This document shows positions 1 through 64,000 of a DNA stretch of 64,000 nt, one piece after another. The translations under genes and the position numbers were made by a program. This DNA is from Owenia fusiformis. Lineage: Eukaryota; Annelida; Polychaeta; Sabellida; Oweniidae. The stretch lies in contig CAIIXF020000012.1 in the NCBI GenBank assembly GCA_903813345.2, forward strand, positions 20,345,520-20,409,519. The letters are read 5' to 3'. The stretch's first letter is position 1, and the number at the start of each line of letters is the position of its first letter. Below the pieces are notes generated by a model. It made no database searches and had not been told where the DNA came from. It saw only the letters and a list, made by a program, of their open reading frames with translations.

Positions 1-329
1 ACTTCCACTTTTCTTGTTTTGAATATTCAGTATGCTATGACAGTACCATGAGTTAATCAAATAGACGAAATGTGATTGTAAAATTAGAAAAAGAAAAAGG
101 AGTACTTTTTCTCATATTTTTCCGAGTGCACTTATAATCCATTTATCTAACAATTTTCATTAAGTTGGGTTTCGTTGGTTTTTGAAGCTACACATTGGTG
201 CCCAATTGATGTCTTCAGAAGGGAAGGGACACGAGGATATGAGATGCCTTAATTGATTGTTCCCAATAGAGGCTTTTCCATATAGCTTTGAAATCTCTAA
301 AGACTAACATTTTCTTCTATTTGATGGCA

Positions 330-1330
330 TATTTGAATTATATGTGTATTTTTCTATCAGTATGGTAAAGAACTCTCTTCATATGTTGTAAAGGGGCATC
401 TGATATTGGAGGGATGTGTACTATGAACAAAATCCTCTTTGTGAACATCTTCTTCATAGCAGCATATATATAGGCTTTCAAGAGTCTGTTCAAAGCCCAT
501 GATAGCAGCATTGATTGATGATCCATGGCTTGCAGATCAGAATGATGAAATGCTTGAAAATAGGTATGACATCCAGCAGGGAATCGGTTCTGTTAATGCT
601 GTAGGGTAGGTGCTCCATTGTTTCCAGACTGTTGTCTTAGACTCTCCATTAAATCCTGGTGCAATGGCACACCCAATTATAGCATGGAATATTGGGAAAC
701 ACATGGCTTTGAGGAGTCATCACATGTTGGAAAAATGTATCTACTATGACTACTACTTTGACTTTCGATCATTCACTTATTCTCTCCTTTACATATACTA
801 TTGTATTTTTCCATTTTTCTTGATTGTGTCCAATGTTTCAATTACACTGCTTGACATTAAAACCTTAGTATCAATCGTCACAGTTCCTTTGGGGTTGCCA
901 AAAGAAGGAAGGGTTCCCTATATCATGGATAAGCTTGGTATGGGAATTTACATCATTTCTGAAGCTGGTCTGGTAGCTCACACTGTGTTCATGGCTTGCA
1001 AGGACTTCGTCATCATTATCCTTCATCTCATTTTCAAACTCAGCTAACAGTCTCGCCATCTCTGGCCCACCAACCATCCACTTCTGTAATGTCATCAGGT
1101 TGTCAAACAACTCTACAGCTCCTTTCTCACTTTTGATCACACTATTATATTCTTCATGAGCTTGGTCTATTGGCATTGAGAAGCTTCTTCTGGACTTGCT
1201 GACAATAAAATGGCTTTCCATGAAAGCATTGTGAACTTCAGAGTGGGTTTCTCGGAGCTGAACCATATCACCAAGGGTCTTAAAAGGTTCCTCTCACAAG
1301 AGTTCATCAACACGTGCACCTGCATCTAAT
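330..1330 (-). pseudogene. Relic of multicopy repeat-encoded protein, copy 1
   Basis: The minus strand encodes broken but recognisable protein. The longest open piece is 871-1266, with motifs such as MPIDQAHEEYNSVIKSEKGA, QKWMVGGPEMARL and the tail NDVNSHTKLIHDIGNPSFF. A further piece at 338-526 contains MDHQSMLLSWALNRLLKAY. The DQAHE..N..K...GA ... RWM..GPE pattern resembles, from memory, uncharacterised proteins that are highly multicopy in marine invertebrate genomes. No catalytic role is assigned. The same fragments recur at 5050-6075 and 27690-28735 with different stops and small indels, so all copies are decayed. Plus-strand open frames here are shadows. Confidence 0.55.
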
Positions 1331-1675
1331 GCAGATATGTTGTTACATTATTAAATGTTCACAAAATGCCTTAAAGGACCAGGATCTGTATTGATTCCCT
1401 TCTAGCTCTCAATTACTTCACTTTTCTTGATTTTGATGAAATTGTCGAAATATCAAATAAGTGGCCTAAAATAATGAATTTACATGTTATCACATCACAC
1501 GTATTTCACAATGATCTAAGCTAGCTACTATACTAACGAAAATTTGCGAAATTCGACAATAAAGTAAAATATAATAGCAACTTATATCAAAATGAAAGTG
1601 ATATCCAAATGGAACTCATTAATCATGAGAATAAAAATATAAAAATACAAATTTCGTGTAAAGTGTTATTTAGTA

Positions 1676-2049
1676 CTCCCTGGACAGTTTCGAACCCATC
1701 GTCTCGGGAACCTAGCAAGTGCTTAAGACCACTAGGCCATCTTGACCAAGCCCTTATTGTTAAAGAATCTATTCGATTTTTACATTTCTCATAATCCTGT
1801 AAACAAATCAAAAAGATATACTATGCTAAAGGGCCTTCCATGAATTGAACTCAGGACGATAGCATTTTGAGCGAGTTAGTTGCCACAAAGCTATCTTGAA
1901 CAGACATATGAGACACAGAAATTTCTTGCATTTTGAAGTTTCATCGTAAAAATGTTACAAGAAAATAATAATAGATAGGGGACAGTAGGAATCGAACCCA
2001 TGACATTGAGGGCTTTAAGCGATCAACATACCATTGCACCAATGGGCCA
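1676..2049 (-). repeat. tRNA-like cluster, modules M1-M2-M3 (unit 1, first set)
   Basis: Three tRNA-like modules lie on the minus strand. M1 (1676-1752) resembles tRNA-Leu: D-arm AGATGGCCTAGTGG-like, then GATGGGTTCGAAACTG. M2 (1831-1905) has AAGATAGCTTTGTGGC and a weak B box (GAGTTCAATTC). M3 (1981-2049) has GGTGCAATGGTA and a consensus B box GGTTCGATTCC. Each keeps A-box and B-box spacing, but acceptor and T stems pair poorly. They are tRNA-derived repeats rather than working tRNAs. Confidence 0.6.
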
Positions 2050-2794
2050 ATGATACATTGCTCAAAGATATTTTACATTTTGATATTTTCTCTAATAAAG
2101 GTCTATTACACACTTGCTCATTTAAATGGAATCAATATACTTTTTCAAGGAAGACAACAAAAACGTTAAAATATGGTAAATTTACGAAAGGTAAAAGAGG
2201 AAAAAACTGAGTTCAAAATCTCAGTGGTGGTTGGTGGAAAACAAGTTGTTTGGCTCCAGGCTGAACAATAAGGACTATGATAGGGTCAATATTTGAGCAA
2301 TTAAACCCTAAATTGTCATTAATCACGAAGATTGTTTTTTAATCGTCGTTAATTCCTTTCTTAATCTCAGTGATATATGGTTGGTGGAAAACAAGTTGAA
2401 TGAGTGCAAAAACCATTGAAAATGTACTGAATTTCCATTTTGTCTATCATATATGTATACTATTATAATTTGCGTTTTGTGCAAAATAAACACCTGATTT
2501 TCTAACGAATTTTTGTCCGAGGTTGAACATTTATGACTATGATAGGGCCAATATTCGAGCAATTAAAGCCTAAATTATCACTATTCATGTGGGCTGTTCT
2601 TTTGTCATTAATTCCCTTCTAGTTCTCAATTCACTTTTCTTGATTTTGATGAAATTGTCAAAATACCAAATAAGTGGCCTAAAATAATGAATTTACATGT
2701 TATCACATCACATCTATTTCGCAATGATCTAAGCTACTATTCCAACGAAAATTTGCGGAATTCGACAATAAAGTAAAATATAATAGTTACTTAT

Positions 2795-3945
2795 ATCAAA
2801 ATGAAAGTGATATCCAAATGAAACTCATTAATCATGAGAATAAAAATATAAAAATACTAATTTCGTGTAAAGTGTCATTTAGTGCTCCCTGAACAGTTTC
2901 GAACCCATCGTGTCGGGAACCTAGCAAGTACCTAAGACCACTAGGCCATCTTGACCAAGCCCTTATTGTTAAAGAATCTATTCAATTTTTACATTTCCTA
3001 ATAATCCTGTACAAAAATCAAAAAGTTATACTATGCTACGGACCTGGCGTGAATTGAACTCAGGACGATAGCATTGTGAGCGAGTAAGTTGCCACAAAGC
3101 TATCTTGAACAGACATATGAGACACAGAAATTTCTTGTATTTTGAAGTTTCATCGTAAAAATGTTGCAAGAAAATAATTATACATAGGGGACAGTAGGAA
3201 TCGAACCCATGACATTGAGGGCTTTAAGCGATCAACATACCATTGCACCAACGGGCCAATGATACATTGCGCGAAGATATTTTACATTTTGATATTTTCT
3301 CTAATAAAGTTCTATTACACACTTGCTCGTGTATTTCGTAAATTTACAATATTTTAACGTTTTTATTGTCTTCCTTGAAAAAGTATATTGATTCCATATA
3401 AATGAGCAAGTGTGTAATAGACCTTTATTAGAGAAATATATAAATGTAAATTATCTTTGCACAATGTATCATTGGCCCGTTGGTGCAATGGTATGTTGAT
3501 CGCTTAAAGCCTTCAATGTCATGGGTTCGATTCTTACTGTCCCCTATCTATAATTATTTTCTTGTAACATTTTTACGATGAAACTTCAAATTGCAAGAAA
3601 TTTCTGTGTCTCATATGTCTGTTCAAGATAGCTTTGTGGCAACTTCCTCGCTCACAATGCTATCGTCCTGAGTTCAATTCATGGCAGGTCCTTTAGCATA
3701 GTATAACTTTTTTATTTTTGTACAGGATTATTAGGAAATGTAAAAATCGAATAGATTCTTTAACAATAAGGGCTTGGTCAAGATGGCCTAGTGGTCTTAG
3801 GCACTTGCTAGGTTCCCGAGACGCTGGGTTCGAAACTGTTCAGGGAGTACAAAATGACACTTTACACGAAATTTTTATTTTTGTGTGTTTTTATTCTCAT
3901 GATTAATGAGTTTCATTGGGATATCACTTTCATTTTGATATATTT
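2795..3945. repeat. Long inverted repeat carrying mirrored tRNA-like modules (unit 1)
   Basis: The left arm (about 2795-3328) and right arm (about 3400-3945) are reverse complements over ~540 bp, with a ~70-bp spacer. The left arm holds M1 (2885-2960), M2 (3041-3111) and M3 (3187-3258) on the minus strand. The right arm holds M3 (3472-3544), M2 (3619-3692) and M1 (3771-3846) on the plus strand. Flanking sequence including AAACTCATTAATCATGAG is mirrored too. The palindrome therefore contains whole modules, not just short terminal repeats. Confidence 0.8.
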
Positions 3946-4000
3946 TGCTTTTTCAATTGTGTACATTATTATTATAACGAATACATTGTTTAACAAGCAG

Positions 4001-4075
4001 GGCTTGTTCAAGATGGCCTGGTTGTCTTAGGAACATTATAGGGTCGCGATGCGCTTCGTTCGAAACTGCCAGGGA
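4001..4075 (+). repeat. Fourth tRNA-Leu-like module M4 (unit 1)
   Basis: A plus-strand tRNA-Leu-like stretch starts TTCAAGATGGCCTGGTTGTC and ends CGTTCGAAACTGCCAGGG. It is related to M1 but clearly diverged. It lies just outside the inverted repeat, and the equivalent module is at 25575-25649. Confidence 0.5.
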
Positions 4076-4846
4076 GTGTTTAATGACACACTTGTATTTT
4101 TCATTCACTAGCTTGTTGCTATGGCAATATATTGTAAACAAATAATTGTCATTTTCAAATAACATAATTTTTTAACATAGTTTTTTTCTTTTAATGGATG
4201 TTTCACGCATTGAATTTTTAGGTACTTCAAGGAACAAAGTCTCGCTGTTGCCATGGCAACCAAAGTTCACTTTCATATAGGGAATTATATTTATATTGAT
4301 GTATACTAAAGATATATGTATATAAAGCATATGCTAAAAGTTTCATAAATGTTTCTGTAAAAATGAATAAATTAGAGCAAAAGGAAACGACATTTTAAAT
4401 ACCCCTCGTACATTTAAGATTAGCATGATGCAAATTCTGTACATTTTCACTGGTTAATGCAATAACTTGATTTTCATTAACAATCACTTCGATTTTGAGT
4501 TGAACTTTTTTTCTCTTCGACCTTTTCAAAAAATTATAATTTAAACTTTTTTATTGTCCACCTTAAAAAAGTAAAATGATTCCATTCATATGAGAAACAG
4601 TGTAGTAGACCTTTCTAAGGGGAAACAATCAAGGTGTAAAATATCTTTGTGCCATGTATATATAATTCTCTTGTTGGCTCAGGGTAAGGAGGGGGGGGGG
4701 GGCTTGGATTCTTTTTTTACTTTATTTCGTTTCTTATTTATGTTCTTACTACAACTTTAATATCACATTTTAAGAAACTAAATCTGAACTAAAAATATGA
4801 AATTTCAAATGATGAATAAATGGTTTCTGAGGTTTGGTTTTAGCTT

Positions 4847-7217
4847 TCCGAGTGCACTTATAATCCATTTATCTAAAGCTGTATTATAGTTCGCATTTTC
4901 ATCAAGTTGGTTTTCGTTGGTTTTTGCAGCTACACATTGGTGCCCAATTGATGTCTTCAGAAGGAAGGGACACGAGGATATGAGATGCCTTAATTGATTG
5001 TTCCCAATAGAGGCTTTTCCATATAGCTTTGAAATCTCTAAAGACTAACATTTTCTTCTGTTTGATGGCATATTTGAATTATATGTGTATTTTTCTATCA
5101 GCATGGTAAAGAACTCTTTTCATATGTTGTAAAGGGGCATCTGATATAGGAGGGATGTGTACCATGAACAAAATCCTCTTTGTGAACATCTTCTTCATAG
5201 CAGCATGGGCTTTCAAAGCCCATGATAGCAGCATTGATTGATGATCCATGGCTTGCAGATCAGAATGATGTAACGCTTGAAAATAGGCATGACATCCAGC
5301 AGGGTATCGGTTCTGTTAATGCTGTGGTCAACTTAGGGTAGGTGCTCCATTGGTTCCAGACTGATGTCTTAGACTCTCCATTAATCCTGATACAATGGCA
5401 CACCCAATTATAGCATGGAATATTGGGAAACACATGGCTTTGAGGAGTCATCACATGTTGGAAAAATGTATCTACTATGACTACTACTTTGACTTTTGAT
5501 CATTCACTTATTCTCTCCTTTACATATACTATTGTATTTTTCCATTTTTCTTGATTGTGTCCAATGTTTCAATTACACTGCTTGACATTAAAACCTTAGT
5601 ATCAATCGTCACAGTTCCTTTGGGGTTGCCAAAAGAAGGAAGGGTTCCCTATATCATGGATAAGCTTGGTATGGGAATTTACATCATTTCTGAAGCTGGT
5701 CTGGTAGCTCACACTGTGTTCATGGCTTGCAAGGACTTCGTCATCATTATCCTTCATCTCATTTTCAAACTCAACTAACATTCTCGCCATCTCTGGCCCA
5801 CCAACCATCCACTTCTGTAATGCCATCAGGTTGTCAAACAACTCTACAGATCCTTTCTCACTTTTGATCACACTATTATATTCTTCATGGCATTTCTATT
5901 GGCATTGAGAAGCTTCTTCTGGACTTGCTGACAATAAAATGGCTTTCCATGAAAGCATTGTGAACTTCAGAGTGGGTTTCTTTGAGCTGAACCATATCAC
6001 TAAGGGTCTTAAAAGGTTCCTCTCACAAGAGTTTCATCAACACGTGCACCTGCATCTAATGCAGATATGTTGTTACATTATTAAATGTTCACAAAATGCC
6101 TTAAAGGACCAGGATCTGTATTGATTCCCTTCTAGTTCTCAATTACTTCACTTTTCTTGATTTTGATGAAATTGTCGAAATATCAAATAAGTGGCCTAAA
6201 ATAATGAATTTACATGTTATCACATCACATGTATTTCGCAATGATCTAAGCTAGCTACTATACTAACGAAAATTTGCGAAATTCGACAATAAAGTAAAAT
6301 ATAATAGCAACTTATATCAAAATGAAAGTGATATCCAAATGGAACTCATTAATCATGAGAATAAAAATTTAAAAATACAAATTTCGTGTTAAAGTGTTAT
6401 TTAGTACTCCCTGGACAGTTTCGAACCCATCGTCTCGGGAACCTAGCAAGTGCCTAAGACCACTAGGCCATCTTGACCAAGCCCTTATTGTTAAAGAATC
6501 TATTCGATTTTTACATTTTTCATAGTCCTGGACTATGATACAATAAGGACTAATAAGGACTATGATAGGGTCAATATTTGAGCAATTAAAGCCTAAATTG
6601 TCATTAATCACGAAGATTGTTTTTTAATCGTCGTAAATTCCTTTCTAAATCTCAGTGATATATGGTTGGTGGAAAACAAGTTGAATGAGTGCAAAAAACA
6701 TCGAAAATGTACTGAATTTCCATTTTGTCTATCATATATGTATACTATTATAATTTGCGTTTTGTGCAAAATAAACACCTGATTTCTAACGAATTTTTGC
6801 CCGAGGTTGAACATTTATGACTATGATAGGGCCAATATTCGAGCAATTAGAGCCTAAATTATCACTATTCGTGTGGGCTGTTCTTTTGTCATTAATTCCC
6901 TTCTAGTTCTCAATTCGCTTTTCTTGATTTTGATGAAATTGTCGAAATATCAAATTAGTGGCCTAAAATAATTAATTCATATGTTATCACATCACATCTA
7001 TTTCGCAATGATCTAAGCTAGTATACCAACGAAAATTTGCGGAATTCGACAATAAAGTAAAATATAATAGTAACTTATATCAAAATGAAAGTGATATCCA
7101 AATGAAACTCATTAATCATGAGAATAAAAATATAAAAATACTAATTTCGTGTAAAGTGTCATTTAGTGCTCCCTGAACAGTTTCGAACCCATCGTCTCGG
7201 GAACCTAGCAAGTACCT
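4847..7217. repeat. Tandem array unit 2, truncated
   Basis: This copies unit 1 from its start to the middle of the second M1 module (7167-7217). It lacks the section equivalent to about 1800-2265, so one M2-M3 pair is missing. At 7217/7218 the sequence jumps from the middle of M1 to the stretch equivalent to 1567-1582 (AAAATATAATAGCAAC). This suggests a deletion fusing two adjacent units, with a short TAA-type microhomology. An M1 module is at 6407-6483. Confidence 0.75.
5050..6075 (-). pseudogene. Relic of multicopy repeat-encoded protein, copy 2
   Basis: This is the second decayed copy of the protein described at 330-1330. The open pieces at 5602-5871 (KWMVGGPEMARMLVEFENEM) and 5260-5454 (FPNIPCYNWVCHCIRINGES) match copy 1 in order and strand. 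A short deletion near 5888 removes the DQAHE segment that copy 1 keeps, so the breaks are independent. Confidence 0.5.
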
Positions 7218-7307
7218 AAAATATAATAGCAACGTATAATAGACAATAGATAGATGGCGTATGTCATGGTTGACAAGTTTCAAATGCTCCGGTAAATAAC
7301 CGGAATT

Positions 7308-8210
7308 TTGTCTTTTTGTCTTGGAATATATCATATTAAAGTTCACCAAATGGATAATGAATGTGCCAGTGATACAAAGGACATAATTGGAGAGAAATGT
7401 GACACATATGAGGACCGTATACGACAGGAGAAAAAACGACAACGTTTATCATCAGGGGATATCAAAATGGCGTCAGCTAGTAAACCGTTGGACTTGTCGG
7501 ATCTGATGAATGAAATCAGAGGTGTAAAATCGTCAATTATGAAAGGACAGGCTAACATGGAACGTAAGATGGATGAAATGAAAACGGATTTGTCAAAGAA
7601 AATCGAGACCAGAATAAAACAGGTAAAGGATGAACTTTTTCTAGAAATGAGTGCCATGGAAACTAAGCTTAGTGCGCTTGAAATAAAGGTAAATTCCAAC
7701 ATGGCAGGGCAAGGTGTCACTGGAAATCAGCCAGCCCGAAATACCCCAAGCTGTATTGTAATATTTCGAAATGCTAAGCTCGTAACGACCAATGAGGATA
7801 CGATGCGAGGATTACTGTCAAGTATCTGTACTGCGATAGGCTGTGCTGATACCGAATTTACGGGCGTCACATGGATTGCATTACCAAGGGGTCAAAACAA
7901 CGGCATTATAAAGGCGACTGTCGCAACCGAGGCTCAAGTGAAAGCTCTTTTCAAAGCAAAATCTAAGCTCAAGGATACCCCCCAGTACGCTTCCATATAT
8001 ATTGAACGCGATCGATCCAGGCATGAGAGGATTATGGAAGCCAATATGCGTAACCTGGCTAAGGCTGTGCCCAACCTCACCTTCACCAGGGGTCGACTTA
8101 CCGTTAACGCCCAACCAGTTACCGCTGATCCCCCTGTAGTCCAAGCTCCTCCAAATGGTACCAATGTTAATACCCCACCGCAACCAGATCCTCCCCCCGA
8201 TAATGCGTAG
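7308..8210 (+). CDS. LINE ORF1 protein (coiled-coil, RNA-binding type)
   Basis: A 300-residue open frame. After a charged N-terminus comes a Met/Lys/Glu-rich heptad-like region (about residues 55-130, for example SSIMKGQANMERKMDEMKTD) expected to form a coiled coil. A compact domain follows (about 140-255), with strand-like segments such as SCIVIFRNAKL, as in LINE ORF1 RNA-binding proteins. The tail is Pro-rich. The role known for the family is RNA chaperone and RNP packaging. A start at 7350 (MDNECASD) is also possible. The frame ends in a single TAG, after which ORF2 continues in the same frame. Confidence 0.7.
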   Translation: MSFCLGIYHIKVHQMDNECASDTKDIIGEKCDTYEDRIRQEKKRQRLSSGDIKMASASKPLDLSDLMNEIRGVKSSIMKGQANMERKMDEMKTDLSKKIETRIKQVKDELFLEMSAMETKLSALEIKVNSNMAGQGVTGNQPARNTPSCIVIFRNAKLVTTNEDTMRGLLSSICTAIGCADTEFTGVTWIALPRGQNNGIIKATVATEAQVKALFKAKSKLKDTPQYASIYIERDRSRHERIMEANMRNLAKAVPNLTFTRGRLTVNAQPVTADPPVVQAPPNGTNVNTPPQPDPPPDNA

Positions 8211-11200
8211 AACACCCAGCCTATTACTATAGGGCATTGGAATATTAATGGGTGGCCTACCAAAAAGATCTCAAATGTGCGTTCACAAATAATTGATCAT
8301 GTGGATATGGATATACTAGCATTAAGTGAAACATACCTGAAAAATGTCGATGTAATTGATATAAATAAATATTCATGGTTTGGTCAAAATAGAGTTAATA
8401 TATCAACCAGAGCTAAATGTGGTTCTGGTGGAGTAGGTTTTCTTATTAAGGATACACTGTTGGATATATATGATGTTCAACGAATCGATTCAACATTTGA
8501 AGGAATATTATGGATCAAACTTGTCAACAAAAATGATGATGATTACTCAATTATTTTATGCGTATGTTATCTTCCCCCTGAACAATCGTGTAGGGGTAAC
8601 TCTGCGCAGGAATTTTATGATGCATTATTGACACAATTGTATATGTTTTCTGATAATTCTACGCCACTTGTCATCTGTGGAGACTTCAATTCAAGAATAG
8701 CGAATAAAGATGATTTTAACTCAAATATTGACATTTTACCTGAACGTACTTCGATTGATACTAAATCCAACAAATTCGGAGATTATCTGTTGGACTTTCT
8801 TAAAGATGGATGTCAGTGTATTATCAATGGTAGGGTTACTCATGAACACGATAATTATACATATATATCAACCATTGGATCATCAGTTGTTGATTACATA
8901 ATTACACCATACTATATGTTGGATTATATCAAACAATGTGGAGTTAAGGCAATCTCAGTCATCAAAAATGACGCAAATATTCGTGACAATACAAAACTTG
9001 ATCATTCTATTGTCTGGTGCGAAATTGAAATAATAACGCCAACAAATGTGCATCGAGCCCAAAACAGCAATTTTGCCACTACTCAGACGAAAACTTATAA
9101 TGATCCTGTTAACAGGAAATACGACAGAACAATTCCCATAGATATGTTTACTAGCGAAGGAGTTGCTCGGTCAATTGCCCGTGTCTGTGATCGCATGGAG
9201 ACATCTCTTAAATGCCAAAGTGAAATTGACAATATTTATGAAGAATTTGTTTCAATTTTACATACAGAAATGGACTCTAAATTAAAATTTAAAGACATTA
9301 AAACAAGCACGACTAGGAAATCTAAGTTCCGGCCAAAGCCCTGGTGGAATGAAGAACTTGAATCACTCTGGAAGGACGCTTGTATGCATGAAAAGCAATA
9401 CATCAAGCATAAAGGTTCCAATCGTGAAAAAACACACATACGAGATATATTTAAAAGCAAACAAAAACTGTTTGACAAGAAGTATAGACAGTATAAACGT
9501 AAATATGACTACGAAACACGAAATAACATACAGAAATTTGAAACTAGTAACCCCAAAACAATGTGGATGGTGAAAAGATCAGTGATGTAGACCAGGTTCT
9601 CAATAAATGGAAATCTGACTTCGAATCCCTTTTTAACAAAAACAATGGTGACTATGATGACATGTTCTTAAACGAATGCATGGACTTAGTTAACCGCTGG
9701 GAAGAGCAACTTAACTCGATAAACGCAGATACACGTTCTGATAATGAAGTTAATGATCAGGCTATTAACCATGGCGACTTAAACAACCCAATCTCTTTAG
9801 AAGAAGTGCAACATGCAATTCAAGGTCTTAAAGTTAATAAAGCCACAGGTATTGAAAATATTCCCAATGAAGTGCTGAAATGTAATGCTTTATTAAATGT
9901 GATTCACAAGCTACTACAAATGTGTTTTGAATACAGTATTATGCCAACCTGTTGGTCGAAATCTATAATTAACCCCATCCCTAAGTCTGAGAAAAAGACC
10001 CCAGGGTGCCCCTAAACAACAGGGGATCAGTCTCATGTCAACAGTGTGTAAAATTTTATCGTCCGTCCTGAACACACGACTGCACACATTCCTAGACGCA
10101 AATAATATACTGCACGATGAGCAGAATGGATTTAGGAAATTTCGTGCATGCATTGATCATTTGTACGCCCTTACAACAATATTACGTCATAGGTTGAGAC
10201 TTAAGGAGGACACTTTTGCCTGTTTCGTGGATTTTTCTAAATGTTTTGATTCAATTAATCACGACTGTCTATGGTATAAGCTACTTGAAAACAACATACA
10301 CGGTAAGATGTACTTAGCCATTCGATCTCTGTACACGCAAATTCTTTAGTGCCGTAAGACTTAATGGGAACTTAACTGACTGGTTTACCGCAGAGCTTGG
10401 ATGCAAACAGGGGGACCAAATTTCTCCGACACTCTGGTCCATCTTTGTGAATGACTTAGTCACGTCAATAAAAGGTCTTAATAATGGAATTAGGATTAAC
10501 GACGAATATATCTCAACTCTGCTTTATGCGGACGACATGGTGTTCATTGCGTCAACGGAACAGGATTTACAATTAATGTTAGATACAATGTACGTATGGA
10601 CAACGAAATGGCGTCTATCTGTAAATACAGAGAAAACCCAAGTAACACATTTCAGACGGGCTGCACGGCCAAAAACTGATTTTAATTTCACGTTTGGAAA
10701 TTCTAATTTAGTGATAACAAAATCGTATCGTTATCTCGGTCTTATCTTAAACGAGACACTGGATTACACCGAAACTGCAACAACATTAGCTGAATCCAGT
10801 GGTCGTGCACTTGGTGGACTTATCAGCAAACATTTTTCCATAAATGGATTAAACTTTAGCACATATACTAAGATATACGACAGTGCTATTGCCCCGATCA
10901 TGGACTATGGGTCAGGAGTTTGGGGATATAAGGAATTAAGCAAACCACAGCTAGTACAAAATCGAGCAATGAGAACATTTCTTGGCCTGGGTAAATACGC
11001 TCCCCTTCCAGCAATTTACGGTGACATGGGATGGATACCGCCTAACATCAGACACCGATTGGAGATGGTGAGACTCTTTATTAGACTAAGCAAAATGCCT
11101 AGAGATAGGCTGACTAGAAGAATTTTCGACTTTGATTATGAAAATGCTATCTTAGGACACAAATGTTGGTGCAAGGATGTAAGGGAAATATTTATATCTG

Positions 11201-11726
11201 CTAATTTACAACGTGAATATGAAACGAGACACTTTGGAGATAGTTCACTCATCCTCGATTCTGTTAAAACAGCGGAACTGCAACGATACATCGAAGAATG
11301 GAAACTTAAGATTGCCAATATGCCAAAACTAAGGACTTATAGGACATTTAAAACAACATTTGAAACAGAAGACTATGTCAAGATCTGTTTACCAAGGACA
11401 TTCAGATCATTGCTTGCAAAAGCAAGATCAATCACATTACCATTAATGCTGGAGACTGGAAGATATAGATCCACCCCAGTTGACCAGAGACTTTGCTTAC
11501 ATTGTAAGAACGATAATATATCCATTATTGAGGACGAGTTCCACTTTTTACTAGTATGCCCATCATATAAAAATCTACGAGAAGACTTATTTTTGTCTGT
11601 TAAACGTATTTTACAAAAACAAGAACTTATTATTGATGATGAACTTTTGAAACTGTTATTACATGACTTTAGATTAGTGCGCCATACTGGAAAATTCCTG
11701 AATGCTGCTCTTATCAAAAGAGCAAG
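8211..11726 (+). pseudogene. LINE ORF2 (endonuclease-reverse transcriptase), frame-broken
   Basis: ORF2 follows ORF1 in the same frame after one TAG. The endonuclease begins with GHWNINGWPTKK; its DILALSETYL, VICGDFNSRIANKDD and DHSIVWCE motifs are visible between about 8236 and 9030. The frame breaks near 9563-9590, again near 10005-10035, and near 10335-10349. The RT domain spans about 9780-10860, with FVDFSKCFDSINHD (about 10220) and the catalytic YADD box (about 10525). A C-terminal C-x2-C...H...C motif lies at about 11490-11560. The final codons are interrupted by the LTR element at 11727; the remaining three codons and a stop lie after 22164. Confidence 0.85.
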
Positions 11727-14522
11727 TGTGACGATCCTTCAGATTACTTTGAGCATGGTAATGGAATTGCCTTGAAGGATTGTCACTTTGTTTTCAACTT
11801 TTTGCTCTTCACTTTATCAATTGTGTTTTTAGTTACTCAATATTTCAAGAGTTATAAAATAATTTAAATTCTGTAAAAGGGTAGTCTGTATAACTACTTT
11901 GGCTATACTCTTAAAGTATGGTAAAAGTTTAATCATTATACTCTATATTCATATTTAGGTTAATAACCTTCTCCTGTGTTTTTCATGTAATATTATTTAC
12001 AGGTTAAATTCCCAATAATGCCAAATACGAAAAATAGACGCAAAAAACTACAAGTAGTTGGTCAAAATAGTTTATTGTACCTAACTAAACTAAAACAATA
12101 AACTATAGCATTAGCTAAAAATAGTACATGTTTAGTGCTTGGCTGCAGTAGCTGAAGTGATTAGATGATCTAGACATAATTAAAAGTTCATGACCTTTGC
12201 ATGAACTGCAGAACCAGATGGCAACCTCTATAATTTAAATCTATTTCAACTGAAATTAAACATTAATGTCAACATATATATTTTGTTCATAATAAGAGTT
12301 TAATGTGAAGGTTTTCGGCCCAGTTTCATGTTTAATGCTACGTTACAAACTTTTTAGAAAGGGCAGTTGTCTGGGTTTGTCTACAAAATCCAAAGTGAGG
12401 CTTATTAAGCTTGATTTAAGTAAATAAGCACGATTTAAGTGAATTGTCTTTTTCTGTGCTTTTATGATTCGAATTCAAGCCGGCCAGACATGGAAAACAT
12501 TTTGTGGAATTTTAAACATTAAATCGTCACTAAAATTGGATATTTATATTGCCGCAGATAAACCAACTTAGGTGTACGAGTTGGTAAAGGTAATTGACTT
12601 GATCTAATTGTATTTTTGCAGAGTTTTAGTCTTTGAAAAGAAGTATCTGTACACTTGACTTTTTCCTTAATTTTATTTATTTGCCTTGTGAACATCCCAT
12701 GTTTAAATTGTCCCAGGGATTGTTAAGGAACATTTGACAAGGTTAACGCAAGGTTACACGCAGAGTTTTTGTCTTAAAGAACCTATGTAACTTATTAACC
12801 AGCGTCGAAAGCAAGTTCCCGGGGTTCCTTGAAACCTCTTATTCAACATCCCCACAGGGAATCGTTTAGGAATATTTGACAAGGTGTACGAAAAGTTACG
12901 GTCTTTATGAACCTTATGTAACTTGCTCTAAACCAGAGTCAACTGCAAATTCCAGGGGTTCATAGACACCTCTATACGACATTCCCCCCCATCCAGTTTG
13001 GGACTGTATTTAGTTTGTTCACAGGGTAAATTTTATTGATACACTAGAAATACTCCTTTGTATATTTGTATGTTAAATTCTGGGTAATTTAAAGGTGAAA
13101 TCCCGGGCTTATGGGACCATTATCAAACAACTGATCATTGAAGTACTTTTAAGGATCACGGTCTTTCGAAGCCCATTTTCGGACTTAAGACACCCCCTCC
13201 CCTTCTAGTTTTCCATGTCTGGTCTAATTCTGTGTTAACCACATTCTTATTCATTGATTATAGATACTAGAATACTTTTAAAATACTGTTTCCCATTTGT
13301 TTGCCAATTGTACCATAGTCTGATAGTGGCAAAATGATGTTCCACTTTTCATGTGAGTAGTATAGGGAGCTTATTTCAACCCCCCCAGGGATGATATAAA
13401 ATTGCACTGTTAAGTTACATTTTTGGAAAAAGACCCATTTTAGGCTTTATTGCAAATTGTTTAACTGAACTTCCATTAGCTGTGCTGTTTTATGCATGTT
13501 TGGTTTGAGAGATTATTTACTTGATATTACCATCTCGACAGTACTGAATTGTGTAATGTTTGTGTAGATTAATAAATAGAAATAGAGTCGTTTTTATACA
13601 TTATATAAAAATCCACAGAATATCACTTGTTGTGTTCGATTGTTTTTTATATATATGTTAGAAAATCCCCCCCCCCTCATTTTATCTGAAGTAGATTCTG
13701 GATTCAAAATAGATTCCGACTAAATTCCAGGTGACTTTAGTGATACTAGCATTCAAGCAACAAGCTTTATCTTAGCTCATATTTGCTAAGGGCTTCTTTG
13801 AATAACAATCACTCGCAATAAGTCATACATTTATTTCCCCAGAAACTACGCAATAGTACAGATAAAGTACAATCTTACTTTCTTATTTAACCCTTGTCTT
13901 ATTGATAATATTAGTGAGAATTTCATTCACCCTAGTGAGTTTGACAGGCTGTGATTTGAAATGGCCCTACTTTAGTTCTTAAGTGTGAACAGCGAGCTTA
14001 ATATACAGCTTGAAGTCCATCGTAGCCCTCAAGTGGCTAGGACTTCCACCTGGTTATACTCACACCCTAACATTATACTTATTTGATACAACTGAACACT
14101 GGGCACATTCAGAATCTGGAGTCTGTTGCCATTTGCCTTTATGAGACATACAACTTACATTGAAAACTGACAAATCTTACTTAGTCTATATTCAGATTTT
14201 GTTATCCCGTAATTGTTATCCCGAAATTGTCCCACTTCATCCCAATTATTTTTATCCCAGAATTTATCCCTAAATTTTTATCCCTAATTTATCCCTAAAC
14301 TTATCCCTAAATTTTCATCGCAAAATTTATCCGAATTTGATCCCATTTTGTTATGATACTGTGAACACGGATGTTGTTCAAATAAATAAGGATATACATT
14401 TCAACTTTTACTTGAACTTGTCCCGAAACTAAGTTAATGAAAACATCAAATCAAACTATCGACTCTTAGACTGTATTCTGTTTACGACCCTCAAACCACG
14501 CTACCACACGAGGGTCGTAACA
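11727..14522 (+). repeat. 5' LTR (2796 bp)
   Basis: It begins TGTGACGATCC and ends GGGTCGTAACA. It contains a 258-bp segment starting at about 12004 that the 3' LTR lacks. Otherwise I see no difference from the 3' LTR, including an equal-length C10 run and the region of spaced TATCCC motifs at about 14200-14345. The LTR interior has no credible open frame. Confidence 0.9.
14201..14345 (+). repeat. Irregular TTATCCC repeat cluster inside the LTR
   Basis: About ten copies of TATCCC or ATCCC, spaced mostly 13-17 bp by A/T-rich filler such as TAAATTT. The cluster sits about 180 bp before the LTR end and is copied exactly in the 3' LTR at about 21841-21986. It could be clustered protein-binding sites in the LTR control region, but this is inference. 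Confidence 0.5.
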
Positions 14523-14526
14523 GAAA

Positions 14527-14544
14527 TGGTGGCAGCGGTGGGAT
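14527..14544 (+). promoter_or_regulatory. Primer binding site, tRNA-Leu type
   Basis: TGGTGGCAGCGGTGGGAT lies four bases after the 5' LTR. It is the reverse complement of the 3' end (with CCA) of animal tRNA-Leu of the AAG/TAG type as I recall it, which ends ATCCCACCGCTGCCA. Minus-strand cDNA synthesis would start here. Confidence 0.8.
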
Positions 14545-14650
14545 GTAATACTTGACGTATTGACCCAAGCCCAGTTTAACGCCATTACTTACGTTTATGC
14601 TAATTTTCACTCATTAATATTCAAAGCGAGATCATTAACTGTAATCAACA

Positions 14651-17101
14651 ATGTCGGAAAAGTCGGACATCTTAAATCTCGCAAAGCGCACCCCATTACC
14701 CGTGTCCGAATCCACGGAAAGACCCTTATCTAGCCGAAAATCGCAGGCGGAAGCTTTTGAAACTATTATCCCCGGGTGGTTTGATGATTCTGAAGTTGTA
14801 TTGGGCCATCAACACCTTAATGAACAAGAGTTGAAATTGGCTCAAGACGATACACTTCCACTTGAATCATCAGCAACTACACCACCCCCAATAAAGAGAC
14901 CATCTTTTAAGGTTTCTCCACCTGTCAAATTGATGCGCATTCCTAAATTACGGTTAGACACGCGTAGGCCACTTCCCAAGGGTAGGTTGTTTAATCCCCT
15001 GCTCAAAATGGTTAAGCAGGAGACTAAAGACCCAAAAAGTGACATGAATTTGGTATCTTCAAAAAAGGGTGAAAAAAGTGTGAGTAGTAGAGGTGGAGCA
15101 TATGAACCCCCCATAGCTGGTGCACCTGGGTCCCTTGAAAAGGAAACCTTGATGGGTGCTTATGGGGGAATGCCATCTAAAACACCTCCTTTAAAGCCTC
15201 TTCCAGCCTATGGAACAAGAGCTACTGCTAAACAAGCTTTTTCACCCCTCAGTTTAGCCCCCTATTTAAAAACGGATTTAGGGCCTAATGATCAAAGAAT
15301 TTTACACCCTAAGTATGAAAGGAAAAGTGATTCTCAAATTGTAAAGTCCTCTGAATTGCAAAAGCCATTGGAAAAACTGTCAACAAGGGGAACATTCCAA
15401 TCTAGAAAACCCTTAGATGTCCAAACACACCCTCATGCTTACCCTGGTAAGCCATCCAGTGCATCTACTCATACAGCTGGTAGAAAGTCTGGACAGGGTT
15501 TAATGACATCCACAAAGGTTTCTACTCATGGAAGATCTGCAAGTCATGGCAATTTTTCTGATTCAAACCCAAGCAAACATTCAATGCATACTTCTCCTCT
15601 ATTACCAACTGCGAATCAGAAAAGTGAGCCACAGAGCTGGCCAAACAAATTTCAGTCCTCTCCATTTAGACCCTTACTTCCCTCAATTAAAATAACTGAC
15701 ATTCCCAGATTTAGACCAAAGACCCCAGATTTCTCTCATTCCCGTGATTTGACACTGAAGTCCCCAATTAATGTCAAACAAGAGAGAAAAGATAACTATA
15801 CAAAGGCAAACTATGATTTGTTAGATCATTCTAGCAAAATGGGAGTAGTAAAGGATGTGCAAGTCAACTACCAGGTTCCACCCCTTCCTCCGGTGCTACC
15901 AGTACCTCATGAGAGTGACATGCTCCAGGAAGCATATGGGAGTGAACTGTTAAAACAGACTTTGCAAAGCTCTTTACTGATCCCATCTGATAGAATACCA
16001 CTCTCAATGTGTAATGATCTTAAATACACAAGAGGTTTGCCTAAAGAGGCACTATCAGCTGATGAGTCATATGATCTCAACAGGGATTTCCAGCTTCCAA
16101 ATGCCCCTAAAGTAACAAAAGAGATTACTCAATTAAGTGAACCTAACCAGTTGAAACACGCTGAATTTTTAATTGAGCAGACTGTTTCATACTTGGATAT
16201 TAAGTCTAAAAGTTATGAATGTATGGATCAACCCGAAAGTACCCTTTGTAGACAAGATTTAAAGAGGCCTAATGATAGAGTTTTATGTGAATCTAGTAAA
16301 TCCCCTCCTTGCAAAATCCAAGTTGTTGATAAATCTGATATGTTCAGTTTATCAGACAAATCATCTCAAAGCACTGAGTTTTCTGCCAATTGCAGACAGC
16401 CATATTGTCTACCCAAAAGTGTTGATCAAACATATGATTCACATTTGGAGACACGTTCATGGCTTGATGCTCAAATACCTGGCTATAACAGAAGTGCCTT
16501 GCCCTCCGATGAGATATCAGCCCAGGATGCTAGTAGTGTGTGCACACCTTGTCAAAACTTCCCCTTCAAACAGGGGGTAAACAAGGATTATGCTAGATCC
16601 TCTGAAGCTGAATCATTATTCCCCTCTCCAGAATATGAAACAGCTGTTGACTTTTCTGACCCAGATTATGTAGAAAATAGTATGAAATGCCCATCTTACC
16701 ATACAAAAACTAGACAAAGATCATTTTACTACATGAATAATTCTGACGAGTATGAATCTGCTATGGAAAATAGTTTTCCAACCCTTAGATCTACAGTTAT
16801 GAGTAGATCAAAAGTGAATTCAAGTTCCCCTGGTCTTTACAGACAGATTGAAGAACCCAATGATCTGTTTATATCCAGTCCTAATACATCTGATCAGGAA
16901 TCCTGTACTGGAGTTGAAAAGCAAAGAAGAGGTAATTCGTTTTCTACAAGGGAAATGAAAGCACCACTTTTCAATGGAAAGTGCAGTCTCTCAGCTTTTC
17001 TTGTCCAATTTAGACTTGTCTCTAACATAAATGGTTGGACAGATGAAGAATCTGCCATCTTTATGGTGAGGAGTCTTGAAGGAGAGGCTGTCAATGTTTA
17101 G
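14651..17101 (+). CDS. gag: Gag-like polyprotein, N-terminal part (frame-broken)
   Basis: An 816-residue open frame starts 107 bases after the primer site. Residues 1 to about 770 are low-complexity, rich in Ser, Pro, Lys and Thr, and probably disordered; I recognise no domain there, and it is far longer than usual for a Gag N-terminus. The last ~40 residues (FNGKCSLSAFLVQFRLVSNI, then GWTDEESAIFMVRSLEGEA) match the start of a Ty3-type Gag capsid domain. The frame stops at TAG 17099-17101, and the capsid domain carries on one frame over from about 17100. A single-base frame difference separates the two parts. Whether this is a mutation or programmed frameshifting is unknown. Confidence 0.8.
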   Translation: MSEKSDILNLAKRTPLPVSESTERPLSSRKSQAEAFETIIPGWFDDSEVVLGHQHLNEQELKLAQDDTLPLESSATTPPPIKRPSFKVSPPVKLMRIPKLRLDTRRPLPKGRLFNPLLKMVKQETKDPKSDMNLVSSKKGEKSVSSRGGAYEPPIAGAPGSLEKETLMGAYGGMPSKTPPLKPLPAYGTRATAKQAFSPLSLAPYLKTDLGPNDQRILHPKYERKSDSQIVKSSELQKPLEKLSTRGTFQSRKPLDVQTHPHAYPGKPSSASTHTAGRKSGQGLMTSTKVSTHGRSASHGNFSDSNPSKHSMHTSPLLPTANQKSEPQSWPNKFQSSPFRPLLPSIKITDIPRFRPKTPDFSHSRDLTLKSPINVKQERKDNYTKANYDLLDHSSKMGVVKDVQVNYQVPPLPPVLPVPHESDMLQEAYGSELLKQTLQSSLLIPSDRIPLSMCNDLKYTRGLPKEALSADESYDLNRDFQLPNAPKVTKEITQLSEPNQLKHAEFLIEQTVSYLDIKSKSYECMDQPESTLCRQDLKRPNDRVLCESSKSPPCKIQVVDKSDMFSLSDKSSQSTEFSANCRQPYCLPKSVDQTYDSHLETRSWLDAQIPGYNRSALPSDEISAQDASSVCTPCQNFPFKQGVNKDYARSSEAESLFPSPEYETAVDFSDPDYVENSMKCPSYHTKTRQRSFYYMNNSDEYESAMENSFPTLRSTVMSRSKVNSSSPGLYRQIEEPNDLFISSPNTSDQESCTGVEKQRRGNSFSTREMKAPLFNGKCSLSAFLVQFRLVSNINGWTDEESAIFMVRSLEGEAVNV

Positions 17102-17106
17102 ATGAT

Positions 17107-17802
17107 TTGGATGATGAAGACCTGCCAACCTTATCTAATATCATAAATGTCCTGAAAATTAACTATGAACCCCCTGAACAAAGTAACCATGCCCGTGCGG
17201 AGCTTAAACATAAGTTCAGGGGCAATAATGAGCCTCTCGAAAAGTTAGCCCATGATATCAGAAAATTATCAAGACAAGCTTTTGGGAAGTCAAGCATGTC
17301 AAAGAAGACAATTGATGACCTAGCTACACAGGCCTTCATTGATGCTTTGAATAATGAAGAACTGGAATCCAAGCTTTCTTTTTCTAACCCTAAAACCCTC
17401 AATGAAGCTCTTACCATGGCTTTACAATATGAGGCTTTCTTCAGGGGAAGAAAGAAAAGACTTGAACGTTTCCAAGACCCTGGTGTATGTGCTACTCCAA
17501 CTCCTGTTCAGGTTAACTCATCTACCTCATTATCTCTTTTTAAGAATGATGTGATGGAAATAGTTGAGCAAAAGATAGAGGCTTTAGCCAGAAATCTGAC
17601 TCAAACTATAACAAAGGAGAAACCTGATTCCAAACTGAAAAGAAAATACTGTAAAATATGTGACTCTGGAAGTCATTCAGTATTTGATTGTACCAAAAGA
17701 CATCCAAACTCCAAAGTTCCTGGAGCCACAGTATGCTTCTATTGTGCCCAGGACACTCACTGTGTAAATGCCTGCCCCTACCTTAAGGGTAGGCTAAGTT
17801 AG
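17107..17802 (+). CDS. gag: Gag-like polyprotein, C-terminal capsid and zinc-knuckle part
   Basis: A 231-residue frame continues the Gag capsid (YEPPEQSNHARAELKHKFRG; later LEKLAHDIRKLSRQAF) and ends with two CCHC zinc knuckles. These are C-K-I-C-x4-H-x4-C (about residues 185-198) and C-F-Y-C-x4-H-x4-C (about 212-225). Both match C-x2-C-x4-H-x4-C exactly, the RNA-packaging nucleocapsid signature. A stop follows seven codons after the second knuckle, and no protease follows. The ATG at 17107 need not be a real start. Confidence 0.85.
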   Translation: MDDEDLPTLSNIINVLKINYEPPEQSNHARAELKHKFRGNNEPLEKLAHDIRKLSRQAFGKSSMSKKTIDDLATQAFIDALNNEELESKLSFSNPKTLNEALTMALQYEAFFRGRKKRLERFQDPGVCATPTPVQVNSSTSLSLFKNDVMEIVEQKIEALARNLTQTITKEKPDSKLKRKYCKICDSGSHSVFDCTKRHPNSKVPGATVCFYCAQDTHCVNACPYLKGRLS

Positions 17803-19608
17803 CTTTTAAGCTAACTTGCATGAATGTATCTGTATAGTAAGTCCAAGCCACCACAGGTACATCATATCCTTCCAAAGAGTGGCTGGTGAAACCATATGTG
17901 TTTGATACCTAATGCCTTTATCTTTTATACTTCTTTCCCTTGGTCTACTTTTATGTTCATGTAAGTCACTTTTCTCAGTTAGAAAATGTGTGCTTATCAA
18001 TGTGAATGTAAGAAAGAAAACTTATTTTGTTTTTCTTTACTGAAGTATTCCTGTCCCATTCCTGATGTTTCTCATCTTATGTCTACCAGATGTCCTGAGC
18101 TGTTGAAGCTTTGATTCCTGATAAGCTTAAACTACAATGCTCAGTGGTAGTGATGACATGACCACAGCAGAGCATTATTTAATTGTTGATATGTTCTGGA
18201 TTACCAGTGACCTGCTTTACTCAAGCAATGGGGTTCATTGTGAACATTGGCCTGATCAACCAGTGTTTACAGACATGAACCCTGTTTACGCTTTGGGAAA
18301 CAAGTCTATTGAAATCCAAAGGACATTGCAATATAATAATAGTTTTGTCCCTGCTTCTGTTTAAATGGGGTAGATCAACTTGTGACCCTCTGGGGGTGAG
18401 TTCCACGATGGACAAGAGCTCTGTCCATTTGCTTCATCGAAGTGTTTCCCTACTACTGACTGTAGGTTCCCCTCATACCCCCAGTTCCACTTTCAAGCAA
18501 CTGTCCCAGCTTGTGACCCCATCCATAGCAATGGATGTTCCCACCAAGTTTGAATCCAACCTCAACTCCCTAACTGCCTTTGTACCAAAAAGGACTTGAT
18601 GACTGAATTTGAATCATTCTCAGTACAAATGTTATGAGATATTATCTGAATCCTTCCAATTGGAAACTTTTTGTGAAAGGATATATCTTGAAGATACGTT
18701 TGATTGATTCAATTTCATTTGACAACCCTTTACTTTTTGGCCAATTCATATCACATGTGTGATATTCAAAATTTATTATTATACTATGTGAATAACCAGT
18801 CTTATTTCCAGGACTGTAAAACTTTTATTCCAGCCCAGCATGAACCAAGTGATGACCTTCAACCTAATGAACATTGTACACTATGCTATATAAAAGTAAT
18901 CTGAACAGATGAACACTATCATGATTGCTGTTCGATTAAAGTGACTTATTTGGTGTACCCAATGAAGCAACGATATTGGGAGCCACTCTTAATATTGACA
19001 TTGAGAATTAAAGCTTATGAACAGAGACATGTACCCTATACGTATGAAAATTGATTCTGCAGCTTTGTGATGACTCTGCATTTTGAGGAATGACACGAAG
19101 AATGGCTAACAATCTCAATTTTATATTGTACTAGAGACCATTCCAAATACTAAACACATTCCCCTATTATAGTGGGGAACCAGTGACAATGACTGTATCA
19201 TCAATGAATGTGATGGTAAGAACGTTTGATAAACTTATACAAACAGTATGGATATTACTTCAACCCTTCACAAGAACCATAACCTACAAGAGAAAGATGA
19301 AAGACACTGATGCTGCTAGAGACATTTTTTTGTAATTAAACGTAATTATTAGATTATGCTAGCCTTTTTATGTTATGTATTTCAGATGAGAAAACAAGAA
19401 AAATGTAAACTAACATTGTATTTGATTTAGACTTATGTTTATTAAGTAGTAAACTGATTATACATTAAAACCTTATTGTGTATATATCTATCAATTCCTT
19501 TACTAAGTACTATGTTGCAAATGATGTGTGAAATGCTTACTTTAGGTAATGTGCTTATATATGATTTTGCATCTTTTATCAATAATTTCATAGTTCGAGG
19601 ACGAACTG
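17803..19608 (+). other. Non-coding internal region of LTR element where pol would be
   Basis: This 1.8-kb stretch lies between the gag stop and the polypurine tract. I searched all frames for protease DTG/DSG, RT YxDD, RNase H and integrase HHCC/DDE signatures and saw none. Only short frames (under 100 codons) occur. It is either deleted pol or captured unrelated sequence. Confidence 0.7.
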
Positions 19609-19609
19609 T

Positions 19610-19626
19610 TTTTAAAGGGGGAGCAG
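19610..19626 (+). promoter_or_regulatory. Polypurine tract
   Basis: TTTTAAAGGGGGAGCAG ends directly at the first base of the 3' LTR. The preceding TTCGAGGACGAACTG context is typical of Ty3/gypsy 3' ends. This is the expected primer for plus-strand DNA synthesis. Confidence 0.85.
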
Positions 19627-22164
19627 TGTGACGATCCTTCAGATTACTTTGAGCATGGTAATGGAATTGCCTTGAAGGATTGTCACTTTGTTTTCAACTT
19701 TTTGCTCTTCACTTTATCAATTGTGTTTTTAGTTACTCAATATTTCAAGAGTTATAAAATAATTTAAATTCTGTAAAAGGGTAGTCTGTATAACTACTTT
19801 GGCTATACTCTTAAAGTATGGTAAAAGTTTAATCATTATACTCTATATTCATATTTAGGTTAATAACCTTCTCCTGTGTTTTTCATGTAATATTATTTAC
19901 AGGATTAATGTCAACATATATATTTTGTTCATAATAAGAGTTTAATGTGAAGGTTTTCGGCCCAGTTTCATGTTTAATGCTACGTTACAAACTTTTTAGA
20001 AAGGGCAGTTGTCTGGGTTTGTCTACAAAATCCAAAGTGAGGCTTATTAAGCTTGATTTAAGTAAATAAGCACGATTTAAGTGAATTGTCTTTTTCTGTG
20101 CTTTTATGATTCGAATTCAAGCCGGCCAGACATGGAAAACATTTTGTGGAATTTTAAACATTAAATCGTCACTAAAATTGGATATTTATATTGCCGCAGA
20201 TAAACCAACTTAGGTGTACGAGTTGGTAAAGGTAATTGACTTGATCTAATTGTATTTTTGCAGAGTTTTAGTCTTTGAAAAGAAGTATCTGTACACTTGA
20301 CTTTTTCCTTAATTTTATTTATTTGCCTTGTGAACATCCCATGTTTAAATTGTCCCAGGGATTGTTAAGGAACATTTGACAAGGTTAACGCAAGGTTACA
20401 CGCAGAGTTTTTGTCTTAAAGAACCTATGTAACTTATTAACCAGCGTCGAAAGCAAGTTCCCGGGGTTCCTTGAAACCTCTTATTCAACATCCCCACAGG
20501 GAATCGTTTAGGAATATTTGACAAGGTGTACGAAAAGTTACGGTCTTTATGAACCTTATGTAACTTGCTCTAAACCAGAGTCAACTGCAAATTCCAGGGG
20601 TTCATAGACACCTCTATACGACATTCCCCCCCATCCAGTTTGGGACTGTATTTAGTTTGTTCACAGGGTAAATTTTATTGATACACTAGAAATACTCCTT
20701 TGTATATTTGTATGTTAAATTCTGGGTAATTTAAAGGTGAAATCCCGGGCTTATGGGACCATTATCAAACAACTGATCATTGAAGTACTTTTAAGGATCA
20801 CGGTCTTTCGAAGCCCATTTTCGGACTTAAGACACCCCCTCCCCTTCTAGTTTTCCATGTCTGGTCTAATTCTGTGTTAACCACATTCTTATTCATTGAT
20901 TATAGATACTAGAATACTTTTAAAATACTGTTTCCCATTTGTTTGCCAATTGTACCATAGTCTGATAGTGGCAAAATGATGTTCCACTTTTCATGTGAGT
21001 AGTATAGGGAGCTTATTTCAACCCCCCCAGGGATGATATAAAATTGCACTGTTAAGTTACATTTTTGGAAAAAGACCCATTTTAGGCTTTATTGCAAATT
21101 GTTTAACTGAACTTCCATTAGCTGTGCTGTTTTATGCATGTTTGGTTTGAGAGATTATTTACTTGATATTACCATCTCGACAGTACTGAATTGTGTAATG
21201 TTTGTGTAGATTAATAAATAGAAATAGAGTCGTTTTTATACATTATATAAAAATCCACAGAATATCACTTGTTGTGTTCGATTGTTTTTTATATATATGT
21301 TAGAAAATCCCCCCCCCCTCATTTTATCTGAAGTAGATTCTGGATTCAAAATAGATTCCGACTAAATTCCAGGTGACTTTAGTGATACTAGCATTCAAGC
21401 AACAAGCTTTATCTTAGCTCATATTTGCTAAGGGCTTCTTTGAATAACAATCACTCGCAATAAGTCATACATTTATTTCCCCAGAAACTACGCAATAGTA
21501 CAGATAAAGTACAATCTTACTTTCTTATTTAACCCTTGTCTTATTGATAATATTAGTGAGAATTTCATTCACCCTAGTGAGTTTGACAGGCTGTGATTTG
21601 AAATGGCCCTACTTTAGTTCTTAAGTGTGAACAGCGAGCTTAATATACAGCTTGAAGTCCATCGTAGCCCTCAAGTGGCTAGGACTTCCACCTGGTTATA
21701 CTCACACCCTAACATTATACTTATTTGATACAACTGAACACTGGGCACATTCAGAATCTGGAGTCTGTTGCCATTTGCCTTTATGAGACATACAACTTAC
21801 ATTGAAAACTGACAAATCTTACTTAGTCTATATTCAGATTTTGTTATCCCGTAATTGTTATCCCGAAATTGTCCCACTTCATCCCAATTATTTTTATCCC
21901 AGAATTTATCCCTAAATTTTTATCCCTAATTTATCCCTAAACTTATCCCTAAATTTTCATCGCAAAATTTATCCGAATTTGATCCCATTTTGTTATGATA
22001 CTGTGAACACGGATGTTGTTCAAATAAATAAGGATATACATTTCAACTTTTACTTGAACTTGTCCCGAAACTAAGTTAATGAAAACATCAAATCAAACTA
22101 TCGACTCTTAGACTGTATTCTGTTTACGACCCTCAAACCACGCTACCACACGAGGGTCGTAACA
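19627..22164 (+). repeat. 3' LTR (2538 bp)
   Basis: It starts TGTGACGATCC and ends GTCGTAACA, then CAAG and the resumed LINE. It lacks the 258-bp segment of the 5' LTR: the sequence goes from TTATTTACAGG straight to ATTAATGTCAACA at about 19903. Confidence 0.9.
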
Positions 22165-22291
22165 CAAGCTTCGTTTAAATAATCTTATTATAATATTGTT
22201 TTCAAATATATTGTACAATGTGCCCCATAAGCCTAAAATAGGCTGGGTATTCTATACGAGGCACTTAAATAAATAAATATACATACATACA
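22165..22291 (+). mobile_element. LINE 3' end: last ORF2 codons, 3' stem-loop and repeat tail
   Basis: After the target duplication CAAG, ORF2 finishes with three codons and TAA. A ~100-bp 3' UTR follows with a strong hairpin (22220-22264) and then a simple-repeat tail (AAATAAATAAATATACATACATACATA). The hairpin plus short tandem tail is usual for LINEs whose RT recognises the RNA 3' end. Confidence 0.8.
22220..22264 (+). promoter_or_regulatory. LINE 3' UTR stem-loop
   Basis: An outer stem GTGCC/GGCAC encloses an inner hairpin AGCCTA-AAA-TAGGCT. It sits ~30 bp before the tail and is probably the recognition structure for target-primed reverse transcription. Confidence 0.6.
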
Positions 22292-22293
22292 TA

Positions 22294-23167
22294 CACTCCC
22301 CTCCATAAGTTTGGCAACCTTTTTTCCCCATTGAACTACTTGTTAAAGCCTCTTTACCTTTGAATTTTTATTTACTTAACCTGCGATGAAAATACTTATA
22401 CTGTTGATGGAAACGTAATTTGACTTTAATTCCAATACCTCCAAATTTTCTCAATTTTTTCCTCAATTATAGTAGGTCGAAAATTGATGATGAATTTGAT
22501 GAATTTTTGAAAATCGACATTTCCATGTTAACCAATGGGAAATGGTAGGTTTGCCGCAAGTCATATGACAGAATATCCATCCATCCGAGTCCTTGCAAAA
22601 AATACGAGTTAGGCAGGTAATTGAATATGCTAACTTTATTTAACAAAAAATTGATATGTTTCTTCAGGTTCAACAAAGTTATAGGGCTTTAAAGTCAAAA
22701 TTGTTTTTCAAAAAACCTCTCCCATTGAAATAACACAGGAGGCGAAAAATTCTTTTCAAAAATGACTTTGAAGCGCTGTAACTTTAATATTCATCAAATA
22801 AACTAAACACTTAGTGTTCAAAAAAGTTAGACAATTCAATTTTCTATATGAAAATATTTTTTGCTGAATCTTTTACTGAAAAGATATCCTGACTTCTGAT
22901 TTGCCCCGAACCCGCCATTTCCCATTGGATTACATGGGAATGACGATTTTCAAAAATTCATCAAATTTATCATCAATTTTTGACCTATTGTAATTGAGGA
23001 AAAAAATTGAGAAAATTTGGAAGTATTGGAAATAAAGTCAAGTTACGTTTCCATTAATATTATAAGTTATTTCATAGTCGGTTAAGTAAATAAAAAATCA
23101 AACGTAAAGAGGCTTTAACACGTAGTTCAATGGAGAAAAAAGGTTGCCAAACTTATGGAGGGGGGTG
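22294..23167. mobile_element. Foldback Tc1/mariner-type non-autonomous element
   Basis: Terminal inverted repeats begin CACTCCCCTCCATAAGTTTG on the left and CACCCCCCTCCATAAGTTTG on the right, flanked by TA on both sides. The arms pair almost to the centre: 22478-22545 against 22916-22984. There is no transposase frame. It landed in the TACATA tail of the LINE. Confidence 0.85.
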
Positions 23168-23264
23168 TACATATATCAAAATGAAAGTGATATCCAAATG
23201 AAACTCATTAATCATTAGAATAAAAATATAAAAATACAAATTCCGTATAAAGTGTTATGTAGTA

Positions 23265-23639
23265 CTCCCTGAACAGTTTCGAACCCATCGTCTCTGGAAC
23301 CTAGCAAGTGCCTAAGACCACTAGGCCATCTTGACCAAGCCCTTATTGTTAAAGAATCTATTCGATTTTTATATTTCTCATAATCCTGTAAACAAATCAA
23401 AAAGATATACTATGCTAAAGGGCCTTCCATGAATTGTACTCAGGACGATAGCATTTTGAGCGAGTAAGTTGCCACAAAGCTATCTTGAACAGACATATGA
23501 GACACAGAAATTTCTTGCATTTTGAAGTTTCATCGTAAAAATGTTACAAGAAAATGATAATAGATAGGGGACAGTAGGAATCGAACCCATGACATTGAGG
23601 GCTTTAAGCGATCAACATACCATTGCACCAACGGGCCAA
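23265..23639 (-). repeat. tRNA-like cluster, modules M1-M2-M3 (unit 3, first set)
   Basis: M1 is at 23265-23340, M2 at 23419-23492 and M3 at 23567-23639, all on the minus strand and in the same order and spacing as 1676-2049. B boxes are retained in M1 and M3, while M2 has lost one base of its weak B box. Confidence 0.6.
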
Positions 23640-24367
23640 TGATACATTGCTCAAAGATATTTTACATTTTGATATTTTCTCTAATAAAGGTCTATTACAC
23701 ACTTGCTCATATATATGGAATCAATATACTTTTTCAAGGAAGACAATGAAAACGTTAAAATATAGTAAATTTACGAAAGGTGAAAGAGGAAAAAGTCGGG
23801 TTCAAAATTTCAGTGGTGGTTGGTGGAAAACAAGTTGTTTGGCTCCAGATTGAACAATAAGGACTATTCGAGCAATTAAAGCCTAAATTGTCATTAATCC
23901 AGTACATCTAGGTTGTTTTTGATCGTCGTTAATTCCTTTCTAAATCTCAGTGATTCATGGTTGATGGAAAACAAGTTGTATGAATGAAAAAAAACATCGA
24001 AAATGTACTGAATTTCCATTTTGTCTATCATATATGTATATAATTTGCGTTTTGTGCAAAATAAACGCCTCATTTCCAACGAATTTTTGCCCGAGGTTGA
24101 ACATTTATGACTATGGATAGGGCCAATATTCGAGCAATTAAAGCCTAAATTCTCATTATTCGTGTGGGATGTTCTTTTGTCATTAATTCCCTTCTAGTTC
24201 TCAATTCATTTTTTTGATTTTGATGAAATTGTCGAAATATCAAATAAGTGGCCTAAAATAATGAATTTACCTGTTATCACATCACATCTATTTCGCAATG
24301 ATCTAAGCTACTAGACCAACGAAGATTTGTGGAATTCGACAATAAAGTAAAATATAATAGCAACTTA

Positions 24368-25525
24368 TATCAAAATGAAAGTGATATCCAAATGAAACTC
24401 ATTAATCACGAGAATACAAATATAAAAATACAAATTTCGTGTAAAGTGTTATTTAGTACTCCCTGAACAGTTTCGAACCAATCGTCTCGGGAACCTAGCA
24501 AATGCGTAAGAGCACTAGGCCATCTTGACCAAGCCCTTATTGTTAAAGAATGTATTCGATTTTTACATTTCCTAATAATCTTGTACAAAAATCAAAAAGT
24601 TATACTATGCTAAAGGACCTGCCATGAATTGAACTCAGGACGATAGCATTGTGAGCGAGTAAGATGCCACAAAGCTAACTTGAACAGACATATGATACAC
24701 AGAAATTTCTTGCATTTTGAAGTTTCATTGTAAAAATGTTACAAAAAAATATTATAGATAGGGGACGGTAGGAATCGAACCCATGACACCGAGGGCTTTA
24801 AGCCATCAACATACCATTGCACCAACGGGCCAATGATACATTGCGCAAAGATATTTTACATTTTGATGTTTTCTCTAATAAAGGTCTATTACACACTTGC
24901 TCATGTATTTCGTAAATTTACCATATTTTAACGTTTTTATTGTCTTCCTTGAAAAAGTATATTGATTCCATATATATAATCAAGTGTGTAATAGACCTCT
25001 ATTATAGAAAATATCAAAATGTAAAATATCTTTGCACAATGTATCATTGGCCCGTTGGTGCAATGGTATGTTGATCGCTTAAAGCCCTCAATGTCATGGG
25101 TTCGATTCTTACTGTCCCCTATCTATAATTATTTTCTTGTAACATTTTTACGATGAAACTTCAAATTGCAAGAAATTTCTGTGTCTCATATGTCTGTTCA
25201 AGATAGCTTTGTGGCAACTTCCTCGCTCACAATGCTATCGTCCTGAGTTCAATTCATGGCAGGTCCTTTAGCATAGTATAACTTTTTTATTTTTGTACAG
25301 GATTATTAGGAAATGTAAAAATCGAATAGATTCTTTAACAATAAGGGCTTGGTCAAGATGGCCTAGTGGTCTTAGGCACTTGCTAGGTTCCCGAGACGCT
25401 GGGTTCGAAACTGTTCAGGGAGTACAAAATGACACTTTACACTAAATTTGTATTTTTGTGTGTTTTTATTCTCATGATTAATGAGTTTCATTGGGATATC
25501 ACTTTCATTTTGATATATTTTGCTT
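24368..25525. repeat. Long inverted repeat with mirrored tRNA-like modules (unit 3)
   Basis: The left arm (24368-24905) carries M1 (24459-24536), M2 (24620-24692) and M3 (24762-24834) on the minus strand. The right arm (24970-25525) carries M3 (25048-25119), M2 (25193-25266) and M1 (25346-25420) on the plus strand. This is the second copy of the structure at 2795-3945, with the same spacer. Confidence 0.8.
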
Positions 25526-25574
25526 TTTCAATTGTGTACATTATTATTATACTGAATACATTGTTTAAGAAGCA

Positions 25575-25649
25575 GGGCTTGTTCAAGATGGCCTGGTTGT
25601 CTTAGGAACATTATAGGGTCGCGATGCGCTTCGTTCGAAACTGCCAGGG
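25575..25649 (+). repeat. Fourth tRNA-Leu-like module M4 (unit 3)
   Basis: Nearly identical to 4001-4075, including the CGTTCGAAACTGCC B-box region. Confidence 0.5.
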
Positions 25650-26463
25650 AGTGTTTAATGACACAATTGTATTTTTCATTCACTAGCTTGTTGCTATGGC
25701 AATACATTGTAAACAAATAATTGTCATTTTCAAATAACATAATTTTTTAACATAGTTTTTTTCTTTTAATGGATGTTTCACGCATTGAATTTTTAGGTAC
25801 TTCAAGGAACAAAGTCTCGCTGTTGCCATGGCAACCAAAGTTCACTTTCATATAGGGAATTATATTTATATTGATGTATACTAAAGATATATGTATATAT
25901 AGCATATGCTAAAAGTTTCATAAATGTTTCTGTAAAAATGAATAAATTAGAGCAAAAGGAAACGACATTTTAAATAACCCTCGTACATTTAAGATTAGCA
26001 TGATGCAAATTCTGTACATTTTCACTGGTTAATGCAATAACTTGATTTTCATTAACAATCACTTCGATTTTGAGTTGAACTTTTTTTCTCTTCGACCTTT
26101 TCAAAAAATTATAATTTAAACTTTTTTATTGTCCACCTTAAAAAAGTAAAATGATTCCATTCATATGAGAAACAGTGTAGTAGACCTTCCTAAGGGGAAA
26201 CAATCAAGGTGTAAAATATCTTTGTGCCATGTATATATAATTCTCTTGTTGGCTCAGGGTAAGGGGGGGGGGGGTGCTTGGATTCTTTTTTTTACTTTAT
26301 TTCGTTTCTTATTTATGTTCTTACTACAACTTTAATATCACATTTTAAGAAACTAAATCTGAACTAAAAATATGAAATTTCAAATGATGAATAAATGGTT
26401 TCTGAGGTTTGGTTTTAGCTTTCCGAGTGCACTTATAATCCATTTATCTAAAGCTGTATTATA

Positions 26464-27545
26464 CGAGGGGTGATCAATAAGTAATGGACGCTTTTTTACA
26501 CAGATTCTTTTTATGGACCAATCCCTTTGATTTTCCTACCAGTGATAGATTATTCAATTATCTATCAATTCTGAAGATTTGATGACAAAATATATAATAC
26601 ATGTTGATATATCCTTATTTCCATGAAGGAGGTACAGGTACCCCGGGACCGACATTTACGTCACATATTCAGTTTTTAGCCAGTCTGGCAAATTTCAGTT
26701 AGATTTAAACTTTTTTTATGTGCAACAAGTGTTGTGTTGTTTGAAATATTTTGCTGAGTGGTAACACACAAACAGTAAGTATTGTGATGTTAGGGTGTTG
26801 TATGGTTGGGGTTTGCAGGTCAATTTGAGAAAGCATTGTGGAAGAAGGGGTTGGTGAGAGGACACACCCCACTCCATATGGACAATGCACCTGCCCACAG
26901 ATTTCAAAATGTTCAGGAATCAATATCCCTGGACCTCAAAATTGAGCTTGGCCAATGCACCATATTTTCCAGATCTGCCCACATGTGACTTATTTATTCC
27001 TATACTACTTATTTCTATAGAGAAGGGACGCAGGTTTTTTGACATTGATTAAATAAAACAACCCGTGCAACTGCATCTTGCTACCATGTCGGAGAATGGA
27101 TTCAGCCTTGCCTCACAATCTTGAGTTAAGAGGATGAGGAATTGTGTACATGTAGCACTTGATGGAACCTATGTAGAGGGCCCTGTAGAATGAATGTGGC
27201 ATGAATACCACATGGTGATGATAAAATATTCAAAATCATCCATGGCATAACAAAATGGGGTAATTCATGACCATAATGGATTGTTTTGTTCAGCCTGCAT
27301 TCAACTGTGTTGCATGTTAAACAAGCTAAAATAGCTTCAGAATGTTTAACGTAATGTCGGTCCCGGGGTACCTATACCTCCTTCACGGAAATAAAGATAT
27401 ATCAAAATATATTACATGTTTTGTTTTGAAATCTTCAGAGTTGATAGATAATTGAATGATGTATCACTGGTAAGAAAATCGAAGGTATTGGTCCATAAAA
27501 AGCATCTGTGTAAAAAAGCGTCCATTACTTATTGATCACCCCTCG
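26464..27545 (+). mobile_element. Mariner-family DNA transposon relic with ~195-bp TIRs
   Basis: The ends start CGAGGGGTGATCAATAAGTA on both sides and pair over ~195 bp (26464-26657 with 27350-27545). The TA target duplication is at 26462-26463 and 27546-27547; the empty site, GTATTATAGTTCGC, is preserved in unit 2. The interior holds a broken transposase segment on the plus strand. Confidence 0.9.
26806..27060 (+). pseudogene. Mariner-like transposase remnant
   Basis: The plus-strand frame has LHMDNAPAHRFQNVQES, matching the second catalytic Asp motif (HxDNAPxH) of mariner-family DDE transposases. About 80 bases on, another frame reads YFPDLPTCDLF, the region of the third catalytic Asp. The shift between them and the missing N-terminal half show it is inactive. 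Confidence 0.75.
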
Positions 27546-27689
27546 TAGTTCGCATTTTCATCAAGTTGGTTTTCGTTGGTTTTTGCAGCTGCACATTGAT
27601 GCCCAATTGATGTCTTCAGAAGGAAGGGACACGAGGATATGAGATGCCTTAATTGATTGTTCCCATTAGAGTCTTTTCCATATAGCTTT

Positions 27690-28735
27690 GAAATCTCTAA
27701 AGACTAACATTTTCTTCTATTTGATGGCATATTTGAATGATATGTGTATTTTTCTATCAGCATGGTAAAGAACTCTCTTCATATGTTGTAAAGGGGCATC
27801 TGATATTTGAGGGATGTGTACTATGAACAAAATCCTCTTTGTGAACATCTTCTTCTTAGCAGCATGGGCTTTCAAGAGTCTGTTCAAAGCCCATGATAGC
27901 TGCATTGATTGATGATCCATGGCTTGCAGATCAGAATGATGAAACGCTTGAAAATAGGTATGACATCCAGCAGGGAAACTGTTCTGTTAATGCTGTAGGG
28001 TAAGTGCTCCATTGGTTCCAGACTGATGTCTTAGACTCTCCATTAAATCCTGATGCAATGGCACACCCAATTATAGCATGGAATATTGGGAAACAAAGTA
28101 CATGGCTTTGAGGAGTCATCACATGTTGGAAAATGTATCTACTATGACTACTACTTTGACTTTCGATCTTTCACTTATTCTCTCCTTTATATGTACTTAA
28201 TATTGTCTTTTTCCATTTTTCTTGATTGTGTCCAATGTTTCAATTACACTGCTTGACATTAAAACCTCGTCACAGTTCCTTTGGTGCTGCATGGAAGGGG
28301 TTCCCTATATCACGGATAAGCTTGGTATGGGAATTTACATCATTTCTGAAGCTGGTTTGGTAGCTCACACTGTGTTAATGGTTTGCAAGGACTTCGTCAT
28401 CATTATCCTTCATCTCATTTTCAAACTCAGCTAACATTCTCGCCATCTCTGGCCCACCAACCATCCACTTCTGTAATGCCATCAGGTTGTCAAGCAACTC
28501 TACAGCTCCTTTCACACTTTTGATCACACTATTATATTCTTCATGAGCTTGGTCTATTGGCATTGAGAAGCTTCTTCTGGACTTGCTGACAATAAAATGG
28601 CTTTTCATGAAAGCATTGAGAACTTCAGAGTGGGTTTCTTTGAGCTGAACCACATCACTAAGGGTCTTAAAAGGTTCCTCTCACAAGAGTTTCATCAACA
28701 CATGCACCTGCATCTAATGCAGATATGTTGTTACA
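27690..28735 (-). pseudogene. Relic of multicopy repeat-encoded protein, copy 3
   Basis: This is the third copy of the protein at 330-1330. The open piece 28375-28653 keeps MPIDQAHEEYNSVIKSVKGA and KWMVGGPEMARM; 27717-27920 keeps MDHQSMQLSWALNRLLKAH. An internal deletion near 28270-28300 breaks the frame. Confidence 0.5.
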
Positions 28736-28782
28736 TTATTAAATGTTCACAAAATGCCTCAAAGGACCAGGATCTGTATTGA

Positions 28783-30564
28783 TTGGAAAATCTACCAAAA
28801 TTACCCCTACCCCCAACCCCTCTTAATCCCAGACCTGTCCCATAGACCATTAATGTCATTTTTCAAAACACAGTAGTTCTGCAAATAAATAGAACTACTT
28901 TTTAACTCTTTTTAATCATACAGGTCAAAATCATAAATAAACTGATCTAGATTCTATAACAAATTTTGGGGGTGGGGGTAAAAATTGTGAAACTTAGAAA
29001 AATTGAGGAAATTTTGGCCACAATTGCTTTATACGCCTACAGGAAGGTAGTCTGGTCATATGTGGAAAGTTCCATGATTTGCCCCAGTTTCGGCGCTTTC
29101 TTACCAAATCTGGCATCTCAACCGTCCTTTGACATTACATGGATATAGCATCTCATTTCCAGAGAAAAGACAAAGAGACAAAGAGATATACATTTTTATC
29201 CATATATTTTTTTATTGTATATTGAGATTGATTTGGTCTTTCCTTTAAGCCACATACAAAATGTCTCTACAGCATTTCTATGAGATGGATTGGTTTGTAT
29301 AATTCAAATAAAACAACGCTAATGTGATTTTTAGTATCGAAAAAATAAATAGTTTTATACAAGACACAAAATCCTGTTTTTCATGTAAGGTTATCAGTGC
29401 CAGTGGCTCAAATGCAACCAATACTGGTCTGCTATTCTTGGGCAACTGTCTCTTTCAGAGTGTATTCTATACCCAATTGACATAACTGACAGAGTGTTGT
29501 AATATGACATTGTTATAATTTCACAAGTTTAAAGTACACTTAACTTAGTTCATAATATGGTTTGTCAGGACTTAATTTGAGGAAAAGGATAGTGCTGTAA
29601 TTTAGGCAGAGTATGACCTTGGTATGACCAGATTATTCATTCTACCCTGTCTACCCCCTCTCATAATAACTATTTCCAAAATGTACTGATGTATTGAAGT
29701 CATTGTAGTATTTAAACAACCAATCATGTGTACAATACAAGTCAGTCACCATGACAACAAATGATACAAACAAATTCACTTTGAAAGTGAACATTGAAAA
29801 CATCTTGATCTGTTATATAAATAATGAGTTCTGTTTAAAATGTATAAAGTGCTTTAGAATATTATATATGTGTTTTACATCTCGGTGTTTTACAATAAAT
29901 AAGTGACAAGGGATTGACAAGCAGAAGGTAACATTTTACTTTTCAATTGTATTCACCTAATAACCTAATATGGTACATTCTACAATGTAAAACATTAATT
30001 CAACTATTCAAAAACATCCTTAGACATATCATATAATTGGTAAAGTTAATAGAGAGATTTCGCTCATAAGTGAAAGTATAACTTATGTTTATGTGTATAG
30101 CTTTATGTAATAAGTATAAGTGAATTGAAATTTTGTGTTTTGCAACAAAGAATACTTATACATAGAGATTATAATATTTTATCAATCAATGCTAATATCA
30201 TTTTCATTGAAAATAAATAGTTTAAATTCCTCGTTCATATTGTCGATTTGATATCTACTAATATGGCTTTATACCAATTATTTGAGGTGTATCCAGAACA
30301 ATAATTATGTCTAAATTAGATTAGATTTACTCACTAATACACAACATTTCATAACCAATGGCTACTTATAGATATATGAGATAGAGCTTAGCGACAAATG
30401 ATGACGTAGTAAACAAACATTATAAGGTATAAACATAAGGGATTCATAACATGCAATAAGTGGGTTATGGAATCTCTAATAAATAGGACCATCCCTCTCG
30501 GTTCTAGGTGTTATTTCACAATGTAACCTTCTAGATTGTTTATAATGTGAAGAAAATCGTTTTT
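28783..30564. other. No gene seen
   Basis: AT-rich unique sequence between the array and the minisatellite. There is a short inverted C/G-rich pair (TTACCCCTACCCCC at about 28800 against GGGGGTGGGGGTAA at about 28968). No convincing exon, RNA gene or transposon end was found. Confidence 0.5.
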
Positions 30565-32330
30565 ACAATGTACTCTAGAGTGGCCGTCACATTGGATGTA
30601 TTTGACAATGCAGTCTAGACTGGTCATCACATTGGATATATTTGACAATGTACTCTAGACTGGTCATCACATTGGATGTATTTGACAATGTACTCTAGAC
30701 TGGTCATCACAATGGATGTATTTGACAGTGTACTCTAGAGTGGCCGACACATTCGATGTATTTGACAATGCAGTCTAGACTGGTCATCACATTGGATGTA
30801 TTTAACAATGTACTCTAGACTGGTCATCACGTTGGATGTATTTAACAATGTACTCTAGACTGGTCATCACATTGGATGTATTTGACAATGTAGTCTAGAC
30901 TGGTCATCACATTGGATGTATTTAACAATGTACTCTAGACTGTTCATCACATTGGATGTATTTGACAATGTAGTCTAGACTGGTCATCACGTTGGATGTA
31001 TTTAACAATATACTCTAGAGTGGCCGACACATTGGATGTATTTGACAATGTACTCTAGACTAGTCATCACATTGGATATATTTGACAATGTACTCTAGAC
31101 TGGTCATCACATTGGATGTATTTGACAATGTAGTCTAGACTGGTCATCACATTGGATATATTTAACAATGTAGTCTAGACTGGTCATCACATTGGATGTA
31201 TTTGACAATGTACTCTAGACTAGTCATCACATTGGATATATTTGACAATGTACTCTAGACTGGTCATCACAATGGATGTATTTGACAATGTAGTCTAGAC
31301 CGGTCATCACATTGGATGTATTTGACAATGTACTCTAGACTGGTCATCACAATGGATGTATTTGACAATGTAGTCTAGACTGGTCATCACATTGGATGTA
31401 TTTGACAATGTAGTCTAGACCGGTCATCACATTGGATGTATTTGACAATGTAGTCTAGACTGGTCATCACATTGGATGTATTTGACAATGTACTCTAGAC
31501 TGTTCATCACATTGGATGTATTTGACAATGTAGTCTAGACTAGTCATCACATTGGATATATTTGACAATGTACTCTAGACTGTTCATCACATTGGATGTA
31601 TTTGACAATGTAGTCTAGACCGGTCATCACATTGGATGTATTTGACAATGTAGTCTAGACTGGTCATCACATTGGATGTATTTGACAATGTACTCTAGAC
31701 TGTTCATCACATTGGATGTATTTGACAATGTAGTCTAGACTGGTCATCACATTGGATATATTTAACAATGTAGTCTAGACTGGTCATCACATTGGATGTA
31801 TTTGACAATGTACTCTAGACTGGTCATCACATTGGATATATTTAACAATGTACTCTAGACTGGTCATCACATTGGATGTATTTGACAATGTACTCTAGAC
31901 TGGTCATCACATTGGATATATTTGACAATGTACTCTAGACTGGTCATCACATTGGATATATTTAACAATGTAGTCTAGACTGGTCATCACATTGGATGTA
32001 TTTGACAATGTACTCTAGAGTGGCCGACACATTGGATGTATTTGACAATGTACTCTAGACTGGTCATCACATTGGATATATTTGACAATGTACTCTAGAC
32101 TGGTCATCACATTGGATGTATTTGACAATGTACTCTAGACTGGTCATCACATTGGATATATTTGACAATGTACTCTAGAGTGGCCGACACATTGGATGTA
32201 TTTGACAATGTACTCTAGACTGGTCATCACATTGGATGTATTTGACAATGTACTCTAGACTGGTCATCACATTGGATGTATTTGACAATGTACTCTAGAC
32301 TGGTCATCACGTTGGATGTATTTGACAATG
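30565..32330. repeat. 40-bp minisatellite, ~44 copies
   Basis: Units follow TTTGACAATGTACTCTAGAC then TGGTCATCACATTGGATGTA. Variants include TAG for TAC before TCTAGAC, GGATATA for GGATGTA, TTTAACAATG, and a GAGTGGCCGACAC form at about 30740, 31018, 32018 and 32178. Each unit has a TCTAGA palindrome and an ACATTG...CAATGT inverted pair. The array ends 1.5 kb beyond the GIT stop codon. Confidence 0.95.
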
Positions 32331-33869
32331 TTCTAATGTAAACTGATAATAAACTATTTGATAATACATAATAAAAAAGCCTGGAGATACTCATAGAAAT
32401 AATAATGTATTCACTGCATCTACCACTGGTTACACTTGTACATATATTCACACTTATTGTACACACATTATTTTACACTTATCTTACACTATATACACAA
32501 TATTGCACAATATATAAAATATACAAATCCAGTCAAATCTATAAACCACTCTTGTTATAAAATACGAGATATGCTGCCAACCGTCATTTATATTCTTTCT
32601 GTACATAAACAAAGGGGAGGAAAAATTATAAAAATGGTTGTAAGAATATCTGGTCTGCGAGAGGCCAAATACATAAGTAAATACCCAAAACATCAACTTT
32701 AAACCAAATACCCAAAACATTAACTTTATTTCAAGAATCTGACAAAAGGGGGAAACAAATATATTTAAGAAATAAACAATAAGAAACAAAGAAAAACTGA
32801 ATGACTATTCCTCCGACATCAGCAGATAACAAGAAACCCTCCCCATTTAAATTGTACAGAAAAACTAAAATTCAGGTTTGCTTTAATTTTCAAATTGAAA
32901 ACAACATATTTTCAAAGACTACATTGCTACAGATATGTTTCACTTTGTGTAATACTGTAAATTGCTTTCAATTGGCGCTATTTAATTTGGCAGATTGGGC
33001 AAATTTTGAAATGTTGGCTGCTACTTAACTTGATTGATCAAATATGGGTATTGGAGAGCTAGCTTGCAAGGATGTCACGTGGTCAGCTAACTCTTTGGTG
33101 ACAAAGGGAGGTTTAACTTTATGTAACGGGATACAATCATTAAATGGGATTACAATCATAAAAATGGGATGACAATCATAAAAATGGGATGACAATCAAA
33201 ACATTGAAATAACTCTCCATGAGACTTTAGGTCCTGGAGAGTTTTTCAAAAATTGGTGGAGACTCAATTTGGTGGTTTTTATCAACCTGCTTAATCCGCT
33301 AAATTAAAATGGCCGTCAAATAAGCAATTTAGAGTATTCAGGTCTAATTTTAAAATCACTATAACCATAACAACCATTGTTGTGAGACTCTCATGAACAT
33401 TCTGGTTACATTGACCTTAAATATTTACTTTTGATATTTGAACTTATTTCTTTGATACTATAAGCAAAGTTTGATTTTGTGACATTTAATTCTCTATACT
33501 ACCAGAAAATTACTTCAAATGGATTCTCTGTTTCCAATGTATTTGACAACAACTACACTTCTAGTTTGCAAATATAACTGAAAATGTACTGAAAAGCATC
33601 CTCAATAGGTTTTACACTCATGCATGTTTTCTAAAATTGTTGTACAGGTAATTCTTTCCAAATTCATCAGATTGCAGTCACCAGTTGCATTACACATCAC
33701 ATTGTCTTCTTAAATGGTCTTTCTTAGTTCTAAAGTTGGACAAGAGTGAGTCAATCTAAACAAGTAGTCAGTCAACTCCAACAAATCCAAAATGGTTCCC
33801 AACTTCCCACAACAAATGCCCCAATCTGGACTCAGGCAAAATAAGCTGCTGACATCTGAACAAACTGAA
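32331..33869. other. Region downstream of GIT, probably including its 3' UTR
   Basis: No coding signal is seen. A minus-strand AATAAA (plus TTTATT at about 32725) could serve polyadenylation, but the 3' end cannot be set from sequence alone. It includes four copies of a ~20-bp GGGATNACAATCAT repeat at 33128-33200. Confidence 0.4.
33128..33200. repeat. Short tandem repeat, ~20 bp x 4
   Basis: GGGATGACAATCATAAAAAT-type units; the first two are slightly diverged. Confidence 0.7.
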
Positions 33870-34052
33870 TTATTGGAACAATTGTACAAGATTTTTGGCA
33901 GCTTTGGCAATATCGTAAGCACATTGTATGACTTGTTGTGTTTTCAAGCGTCTATCTAGGTCTGCTGGTAGCTTCTGAACCTCTTCCTTAAGCTTAGATG
34001 CACTTGTAACCAATAGGTGGAGTGCATGTTCAATTTTATTTGATTTTATTTC
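33870..34052 (-). CDS. GIT: GIT exon 19 (stop)
   Basis: Last 60 codons and the stop: KIEHALHLLVTSASKLKEEV to QQVIQCAYDIAKAAKNLVQ. This is the end of the focal-adhesion-targeting-like bundle. Confidence 0.95.
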   Translation of the reverse strand, partial: EIKSNKIEHALHLLVTSASKLKEEVQKLPADLDRRLKTQQVIQCAYDIAKAAKNLVQLFQ

Positions 34053-37000
34053 CTGAAATAACATTTAATTCATAGTTATTTTGGGGATCACATAATGAAT
34101 GTAAATTCTGAGAAAAACTTAAAAAACATATGCCAGCTTTTTGCAAGAATACACCATTTTACAAATCTGCTTTATAACTCAGTCTATCAAACACAATCAT
34201 GTATTTTTTAAATATTATTCCTTGTTATATCATTGCTAGAAATCGTGTAATTTAATTGACTGATTCAGTACCATGTGATCAAAAATACCATAACATATTC
34301 CACAGCTCTTTCAATTTTGGATTATAAAATAATTATTGCCCGGCGTATTACCTGCCCAGGAATACTAAAACCTGCACTGAACGAAAATAAAAGTGTACGA
34401 TACAATGATACTTGTACGTAATTAAGTTAACTTATGGGTTTTTGATATATCTATTAATCAAAATAAATGTTCACAGGTTAAAACAAATATTCTATATTTT
34501 TTTGAAATGCAAAGTGATGGTAAAGAATGTCTAGCATTGGTATAACAAAACAAATATTTCATTCTATGTTCAGGCAATACCTGTTGCACTTTCAATGATT
34601 TTGGGAAATTTCCCTCACCCTATATGCTGCCGGCAGTACATACTGCAAAAATCATTGAAAGATGAACAGGTATTGCCCTTCATAGAAGAAAATATTTGCT
34701 TATCCTTTACTTACCTCGGGGAATATAAATGCCATATCCTTCACAGCTAGTTCAATTCTCTCAGATGATGGAATATAACTGAAAGTTAACATTCGATAAA
34801 TTATATTACATGGAAAATATGGAAAAGGTATGATTTAGAATCTATATTTAACTTTGAATGAAATTCTTTTATTTTTCTGATGAATGGTTTGATTTAGTTA
34901 CCTCCAAGTTCAGAATCATTAAACATTATGAACCAGAATTTGAGTAAATGTATATACATTGTATTATGAAATAATTCATGCAAAAGTTCAAAGCAAATCT
35001 GACATATCATAAAAAAAATTTAATTCTGCATTTCCTCCTTGAACAGATATTCTTTGTCTAAACCTGACTGGTCCCCGAGTTATCAAACATTATATTTTTA
35101 CTGAAAATATTGCATAAATTTTGAATTCAGCAGCAATCTTGAAAATTCTTTCCTTCACTTTCTTTGTCGCTAGGCACCAACCATCAAAATCTGAATGAAC
35201 TCAAAGAGCTAGTATTTGATTTATCAAAGATTATATTTTTTATCAAAATGACCACCATTTTGAAATGAGCCTCTATTATTGTAAATTCCATCTTGATTAA
35301 GCACGAGTCATATGCCCATTAGGTAATCCGCCAAACCCTACTTCACTTATCACAGACAGACAGACTGACATATGACTTCTCTATAACCCTAACAAACTCC
35401 ATTCTGTGGAATAGTTACTACCTCTCATCTTTGCCTTCTTGTGCAGAATGAAGGAGTTCTTGAATTTTTTTAGTGATTCTGTCTGTTTTCTTTACAACTT
35501 CTTCTTGACTCGGGAGATTGTCTTGTTTCTCATCTTCACTGGTTTGTTCACCAGATGGAGCTGTTGTAGGTTCAACACCACTAGCGACTGATGAAGCCTC
35601 TGCCGTTTCACTGATTTCGCTGTAAATATGAAGAATATATCTTTGCCTATTCAATAGTTACTGTGATATTTCTAAGATATAATTTCAAAACAAGGCATGA
35701 ACATGACAATATGCAGTGGCGTTGGAACAATGTACGCCAAAACGCGAGTGCTTAGTGTTGAAAAGTGCAAATAAAAAGGCTTATTAATTTTCCTATGTTC
35801 TTTATTCATATTTTCTCAATGTATTGTGCAAAAGTAATCTCGAGCACACTAGCCTAAAGAAATGTGGATACCATATGTTATGCTCGATTTTTTCAATAGT
35901 ACTCTTTTGCATGGTTTTTGTGCCTTGAGTCTGTTATTTTTCTTACTAAATCACCAATTCTTATTGGTAGTACTTCTTGAAATATGAATGTTAAAGACAA
36001 AAACAACTTGAAAATGTTGATTATTCAATTACGCGTTCCATTGATTTCAGTTCTAGAAAAGCTATTACCTTGATTTTTATTTCATTTGAAAGATAATAGA
36101 TTATTGATCAATTGGTTTAAAGAAACTCATTCGTGATCAATGATACAATTAACTCTAATGTCTGCAACCTTTTTTATAACACTAATTCACAAGACCAAAT
36201 AAACTTCCCACCACAAAGGTCAAATCGAGGTCAATGTGACTCCGGGGGTGCCAAAAATGTTATATTTCCTAAAACAATAATCTATTATCTTTCAAATGAA
36301 ATAAAAATCTATGTAATAGCTTTTCTAGAACTGAAATCAATGGAATGCGTAATTGAATAATCAACATTTTCAAATTGATTTGACAAAATTGTTTCATATT
36401 TTTGGCGGGATTTTTTGGCGTAGTGTTGAATTTACACCTTCCTACGCCCCTGATGTCACCACTGGGGATAACTATTTTTAGCCAATCAACTCATTTGTTG
36501 GTATCTTGTATTTGTTCTCAAAATAGTAATAGTAAAAAATACCTTGGTCCAGGGCTGGGTTCTTTATTTGCATTATCATAGTCCGAGTCTCCAGAGCTAG
36601 CTTGCGTATCTGTAGTGACATCAGTACATTCATAAGGGACCTATACAGAACAAACAGAGTAATTGGTCAAATCTTTATTAATGAATTTTGAGTTAATGCT
36701 TTTACAGCATTACTAAATTTAAAATCTCCCAAAAATACTGTATAACTTGAATATTTTTTAATCCTTCCTTGATTAAATGAACAAATTGATCGTGATAATG
36801 ATTTCTGAGTGATAAGAGGGTGGTGTTTATTAGATCATGTTTGGGATGTGAGGATTAGTTTTCTTTAATGTTCTTTTTCCATCCATATTTTCAATGCTCT
36901 CTGATCTTTCCCCTTTTGGTGGCTGTGCTTACTTATTTACTCAATTCATCAAATAGAGATTTACAAAAAGACACAAATTAGCAATATCAAACCTCATGGT

Positions 37001-40000
37001 CCTCCACTAGCCGCTGCTGAACTGTGTTTAGAGTGACTGCGGTTTTCTTAAATTGAAAACAAAATCAGCATTACATTAATTTACATATTTTTTCTCAAAC
37101 TACAGAATTCCTCACTTTGTAATTAATGTCGTGAGATGAATTGAACAGTAGATCTACTCAGTATATAAAATAGTTGTAATAAGATATTTAACTTAACCAG
37201 AAATGATATAGGCCTATTGTGATAATTATTGTGGAAATAGTTCAACATGTGCTTAATCAACACAACTGCTCCCTCCACAATATAATTATTGTAATTTAAG
37301 AAGACATAGCATTCAGACAACAATACCTGTTTTGACTGAGATGTATTTTTCTGCATCCGTGGCTCAAACATAGAAGCTGGTCTTGCAGCGACCCTATGTG
37401 CCCTCAATTGCACTTGCCCTGTAGCATCTGTTGCCTCATGGCCATTGGGTATTGTCTCAGGGAACTTACCAGAACGAAGCTCAGCATTTTCCTGCATTAA
37501 TTTCTGAACCTAAAATATTCATTGAAATGGTAATACGAAATTTGATGAAACATTCTGTAAACAGAAACAATATAAACAGAAAATAGGAACATTTAGAAAT
37601 TTGCCCAGCTTAATGCATATGTTTTGAAGCTTCCTCACATATGATTTTGAGTGAATCTCTGTTAGTTTGAATATACAATGTGTGCCATTTATAAAATGCC
37701 ATTGCACAGTAAAATTTGAATGGAAAATACAGGGTGGTAAAAAAATGGAAACCCTGCATTTTCTTTGTCATTTTAAGAAATTACTCCCTGATATGTGACA
37801 CATTTGTACATCATTCAATTTCCTACAACCATACCATATTTCAGGACCACCAGACTGATAGTCACAATGTTACAGCCCTTTGAACAACATGACCAGGTGT
37901 AGCCATGCTAAAACGCAATACTGACCACCAGAGCATGTTGTTCAAACTAGTGGCCGGAGTATACCGCATTACCGACAACGGCACTAATTTGACCTAATGT
38001 CGACATCAAAATCTTCTTACCGGCAATTGACGGCATTCAGCTGAATTAGATTCCCGGGCGGAATCAGCCAAATCCCTTCATCAGAATGATCTTTATAGTT
38101 TCTTTTCTCACTTATTAACTAAACTGTTATGTAAAGAAACCGATTTGTGTACATTGGTAAGTGAAATAAACAGAATTAAACCAGAAAAAATAATTAACCT
38201 TGTTTCACAACCTATTATCGCCCGATTTGAAGTTCAGAACGAGGCTGATAATACAACGAACGTAAACGTATTTATTTTACGAGTTTATATCACATGAACC
38301 ATTAGAATCAGGATTGTTTCGTGGTTTAAAATGATTCTGAGTGGGTTCTACTGTTTCTACAGATAAATTAAGTGGTATGTATGGCGTACTATGAGATTTT
38401 TGACGAAATATACCCGGGGAAAACTTTTTTTAGCTTTTTTCAAAATACTTGCTAAATAGTCGGTAAATATCGGTAATGACATACGGTAATATCGGCACCA
38501 CTTTTCATTACCATTCCGAGCGCTAGTTCAAACTGCTGTGACGTTGTGAAGATGGCAGCACTTGAAAACTACTCTATTTAAGAGTGCTCTGAGTCAACTT
38601 ACTCTAGTCAATACTCAATTACAATTAGATATACATTTAATGGTGTCTCCTAAGTCGATGCCGGCTGGTGGGTTTTTTAAAAAAAAGTATTTATTATATG
38701 ATATTGAAATGTAGTTTTTAAACCTGTGACACAGAAATAAAATATTTTAAACTTTAAACTAAACTATAAGTCCGATAGTCATTAAATATTGTAGGCTGGT
38801 AGGAAATTGAATGATATATAAATGTGACAAATATCAACGGGCAATTTCCTAAAATGACAAAGATATGAGGAAAACAGCGAGAGGGTTTCACCTTTTTTTG
38901 ACCACCCTGTACAATGTTGACAAACATTCAGCTCAGAGGTGCCTGGTGTCTTAGGGGGCAGCCTATAATTAATCATTACCATGTCATTTAGCAGATCTAT
39001 CTTTTGTTTGTTACTCTTGTCTTTGTGAGAAAGCTGTTTCAGTCTCATTTCAGATTCTGCCAGTTGCCTTTTGGTGTGAAGATATTCCTCTAATGTGATT
39101 GGTCCATCTGAATGGTCTGATGTAGCACTCTGCAACAAAGCATTTCATTTCTAACATTCGAATTTTCAATAGTTAAGCTCTCATCAAAAACAGAGACATG
39201 GATTCTTTCTAAAAAATATTACAATTTAATTGCTGGAAAATATGATCATAATAAAAAACTTGATAAAAAGATTATCACACCCATCTGAGAACAGTGTTAT
39301 GTGTTTAACAAAGGGACCTGTGTGAAAGGAAACTATGTCTTACTGCATGTAAATGTCATGTACATGCAACTGAACATGCCATAGAACAATAACACACTTA
39401 AGTTTGAGTTCATAATAAGAATTGCACTACATGCTAACTTCAATCACCTCATTCAGTCATGCTCAATAAAGAGATATGAAAAGGTCAATAAAACATTCAA
39501 AGGTCAAAGAAACATTTAAAGGTCAAGGAAACATTCAAAGGTCAAAGAAACATTCAAAGGTCAAAGAAATGTTCAATAGTGAAGGAAAAATTCAAAGGCA
39601 AAGGAAACATGCACAATTAAAGGAGCGATTGAAGGTTAGATCCCAAATTATCACATATACATAAAACTTATATGCAGAGTTTTTCAAGTCATGCATTGTA
39701 GAATGCCAATGCCTTATAGGGAGAGTCTGTCAAGTCATACATTGTGGAATGCCCATGCCTTATATGGAGAGTCTGTCAAGTCATGCATTGTGGAATGCCC
39801 ATGCCTTATATGGAGAGTCTGTCAAGTCATGCATTGTGGAATGCCCATACCTTGTACGCAGAGTTTGTCAAGTCATGCATTGTGGAATGCCCCATGCCTT
39901 ATATGGAGAGTCTGTCAAGTCATGCATTGTGGAATGCCCATGCCTTATATGGAGAGTCTGTCAAGTCATGCATTGTTGAATGGCCATGCCTTATATGCAG

Positions 40001-43000
40001 AGTCTGTCAAGTCATGCATTGTGGAATGCCCGTGCCTTTTATGGAGAGTCTGTAAAGTCATACATTGTGGAATGCCCATGCCTTATATGGAGAGTCTGTC
40101 AAGTCATGCATTGTGGAATGCCCATACTTTGTACGCAGAGTTTGTCAAGTCATGCATTGTGGAATACCCATGCCTTAGATGGAGAGTCTGTCAAGTCATG
40201 CATTGTGGAATGCCCATGCCTTGTATGGAGAGTCTGTCAAGTGATGCATTGTTGAATGGCCATGCCTTATATGGAGAGTATGTCAAGTCATGCATTGTGG
40301 AATGCCCATGCCTTATATGCAGAATCTGTCAAGTCATGCATTGTGAAATGCCCATGCCTTATATGGAGAGTCTGTCAAGTCATGCATCGTGGAATGCCCA
40401 TGCCTTATATGGAGAGTCAAGTCATGCATTGTGGAATGCCCATACTTTGTACACAGAGTTTGTCAAGTCATGCATTGTGGAATACCCATGCCTTGTATGG
40501 AGAGTCTGTCAAGTCATGCATTGTGAAATGCCCATGCCTTATATGGAGAGTCTGTCAAGTCATGCATTGTTGAATGGCCATGCCTTATATGGAAAGTCTG
40601 TCAAGTCATGCATTGTGAAATGCCCATGCCTTATATGGAGAGTCTGTCAAGTCATGCATTGTTGAATGGCCATGCCTTATATGGAGAGTCTGTCAAGTCA
40701 TGCATTGTTGAATGGCCATGCCTTATATGGAGAGGCTGTCAAGTCATGCATTGTGAAATGCCCATGCCTTATATGGAGAGTCTGTCAAGTCATGCATCGT
40801 GGAATGCCCATGCCTCATATGGAGAGTCTGTCAACTCGAGCATTGTGGAATCCCCATGCCTTTTATGGAGAGTCTGTCAAGTCATACATTGTGGAATGCC
40901 CATGCCTTTTATGGAGAGTCTGTCAAGTCATGCATTGTGGAATGCCCATACTTTGTACACAGAGTTTGTCAAGTCATGCATTGTGGAATACCCATGCCTT
41001 GTATGGAGAGTCTGTCAACTAATGCATTGTGGAATGCCCATGCCTTATATGCAGAGTCTGTCAACTCATGCATTGTGGAATGCCCATGCCTTATAGGGAG
41101 AGTCTGTCAAGTCATGCATTGTGGAATGCCCTTTCCTTATATGGAGAGTCTGTCAAGTCATGCATTGTGGAATGCCCATGCCTTAAATGGAGAGTCTGTC
41201 AAGTCATGCATTGTTGAATGCCCATGCCTTAAATGGAGAGTCTGTCAAGTCATGCATTGTTGAATGGTATGTCAAGTCATGCATTGTGGAATGCCCGTTC
41301 CTTATTTGGAGAGTCTGTCAAGTCATGCATTGTGAAATGCCCATGCCTTATATGGAGTCTGTGAAGTCATGCATTGTAGAATACCCATGCATGTCTCACC
41401 TCAGAGAAAGACATCATTGATGATGGACTAAAACGTTGCATCCCGATCCCATATTTCAACTAATAACAAAACAAAGTAATTAATTTTGAAAATGTTTCTA
41501 AAATGCTCATGTGGGCATAATAATTAAGCTGGCGTCCTAAGTGCCCTGCTGCGACAATCCGGTGACCAGAAATTGAACAATGTCACTGGCAAACATAAAT
41601 GCAATATGAAAAAATGCCCCAAAAAATAAAAATGTCCCAAAAGATTAATTACATATTTGTCACCAATTTTTTCAAGGACTAACACATAAACTGATCTCTC
41701 ATTTTTCACAGGAATGGAAAATACTTGAATTTTGTTTCATATTTCAATTTTACCAACTTTTTATGTACCAAACAAAATATTTCTTATCAAATCATAAAAT
41801 CACGAAATAAAATGTAATAAAACACAAACTGAGTGCCTATTTTAGCCAGAAATCACAAACTGTGTGCATACTCTCCAAACATTGTGTGACTATCATTGCC
41901 AGTAAATACAAAAGAAGTGCACTACTATCTCGAGAGAGGGAAGCTGTTTAAATGAGAGCAAGAAAATTGACAAATCGTTGACACAATGAACTCTTCTCTA
42001 CGGTTTATCTTCATTTTTGTAAAAAGTCAGGTAAGCCTAGTGTATTAAAATCTTCATTTTCTTGGACTCAAACAATTTTCACGATATATTCAACTCACCT
42101 CAGGTCTTTTTGACTCCTCTTCTGTTTCAGCCAGAGCTTCCTCCTTTAGGTCAGGATTGTCTATACTGCTATAATCCTCATCTGATGCTACGGTGTCATA
42201 GAGAGGCTCATCGTCCGATAAACTACTTGTCTTTACAACGCGCTGACTATTTGGACGTTTTTTCTCAACTGGTTTTTTACTTTCTGAGGATTCTAAAAAA
42301 CAATTTGAAATATTAAACAGTTCTGACAGAAACTCTAATTGTATTAAAATTGAGGAATGTAGATCAATTCTTTGATGAGTATAGCTTTGAAGTAATCAAT
42401 CTTGATTTTCATCATTAAAGATTCAGTGAAATAGTGATTTTATATTTGAAATGAACATTCAAAATAACACTTAAAATGTGGTTTTAAAAATTGTTTATCA
42501 AATTCCTGTTTATATGTTCACAGAAAAGAACTAATCCAAACAGTACTTGTTAAGTAATTGGAAAACATTGATGTTCAATATCAGATTGATAAAAGGGAAC
42601 TTATGGGAATGAGCTTTTGCTATGCACCAACTAATCAAAATCAAAAGTATAAACAAGTGTATACAAGATATTGCCTTAACTACCTTGTTCTACTATATGT
42701 ACAGGACTTGTAATGCCACACTGTCGTCTCCTTGCGTCACTCAGTATATCAATGACTAGTGTTGCAAACTCTCTTGCATTAAATCTTGCTAGCTTTTGGC
42801 GACCCTTAAATGTGAAAGTTTGTATGAGTTTTAAGAACAGAACAAATTAAAAACCTATGGAATTGTGCCGAATGTGTTGTCCTTTCTGAAATCATACCTT
42901 TTGAACAGACAAATTAGGGTTGTCATCACTGGGAAAGAATCTGACCTTTCAGAACATAATTTTATAAATGCAGGAGTTCCTCAAGGCCCAATTTTAGGCC

Positions 43001-46000
43001 CCCTCTTATTTCTATTATACATTAATGACCTCCCAGATAACCTTATCAGTAAATGTTTCATATATTATGCAGATGACACTTCTCTTTACCAATCCTTTCA
43101 AAGTTCAAATAACTTAAATATTTTCAAATCAGACCTTAAGAAGGATCTAATAAATGCTTAATTGTATTTGTATTTTGAAATGATTAATTTTAATGAATAA
43201 AACTGAATAAAAAAAAGCAAGTGTCCAAAGGCAGCATCATAGTGACGAAGTGCTCCAAGAACAACCTATTAGAAATACTGAAAAGGACTAAGAATAAGAT
43301 TTAAATCGTGATATTATCACCCGGTATATATATATTCGCCCGATATCTGCTTAAACATGGTATGAATATTTGTGTTATTTAATATTTGGTAATTTCTAAT
43401 GCTTAGAATTGCTTTATATGATATCAATGATGAGGTTTTGTACACTCTTAGTGGTACTTGTTGTAAATAAAAAGAAATAACTTCATGTAAAAGAAGGAAG
43501 TTAAATCAAACTGAAACAAATTGTGGATTTCAAGACAAACATACCTGATTTCTAGTTGCAGAAAATGAAGGATTGACTGGTAAAAATGGGACTGTTTGTC
43601 TTTCAGTCATAGCTGTACTGTGTTGGGTCTGTGTTGAAAGCCATACTGAAATTACAAACAGGTACTTATCAGAGGTTAACCCTTAAAGGACTGCTTTGTT
43701 CTGTGCCTGCTTTCCATGCAGACTGACCTGTTTGAGGATTGTTTTCCTCTTTTGTACAGGCATATACATGCACCTGATCATACCAGGGGTATGATACAGT
43801 ATGTAAATCAAATTAAATAGCCTAGTTACTTTCAAATGCGATGAAAGCATTTAAGTGTTACATGAAGGACATCTTGTGCAATAATATCCATTTGCATGAA
43901 TCCTATAGAAGAGATTGTTTTCAAAAATTAAAAAAAAAAATTGTCTTTACCATCAACCGACACATTACTTAATTTAATTTCCTTCACCTTTCAAGGGTTA
44001 AATTGATAGATTTAACTCTAATATCATCATCTGATCATAAAGTATGATCACTAGCCTCATATTTGAAGAGAATTGCTTAATCTATTACATCCACTTCTGG
44101 TTCGCTTCTTCCAGTTTAACATTTTCCAATTAAAGTCTGATCTTTATGTAAAACGCAATATTTGGATGTATTTTTATTTTTATAAATTCGACAACTGACA
44201 AGATTATGAACACGCCCGGTGATCGTGAATATGGGACGGAGGGGGGGGAGCAGGCAATTTCTGCTAGGAAATTCAACAAATCTGGAAGATTTATTTTTTC
44301 AAGAAAAAGTTTACTATTGAATTGCTAAATGGACAGGCGCACGGTATGGTAGAATATGTTAGGTTTTCTGGGATTTTTTCTGAAACGATACGCATCTAAG
44401 GCATGAGATCTATTAAAAAAGGCGCAAGGCCATCAACAGGCACAAATCAACGTTTTTGCTATAAATCAAGCAACAATGGTCTGGACGACCTGTAATAAAT
44501 ACTTGTAAGTGATGTTATCATAACTAAATTAATGTCATTGCTGAATTTATAAAATAAGTTTCCATATGTGAAATAAAAAATAATCGAAAATAATGAATTT
44601 GGGACGGAGGGGGGGAGGGGACGGAGGGGGGGAGCAATATGTATACAAGACATGATTAGAGATGTTTCGCGACTTTAAGTCCTTTTACTCCAAATGTCCC
44701 CATTTATCAGTCTCCTGGGGTATATCATCCAGTTTCTTACTAAGTTAATGAGTTCATTTTTCAAATACAAGAATTCGTGTGAAGTTGTTTCACTTTATAG
44801 AATTATTACTCCCCCCCTCCGTCCCCTCCCCCCCTCCGTCCCATTTTAATTATTTTCGATTATTTTTTATTTTACGTATGGAAACTTATTTTATAAATTC
44901 AGCAATGACATTAATTTAGTTATGATAACATCACTTACAAGTATTTATTACAGGTCGTGTAGTCCATTGTTGCTTGATTTATAGCAAAAACGTTGACTTT
45001 TGCACGTTGGTTGCGTTGCGCCTTTTTTAATAGATCTTATATCTTAAAAGAGTATCGGTTGAAAAATAATCCTAGAATACCTAACATATTTTATCATACC
45101 GTGCGCTTATTCAATTTGCAATTCAATCGTAAACTCTGTCTTGAAAAAATAATTTTACCAGATTTGTTGAATTTTCTAGCGGAAATTGCCTGCTCCCCCC
45201 CCTCCGTCCCATTTTCACGATCACCGGGCGTGATGAATGCCTATATATTAAAATGACATCGTTATTAACAGTATTTCCAGTGCAGAATAAAAGCACAATA
45301 AAAAATAAAATATCATTTCGGATAAGCCGGGAGTCAAACCATGGTATGACTGCGCGGAAAACGAGCATTTTTCCCCTAGACCACATGGGCGGAATATACA
45401 GAGAGAGGTCAATCAACGCTACTCATCCAAACGGCTTTAATGTACATGTCACATGATATTCTTAGGCGATGAATTTCCAAGAAATCAGACAGCTGGCAAA
45501 CATCGAAGCAATGGAAGAAACAATCATGATAATGATTCCTTTATCGTGAGTATTTGTGCAAATTCTTTGCCCCAATTGTTCATCAGTGTATATCCAACTC
45601 ACGATTGCTTTTTATCGAGAGCTCACCGTTTAACATTTCAAAAACTTTTTTGTTTCATGATTTATGCCGTCTATTCAGTCTTTTTTGAAATAATAATGTT
45701 GTATGAATGTAAACAACACTGTAAACCATCAAAAGTAATACATTTGGACAAGAATATCAGCAAATTATTTCAGGTAATGACAATTTTTTGTCAACTTCAA
45801 ACCTATATAACGACCAGCCATCCTGGGGTGATGTGATGTCATGGTCGATATATATTGTTAAGGGTAGTAAGTAAATGTGTGGTTTAAAGTCCTGTCAAAT
45901 TAGAATCACTTATCTGCTGATTATAATTTAAAAAATTAATCTGATAACTAAAATTGCTCATAGTGTAGACTTTGATGTTACAATTACATCATTTCAAATA

Positions 46001-49000
46001 ACAATAAACAAAATTTGACTGCAATATTTATTGATCATGTGGCTAATAGAAACGAATAATGCCAAAGTGGTATTAACAACCCAGTCACATTTGTCGCACG
46101 GCGGCCGCAAGTTGACCGCAGATCAATTAAATCGGTGAATTTCTGTGGCGAGCATAGAAAAACTACGCTCGCCTTGCAGCCTCCGTACGGCGTATGCAGA
46201 TTTTTACAGGCCGCAGGGAAGGCGTAGAAATTATAACTCGAAGTTATAATTTTTGTTCATTTCTGAGGTCAACTGGCTCAACAAGATTGAATCATTATTT
46301 GTCAATGTTTCATGATCACTTTTCATTTGATATTACATCCTAGCACTATGAATAACATTTATAAGTTGTCCCGATGTAAATAAAATGAAAAAAGTATTAT
46401 TTATCAACAGAAATTTAAAATTCACCGTGCGGCTGCCTTGGGAAATGTGACTGCAAACGTATGAGAGCGCAGAAATTCCACGGCGAGCATAGAAATGTTA
46501 CTGGCCGCAGAAATGATAGGCAGCAAGGTCACCGTAGGAAATGTGACTGGGGTGTAACCTTTAGCATGCTGCCGGCGAGTGTATCCACCCGTGCTTTACT
46601 ATCTCGAGTGACTGCCGGCGGATCCATCCACCCGATTTCAAACTTTTAAAAACGTCACTTTTTCGCGCCATTCTTATGATCCAATTAGATTGCCCGATTT
46701 ATTCAGTGCCTTACATGACTTCCTGTTGACCTAGAAATGGCGATCTTTCGAAAAATATTTCTCGATTCAACAATTTAAACAGTGTTTTAGTCGTTTTTAG
46801 TGAACAAATCGTACAAAATGGCGGCCAAATTACGATCACAACGAAAATGTGGAGGAAATGGATTGCAATTCTGAGCTCTTTAGGCTCTTGGAAGCCGATA
46901 ATGGTCATCGAAAATAGAAACAAGAATATTTTCTGAACTGAAAAGTTGAACATTCGATCGCTGCAAATTCCATTTTGGGTGAAGCGGCGGATTCCGGAGG
47001 GGTATTCATGGTATATTTATGCCCAGTCGTGTTTATGTACGAAAAAAATTCACGAGAACCAGGCCAGTGTATCTTCCCTTTGTGAAAATTTTATCCAGAT
47101 TCATTCAGTAGTTATTGAGATATTAATTATTTAGTCCAGGCATATCATTTTTTTGCACTCTTTGAAAAATAAGCCAGTCGCGTGGGATATAATTGCTGAA
47201 ATAAGGCAGCATGCTTAAGGTCAATATAGTCAACTAGAAATAGTGGCATATCTCATCCTCTTGCCTGATGTCTAGCTTTAAATGTCACCATGGTAACTAT
47301 TGATTGGACAAAATTCAATGATTTCATTCTACAACTTGCACACTTACTTTGTTCTGTTTCTCTCCTATCCACTTCATCATAAACATCACAAGCGAGCTCT
47401 TCAAATAGGTTGTTAGGCAACTGGAATAACAACAGAGGAGAACAGATATGAACAAGAAAATATAAATACAAACAATACAAAACAAACATGTTTTCTACAT
47501 GCTATTATGTTTACATGTATGTTCATTTTCAAAACTACAAGATTAGAAAACACAAGATACTGCTACGGTCTTCCATAGAGGATAATTACCACACTTAATA
47601 CTTTTAGCATATTTTTATTAATTCATTTATTTCTTTATGAGATGAATAAATAAAATGCACTTACAGCTTGTAGTTTTATTTTTGCTTGTTTTGCTAGTTC
47701 AGATAAATCAAGACTGCTGTCAGCCATCTCAGGTATGATAAAATGTTGGCCTGTCCGATGATCTACAAGAAAATACATGTAAAACTGAACAATGGTGGAA
47801 CATATCAATGTTAAGTATTAAGTAGCCATACATCAAATGATCATATCATAACCTAAAACAACATAGCTCATTGTATCACCTCCAATAATGCTTTGCATAG
47901 TTTGCTTTCACATGTCTGTCTTTAATATATAAAGGCAGACAAATGAATTATATGCTGTTCATGGGTTCTTCATTAAAGCCAGCTTAGGAATTTTGTAGTA
48001 ACTCTTTTCTTTTTTCTACTCTGCCTCTGGTATTTTTTAAGTTCAAGAAAAGATGGTTTTATACCTGGCTTTCTTTCACACAAATAGTAAGCAAGTCTGT
48101 CTGTAAGTTCATATTGACACTCCACCAGTCTGTCCGCTAGGTCAGTGTGACCCTCAGCTCTGAAATAGAAATAAAGCAGACACCTTTTTACTTGAATATG
48201 AATTCATTGGATAAAGAATACAAAACATAAATGCATGGTGGTCAAAATATTAATAGACTTTGCAAGACAACATATACAAGGCATTAACATGCAAAATGTC
48301 ACCAAATGCCATTTGTTACAGACACTATTAAAGACGTTGAACATGATGCACAAAAAAGTTGGTGACTATAAGAATATGTCACCACTTCTGGTGGTGACAC
48401 AGAAACTATTCATGTTTCAGAGCGAACAATGAAAATTGATGCATAGATTTTACCTTGCAAGATCTGCTGGTGTTTTGCTGAACACATCCATAGCTCCAGG
48501 GTCTGCCCCATATACACCTAGTAGCTCCACCTGGGCTGTCTGGCCTGCTTGGGCTGCTATATGAAGTGGAGTGCTACCACGCTCCTACAACATAAGATAA
48601 GATACATGAAATAAAATAAATGAGTTTATGTACATAGAGCATAATTAATATTCATGAAGTTAAATAAAATAAATGAGGTTAAAACTGGGCCCCTTGACTT
48701 TGTCTGGGGGGGGGGGGGTAAAAATCCTTTCCTTTCTAAAGGTTGATAAAACATTTAAGAAATTAAACTGTTTAAAAAATTAAATATATCTGAACAATAT
48801 GAAATGTAATGATAATACATACCATGTTTATATAATTAGCATCTGCCCCCAAGGACAGTAATCTAAGACTGGTCTCCAGATTGCTGGTGCGTACACATGA
48901 ATAAAGTTGCTGAAAACAACAAGTCATGGAATGTTTCACATGATATAAAAGTATTTATTTGGACTAGATGTTGAAACAATGCACATCAGTGGTATGAATT

Positions 49001-52000
49001 ATTTAAAAGTTGTGAAAATACTGAAAAGCCGAGACCCTCTTCAGAGATATACATATGTACAACTGTTCTGACTTTTTTCTATTTAACTTGTGTAAGTCTT
49101 AGCATGCTTAAGACAAATCAAGCACCAAATGTGATACCACCTAATCCTATGGACTTCATTTAAGAGTCTATAGCAGAGGAATGACTTATTGGAGTCTTAC
49201 CTTGCTGAGGTCTTCAACTGAGCTCACTTCACCATTGGCGGGACGCTTGTTGAATGCTAAGAATTGGTACTTTGCTCGTATAAAGTCTGCCTTGGTAGGG
49301 CTACAAACAAAATACAAAGTAATCATGCTTTATTGTTGAAATCTTTTCAAGAGTAACTAATATATGCAAACTTCCAAATAGTTGCAACACAGAATTGAGA
49401 ATATCAATCTTATAGCATTTCACTCAGATCTGTAGGCTTTTTATTTTCCCAAGAGAAATCAAGACACTTCATTCATAGCTTGATTAAATGTAGTATATCA
49501 CATAAAACTGATAAATCAATGGATGAATTGTTGAAAACTGTTCAATGAATCCCAGATGGGGTAAACTGAATAAAGGGTATCCAGAAAGGAAGAATGAACA
49601 CACTGCATCAAACTGTTTGGAGAATGGGGGATAATATACTAGTACCATAATTACTGAACCTTAGAATTTGACAAATCATTTCCTTACTGTATTTGATCTC
49701 TGGGGTTTGGTTTGCGACGACCCTGTTTGTTCTGTGTGGGCTCCAATAATGTATGCTCCCAGATGTCATTGGCACGAAAGCTGACCAACTGATGAAGCAT
49801 CTGAAACAGATAAAGAGTCAACAATGTCACATTAATAAATACAGTGTGTGCAGAAATGCAGTAAGATTTCTCAGTATGTGCTTCTTCATTGATCTTCTTG
49901 TAAGCTAAGAGTGTTACTTCTATCTCCATCTACATTAGTTGTTATTAATTGTTTGTTTTGTTTAGTGAATGGTGTCACCTAAGATTTCCTCCATTTTACC
50001 ACTGCCGACGGAGCTACCACCTTTAAATGGCAGACAGATGACTATCCATGTCTGCAAATCAGACTGCATATTGCTTATTAGATTTAAACTGTCACTCAAC
50101 TCATGCTGAAACATAGATGCTGTATCTGGGAACAGTAGCAGTTTACAAAATTTAGAGTCATTCAGAACATACATATTGAAGTTGACATGAACTTTCTCTT
50201 CTATTAATGCTATATTGCGTATAAACTTACTGCAAGCTGTGTAGGACTCCATGATCCTTTTTTCAGTGACTTAATTTGTGAGATATGTCTGCCTAGACTT
50301 CTGTGGATACTGCAGCATTCATCACATATCAAAACTCCACGATTTATAGATGCCCATGCTGGATCTAAAACAAACCAAATTCCACTTTCTATTACTATAG
50401 ATGTCCATGCGTTATCTTAAACAAATCAAAATTCCATGACTTTAAATAAACATACCAAACTGGAAAAGTTGAAGACTACAGAAGAGTTTCCCATAGGTGG
50501 CCATTATAACATTTTACTCTGTATCTTATTTAATGACTAGTATCCAAGCCTAGTGCAACATACCACAGTGTTCGGGCCTAGCCTGCTATAACAATCTTAC
50601 CATGAGTTGTCCACCGAATTTTTGAGATAAATAAACTTGAAGACGCTAACCCCCTCTATCGTCAGATTTCTAAGAGAATTCTGGTAAAATCACCAAGGTC
50701 AAAATCACTCCGCCGCCAGCTTAGAATGAAATTTTCCACTGGACTTTGACATGTTTTCAAATAAATTAGGAGCTACTTTATAAATATTTAGTCCCGATTC
50801 ACTTCCAAAATGCCAGCTGGCGCTCCAATGGGGTAGGGAAGGAGAAGAATGACCTTTAATACAGAAAACCAAATCACTAACGGTAACCGCTAGTGTCCTT
50901 ACTCAGGACTATATCCTAATAGTAAATTGAATTAGTTTGTTTTCTTCCAACATGGTTATATTAGCATTGTAGGCATCATCCCGAACACAACGGTATATAA
51001 CAATGCTATATTTGAGAAAATGCACAGGGGAAGATTCAATCCTTATAGACACAGGTCCTTTTAGCAAAATTTAGGAAATTTGATTTTGAGATTTCTTAAA
51101 ATTTCTTTGGGGTAGGGGTACACCTTACAGTTTGCATCTCAGATTGAGAACACCCAACTGAGGTGAACATGGCCATATGGGGTATCATTAGAAAGCTATT
51201 TCTACTATCTTTCGAGTGATATCCATGTGAAGGCGTTCGATTTTTGGCAATTTTGACTCAGAATGCCTTGGAATGGTTTAAAAATAAAGATTTTACCTGA
51301 TGCTTTCTTTGTCAAGATCATTCCAAAGGATTCTATTCTATCAATAGTTGTTAAAAGCCGCAAATTAGGATAGGAATTAACGAAAACTAGATCGAGTTTA
51401 GAAATAACTTTTCAAATTCTCAAAGTGGAAGTCAGCAATCAACTTTCATGGTATTTAGTTTTTGGGGGGTCAGAGTCAAAACTAGATTTATTTAGTTTCC
51501 AATCCGACATTGAACTTTTGATGCCTCCCATAACCAGATTGAAAGATGAAACAAGCTCATTGTTAATGTATAATAAATTGAGTTGAATTCATCAAAATGC
51601 ATCTCAAAACATATAAGCAACTTGACACATGACTACTTACTATTTCTTCTGAGTCACACGGTGAAGAAGAAAGATAATATTAACTTTCTTTGTTTTCAAT
51701 TGATGACAAACAAAATTGGAAACTTCACACTCAAAAATTAAAAGGAAAGATAGCAAAAAGTGTTGATATCTTATATCTTTCCAGCTCATAACTGAAACTT
51801 ATAATGTCACTGAATTATTGTAACATGATTTGGGGTAATGCTGACAAAAAATTCCAAAGTCACTCTTTCAAAAGAAATTTGTCATGCTGCCCATTTATTT
51901 AAAGATCTTGGGATCCTAAATGTTCATGACATATATCAATATTATTTAATGGGAGGATTTTGATACATGGTATATCTGAGGGAAATACAAGGGATATACC

Positions 52001-53177
52001 CTGTAGCAAAAATGGAACATTTAATAACTGATTTATCTTATACTTAGTAGATTATGAGGATTACGTTATGAAACCATCATGTAATAATTGCAAATGATAA
52101 TAATTACAATCAAAACATGAATATTATAGGAATATCCTATGGCTTTGAAAAAATATCACTTATATCCATGAGTGGATATTGATATCTTCGCGAGTGAGCG
52201 CAGCGAATGAGTGAAGATACTGATATCCATGAGTGGATATAAGTGATATTATTGAAAAACCATAGGATTGTCCGTTTATCCAATGGGGAATTATTATCCA
52301 TCGAACATCGAATAGTCAGATAAATTTTAACAAGATTTATTTCAACATTAATACATGTACGCCTTCCAATGGAAGTTCCATTTCATCTGCAATAATTCAA
52401 CGAATGTCATAAATGTTACGTAACAGGGTGGTTTGTATTTAATGCGAATGCCACAAAAACTAGATCCAAAAAATAAATAAAAGTATAAAGAAACTGAAAC
52501 ACTCTTGCCATGCATACAGGGATTATATTCACATCCGCTCAACAGACTATTTTAACTTGCATACACATAGTAATATATAAATGAATCACATGTTGTAAAC
52601 ATTCAGCCCTAGGATTTTGTTTGGTATCGCAGGAATTTCCTTATAATTTACCTTACAACACGTCAAATACAACAGTAGATCTAATACAAACAATGTTGAG
52701 TTTATAACACTCGCAATTTAGCAATGTTGCTTGAGTATGTTCCATATTTATAAGAGGACTGATTTCCCAAGTTTGTAGGGATAATGATAGCAGAAATGAG
52801 GAGATTTAGAAAGATACGCCCTGGATGAAATGTTCATGGCCTGATGGTGGACGTTCTGAGAGACAGCCGCAACTTTTTTCGGAGAACGTTTTTGGTGGTG
52901 CTCTAAATTGATTGAAGTAAATTATATGCATGGTTAGCACGATAATTTTTCGACTTTTGAAATATAACATAGGCCACTATTGTATATATGCGCTCAAGAC
53001 TAGAAGTCTTGGAACTAGATAACTCCAATTTCCATTAGGAAAATTAAACCCTCAAAAATTCTATCCAGAAATTTAGAAAATGGAACTTCAAATTTGGATG
53101 GGAAATAAAACGTACTCACCCTGGGCGTTGCAATCAGCACATATTTCACTAGAGGCCCTGATCTTCCCCCTAGACAT
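33870..53177 (-). CDS. GIT: ARF GTPase-activating protein GIT (GIT1/GIT2 orthologue), 19 coding exons
   Basis: Complete coding sequence, 744 codons, with GT-AG introns and consistent phases throughout. The N-terminal ArfGAP domain (about residues 1-125) has the zinc finger C13-x2-C16-x16-C33-x2-C36 and the arginine R41 in CCSIHRSLG. Ankyrin repeats follow (about 136-240), then the Spa2-homology region (about 255-370) with LDLSELAKQAK, FEELACDVYDEVDRRE and RFNAREFATLVIDIL. An acidic segment has DDEPLYDTVASDEDY (about 395-410), followed by a coiled coil (about 445-500) and the C-terminal focal-adhesion-targeting-like paxillin-binding bundle (about 640-744) ending in QQVIQCAYDIAKAAK. Human GIT1 is about 760 residues, so nothing major is missing. 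Family role: it inactivates Arf6-type GTPases and scaffolds PIX/PAK at focal adhesions and in receptor traffic. Exon calls were made by eye from homology and splice signals. Confidence 0.95.
34551..34698. repeat. Short foldback in GIT intron 18
   Basis: AAATATTTCATTCTATGTTC...ATTTT and its near-complement form ~50-bp arms with a ~45-bp loop. Probably a small MITE remnant; no clear target duplication. Confidence 0.6.
34715..34778 (-). CDS. GIT: GIT exon 18
   Basis: Reads YIPSSERIELAVKDMAFIFP, second helix of the bundle. Acceptor CTTTCAG, donor GTAAGT. Confidence 0.92.
35422..35619 (-). CDS. GIT: GIT exon 17
   Basis: An acidic linker leads into EVVKKTDRITKKIQELLHSA, first helix of the C-terminal paxillin-binding bundle. 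Donor AG|GTAGTA, phase 2. Confidence 0.92.
35714..36452. mobile_element. Non-autonomous TIR/foldback element in GIT intron 16
   Basis: The ends read CAGTGGCGTTGGAAC (left) and, complemented, CAGGGGCGTAGGAAG (right). Interior arms (36010-36110 against 36270-36375) are near-perfect complements. A 3-bp ATG flanks both sides. No transposase. CAG[T/G]GGCGT ends are common in hAT and PIF-type MITEs. Confidence 0.7.
36543..36640 (-). CDS. GIT: GIT exon 16
   Basis: Reads VPYECTDVTTDTQASSGDSD and YDNANKEPSPGP; the SGDSDYDN stretch matches GADSDYEN of vertebrate GIT1. Donor AG|GTATTT, phase 2. Confidence 0.88.
36993..37046 (-). CDS. GIT: GIT exon 15
   Basis: A small 54-bp in-frame exon (KTAVTLNTVQQRLVEDHE) with acceptor TTTAAG and donor GAG|GTTTGA. 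Both signals are weak and the length is a multiple of three, so it could be an alternative cassette exon. Confidence 0.7.
37327..37509 (-). CDS. GIT: GIT exon 14
   Basis: End of coiled coil (VQKLMQENAELRSG), then a linker with RPASMFEPRMQ. 61 codons; donor CAG|GTATTG. Confidence 0.88.
37730..38909. mobile_element. TA-flanked TIR element in GIT intron 13
   Basis: The ends CAGGGTGGTAAAAAAATGG and CAGGGTGGTCAAAAAAAGG (complemented) are flanked by TA on both sides. Inner TIR similarity extends ~100 bp. It is a Tc1/mariner-type non-autonomous element, itself split by a hAT-like element at 37948-38525. Confidence 0.85.
37948..38525. mobile_element. hAT-like non-autonomous element nested in 37730-38909
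   Basis: An 8-bp target duplication GTTCAAAC flanks it (37940-37947 and 38526-38533). The ends are TAGTGGCCGGA and, complemented, TAGCGCTCGGA. The 578-bp interior has no transposase frame. Confidence 0.8.
38980..39129 (-). CDS. GIT: GIT exon 13
   Basis: Reads DGPITLEEYLHTKRQLAESE, start of the dimerising coiled coil. Exactly 50 codons; donor ATG|GTAATG. Confidence 0.92.
39480..39600. repeat. 19-bp tandem repeat in GIT intron 12
   Basis: About six units of AAAGGTCAAAGAAACATTC, decaying at both ends, just left of the 46-bp minisatellite. Each clean unit contains AGGTCA. Confidence 0.8.
39673..41396. repeat. 46-bp minisatellite in GIT intron 12, ~37 copies
   Basis: The unit is GTCAAGTCATGCATTGTGGA then ATGCCCATGCCTTATATGGA then GAGTCT. 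Units vary by a few bases (GTGAAATG, TTGAATGGCC, CTTTGTACACAGAGTTT). As 46 is 3n+1 and the unit has no stop in any plus frame, all three plus frames stay open for hundreds of bases. The long open frames here are a by-product of the period and not genes. Confidence 0.95.
42099..42292 (-). CDS. GIT: GIT exon 12
   Basis: Ser/Glu/Lys-rich linker containing DDEPLYDTVASDEDYSSID, the conserved tyrosine-bearing acidic motif. Donor GAG|GTGAGT. The following intron carries the 46-bp minisatellite. Confidence 0.93.
42684..42804 (-). CDS. GIT: GIT exon 11
   Basis: Reads GRQKLARFNAREFATLVIDI, second Spa2-homology repeat, ending SPVHIVEQ. The neighbouring intron holds a plus-strand LINE RT fragment. Confidence 0.93.
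42838..43216 (+). pseudogene. LINE reverse-transcriptase fragment with poly-A tail, in GIT intron 10
   Basis: The plus-strand frame LKTYGIVPNVLSFLKSYLLN, then AGVPQGPILGPLLFLLYIND and the YADD box at about 43063, ends with a stop at 43161. About 50 bases on there is AATAAAACTGAATAAAAAAAA. Because RT fades directly into a tail, most of the 3' ORF2 is deleted. It resembles jockey/CR1-type RTs and differs from the LINE at 7219. It lies antisense in the GIT intron. Confidence 0.85.
43545..43645 (-). CDS. GIT: GIT exon 10
   Basis: Reads WLSTQTQHSTAMTERQTVPF and LPVNPSFSATRNQ, matching the vertebrate FLPVNPEYSATRNQ segment. The intron before it is 3.7 kb and holds the foldback elements at 44211 and 46079. 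Confidence 0.93.
44211..45232. mobile_element. Large foldback element with G-rich arms, GIT intron 9
   Basis: The ends CACGCCCGGTGATCGTGA are the same on both sides (complemented), and the 5-bp ATGAA is duplicated at 44206-44210 and 45233-45237. The arms are ~430 bp and pair along their length; the loop is ~165 bp. GGGACGGAGGGGGGG occurs near each terminus and again at the loop-proximal end of each arm. No transposase. A 5-bp duplication with CAC ends is seen in Transib-type elements, but the ends do not match their consensus well. Confidence 0.8.
45319..45393 (-). pseudogene. tRNA-Glu-like sequence
   Basis: On the minus strand, CCATGTGGTCTAGGGGAAAA is close to a tRNA-Glu D-arm and A box, then CGTTTTCCGCG in the anticodon area, then GGTTTGACTCCCGG with one mismatch to a B box. 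Stems pair poorly, so it is a tRNA pseudogene or SINE head. Confidence 0.35.
46079..46552. mobile_element. Short TIR element in GIT intron 9
   Basis: The ends CCCAGTCACATTTG and, complemented, CCCCAGTCACATTTC frame a ~470-bp GC-richer island containing repeated GGCGAGCATAGAAA and GGCCGCAG motifs in both directions. The target duplication is unclear. MITE-like. Confidence 0.55.
47348..47420 (-). CDS. GIT: GIT exon 9
   Basis: Reads LPNNLFEELACDVYDEVDRR, Spa2-homology core. Donor A|GTAAGT, phase 1. Confidence 0.93.
47665..47762 (-). CDS. GIT: GIT exon 8
   Basis: Reads HFIIPEMADSSLDLSELAKQ, the start of the Spa2-homology domain that binds PIX. Donor GCT|GTAAGT. Confidence 0.93.
48065..48159 (-). 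CDS. GIT: GIT exon 7
   Basis: Third ankyrin repeat and VECQYELTDRLAYYLCERKP, strongly conserved in the family. Confidence 0.93.
48454..48584 (-). CDS. GIT: GIT exon 6
   Basis: Second ankyrin repeat (GSTPLHIAAQAGQTAQVELL) and start of the third. Donor AG|GTAAAA, phase 2. Confidence 0.93.
48823..48909 (-). CDS. GIT: GIT exon 5
   Basis: First ankyrin repeat (NLETSLRLLSLGADANYIN). The length is 29 whole codons; donor ATG|GTATGT. Confidence 0.93.
49201..49300 (-). CDS. GIT: GIT exon 4
   Basis: Reads PTKADFIRAKYQFLAFNKRP, the end of the ArfGAP domain and linker to the ankyrin repeats. Donor GTAAGA. Confidence 0.93.
49688..49800 (-). CDS. GIT: GIT exon 3
   Basis: Reads MLHQLVSFRANDIWEHTLLE and GRRKPNPRDQ, the middle of the ArfGAP domain. 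Acceptor TTTCAG at 49801, donor GTAAGG, phase 2. Confidence 0.93.
50231..50364 (-). CDS. GIT: GIT exon 2
   Basis: Reads PAWASINRGVLICDECCSIH and so completes the ArfGAP zinc finger and supplies the finger arginine. Acceptor TTTTAG, donor GTAAGT. Confidence 0.95.
51650..51990 (+). pseudogene. LINE ORF2 C-terminal relic in GIT intron 1
   Basis: Plus-strand pieces NWKLHTQKLKGKIAKSVDIL, then NYCNMIWGNADKKFQSHSF, then LGILNVHDIYQYYLMG match the region after the RT domain of CR1/jockey-like LINEs. Stops and indels separate them. Confidence 0.65.
52135..52268. repeat. Near-perfect 134-bp palindrome, GIT intron 1
   Basis: The arms TCCTATGGCTTTGAAAAAAT... through ATCTTCGCGAGTGAGCG pair with the mirrored right half with almost no loop. 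A GTGAGCGCAGCGAATGAG centre is flanked by ATATCCATGAGTGGATAT on each side. Confidence 0.8.
53120..53177 (-). CDS. GIT: GIT exon 1 (start)
   Basis: ATG at 53177-53175, reading MSRGKIRASSEICADCNAQ. It holds the first zinc-finger pair C-x2-C. The donor is G|GTGAGT, phase 1. The first intron is 2.8 kb and holds a LINE relic and a palindrome. Confidence 0.9.
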
Positions 53178-53642
53178 TGCAAGGTATCTGCATACGCAAG
53201 GCAGTTATTATCGAGATAATTAGGTGATTCAAACAAAATTTCTTTCTTCCTGCATTTGGAAATTTACACTGAGCTAGCTGCGAATAATTATTCGAATCTT
53301 TTCTATGACTTTTCTGTAGTGTCTCGATAAGAATTAAATAAACACACCGACAGTTCTAATAGGTATATTTCATAGGTGTTAAATTTAATGATTACTTATG
53401 ATAAAATACTTATCATTTCATACGAAAATCAAGAATGATTTTATCATTGGGCCAAAAGCAGTTTCGTTCGTTGCGTACCTCACTAACTCTGCAGATCTTT
53501 GAATTCCCGGGGAAACCGGATTTACAAAAATACCACAGAAATCAACAACATGCATCACTCAACATGAACTGGAGTGTTCTGACCGTAACTTTTGGGCCAA
53601 TATAGAAAGATCACCGCAGTGGTGAAATTCCTGATAAGGCTA
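53178..53642. promoter_or_regulatory. Upstream region of GIT, no defined promoter
   Basis: The GIT 5' UTR and promoter must lie here or further right. No TATA box or CpG-rich core can be chosen with confidence. Confidence 0.3.
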
Positions 53643-53838
53643 GGCCCGTAGCCAGGGGGGAGAGGAGGCTGAGGGAGGCTGCGGCCGCTCCCCCTGGCCA
53701 GAAATTCTCAGTTCAAAATCATGCAGTTTTTCACCACTCTGTGCACTTTTCGCATGACTTTTTGCCGTCAAAAAGGTCCCCTCCCCTTTTTAAAACCGCC
53801 CCCCCCCCAAAAAAAAAGTAAATCCTGGCTTCGGGCCC
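53643..53838. mobile_element. Short MITE with GGCCCGTAGCCAGG ends
   Basis: The left GGCCCGTAGCCAGG and right (complemented) GGCCCGAAGCCAGG match at 13 of 14 positions. The ~195-bp body has C-rich and A-rich runs. The open frame across it is not a gene. Confidence 0.6.
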
Positions 53839-54489
53839 GTGACCCTCAGTGTGCTAGCGAAATATGTGTCAAGAAATGCAGGTTTTATATACAAGCATTA
53901 ACAGTATTGTATGTATGCATTTGTATATAAGCCTTCGATTTTTTTAATCATCACATTTTTACAGAAATGGCATACTCGAGTTTCGTTTTGAGTTAAATGT
54001 TTACTCGTTCTTACGTTCAAAACAAAACAATTTGTAATTAATCAGAAAACCATAAGAGAATTTATAAAGATTACGAATATGACGAACGGTATGTCTATTA
54101 GCCATAAATCAGAAACTGTTAGCTTCTCAGGATCCGCTAGTGAAACGGATAACTTTAGAAAGTCTTAGAAATTCTATGTAGAATTACCTAACAAACATAC
54201 GTATACTGTACGAACACAAACTATGTTTCCATATGATCTTGCACTTAGTATACTAAAATGTATATTAAACAATCTAGTACAAGGATATTAAGAACATCCT
54301 GATTTTTTCAGAATTTCATTTTAATCTACTCGGTAATATTTTTGATATATGCAGTTGTTCGATTCGCTCTCTCATCACCTCGTAGATAAAATGATATTCC
54401 TCCGAAAATTATACGATATCCTAGAGTTATTCCATAATGCTACTGATTTCCCAGGGAAATATGAAGGAATAAAATCGTATTGAATCGTA

Positions 54490-54595
54490 TTACATGAAAA
54501 AATCGTATTGTCCACGGGAAAAATCGTGTTGGAGCGTAGTACATGAAAAATCGTATTGTCCCCGGGAAAATCGTATTGGAGCGTATTCACCTTTT
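54490..54595. repeat. ~49-bp tandem duplication
   Basis: Two units of ACATGAAAAATCGTATTGTC, then C(A/C)CGGGAAAATCGT and TTGGAGCGTA. These are adjacent to the 168-bp repeats. Confidence 0.7.
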
Positions 54596-54629
54596 TTTGG
54601 TTTCCCGGTTATTTTTAACTTGACTAATT

Positions 54630-55130
54630 GATAACTAAATATGGGTTTTATTCCTCGGAAAATATTATATTGACCTTGGGTAATATGATATTGACCGAGG
54701 GAGCGCAAACAATGTGAATTTATTAATATAATATTTGCATTATCCAAATGTAACATTTTAGAGGGATGTATTATTGAATAAGTAGACTGCTTCTGGTCGG
54801 GATTGAATATGGGTTTTATTCCTCGGAAAATATAATATTGACCTTGGGCAATATGATATTGACCGAGGGAGCGCAAACAATGTGAATTTATTAATATAAT
54901 GTTTGCATTATCCAAATGTAACATTTTAGAGGGATGTATTATTGAATAAGTAGGCTGCTTCTGGTCGGGATTGAATGTGGGTTTTATTCCTCGGAAAATA
55001 TGATATTGACCTTGGGCAATATGATATTGACACTCGGTCGCTGCGCTCCCTCGGTCAGTATCATATTACCCTTCGGTCAATATCAGATTGTCCCTCGGAA
55101 TAAAACCCATATTCAATCCCTCTCAGTAAA
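54630..55130. repeat. 168-bp tandem repeat ending in an inverted copy
   Basis: ATGGGTTTTATTCCTCGG recurs at 54641, 54809 and (one base changed) 54977, a period of exactly 168 bp. After the third start the sequence turns back: at about 55035-55125 the motif appears complemented (CCTCGGAATAAAACCCATAT). The GACCGAGGGAGCGCA and TCGCTGCGCTCCCTCGGTC core is mirrored. Confidence 0.85.
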
Positions 55131-55448
55131 TAACCTATATATATTTGTTAAAATAAATCGCAACACTCACTTGGTCGATCGACTAATCCAAAAGGTAAGT
55201 AGAGTGGCAAACACACAAAACAGAGTAAAAACTTGCATAGCGATCTATACGTTAAAATTAATGCTATTTTCTCTTATTTACTCGCTACTTCAATAGTGGC
55301 AAGAACATTTTTTCGATCATCCTTTGTTGAGTTTATTGTGAAAAGACAGAGTTACATCTGATCGATAAAACGCTCAACACATCATTTAATATTTTGCCAT
55401 TATTATTTCAGGCCGTACTTCTGATTGACCACTTAATGATCTGACATA

Positions 55449-57411
55449 CAAGGGCTGATCAAAAAGTTTCTTACCTTTGGCTCTAGATTTTATAATAAGA
55501 GGAGTTGGATGCTCAGACGTTAACATGAGACAAGATAGTTAGTTTGCTTGAAACTGTACGAGTTTCATATAAATTGGTTTATTGGTAGTAGTGACACAGA
55601 GTCAATACATATTTCCAATGACTTAGTTAGGTGGAGCAGCGTTATATATAAAATATCTGCTGAGTTGTGGTTCGTTTACAACCTCTCATACGAAGGCCTT
55701 AAACATGTGTTTTTGGATTGGGTGGACAGATATAGGAAGTGCATTGCAAGTAGTTATCTCGTAAAACCACAAAACTAGTGATGACTACATCAATTTCATT
55801 CAATGTACCATAAAGCCACGTCTCTCCTCTTTGCAATGATATGTCATTCATTCACATGTGGTAATGGTTGGGTGAGAAATCCTTCCATTTGCACTGTGGG
55901 TCAAAATTGGCTAGACCAAGTTTTACATATTGAAAAAATCAGTGCAGGGGCTAAGTGCACATGGAAGTTCCCCTGACTTGAATTGTTGTGACTTTTTCTT
56001 TTGGAGCTATCTCAGGATACCCTGCGTGCAGAGTCTAGTTAAACTACTGAAGACGAAGCTCTCTTTTAAGAAGTGAAGTCAAACGAATGCAAAGGGTAAT
56101 CTCAGGAGCATCTGTGCTCACAATTCCTCCACCAGATATTGCAAAACCTTGAGAAAGAATTGCCCATGGGCTGCTTTTCTCTGCTTTAACCAACAGATGA
56201 CTCAGGGCTGAACCATGCACGACGTGGACAGATGAGCGCATCTTTATGTGCAAGGAAGTGGTGGCCGCTTGAATTTGGAGGGGTATAGGATGTATTCTTG
56301 CAAGAGTATGAGTATGAACACTTTACTGTCTATGTCACACCTTCTTCCAATAGCCCCTATGCCCATTGTACTGACTTTTGCAATGTTTAAAACTTGGGTC
56401 CCAGCTGAATTTTGCCCCATTTGCAAAATTAATGATTATTCGGCCAGAGATGACTCCCTGTGAATGAATGATATTACATTGCAAAGAAGAGTAATTTGGC
56501 TTTTTGGTACATTGAATGAAAAGGATGCAGTCAGCATTGGTTTTATGTTTTCTTCCAATATTGCATCGGGCTCCGAACACTGACTTTTGCGATGTTTATA
56601 ACTTGGCCCCAAGCTAATTTTGGCCCACTTTGCAAATGGAATGATTACTCGCTCAACCATGACCAAATATGAATGAAATCAATGCTGTTATCACTGGTTT
56701 TGAGCTTTTTCGAGATAACAATCTGCTGCGTTTTTTTGATACGCACTGTATAGTCTTGACAGATTACACTACTTAGCTAGTGTTAGGAATTTCCAAAACT
56801 GCTGCTTAGTACATTTTTTTATAAAAAACACTGCTCCACCTAACTTAATCATTTAAAATGTGTATTGACTCAGTGTCACTACCAATGGACCAATTTATAT
56901 GAAACTTAAACTGTTTAAAGCAAACGTACAGGGTGTTCAACAAACGCAACCCAAAGAAATCGCTATATCTAAGAAGGCATTTTGACCATGACTGTAAAGT
57001 CTCTGGAGTGATTTTAATGAAACTCCCCCAATTCACTACACATTATATGAGGTTACTTTTTGTCGAATCTGAAGTGCCAAAACACCATGGTTAGAAAGTT
57101 ATTAGGGTTTATTGCTCTAGCAGTCACCTCTGACTGCGTTTGTCGTATCTTTCTAATACTAATGTCTTTTGAGCAGGTGTCTAAGGCATCATGTTATACA
57201 ACTAACTAACAGCAGGAGCTTTACACACAAACTCTCTTCTTTCTTTCCTGAAAAAATGAACACAATTGGATAAGTATTTTCCAAAGATATAGCAATTTCT
57301 TTTTGGTTGTGTTTTTTGAACACCCTGTATTACTAGTCCCCTGTCTCGTGTAAAAGTTTGAGCATCCAACTTATTATAAAATCTAAAGCAAACGGTAAGA
57401 AACTTTTTGAT
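55449..57411 (+). mobile_element. Mariner-like transposon relic with long TIRs
   Basis: The ends CAAGGGCTGATCAAAAAGTT (left) and TATCAAAAAGTTTCTTACCG (right, complemented) have TA flanks. TIR similarity extends ~200 bp, interrupted on the right by a nested element at 56929-57327. A plus-strand piece at about 55965-56045 reads SSPDLNCCDFFFWSYLRIP, the third-Asp motif region of mariner/IS630 transposases. The rest of the transposase is unrecognisable. Confidence 0.8.
56929..57327. mobile_element. TA-flanked MITE (CAGGGTGTTCAA family)
   Basis: The ends CAGGGTGTTCAACAAACGCA and CAGGGTGTTCAAAAAACACA (complemented) are flanked by TA; 399 bp; inserted in the right TIR of the element at 55449. Its right half is repeated at about 60545-60700. 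Confidence 0.85.
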
Positions 57412-58464
57412 ATAATAGAATTATATATTTAATTGTGACCTTAGAGCCGTTTAGAGCAACATTCTTGGTCCAAGTAGTTTACTCATCTTTATCATTCGAT
57501 TTCGATTAATAGTAATAGCAGAGTACCAATTGTTCATCCCCGAGAGTTCCGCAACTATAAATTGAACGATGGAGTAAAAGATTTATCTAAATAGAATATA
57601 ATTATCCAAATATTCAGTTTGGTCCAAAAAGTGAGTCCAAATTATGAAAAAGGACCAACATATTGGTCAAACATTTTTCCGTCCAGCAAAAATAATTTCA
57701 CGCAATTGTAAATTGTGAATCTGATAGAATATTCTATAAACTGAAAATATTTGGGTTGTCTGAGGTTTGGCAAGAGTCTTAACACTTGGTAAACCCGGAA
57801 CAACTGGGCTTTCACAAACGTATCTATTAGACTGATAAATAACAATTCTGTTCAGAATTAATGTAAACAGTGACATCTATTCATCTGACTCGGTGTAATG
57901 TAATTTTGTGTCTACAGTAACAAGATATTTTGTGTACTCTTTATTCAAACCTACTAACTATAAAGTAAATGCACTGCATCCTCCGATCACAGGGCTTCAA
58001 AATCCAGAATATATTCTTTCTTTTTACCGGGGGAAGAAGGAGGTACGGTAAAGAACACAGCTGTTACGATCGAAATTGTTATCAGTAAGAACTACCTGTA
58101 CATGTAGGTCAGAAAGACGGTAACTTCTCGTAGAGTGTCTGTTATATTTTCCATTGTCGACCTAGCCCGCATATATAATCTGCAGTATCTGAGTAACATT
58201 GATCATGACAAAAGGCACAGAAACGGCCTCGAGAACATAGCCGCCCCACATACACTGAACATCGTCGTTATTCTTTTGTGACCTCGTGACCTGACCCCTA
58301 ACCTAGTCTTCAGTTCTACACAGCTGTTGCACTTTTTTAAAGTACAAACACTAGCTAGTCGCAGCTATAGTACCCCGGATAGCATTTGAGGATCATGTTA
58401 TTTCTCTGGACTTACTTTCTCAATTACATATGGCTTATTTTGAAGCATGCTTAGAGTATATCCA

Positions 58465-58865
58465 AGAAGGTACAGCAAAATTTTAAATGTTTGGAACTAC
58501 TTTGAATTTAAAAAATAAGCAAAGGACCGTATTGAAACAGTTTATGTAAAAATAGAAACATTTATACATGTCCTAACTTTTGTCTATTTAAGTTTGTTTT
58601 GTAGTTTAGCTATTATATCTCTGGCCTCTTATATTTTGATGATTCTCTGCCATGCTATTTTCGGAAAAATTAACATGGCTGAAACTCCCTAAATTACAAT
58701 AGGCCACAGCTTTACTGCATATTATACATAACTACCTGAAATACACAAAAGTTCGGACAACTACACATGTTTCTATTTTTTGTTGCAATATAGTCATTTG
58801 ATTGCTTATTTCTTAAATTCAAAGTTGTTCCAAACATTTAAAATTTTACTCTAGTTTCTTACATT
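58465..58865. repeat. ~400-bp foldback
   Basis: AAAATTTTAAATGTTTGGAA and ACTTTGAATTTAAAAAATAA at the left pair with the mirrored sequence at the right (about 58810-58855). The inner arms carry ATAGAAACAT. MITE-like; target duplication not resolved. Confidence 0.65.
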
Positions 58866-58869
58866 GGTT

Positions 58870-60028
58870 CTAAGTAGGATGACAAACAGGCACTAGCCTA
58901 TTGTAAGCTGGTAAAGACCGAGAATGTTCAAATTTCACTTACGGTACAACGCTGTAGAGAGAATCTAATAATGAAGTTTGCATGTTCGTCTGCACCAAGA
59001 ACTCTCAAACTGCACTACAACATCACGAAAAAGGACATCTGCATACTTTAAAATTGAGATTTGTAAATGAAATGACTACAGTGTACATGATATCCGGGAC
59101 GATATCATACCAGAAATTATGAAGACTAGTCGTACAAAAATTTATCGAAGTACATAAAATTAAAATGCTTGTCAATTGGTTCTAAAATAAGTATGATAAA
59201 AAAAGAAGAAAACATTCGTTAAAAGATCTTCATGAGTCCGCTGACAGAATACTTTATTTCAAGAGATATACATATCAAGGTACATATGTATAACATGATT
59301 CTCAAATGGCTGCTCGGGGTACTATGCAATTTAGATCTGAAGTTCATATTTACTCTTAGTCCCTGTAGTTCGATATTACATTGGCCTACATTGTATTAGG
59401 TTGCTTCGTCTAGCTGCTGTGTATGTTCTCTGATAAAGACGAAGAGAGTGGATAGTTGATGTTCCCATTTTTATACTAGTTGACTGTTCAATGTGGATAT
59501 TTTGCCTTTCTAAATAACTCGGTGAGTACGAACGCTAAGTTAGTTTGCAAAACTGCTTATTAGTATGCAATGTAGAGGTGCATCCACTACCGTTTCATAT
59601 CTTATAAATAAAATTCATAAATATAAGAATTTTGTTAGAAACTGGCCAAACATTCCAAAGATTTAACATGAAAAATCGATGCAGCATCTATTAGCTTCGT
59701 TGTATTTGAGGTCACTTTGGAGATGTGAGGTTTCTTGCAGAGGCTTGCAGTGCACACATATCTGCATATACAGTACTTACACAGATATATTCAATCAATA
59801 CAATTCTGTTGTTCAAAAACGCATCATTTATCACTTTTCAGCAGATTGCCTATGAAGCAATGTACTGCTTATCATTCTCACAATGAGTCACGTGAAGTAT
59901 TTTCAAAAGTGGTGTTTATTTCTTGTCTGGAAAACTGTCATGTCCTTTGTATTTCCTACTTTCTCTTCGATTAAAAAATTGAGATTTTAACTTAATATTT
60001 GAATTGAGTCAGCAACCGGGGTATTATA
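58870..60028. other. No gene seen
   Basis: AT-rich intergenic sequence with only short chance frames. Confidence 0.4.
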
Positions 60029-60700
60029 CAGAGTGTCTCAAAAAATGCCGCTGAGATTAAATTGCTAATTTGTCAAAGGTGAATAATGTTAGGGACAATT
60101 CGTCATTTGCGTCATTATGCCCTCTTTTATATGGTACCAAAATGTACTATTTTCCTCCTCAGATGACTGAGCAATGAGAGATTTAAGTGACCATGTCAGA
60201 AATGGTTTGCCATTTTCAGCCAAGCAATTCACTATCATAACACACAGTGTACTGATAAGTAACAACAGATATCAGGATATTACTCTTTACTCATTTATTC
60301 CAATTAAAGTGACACATATTTAACACCCCCTTTCAATCCCAATGACCATTCAAAGTTGTTTAAACTCCAGTGTCCTTCAACATGACCCCCAATTCCTTTC
60401 AAGACAGATGTCTGGCGCTAGATCTCATCGCGCAAGTAAAATTCCATGCACAAGAAAGTTGCATATCTTGTCAATGAAATGGTAAATAAAAAGAAATCTG
60501 AATCGATTCATGTATTTCCTGGGAAAAATCAAATTCCTTTTTTCGTGTTTTCCTAGAACAACTGTCTTCTGAGCAGGTGTCCAAGGCATCATGTTTTACA
60601 ACAGTCTCTTCTTTCTTCAAGTTCCTGAAAAATGAACATAATTGAACTAGTGTTTTTCAAGATATTGCGATTTCTTTGGGTTGCGTTTTTTTATACACTG
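60029..60700. mobile_element. Diverged member of the CAGGGTGTTCAA TIR family upstream of the sulfotransferase
   Basis: The right end is close to that of 56929-57327 (CAAGATATTGCGATTTCTTT then a CACTG end and TA). The left end, CAGAGTGTCTCAAAAAA, is preceded by TA but matches only weakly. It ends 105 bp before the proposed sulfotransferase start codon. Confidence 0.45.
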
Positions 60701-60805
60701 TACATTACTAGCCTATACATGTATGAAATACTGCAAATGAAACCGAGCTTATTATTTTCAACTTCAGAAATCTCTCTGAGCTTATTCTCATTAATATACG
60801 ATCAC

Positions 60806-60986
60806 ATGATGGCTGACCCCGAATGGCCAGAAGTATACAAGGGTTCGATATATGAAAGGTTGAAGGATCCATTCGTCTTTAAAGGAGTTATCATGCCCGC
60901 ATTTGAGAACAAAGAAGCATTAGAAGAGATGGAGGACTGGAAGATGCGTCCCGATGACATATTGGCCATTGGATGGCCAAGGACAG
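60806..60986 (+). CDS. Sulfotransferase exon 1
   Basis: MMADPEWPEVYKGSIYERLK to DDILAIGWPRT; donor ACA G|GTTTGG, phase 1. The ATG at 60809 is an alternative start. Confidence 0.78.
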
Positions 60987-63735
60987 GTTTGGACTGAAAT
61001 ATATTTTTCGCTAATCAAGTAGTTCAGGTTCATTTGAGTGTTCAAGTGCAGGGTGATTGGGTTTTGTTAGATCGTTTCTTGGTTTTTAAATTTTAATCAG
61101 TAAATCTAATGAGTCTCATTCACCCTCGTTTTCAGTCATGCAGCCGCCCATAGGACCACCTAATTCCGGCAAGATTTATGTAACAATTAATTAGTAACTC
61201 CTTCATATTTTTTCAAGGTTCCTATATGTGCAAGCATCTTCTATGGAACATCATGACCAATGGCAATATACCAGAAGGTGAAGACATAGGGGACCACGTG
61301 CGTTATATAAATACGTCACCTGATGGTACGTTGTGCCCACTATGATATTTCACAATATCAACAGTTTAATTTCCAATGTTCTATCATCATATTTGAGCAG
61401 TTTTTCGGCATGAAATATTTCTAGAGCCAATCAAATGCAAGGATTATTCTTGAGATATAAGTTACATGAAGTCAACTGATGTGAAATGTTGTAATGTTTA
61501 GTAAGATGTTTATAAGTTTCTATAGTTTTTGGCATCATCTCGTAGACTGCTAATTTCTGATAAACAAAGTAAAAAGCGATTAAATTTAAAGTCCTGGAGT
61601 ACAACTGACCAAAACATCAATACTGCTATGCTTTGCAAATGTTTATACCTTTATTATCTACATCACATTTTACGAATAATTGTATACTTTTTAGGGAGAA
61701 AATTTACTTATAAATATGTGTTTCGGACATAAATTAGATAATGAATTAAAGTAGATAATTAGATTAAACATCCAGAGTTCATGAGACGAGGCTCAGAGGT
61801 TTTGTCTAGACATTCCTTTCTCACCAAAATCTTCCAAATTCTCAGATTCTCAGTAAACATTCAAGCTTTGCGGGCAGGAAATCATCACTATTTCTTATTG
61901 ATATTTTATAAAATTAAACATTTATTTTTAGGCCACTTTTAGTTAATGCGATTTCCTAATATTTTATTGGATAAGACCTCTTATTTCGGCTCAGCCCACC
62001 TCAAAATTAAGATATAAAAGAGGCATTTTGGCATTGAAACCTCTGAACCTCGTTGCGTGAACTCGGGACTAACCAAAAACTGTAAGTAGCCGATTGAAAT
62101 GAGATTGTTGGACTTTAATTTTTCTTTAATAAATTAATATTTTAAACTTTATTTGTTTTCATGTTTTGTAAAAGATAGAGAGACTCAACTTTGCCACAGT
62201 TTAGTATATACTATTTATCGGGTGGGCATAAAAATGGGCCGAACTTTGTCACGTGATATCTCCATAACCCTCTTAGCTCTACTTCAAAAATGTGCACGTG
62301 TGAAACCATTTACCTCCCTAATATAAAAATGAAATTTTAGTTTTATCTTTTGGAATTTCTGGTAATGGGATCAAAATCAAAAAATGAGTCAAAAACGCTT
62401 GTTCCGGATAATTTCAATATGACGCCAATCCTTGTTACTGTTGAAAAATTAATCAATTGGTCCTCAATCTTCTCTGAAGATGGTATACATTGACAAATAA
62501 TTTATCCAGGAATTGATTGAGTACTTAATATTGTTCAATTTTTAAGGTAATAGCGTATCGATACGGAGCAAATAACCCTTCACCAACAGAACTTGAATAA
62601 CTAAGGTCTTTGCTAAAGGCATTGGTCATCGAACGGTAAAGTATGACATGTAAGAGAAGCAAGTGAAACAACACGTACGGCCATTGTGCAATCTTCTTTC
62701 CCTGCCAGTTTATTAAGCTCAGGAGAGTTTCAAGGTGAATAAAAAGCTCCAGGAATGGATTTAAAAGCGTTTGGGTTGCATATCGTTAAACAAATTCTGC
62801 AAAGTGAACATATCTTTTAGCAAATTGGACGTCATATGTCAGGGTAACAGATCATGTCCATCTCGATGACCAATGCCTCCAGCAAAGACCTTAGTTGTTC
62901 AAGTTCTGGTGGTGAAGGGTTATTTGCTTTAATCAAAACTCCGTATCAAGCTATATCATCTTGGAAATTGAACAATATGCTAAAGTAAAGCAACTGAATC
63001 ATTTCATGAAAAAATCATTTGTGAACCATCTTCATAGAAGATGTAGAACCAAATTGATCAAATTCTCAATGCAAGTGTAACAAAGATTGACGTCATATTG
63101 AAATTATACGGAACATGCGTTTTTGACTCATGTTTTTGATTTTAATGCCACTATCAGAAATTTTAAAAGAAAAAACTGAAATTCAATTTTATATCAATGA
63201 GATACATGTAACTAGTGTCACATGTGCAAATGTCTAGATGTAGAGGTGAGAGGATTATGGAGAAATCAAATGCCGAAGTACGGCCCATTTTTACTCCCTG
63301 TATACTATAAATTGTATTCTTCTGAACTAAATGATTGTAGCAATGCTCACACCGTGCCATAGCAATGTGGTGACTTTAAACATAATTTTATTTACAAAAC
63401 AAAATGAGTGCAATATAGTAGTTTTCCTCTCAGCAAAATGATTGCAATAAAGTCGATTTCCTCGCATAGCCAAATGATTGCAATAAAGCAGTTTAACAAT
63501 TACACAATAAAGGGACTTTGCTCTGGTTCTCCAGAGTGCGAGGGTAGCGATATAATTTGCATGCAGAGTGCGTGTTTCAGTGATCCATGCGGACAAATCA
63601 GGTATTGCTCCTACAGACCAAGGCTCCAATCCGCTAACACACATTGATGCAATGGACAAAAGCAAACCAAGAATGCTATGTGGCCATCTTCCATACCAAT
63701 ACATGCCAAAAGATGTCAAAGAGGGAAAAGTCAAA
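60806..63735 (+). CDS. Cytosolic-type sulfotransferase, 5' part (three exons; continues beyond window)
   Basis: Exons 60806-60986, 61218-61325 and 63581-63735 join in phase (1, 1, 0) to give 148 codons, about half of a ~290-residue SULT. Seen: DPFVFKGVIMPAF near the N-terminus; IGWPRTGS (55-62), at the position of the PAPS 5'-phosphosulfate loop (YPKSGTTW in vertebrate SULTs); and RMLCGHLPYQYMP (127-139), which matches the KTHLP segment with the catalytic His as H132. The family transfers sulfonate from PAPS to alcohol or amine acceptors. The loop has Arg at the usual Lys position, so activity is uncertain. ATG 60806 was chosen over the in-frame ATG at 60632 because the latter lies in transposon sequence. 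Confidence 0.8.
61218..61325 (+). CDS. Sulfotransferase exon 2
   Basis: Acceptor TTTTTTCAAG; reads SYMCKHLLWNIMTNGNIPEG and DHVRYINTSPD; donor G|GTACGT, phase 1. Completes the PAPS loop region. Confidence 0.78.
62218..63300. mobile_element. ~1.1-kb foldback element in sulfotransferase intron 2
   Basis: The ends share AAAAATGGGCC (left GGGTGGGCATAAAAATGGGC; right, complemented, CAGGGAGTAAAAATGGGCC) with TA flanks. The arms pair along most of their length; for example 62556-62640 (AATAACCCTTCACCA) mirrors 62858-62935. No transposase. Confidence 0.75.
63581..63735 (+). CDS. Sulfotransferase exon 3
   Basis: Acceptor GTGTTTCAG; reads KPRMLCGHLPYQYMPKDVKE then GKVK; donor AAA|GTATGT, phase 0. The next exon, expected to start near the conserved VARNPKD segment, is outside the window. 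Confidence 0.78.
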
Positions 63736-64000
63736 GTATGTATTTACTGTGCTATTCGTTTACTAAATGTTTTTCCAAGGTCGGCAAGCATACGATTATG
63801 ATAATTGGAACTGGAAGAAAATACTGGGGTTAATCTAAAAATACTGTTCAGGGGGTTATGACAGAATGCTTTGTAAAAAGAATTTCTTAATCATTATTTT
63901 CACCATAATGTTAGATGCAGTATTATAGACGATACAATCAATGGACTAAATAAAATGAATTTCTGTTTACTCATGTTCAATGCTTTGATTGTAGACCTGA

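Follow-up and report, generated by a model that had tools for sequence, protein, structure and literature searches.

A window of 64,000 nucleotides on the chromosome-sized contig C12 of Owenia fusiformis (C12:20,345,520-20,409,519) harbors a contig-specific long repeat built from tRNA-like modules. Sequence comparisons make it reasonably likely that this repeat is a decayed multi-tRNA cluster which was amplified and has kept predicted TFIIIC sites. Throughout, "the window" denotes this whole stretch; the genome searched comprised 498 Mb in 525 contigs.

Local blastn placed ten modules of ~80 bp between 1677 and 4077 in the order M1-M2-M3, M1-M2-M3, M3-M2-M1, M4, the same arrangement that an earlier note on this DNA had described. 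The first three (unit a) lie on the minus strand: the tRNA-Leu-like M1 at 1677-1756 (96% identity to the reference M1), M2 at 1825-1903 (94% to the reference M2) and the tRNA-Pro-like M3 at 1975-2052 (96%). The non-module part of a ~1.2-kb tandem unit follows at 2130-2785. Unit b, with M1 at 2886-2965 (96%), M2 at 3040-3112 (96% over 73 bp) and M3 at 3184-3261 (97%), is again on the minus strand and occupies the left arm of a palindrome (2788-3328). The right arm (3334-3943, from the arm alignment) carries on the plus strand the tRNA-Pro-like M3 (3470-3547, boxes at 3481-3534), the marginally tRNA-like M2 (3619-3697) and the tRNA-Leu-like M1 (3767-3846, boxes at 3775-3837), and M4 follows at 3997-4077, also on the plus strand. 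The ~540-bp palindrome arms reported before are indeed present, with 509 of 541 aligned positions identical between the arms (94.1%).

The entire block recurs in the window, as 1580-4888 and 23169-26463 represent one duplicated 3.3-kb segment (95.5% identity over 3319 bp). The second copy again has ten modules (23266-25652), and its palindrome arms agree at 506 of 543 positions (93.2%). Ten modules per unit, as the note had it, thus describes these two copies; elsewhere the numbers and orientations of arms vary. The three module types M1, M2 and M3 also stand, whereas the proposed fourth type had to be given up: M4 aligns with M1 at 54 of 67 positions and is a diverged M1-type module. Incomplete copies occur as well, including a solitary M1 (6408-6487, minus strand, 98%), a truncated M1 (7170-7219, minus strand, 96% over 50 bp), single M3 copies, and a decayed and truncated M3-type remnant on the plus strand, with approximate limits 4541-4690, which consists of the upstream flank and the 5′ end of M3 (local alignment score 130, reached by 0 of 300 shuffles).

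The recurrent building block is an arm of ~610 bp carrying M3-M2-M1, repeated far beyond chance, of which we collected 29. The complete module order in these arms is partly a product of their selection, since only arms whose match to one reference arm covered 420 bp or more of the query were taken and shorter fragments were left out. In all 29 arms, M2 follows M3 at 148-156 bp and M1 follows M2 at 147-149 bp. M4 stands beside some arms, and one further arm in cluster III (L007 3589-3775) has M3 and M1 without M2. The array consists of short runs of units plus inversions: successive units in cluster II are 1194-1214 bp apart, measured from M1 to M1, and cluster III shows a 4451-bp period across three copies.

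Genome-wide BLAST searches with each module separately (E≤10) gave matches on C12 only, namely 32 of 32 listed for M3, 29 of 29 for M2 and 33 of 33 for M1/M4. These counts are lower bounds: local BLAST found five M4 copies, of which the genome search listed one and missed four, indicating that copies near 80% identity can escape it and that diverged dispersed copies are possible. At this sensitivity, a dispersed SINE is not supported, as every listed module match fell on C12. The matches form three clusters (I, II and III) across 1.45 Mb of the contig, near 19.82-19.83, 20.34-20.37 and 21.24-21.28 Mb, with additional M3 fragments near 21.196 Mb. The three types therefore co-occur outside the array in two further clusters of the same contig and the modules do show tRNA likeness, marginal for M2, so that on both points the reading of the earlier note held. 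For the non-module part of the unit, 63 of the 64 genome matches listed are on C12 and the remaining one, of 65 bp, is on C1.

The sequence next to the block, at 153-1390, has a different distribution. The window contains it twice more and a partial copy lies beside cluster I; with 40 of 576 candidates scored, it gave at least 41 further matches on ten contigs, 36 of which hit one part of ~500 bp at 73-85% identity. It is thus a dispersed sequence that was carried along in the same duplications. A neighbouring 40-bp array gave matches at its own place alone. A search of a phage collection gave no match.

Descent of the modules from tRNAs was examined by global alignment to eight tRNAs from the same genome and 14 further ones, and by local alignment to the same eight and seven further ones; shuffles here and below are first-order Markov resamplings. 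Globally, the scores of M1 and M3 were reached by 0 of 500 shuffles and 0 of 2000 72-mers taken from elsewhere in the window, and those of M2 and M4 by 5 of 500 and 2 of 2000 each. In the local test, 1 of 1000 shuffles reached the score of M1, 1 that of M3, 20 that of M4 and 73 that of M2. The arm consensus of M1 matches the genome's own tRNA-Leu(CAG) at 25 of 29 positions, starting at tRNA position 1, and a Leu-type tRNA origin of M1 is very likely on this sequence evidence. M3 probably derives from a tRNA as well, with Pro as the closest type: Pro, represented in the panel by one of the further sequences, ranked first in the global alignment, Ile second and Gly fifth, and the arm consensus agrees with the own tRNA-Pro gene at 46 of 73 positions, while the local test had the own tRNA-Ile on top. 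An assignment of M3 to tRNA-Gly was rejected on the global ranking; an exact tRNA-Gly string is absent from the genome, which says only that this string is missing. The likeness of M2 is marginal and not clear in the local test. The compound tRNA-derived repeat that had been suggested therefore finds support in M1 and M4 (Leu type) and in M3 (Pro best), with M2 contributing marginally.

The cloverleaf itself is gone, in agreement with the decayed stems noted before. Rfam searches returned nothing at gathering score over the window. Over 1500-4300, the single line at E≤10 was no tRNA but MIR530 (E 0.074 and 25.3 bits, against a gathering score of 85); it straddles the palindrome centre and was taken as a chance product of the inverted repeat. 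ARAGORN in default mode called no tRNA in the window or in the five cluster loci, out of eight, that were scanned; at an 80% threshold it called M3 and some M1 copies, and also places outside the modules. A covariance model built from 13 tRNAs of the same genome gave the M3 copies of this block 12.4 (unit a), 12.4 (unit b) and 8.7 bits by way of their T arm, and M1 3.7 bits; at four other loci the best M3 reached 17.1 bits and an M1 of cluster III 12.8 bits. RNA fold z scores of +0.53 for M3, +0.66 for M1 and +0.43 for M4 are like those of shuffled sequence, compared with -2.78 and -1.92 at two genuine tRNA loci. On the combined evidence of Rfam, ARAGORN and fold scores, the modules were rejected as real tRNA genes.

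Intact tRNA genes of the same genome are arranged in comparable form, in at least the three arrays given here; of 33,565 candidates in an RF00005 genome search, 63 were scored. Five Leu(CAG) genes form a tandem array at 171-172 bp, nine Pro genes lie within 2.4 kb, several of them 162-165 bp apart, and five Lys genes follow each other at 365-367 bp. Such live arrays make a cluster of tRNA genes a plausible ancestor of the modules. The fetched arrays included no mixture of Pro and Leu, and their comparison with the module flanks gave no convincing homology, only weak lines at chance level.

A- and B-box-like strings persist in the modules although the cloverleaf is lost. A box-pair scan of the window yielded 17 sites scoring at least 15, compared with 0-5 in five shuffles, and 13 of these are M1 or M3 modules. 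M4 scores 14 and M2 less than 14; at a threshold of 13 the window has 195 sites, hardly above the shuffles (147-187). The boxes of M2 were placed by eye, and the B string used for it fits 4 of 9 consensus positions. The first run of at least four T residues past the B box comes at 18-24 bp in M3, 26-34 bp in M2 and 25-40 bp in M1, each in 29 of 29 arms; a random position has such a run within 24, 34 and 40 bp in 20, 24 and 28% of cases. Between the boxes, a T4 run interrupts 1 of the 86 modules in which an A box was placed before the B box. M1 and M3 hence have the anatomy of a type-2 Pol III promoter, with A box, B box and a nearby T-run. T-runs are common in the surrounding AT-rich DNA.

Conservation of the boxes was assessed by counting changes by parsimony along a tree of the 26 distinct sequences among the 29 arms, which are related copies that may exchange sequence. 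Columns with less than 60% occupancy were dropped, and the main tests used columns 90-565, because both arm ends have inflated rates. Within these columns, B boxes have 0.24 changes per site versus 0.76 in the others, and A boxes 0.50 versus 0.74. Values as low as that of the three B boxes jointly were obtained in 68 of 50,000 random placements (17 of 20,000 when base-normalised), in none of 426 shifts with little overlap and in 2 of all 474 shifts. The A boxes are not significantly slow (6214 of 50,000; base-normalised 1109 of 20,000). The slowness of the B boxes is driven by M1 and M2, for which 460 and 2109 of 50,000 single placements were as low, and the M3 B box alone is ordinary (14,473); with M2 omitted, 841 of 50,000 placements were as low. 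By cluster, the B boxes stand out in I and II together (80 of 20,000) and are not significant within cluster III alone (4072 of 20,000). The consensus of cluster III differs from that of I and II at 0 of 33 B-box and 1 of 36 A-box positions, at 16 of 220 module positions and at 35 of 255 positions outside modules. Two spacer stretches, one ahead of M1 and one behind M3, change at almost as low a rate as the B boxes. Judged from these rates, the B boxes, which jointly change less than the surrounding DNA, may still be in use.

A sequence of events that would account for these observations starts from a cluster of different tRNA genes, resembling the tandem tRNA arrays still found in the genome, which lost its cloverleaf structures and whose ~610-bp arm was amplified as tandem and inverted copies. 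The B boxes would still bind TFIIIC, which is the best-supported use of the modules, and each arm would present a row of up to three TFIIIC-type sites at ~150-bp steps. Such arms may act as a chromatin or boundary platform. Since box-like strings and T-runs are present, the modules may also give rise to ~100-nt transcripts other than tRNAs. A more far-reaching version of this reading seems unlikely to us. In it, the repeat is regulatory and private to this chromosome: an old cluster of different tRNA genes would have been exapted as phased TFIIIC sites at ~150-bp steps, with B boxes under selection after the death of the tRNAs. Amplification and mirroring at three sites within 1.45 Mb would have produced TFIIIC boundary or clustering platforms, and M2 might in addition give a structured small RNA.

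A rival reading is a neutral relic, in which segmental tandem and inverted duplications copied a defunct multi-tRNA cluster that no longer serves any purpose, and box conservation is due to chance or recency. The missing tRNA fold, the truncated modules, the arm without M2 and the co-amplification with dispersed sequence all fit such a relic, as do the A boxes and cluster III, which alone are not significant, the ordinary M3 B box and the stretches of equally slow spacer. We regard it as a tentative possibility, on the unlikely side, given that the B boxes jointly change less; a further, small difference in the same direction is seen between M1 and M4, which agree at 20 of 23 box positions and at 34 of 44 other positions. 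A compound SINE, formed by fusion of several tRNA heads and subsequently captured and multiplied as a satellite, appears improbable. tRNA-related SINEs that became tandem repeats have been described (PMC10702118), and the genome search could have overlooked copies as diverged as the four missed M4 modules. Against it, no module match beyond C12 was listed at E≤10, and the rest of the unit has a single short match elsewhere. Moreover, each module is followed by its own T4+ run, past which transcription would have to continue for a compound element to retropose.

Hairpin RNA from Pol III promoters in the modules had also been proposed, and orientation speaks against it in the window. In both window palindromes, the modules point outward, those of the left arm to the left and those of the right arm to the right, and behind each arm module lies a T4+ run. 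Transcription would thus run outward in either direction, the modules' own promoters are not expected to give hairpin RNA, and a long hairpin RNA would need an outside promoter. One strand of the whole palindrome does fold at -873 and -838 kcal/mol, a stability explained by the inverted repeat as such. Some neighbouring blocks of cluster I converge (a plus block at L002 3758-4136, followed by a minus block at 4695-5302), so that opposed transcripts are conceivable there. Rejected for the window and conceivable at such converging blocks, a palindrome producing hairpin or small interfering RNA from module promoters is, taken over the whole repeat, a very improbable explanation.

As a tandem array with a tRNA-derived Pol III-type promoter, the repeat has the defining feature of tRNA-derived tandem repeats, and by its sequence anatomy it belongs with the amphibian examples, Xenopus OAX/satellite I, newt PolIII/TAN and Rana/polIII, as described in PMC10702118. 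Each of them is likewise a tandem repeat with a tRNA-like segment, and the newt repeat can be transcribed in vitro (PMC10702118). In contrast to the single segment per repeat described there, several modules follow one another here at ~150-bp steps, the arms are mirrored into palindromes and all listed copies are on one contig. SINE-derived satellites of squamates, as sketched in the same source (PMC10702118), share the tandem arrangement, the tRNA-related Pol III parts and an amplification below that of typical satellites; unlike for these, no parent SINE was found in the genome at the sensitivity used. Different tRNA types within a repeated unit are also known from the Arabidopsis SYY cluster (PMC12308677) and the Entamoeba tRNA arrays (PMC2652664), which consist of tRNA genes, whereas here the cloverleaf is lost, units occur in mirror image and the larger part of each unit is non-tRNA DNA. 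Helenus TRIMs with tRNA-like LTRs (PMC10886601) similarly carry a tRNA-derived Pol III promoter inside the repeat; for the present repeat, no dispersed copies are among the matches listed. If the modules bind TFIIIC and yield no tRNA, they would act in the manner of ETC sites and TFIIIC insulators (for example PMC4226948 and PMC12409998), from which they differ in also keeping an A-box-like string and a T-run. Among open-access papers, judged by title and the start of the abstract, we found no account of such an array. Relative to the single segment of the tRNA-derived tandem repeats in PMC10702118, what sets this repeat apart is that several tRNA-derived promoters are joined at fixed steps. 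An array in which the tRNAs are lost and the predicted TFIIIC boxes are less changed, with all copies listed on a single chromosome, would allow one to ask in a natural setting whether selection can act on TFIIIC sites for chromatin architecture as opposed to tRNA synthesis.

M2 differs from the other modules in its fold. In hand-chosen alignments (10 M1 and 3 M4 copies, 11 M3 copies and 20 of the 29 M2 copies), M2 forms an 11-pair hairpin with 96.2% of cells paired and a fold z of -2.50. Compared with 500 shuffles, its covariation score was reached by none, its number of pairs with two-sided changes by 40 and its number of pair types by 31. As 6 of 19 distinct rows account for the main two-sided change, the covariation is a weak hint of a conserved M2 hairpin.

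Besides the palindromic array itself, whose arms carry the tRNA-like modules, the window contains a repeated sequence that has been co-amplified with it and lies at positions 153–1390, 4895–6126 and 27546–28784. Part of the first copy (~759–1271) has at least 36 relatives (73–85%) on ten contigs and overlaps a minus-strand open frame, for which no Pfam match was found.

In cluster III, one of the three sites of the array on its contig, two truncated remnants resembling M3, the tRNA-Pro-like module, lie between the arms (positions 3139–3173 and 4719–4753 of the fetched locus L005). Both comprise the 5′ part of M3 together with its upstream flank, and no B box, one of the Pol III-type promoter elements of the modules, was seen in either of them. 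On other contigs, tRNA-Leu-like repeats were observed at two loci, L023 (C2:4.338 Mb) and L027 (C11:21.54 Mb), with steps of ~178–181 bp and ~300 bp. By eye, these repeats show a CAA anticodon and an intron; ARAGORN reported no tRNA in either locus.

The region at 12262–22164 of the window is bounded by two direct repeats of 2261 bp each (12262–14522 and 19904–22164), which are 100% identical and enclose ORFs of 818 aa and 240 aa. This region looks like a recent long-terminal-repeat element. At E≤0.01, Pfam recognised no domain in either ORF; the 240-aa ORF shows a zinc-knuckle-like motif by eye, and no obvious target-site duplication was found in the 10 bases on each side of the region. Non-LTR retrotransposon-like ORFs are present in several frames at 7296–11775, with matches to an endonuclease (PF03372, 2.9e-13) and a reverse transcriptase (PF00078, 5e-19).

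Two short-period tandem repeats were also detected. The 40-bp repeat (30561–32331, ~44 copies) represents the sole genome place listed when its first 400 bp served as query, and the 46-bp repeat (39667–41390, ~35 or more copies) leaves long open frames. Further downstream, an inverted repeat at 44211–45232 has arms of ~429 bp, which are 89.7% identical, separated by a 164-bp spacer, and its inner arm ends carry a 17-bp G-rich/C-rich doublet.
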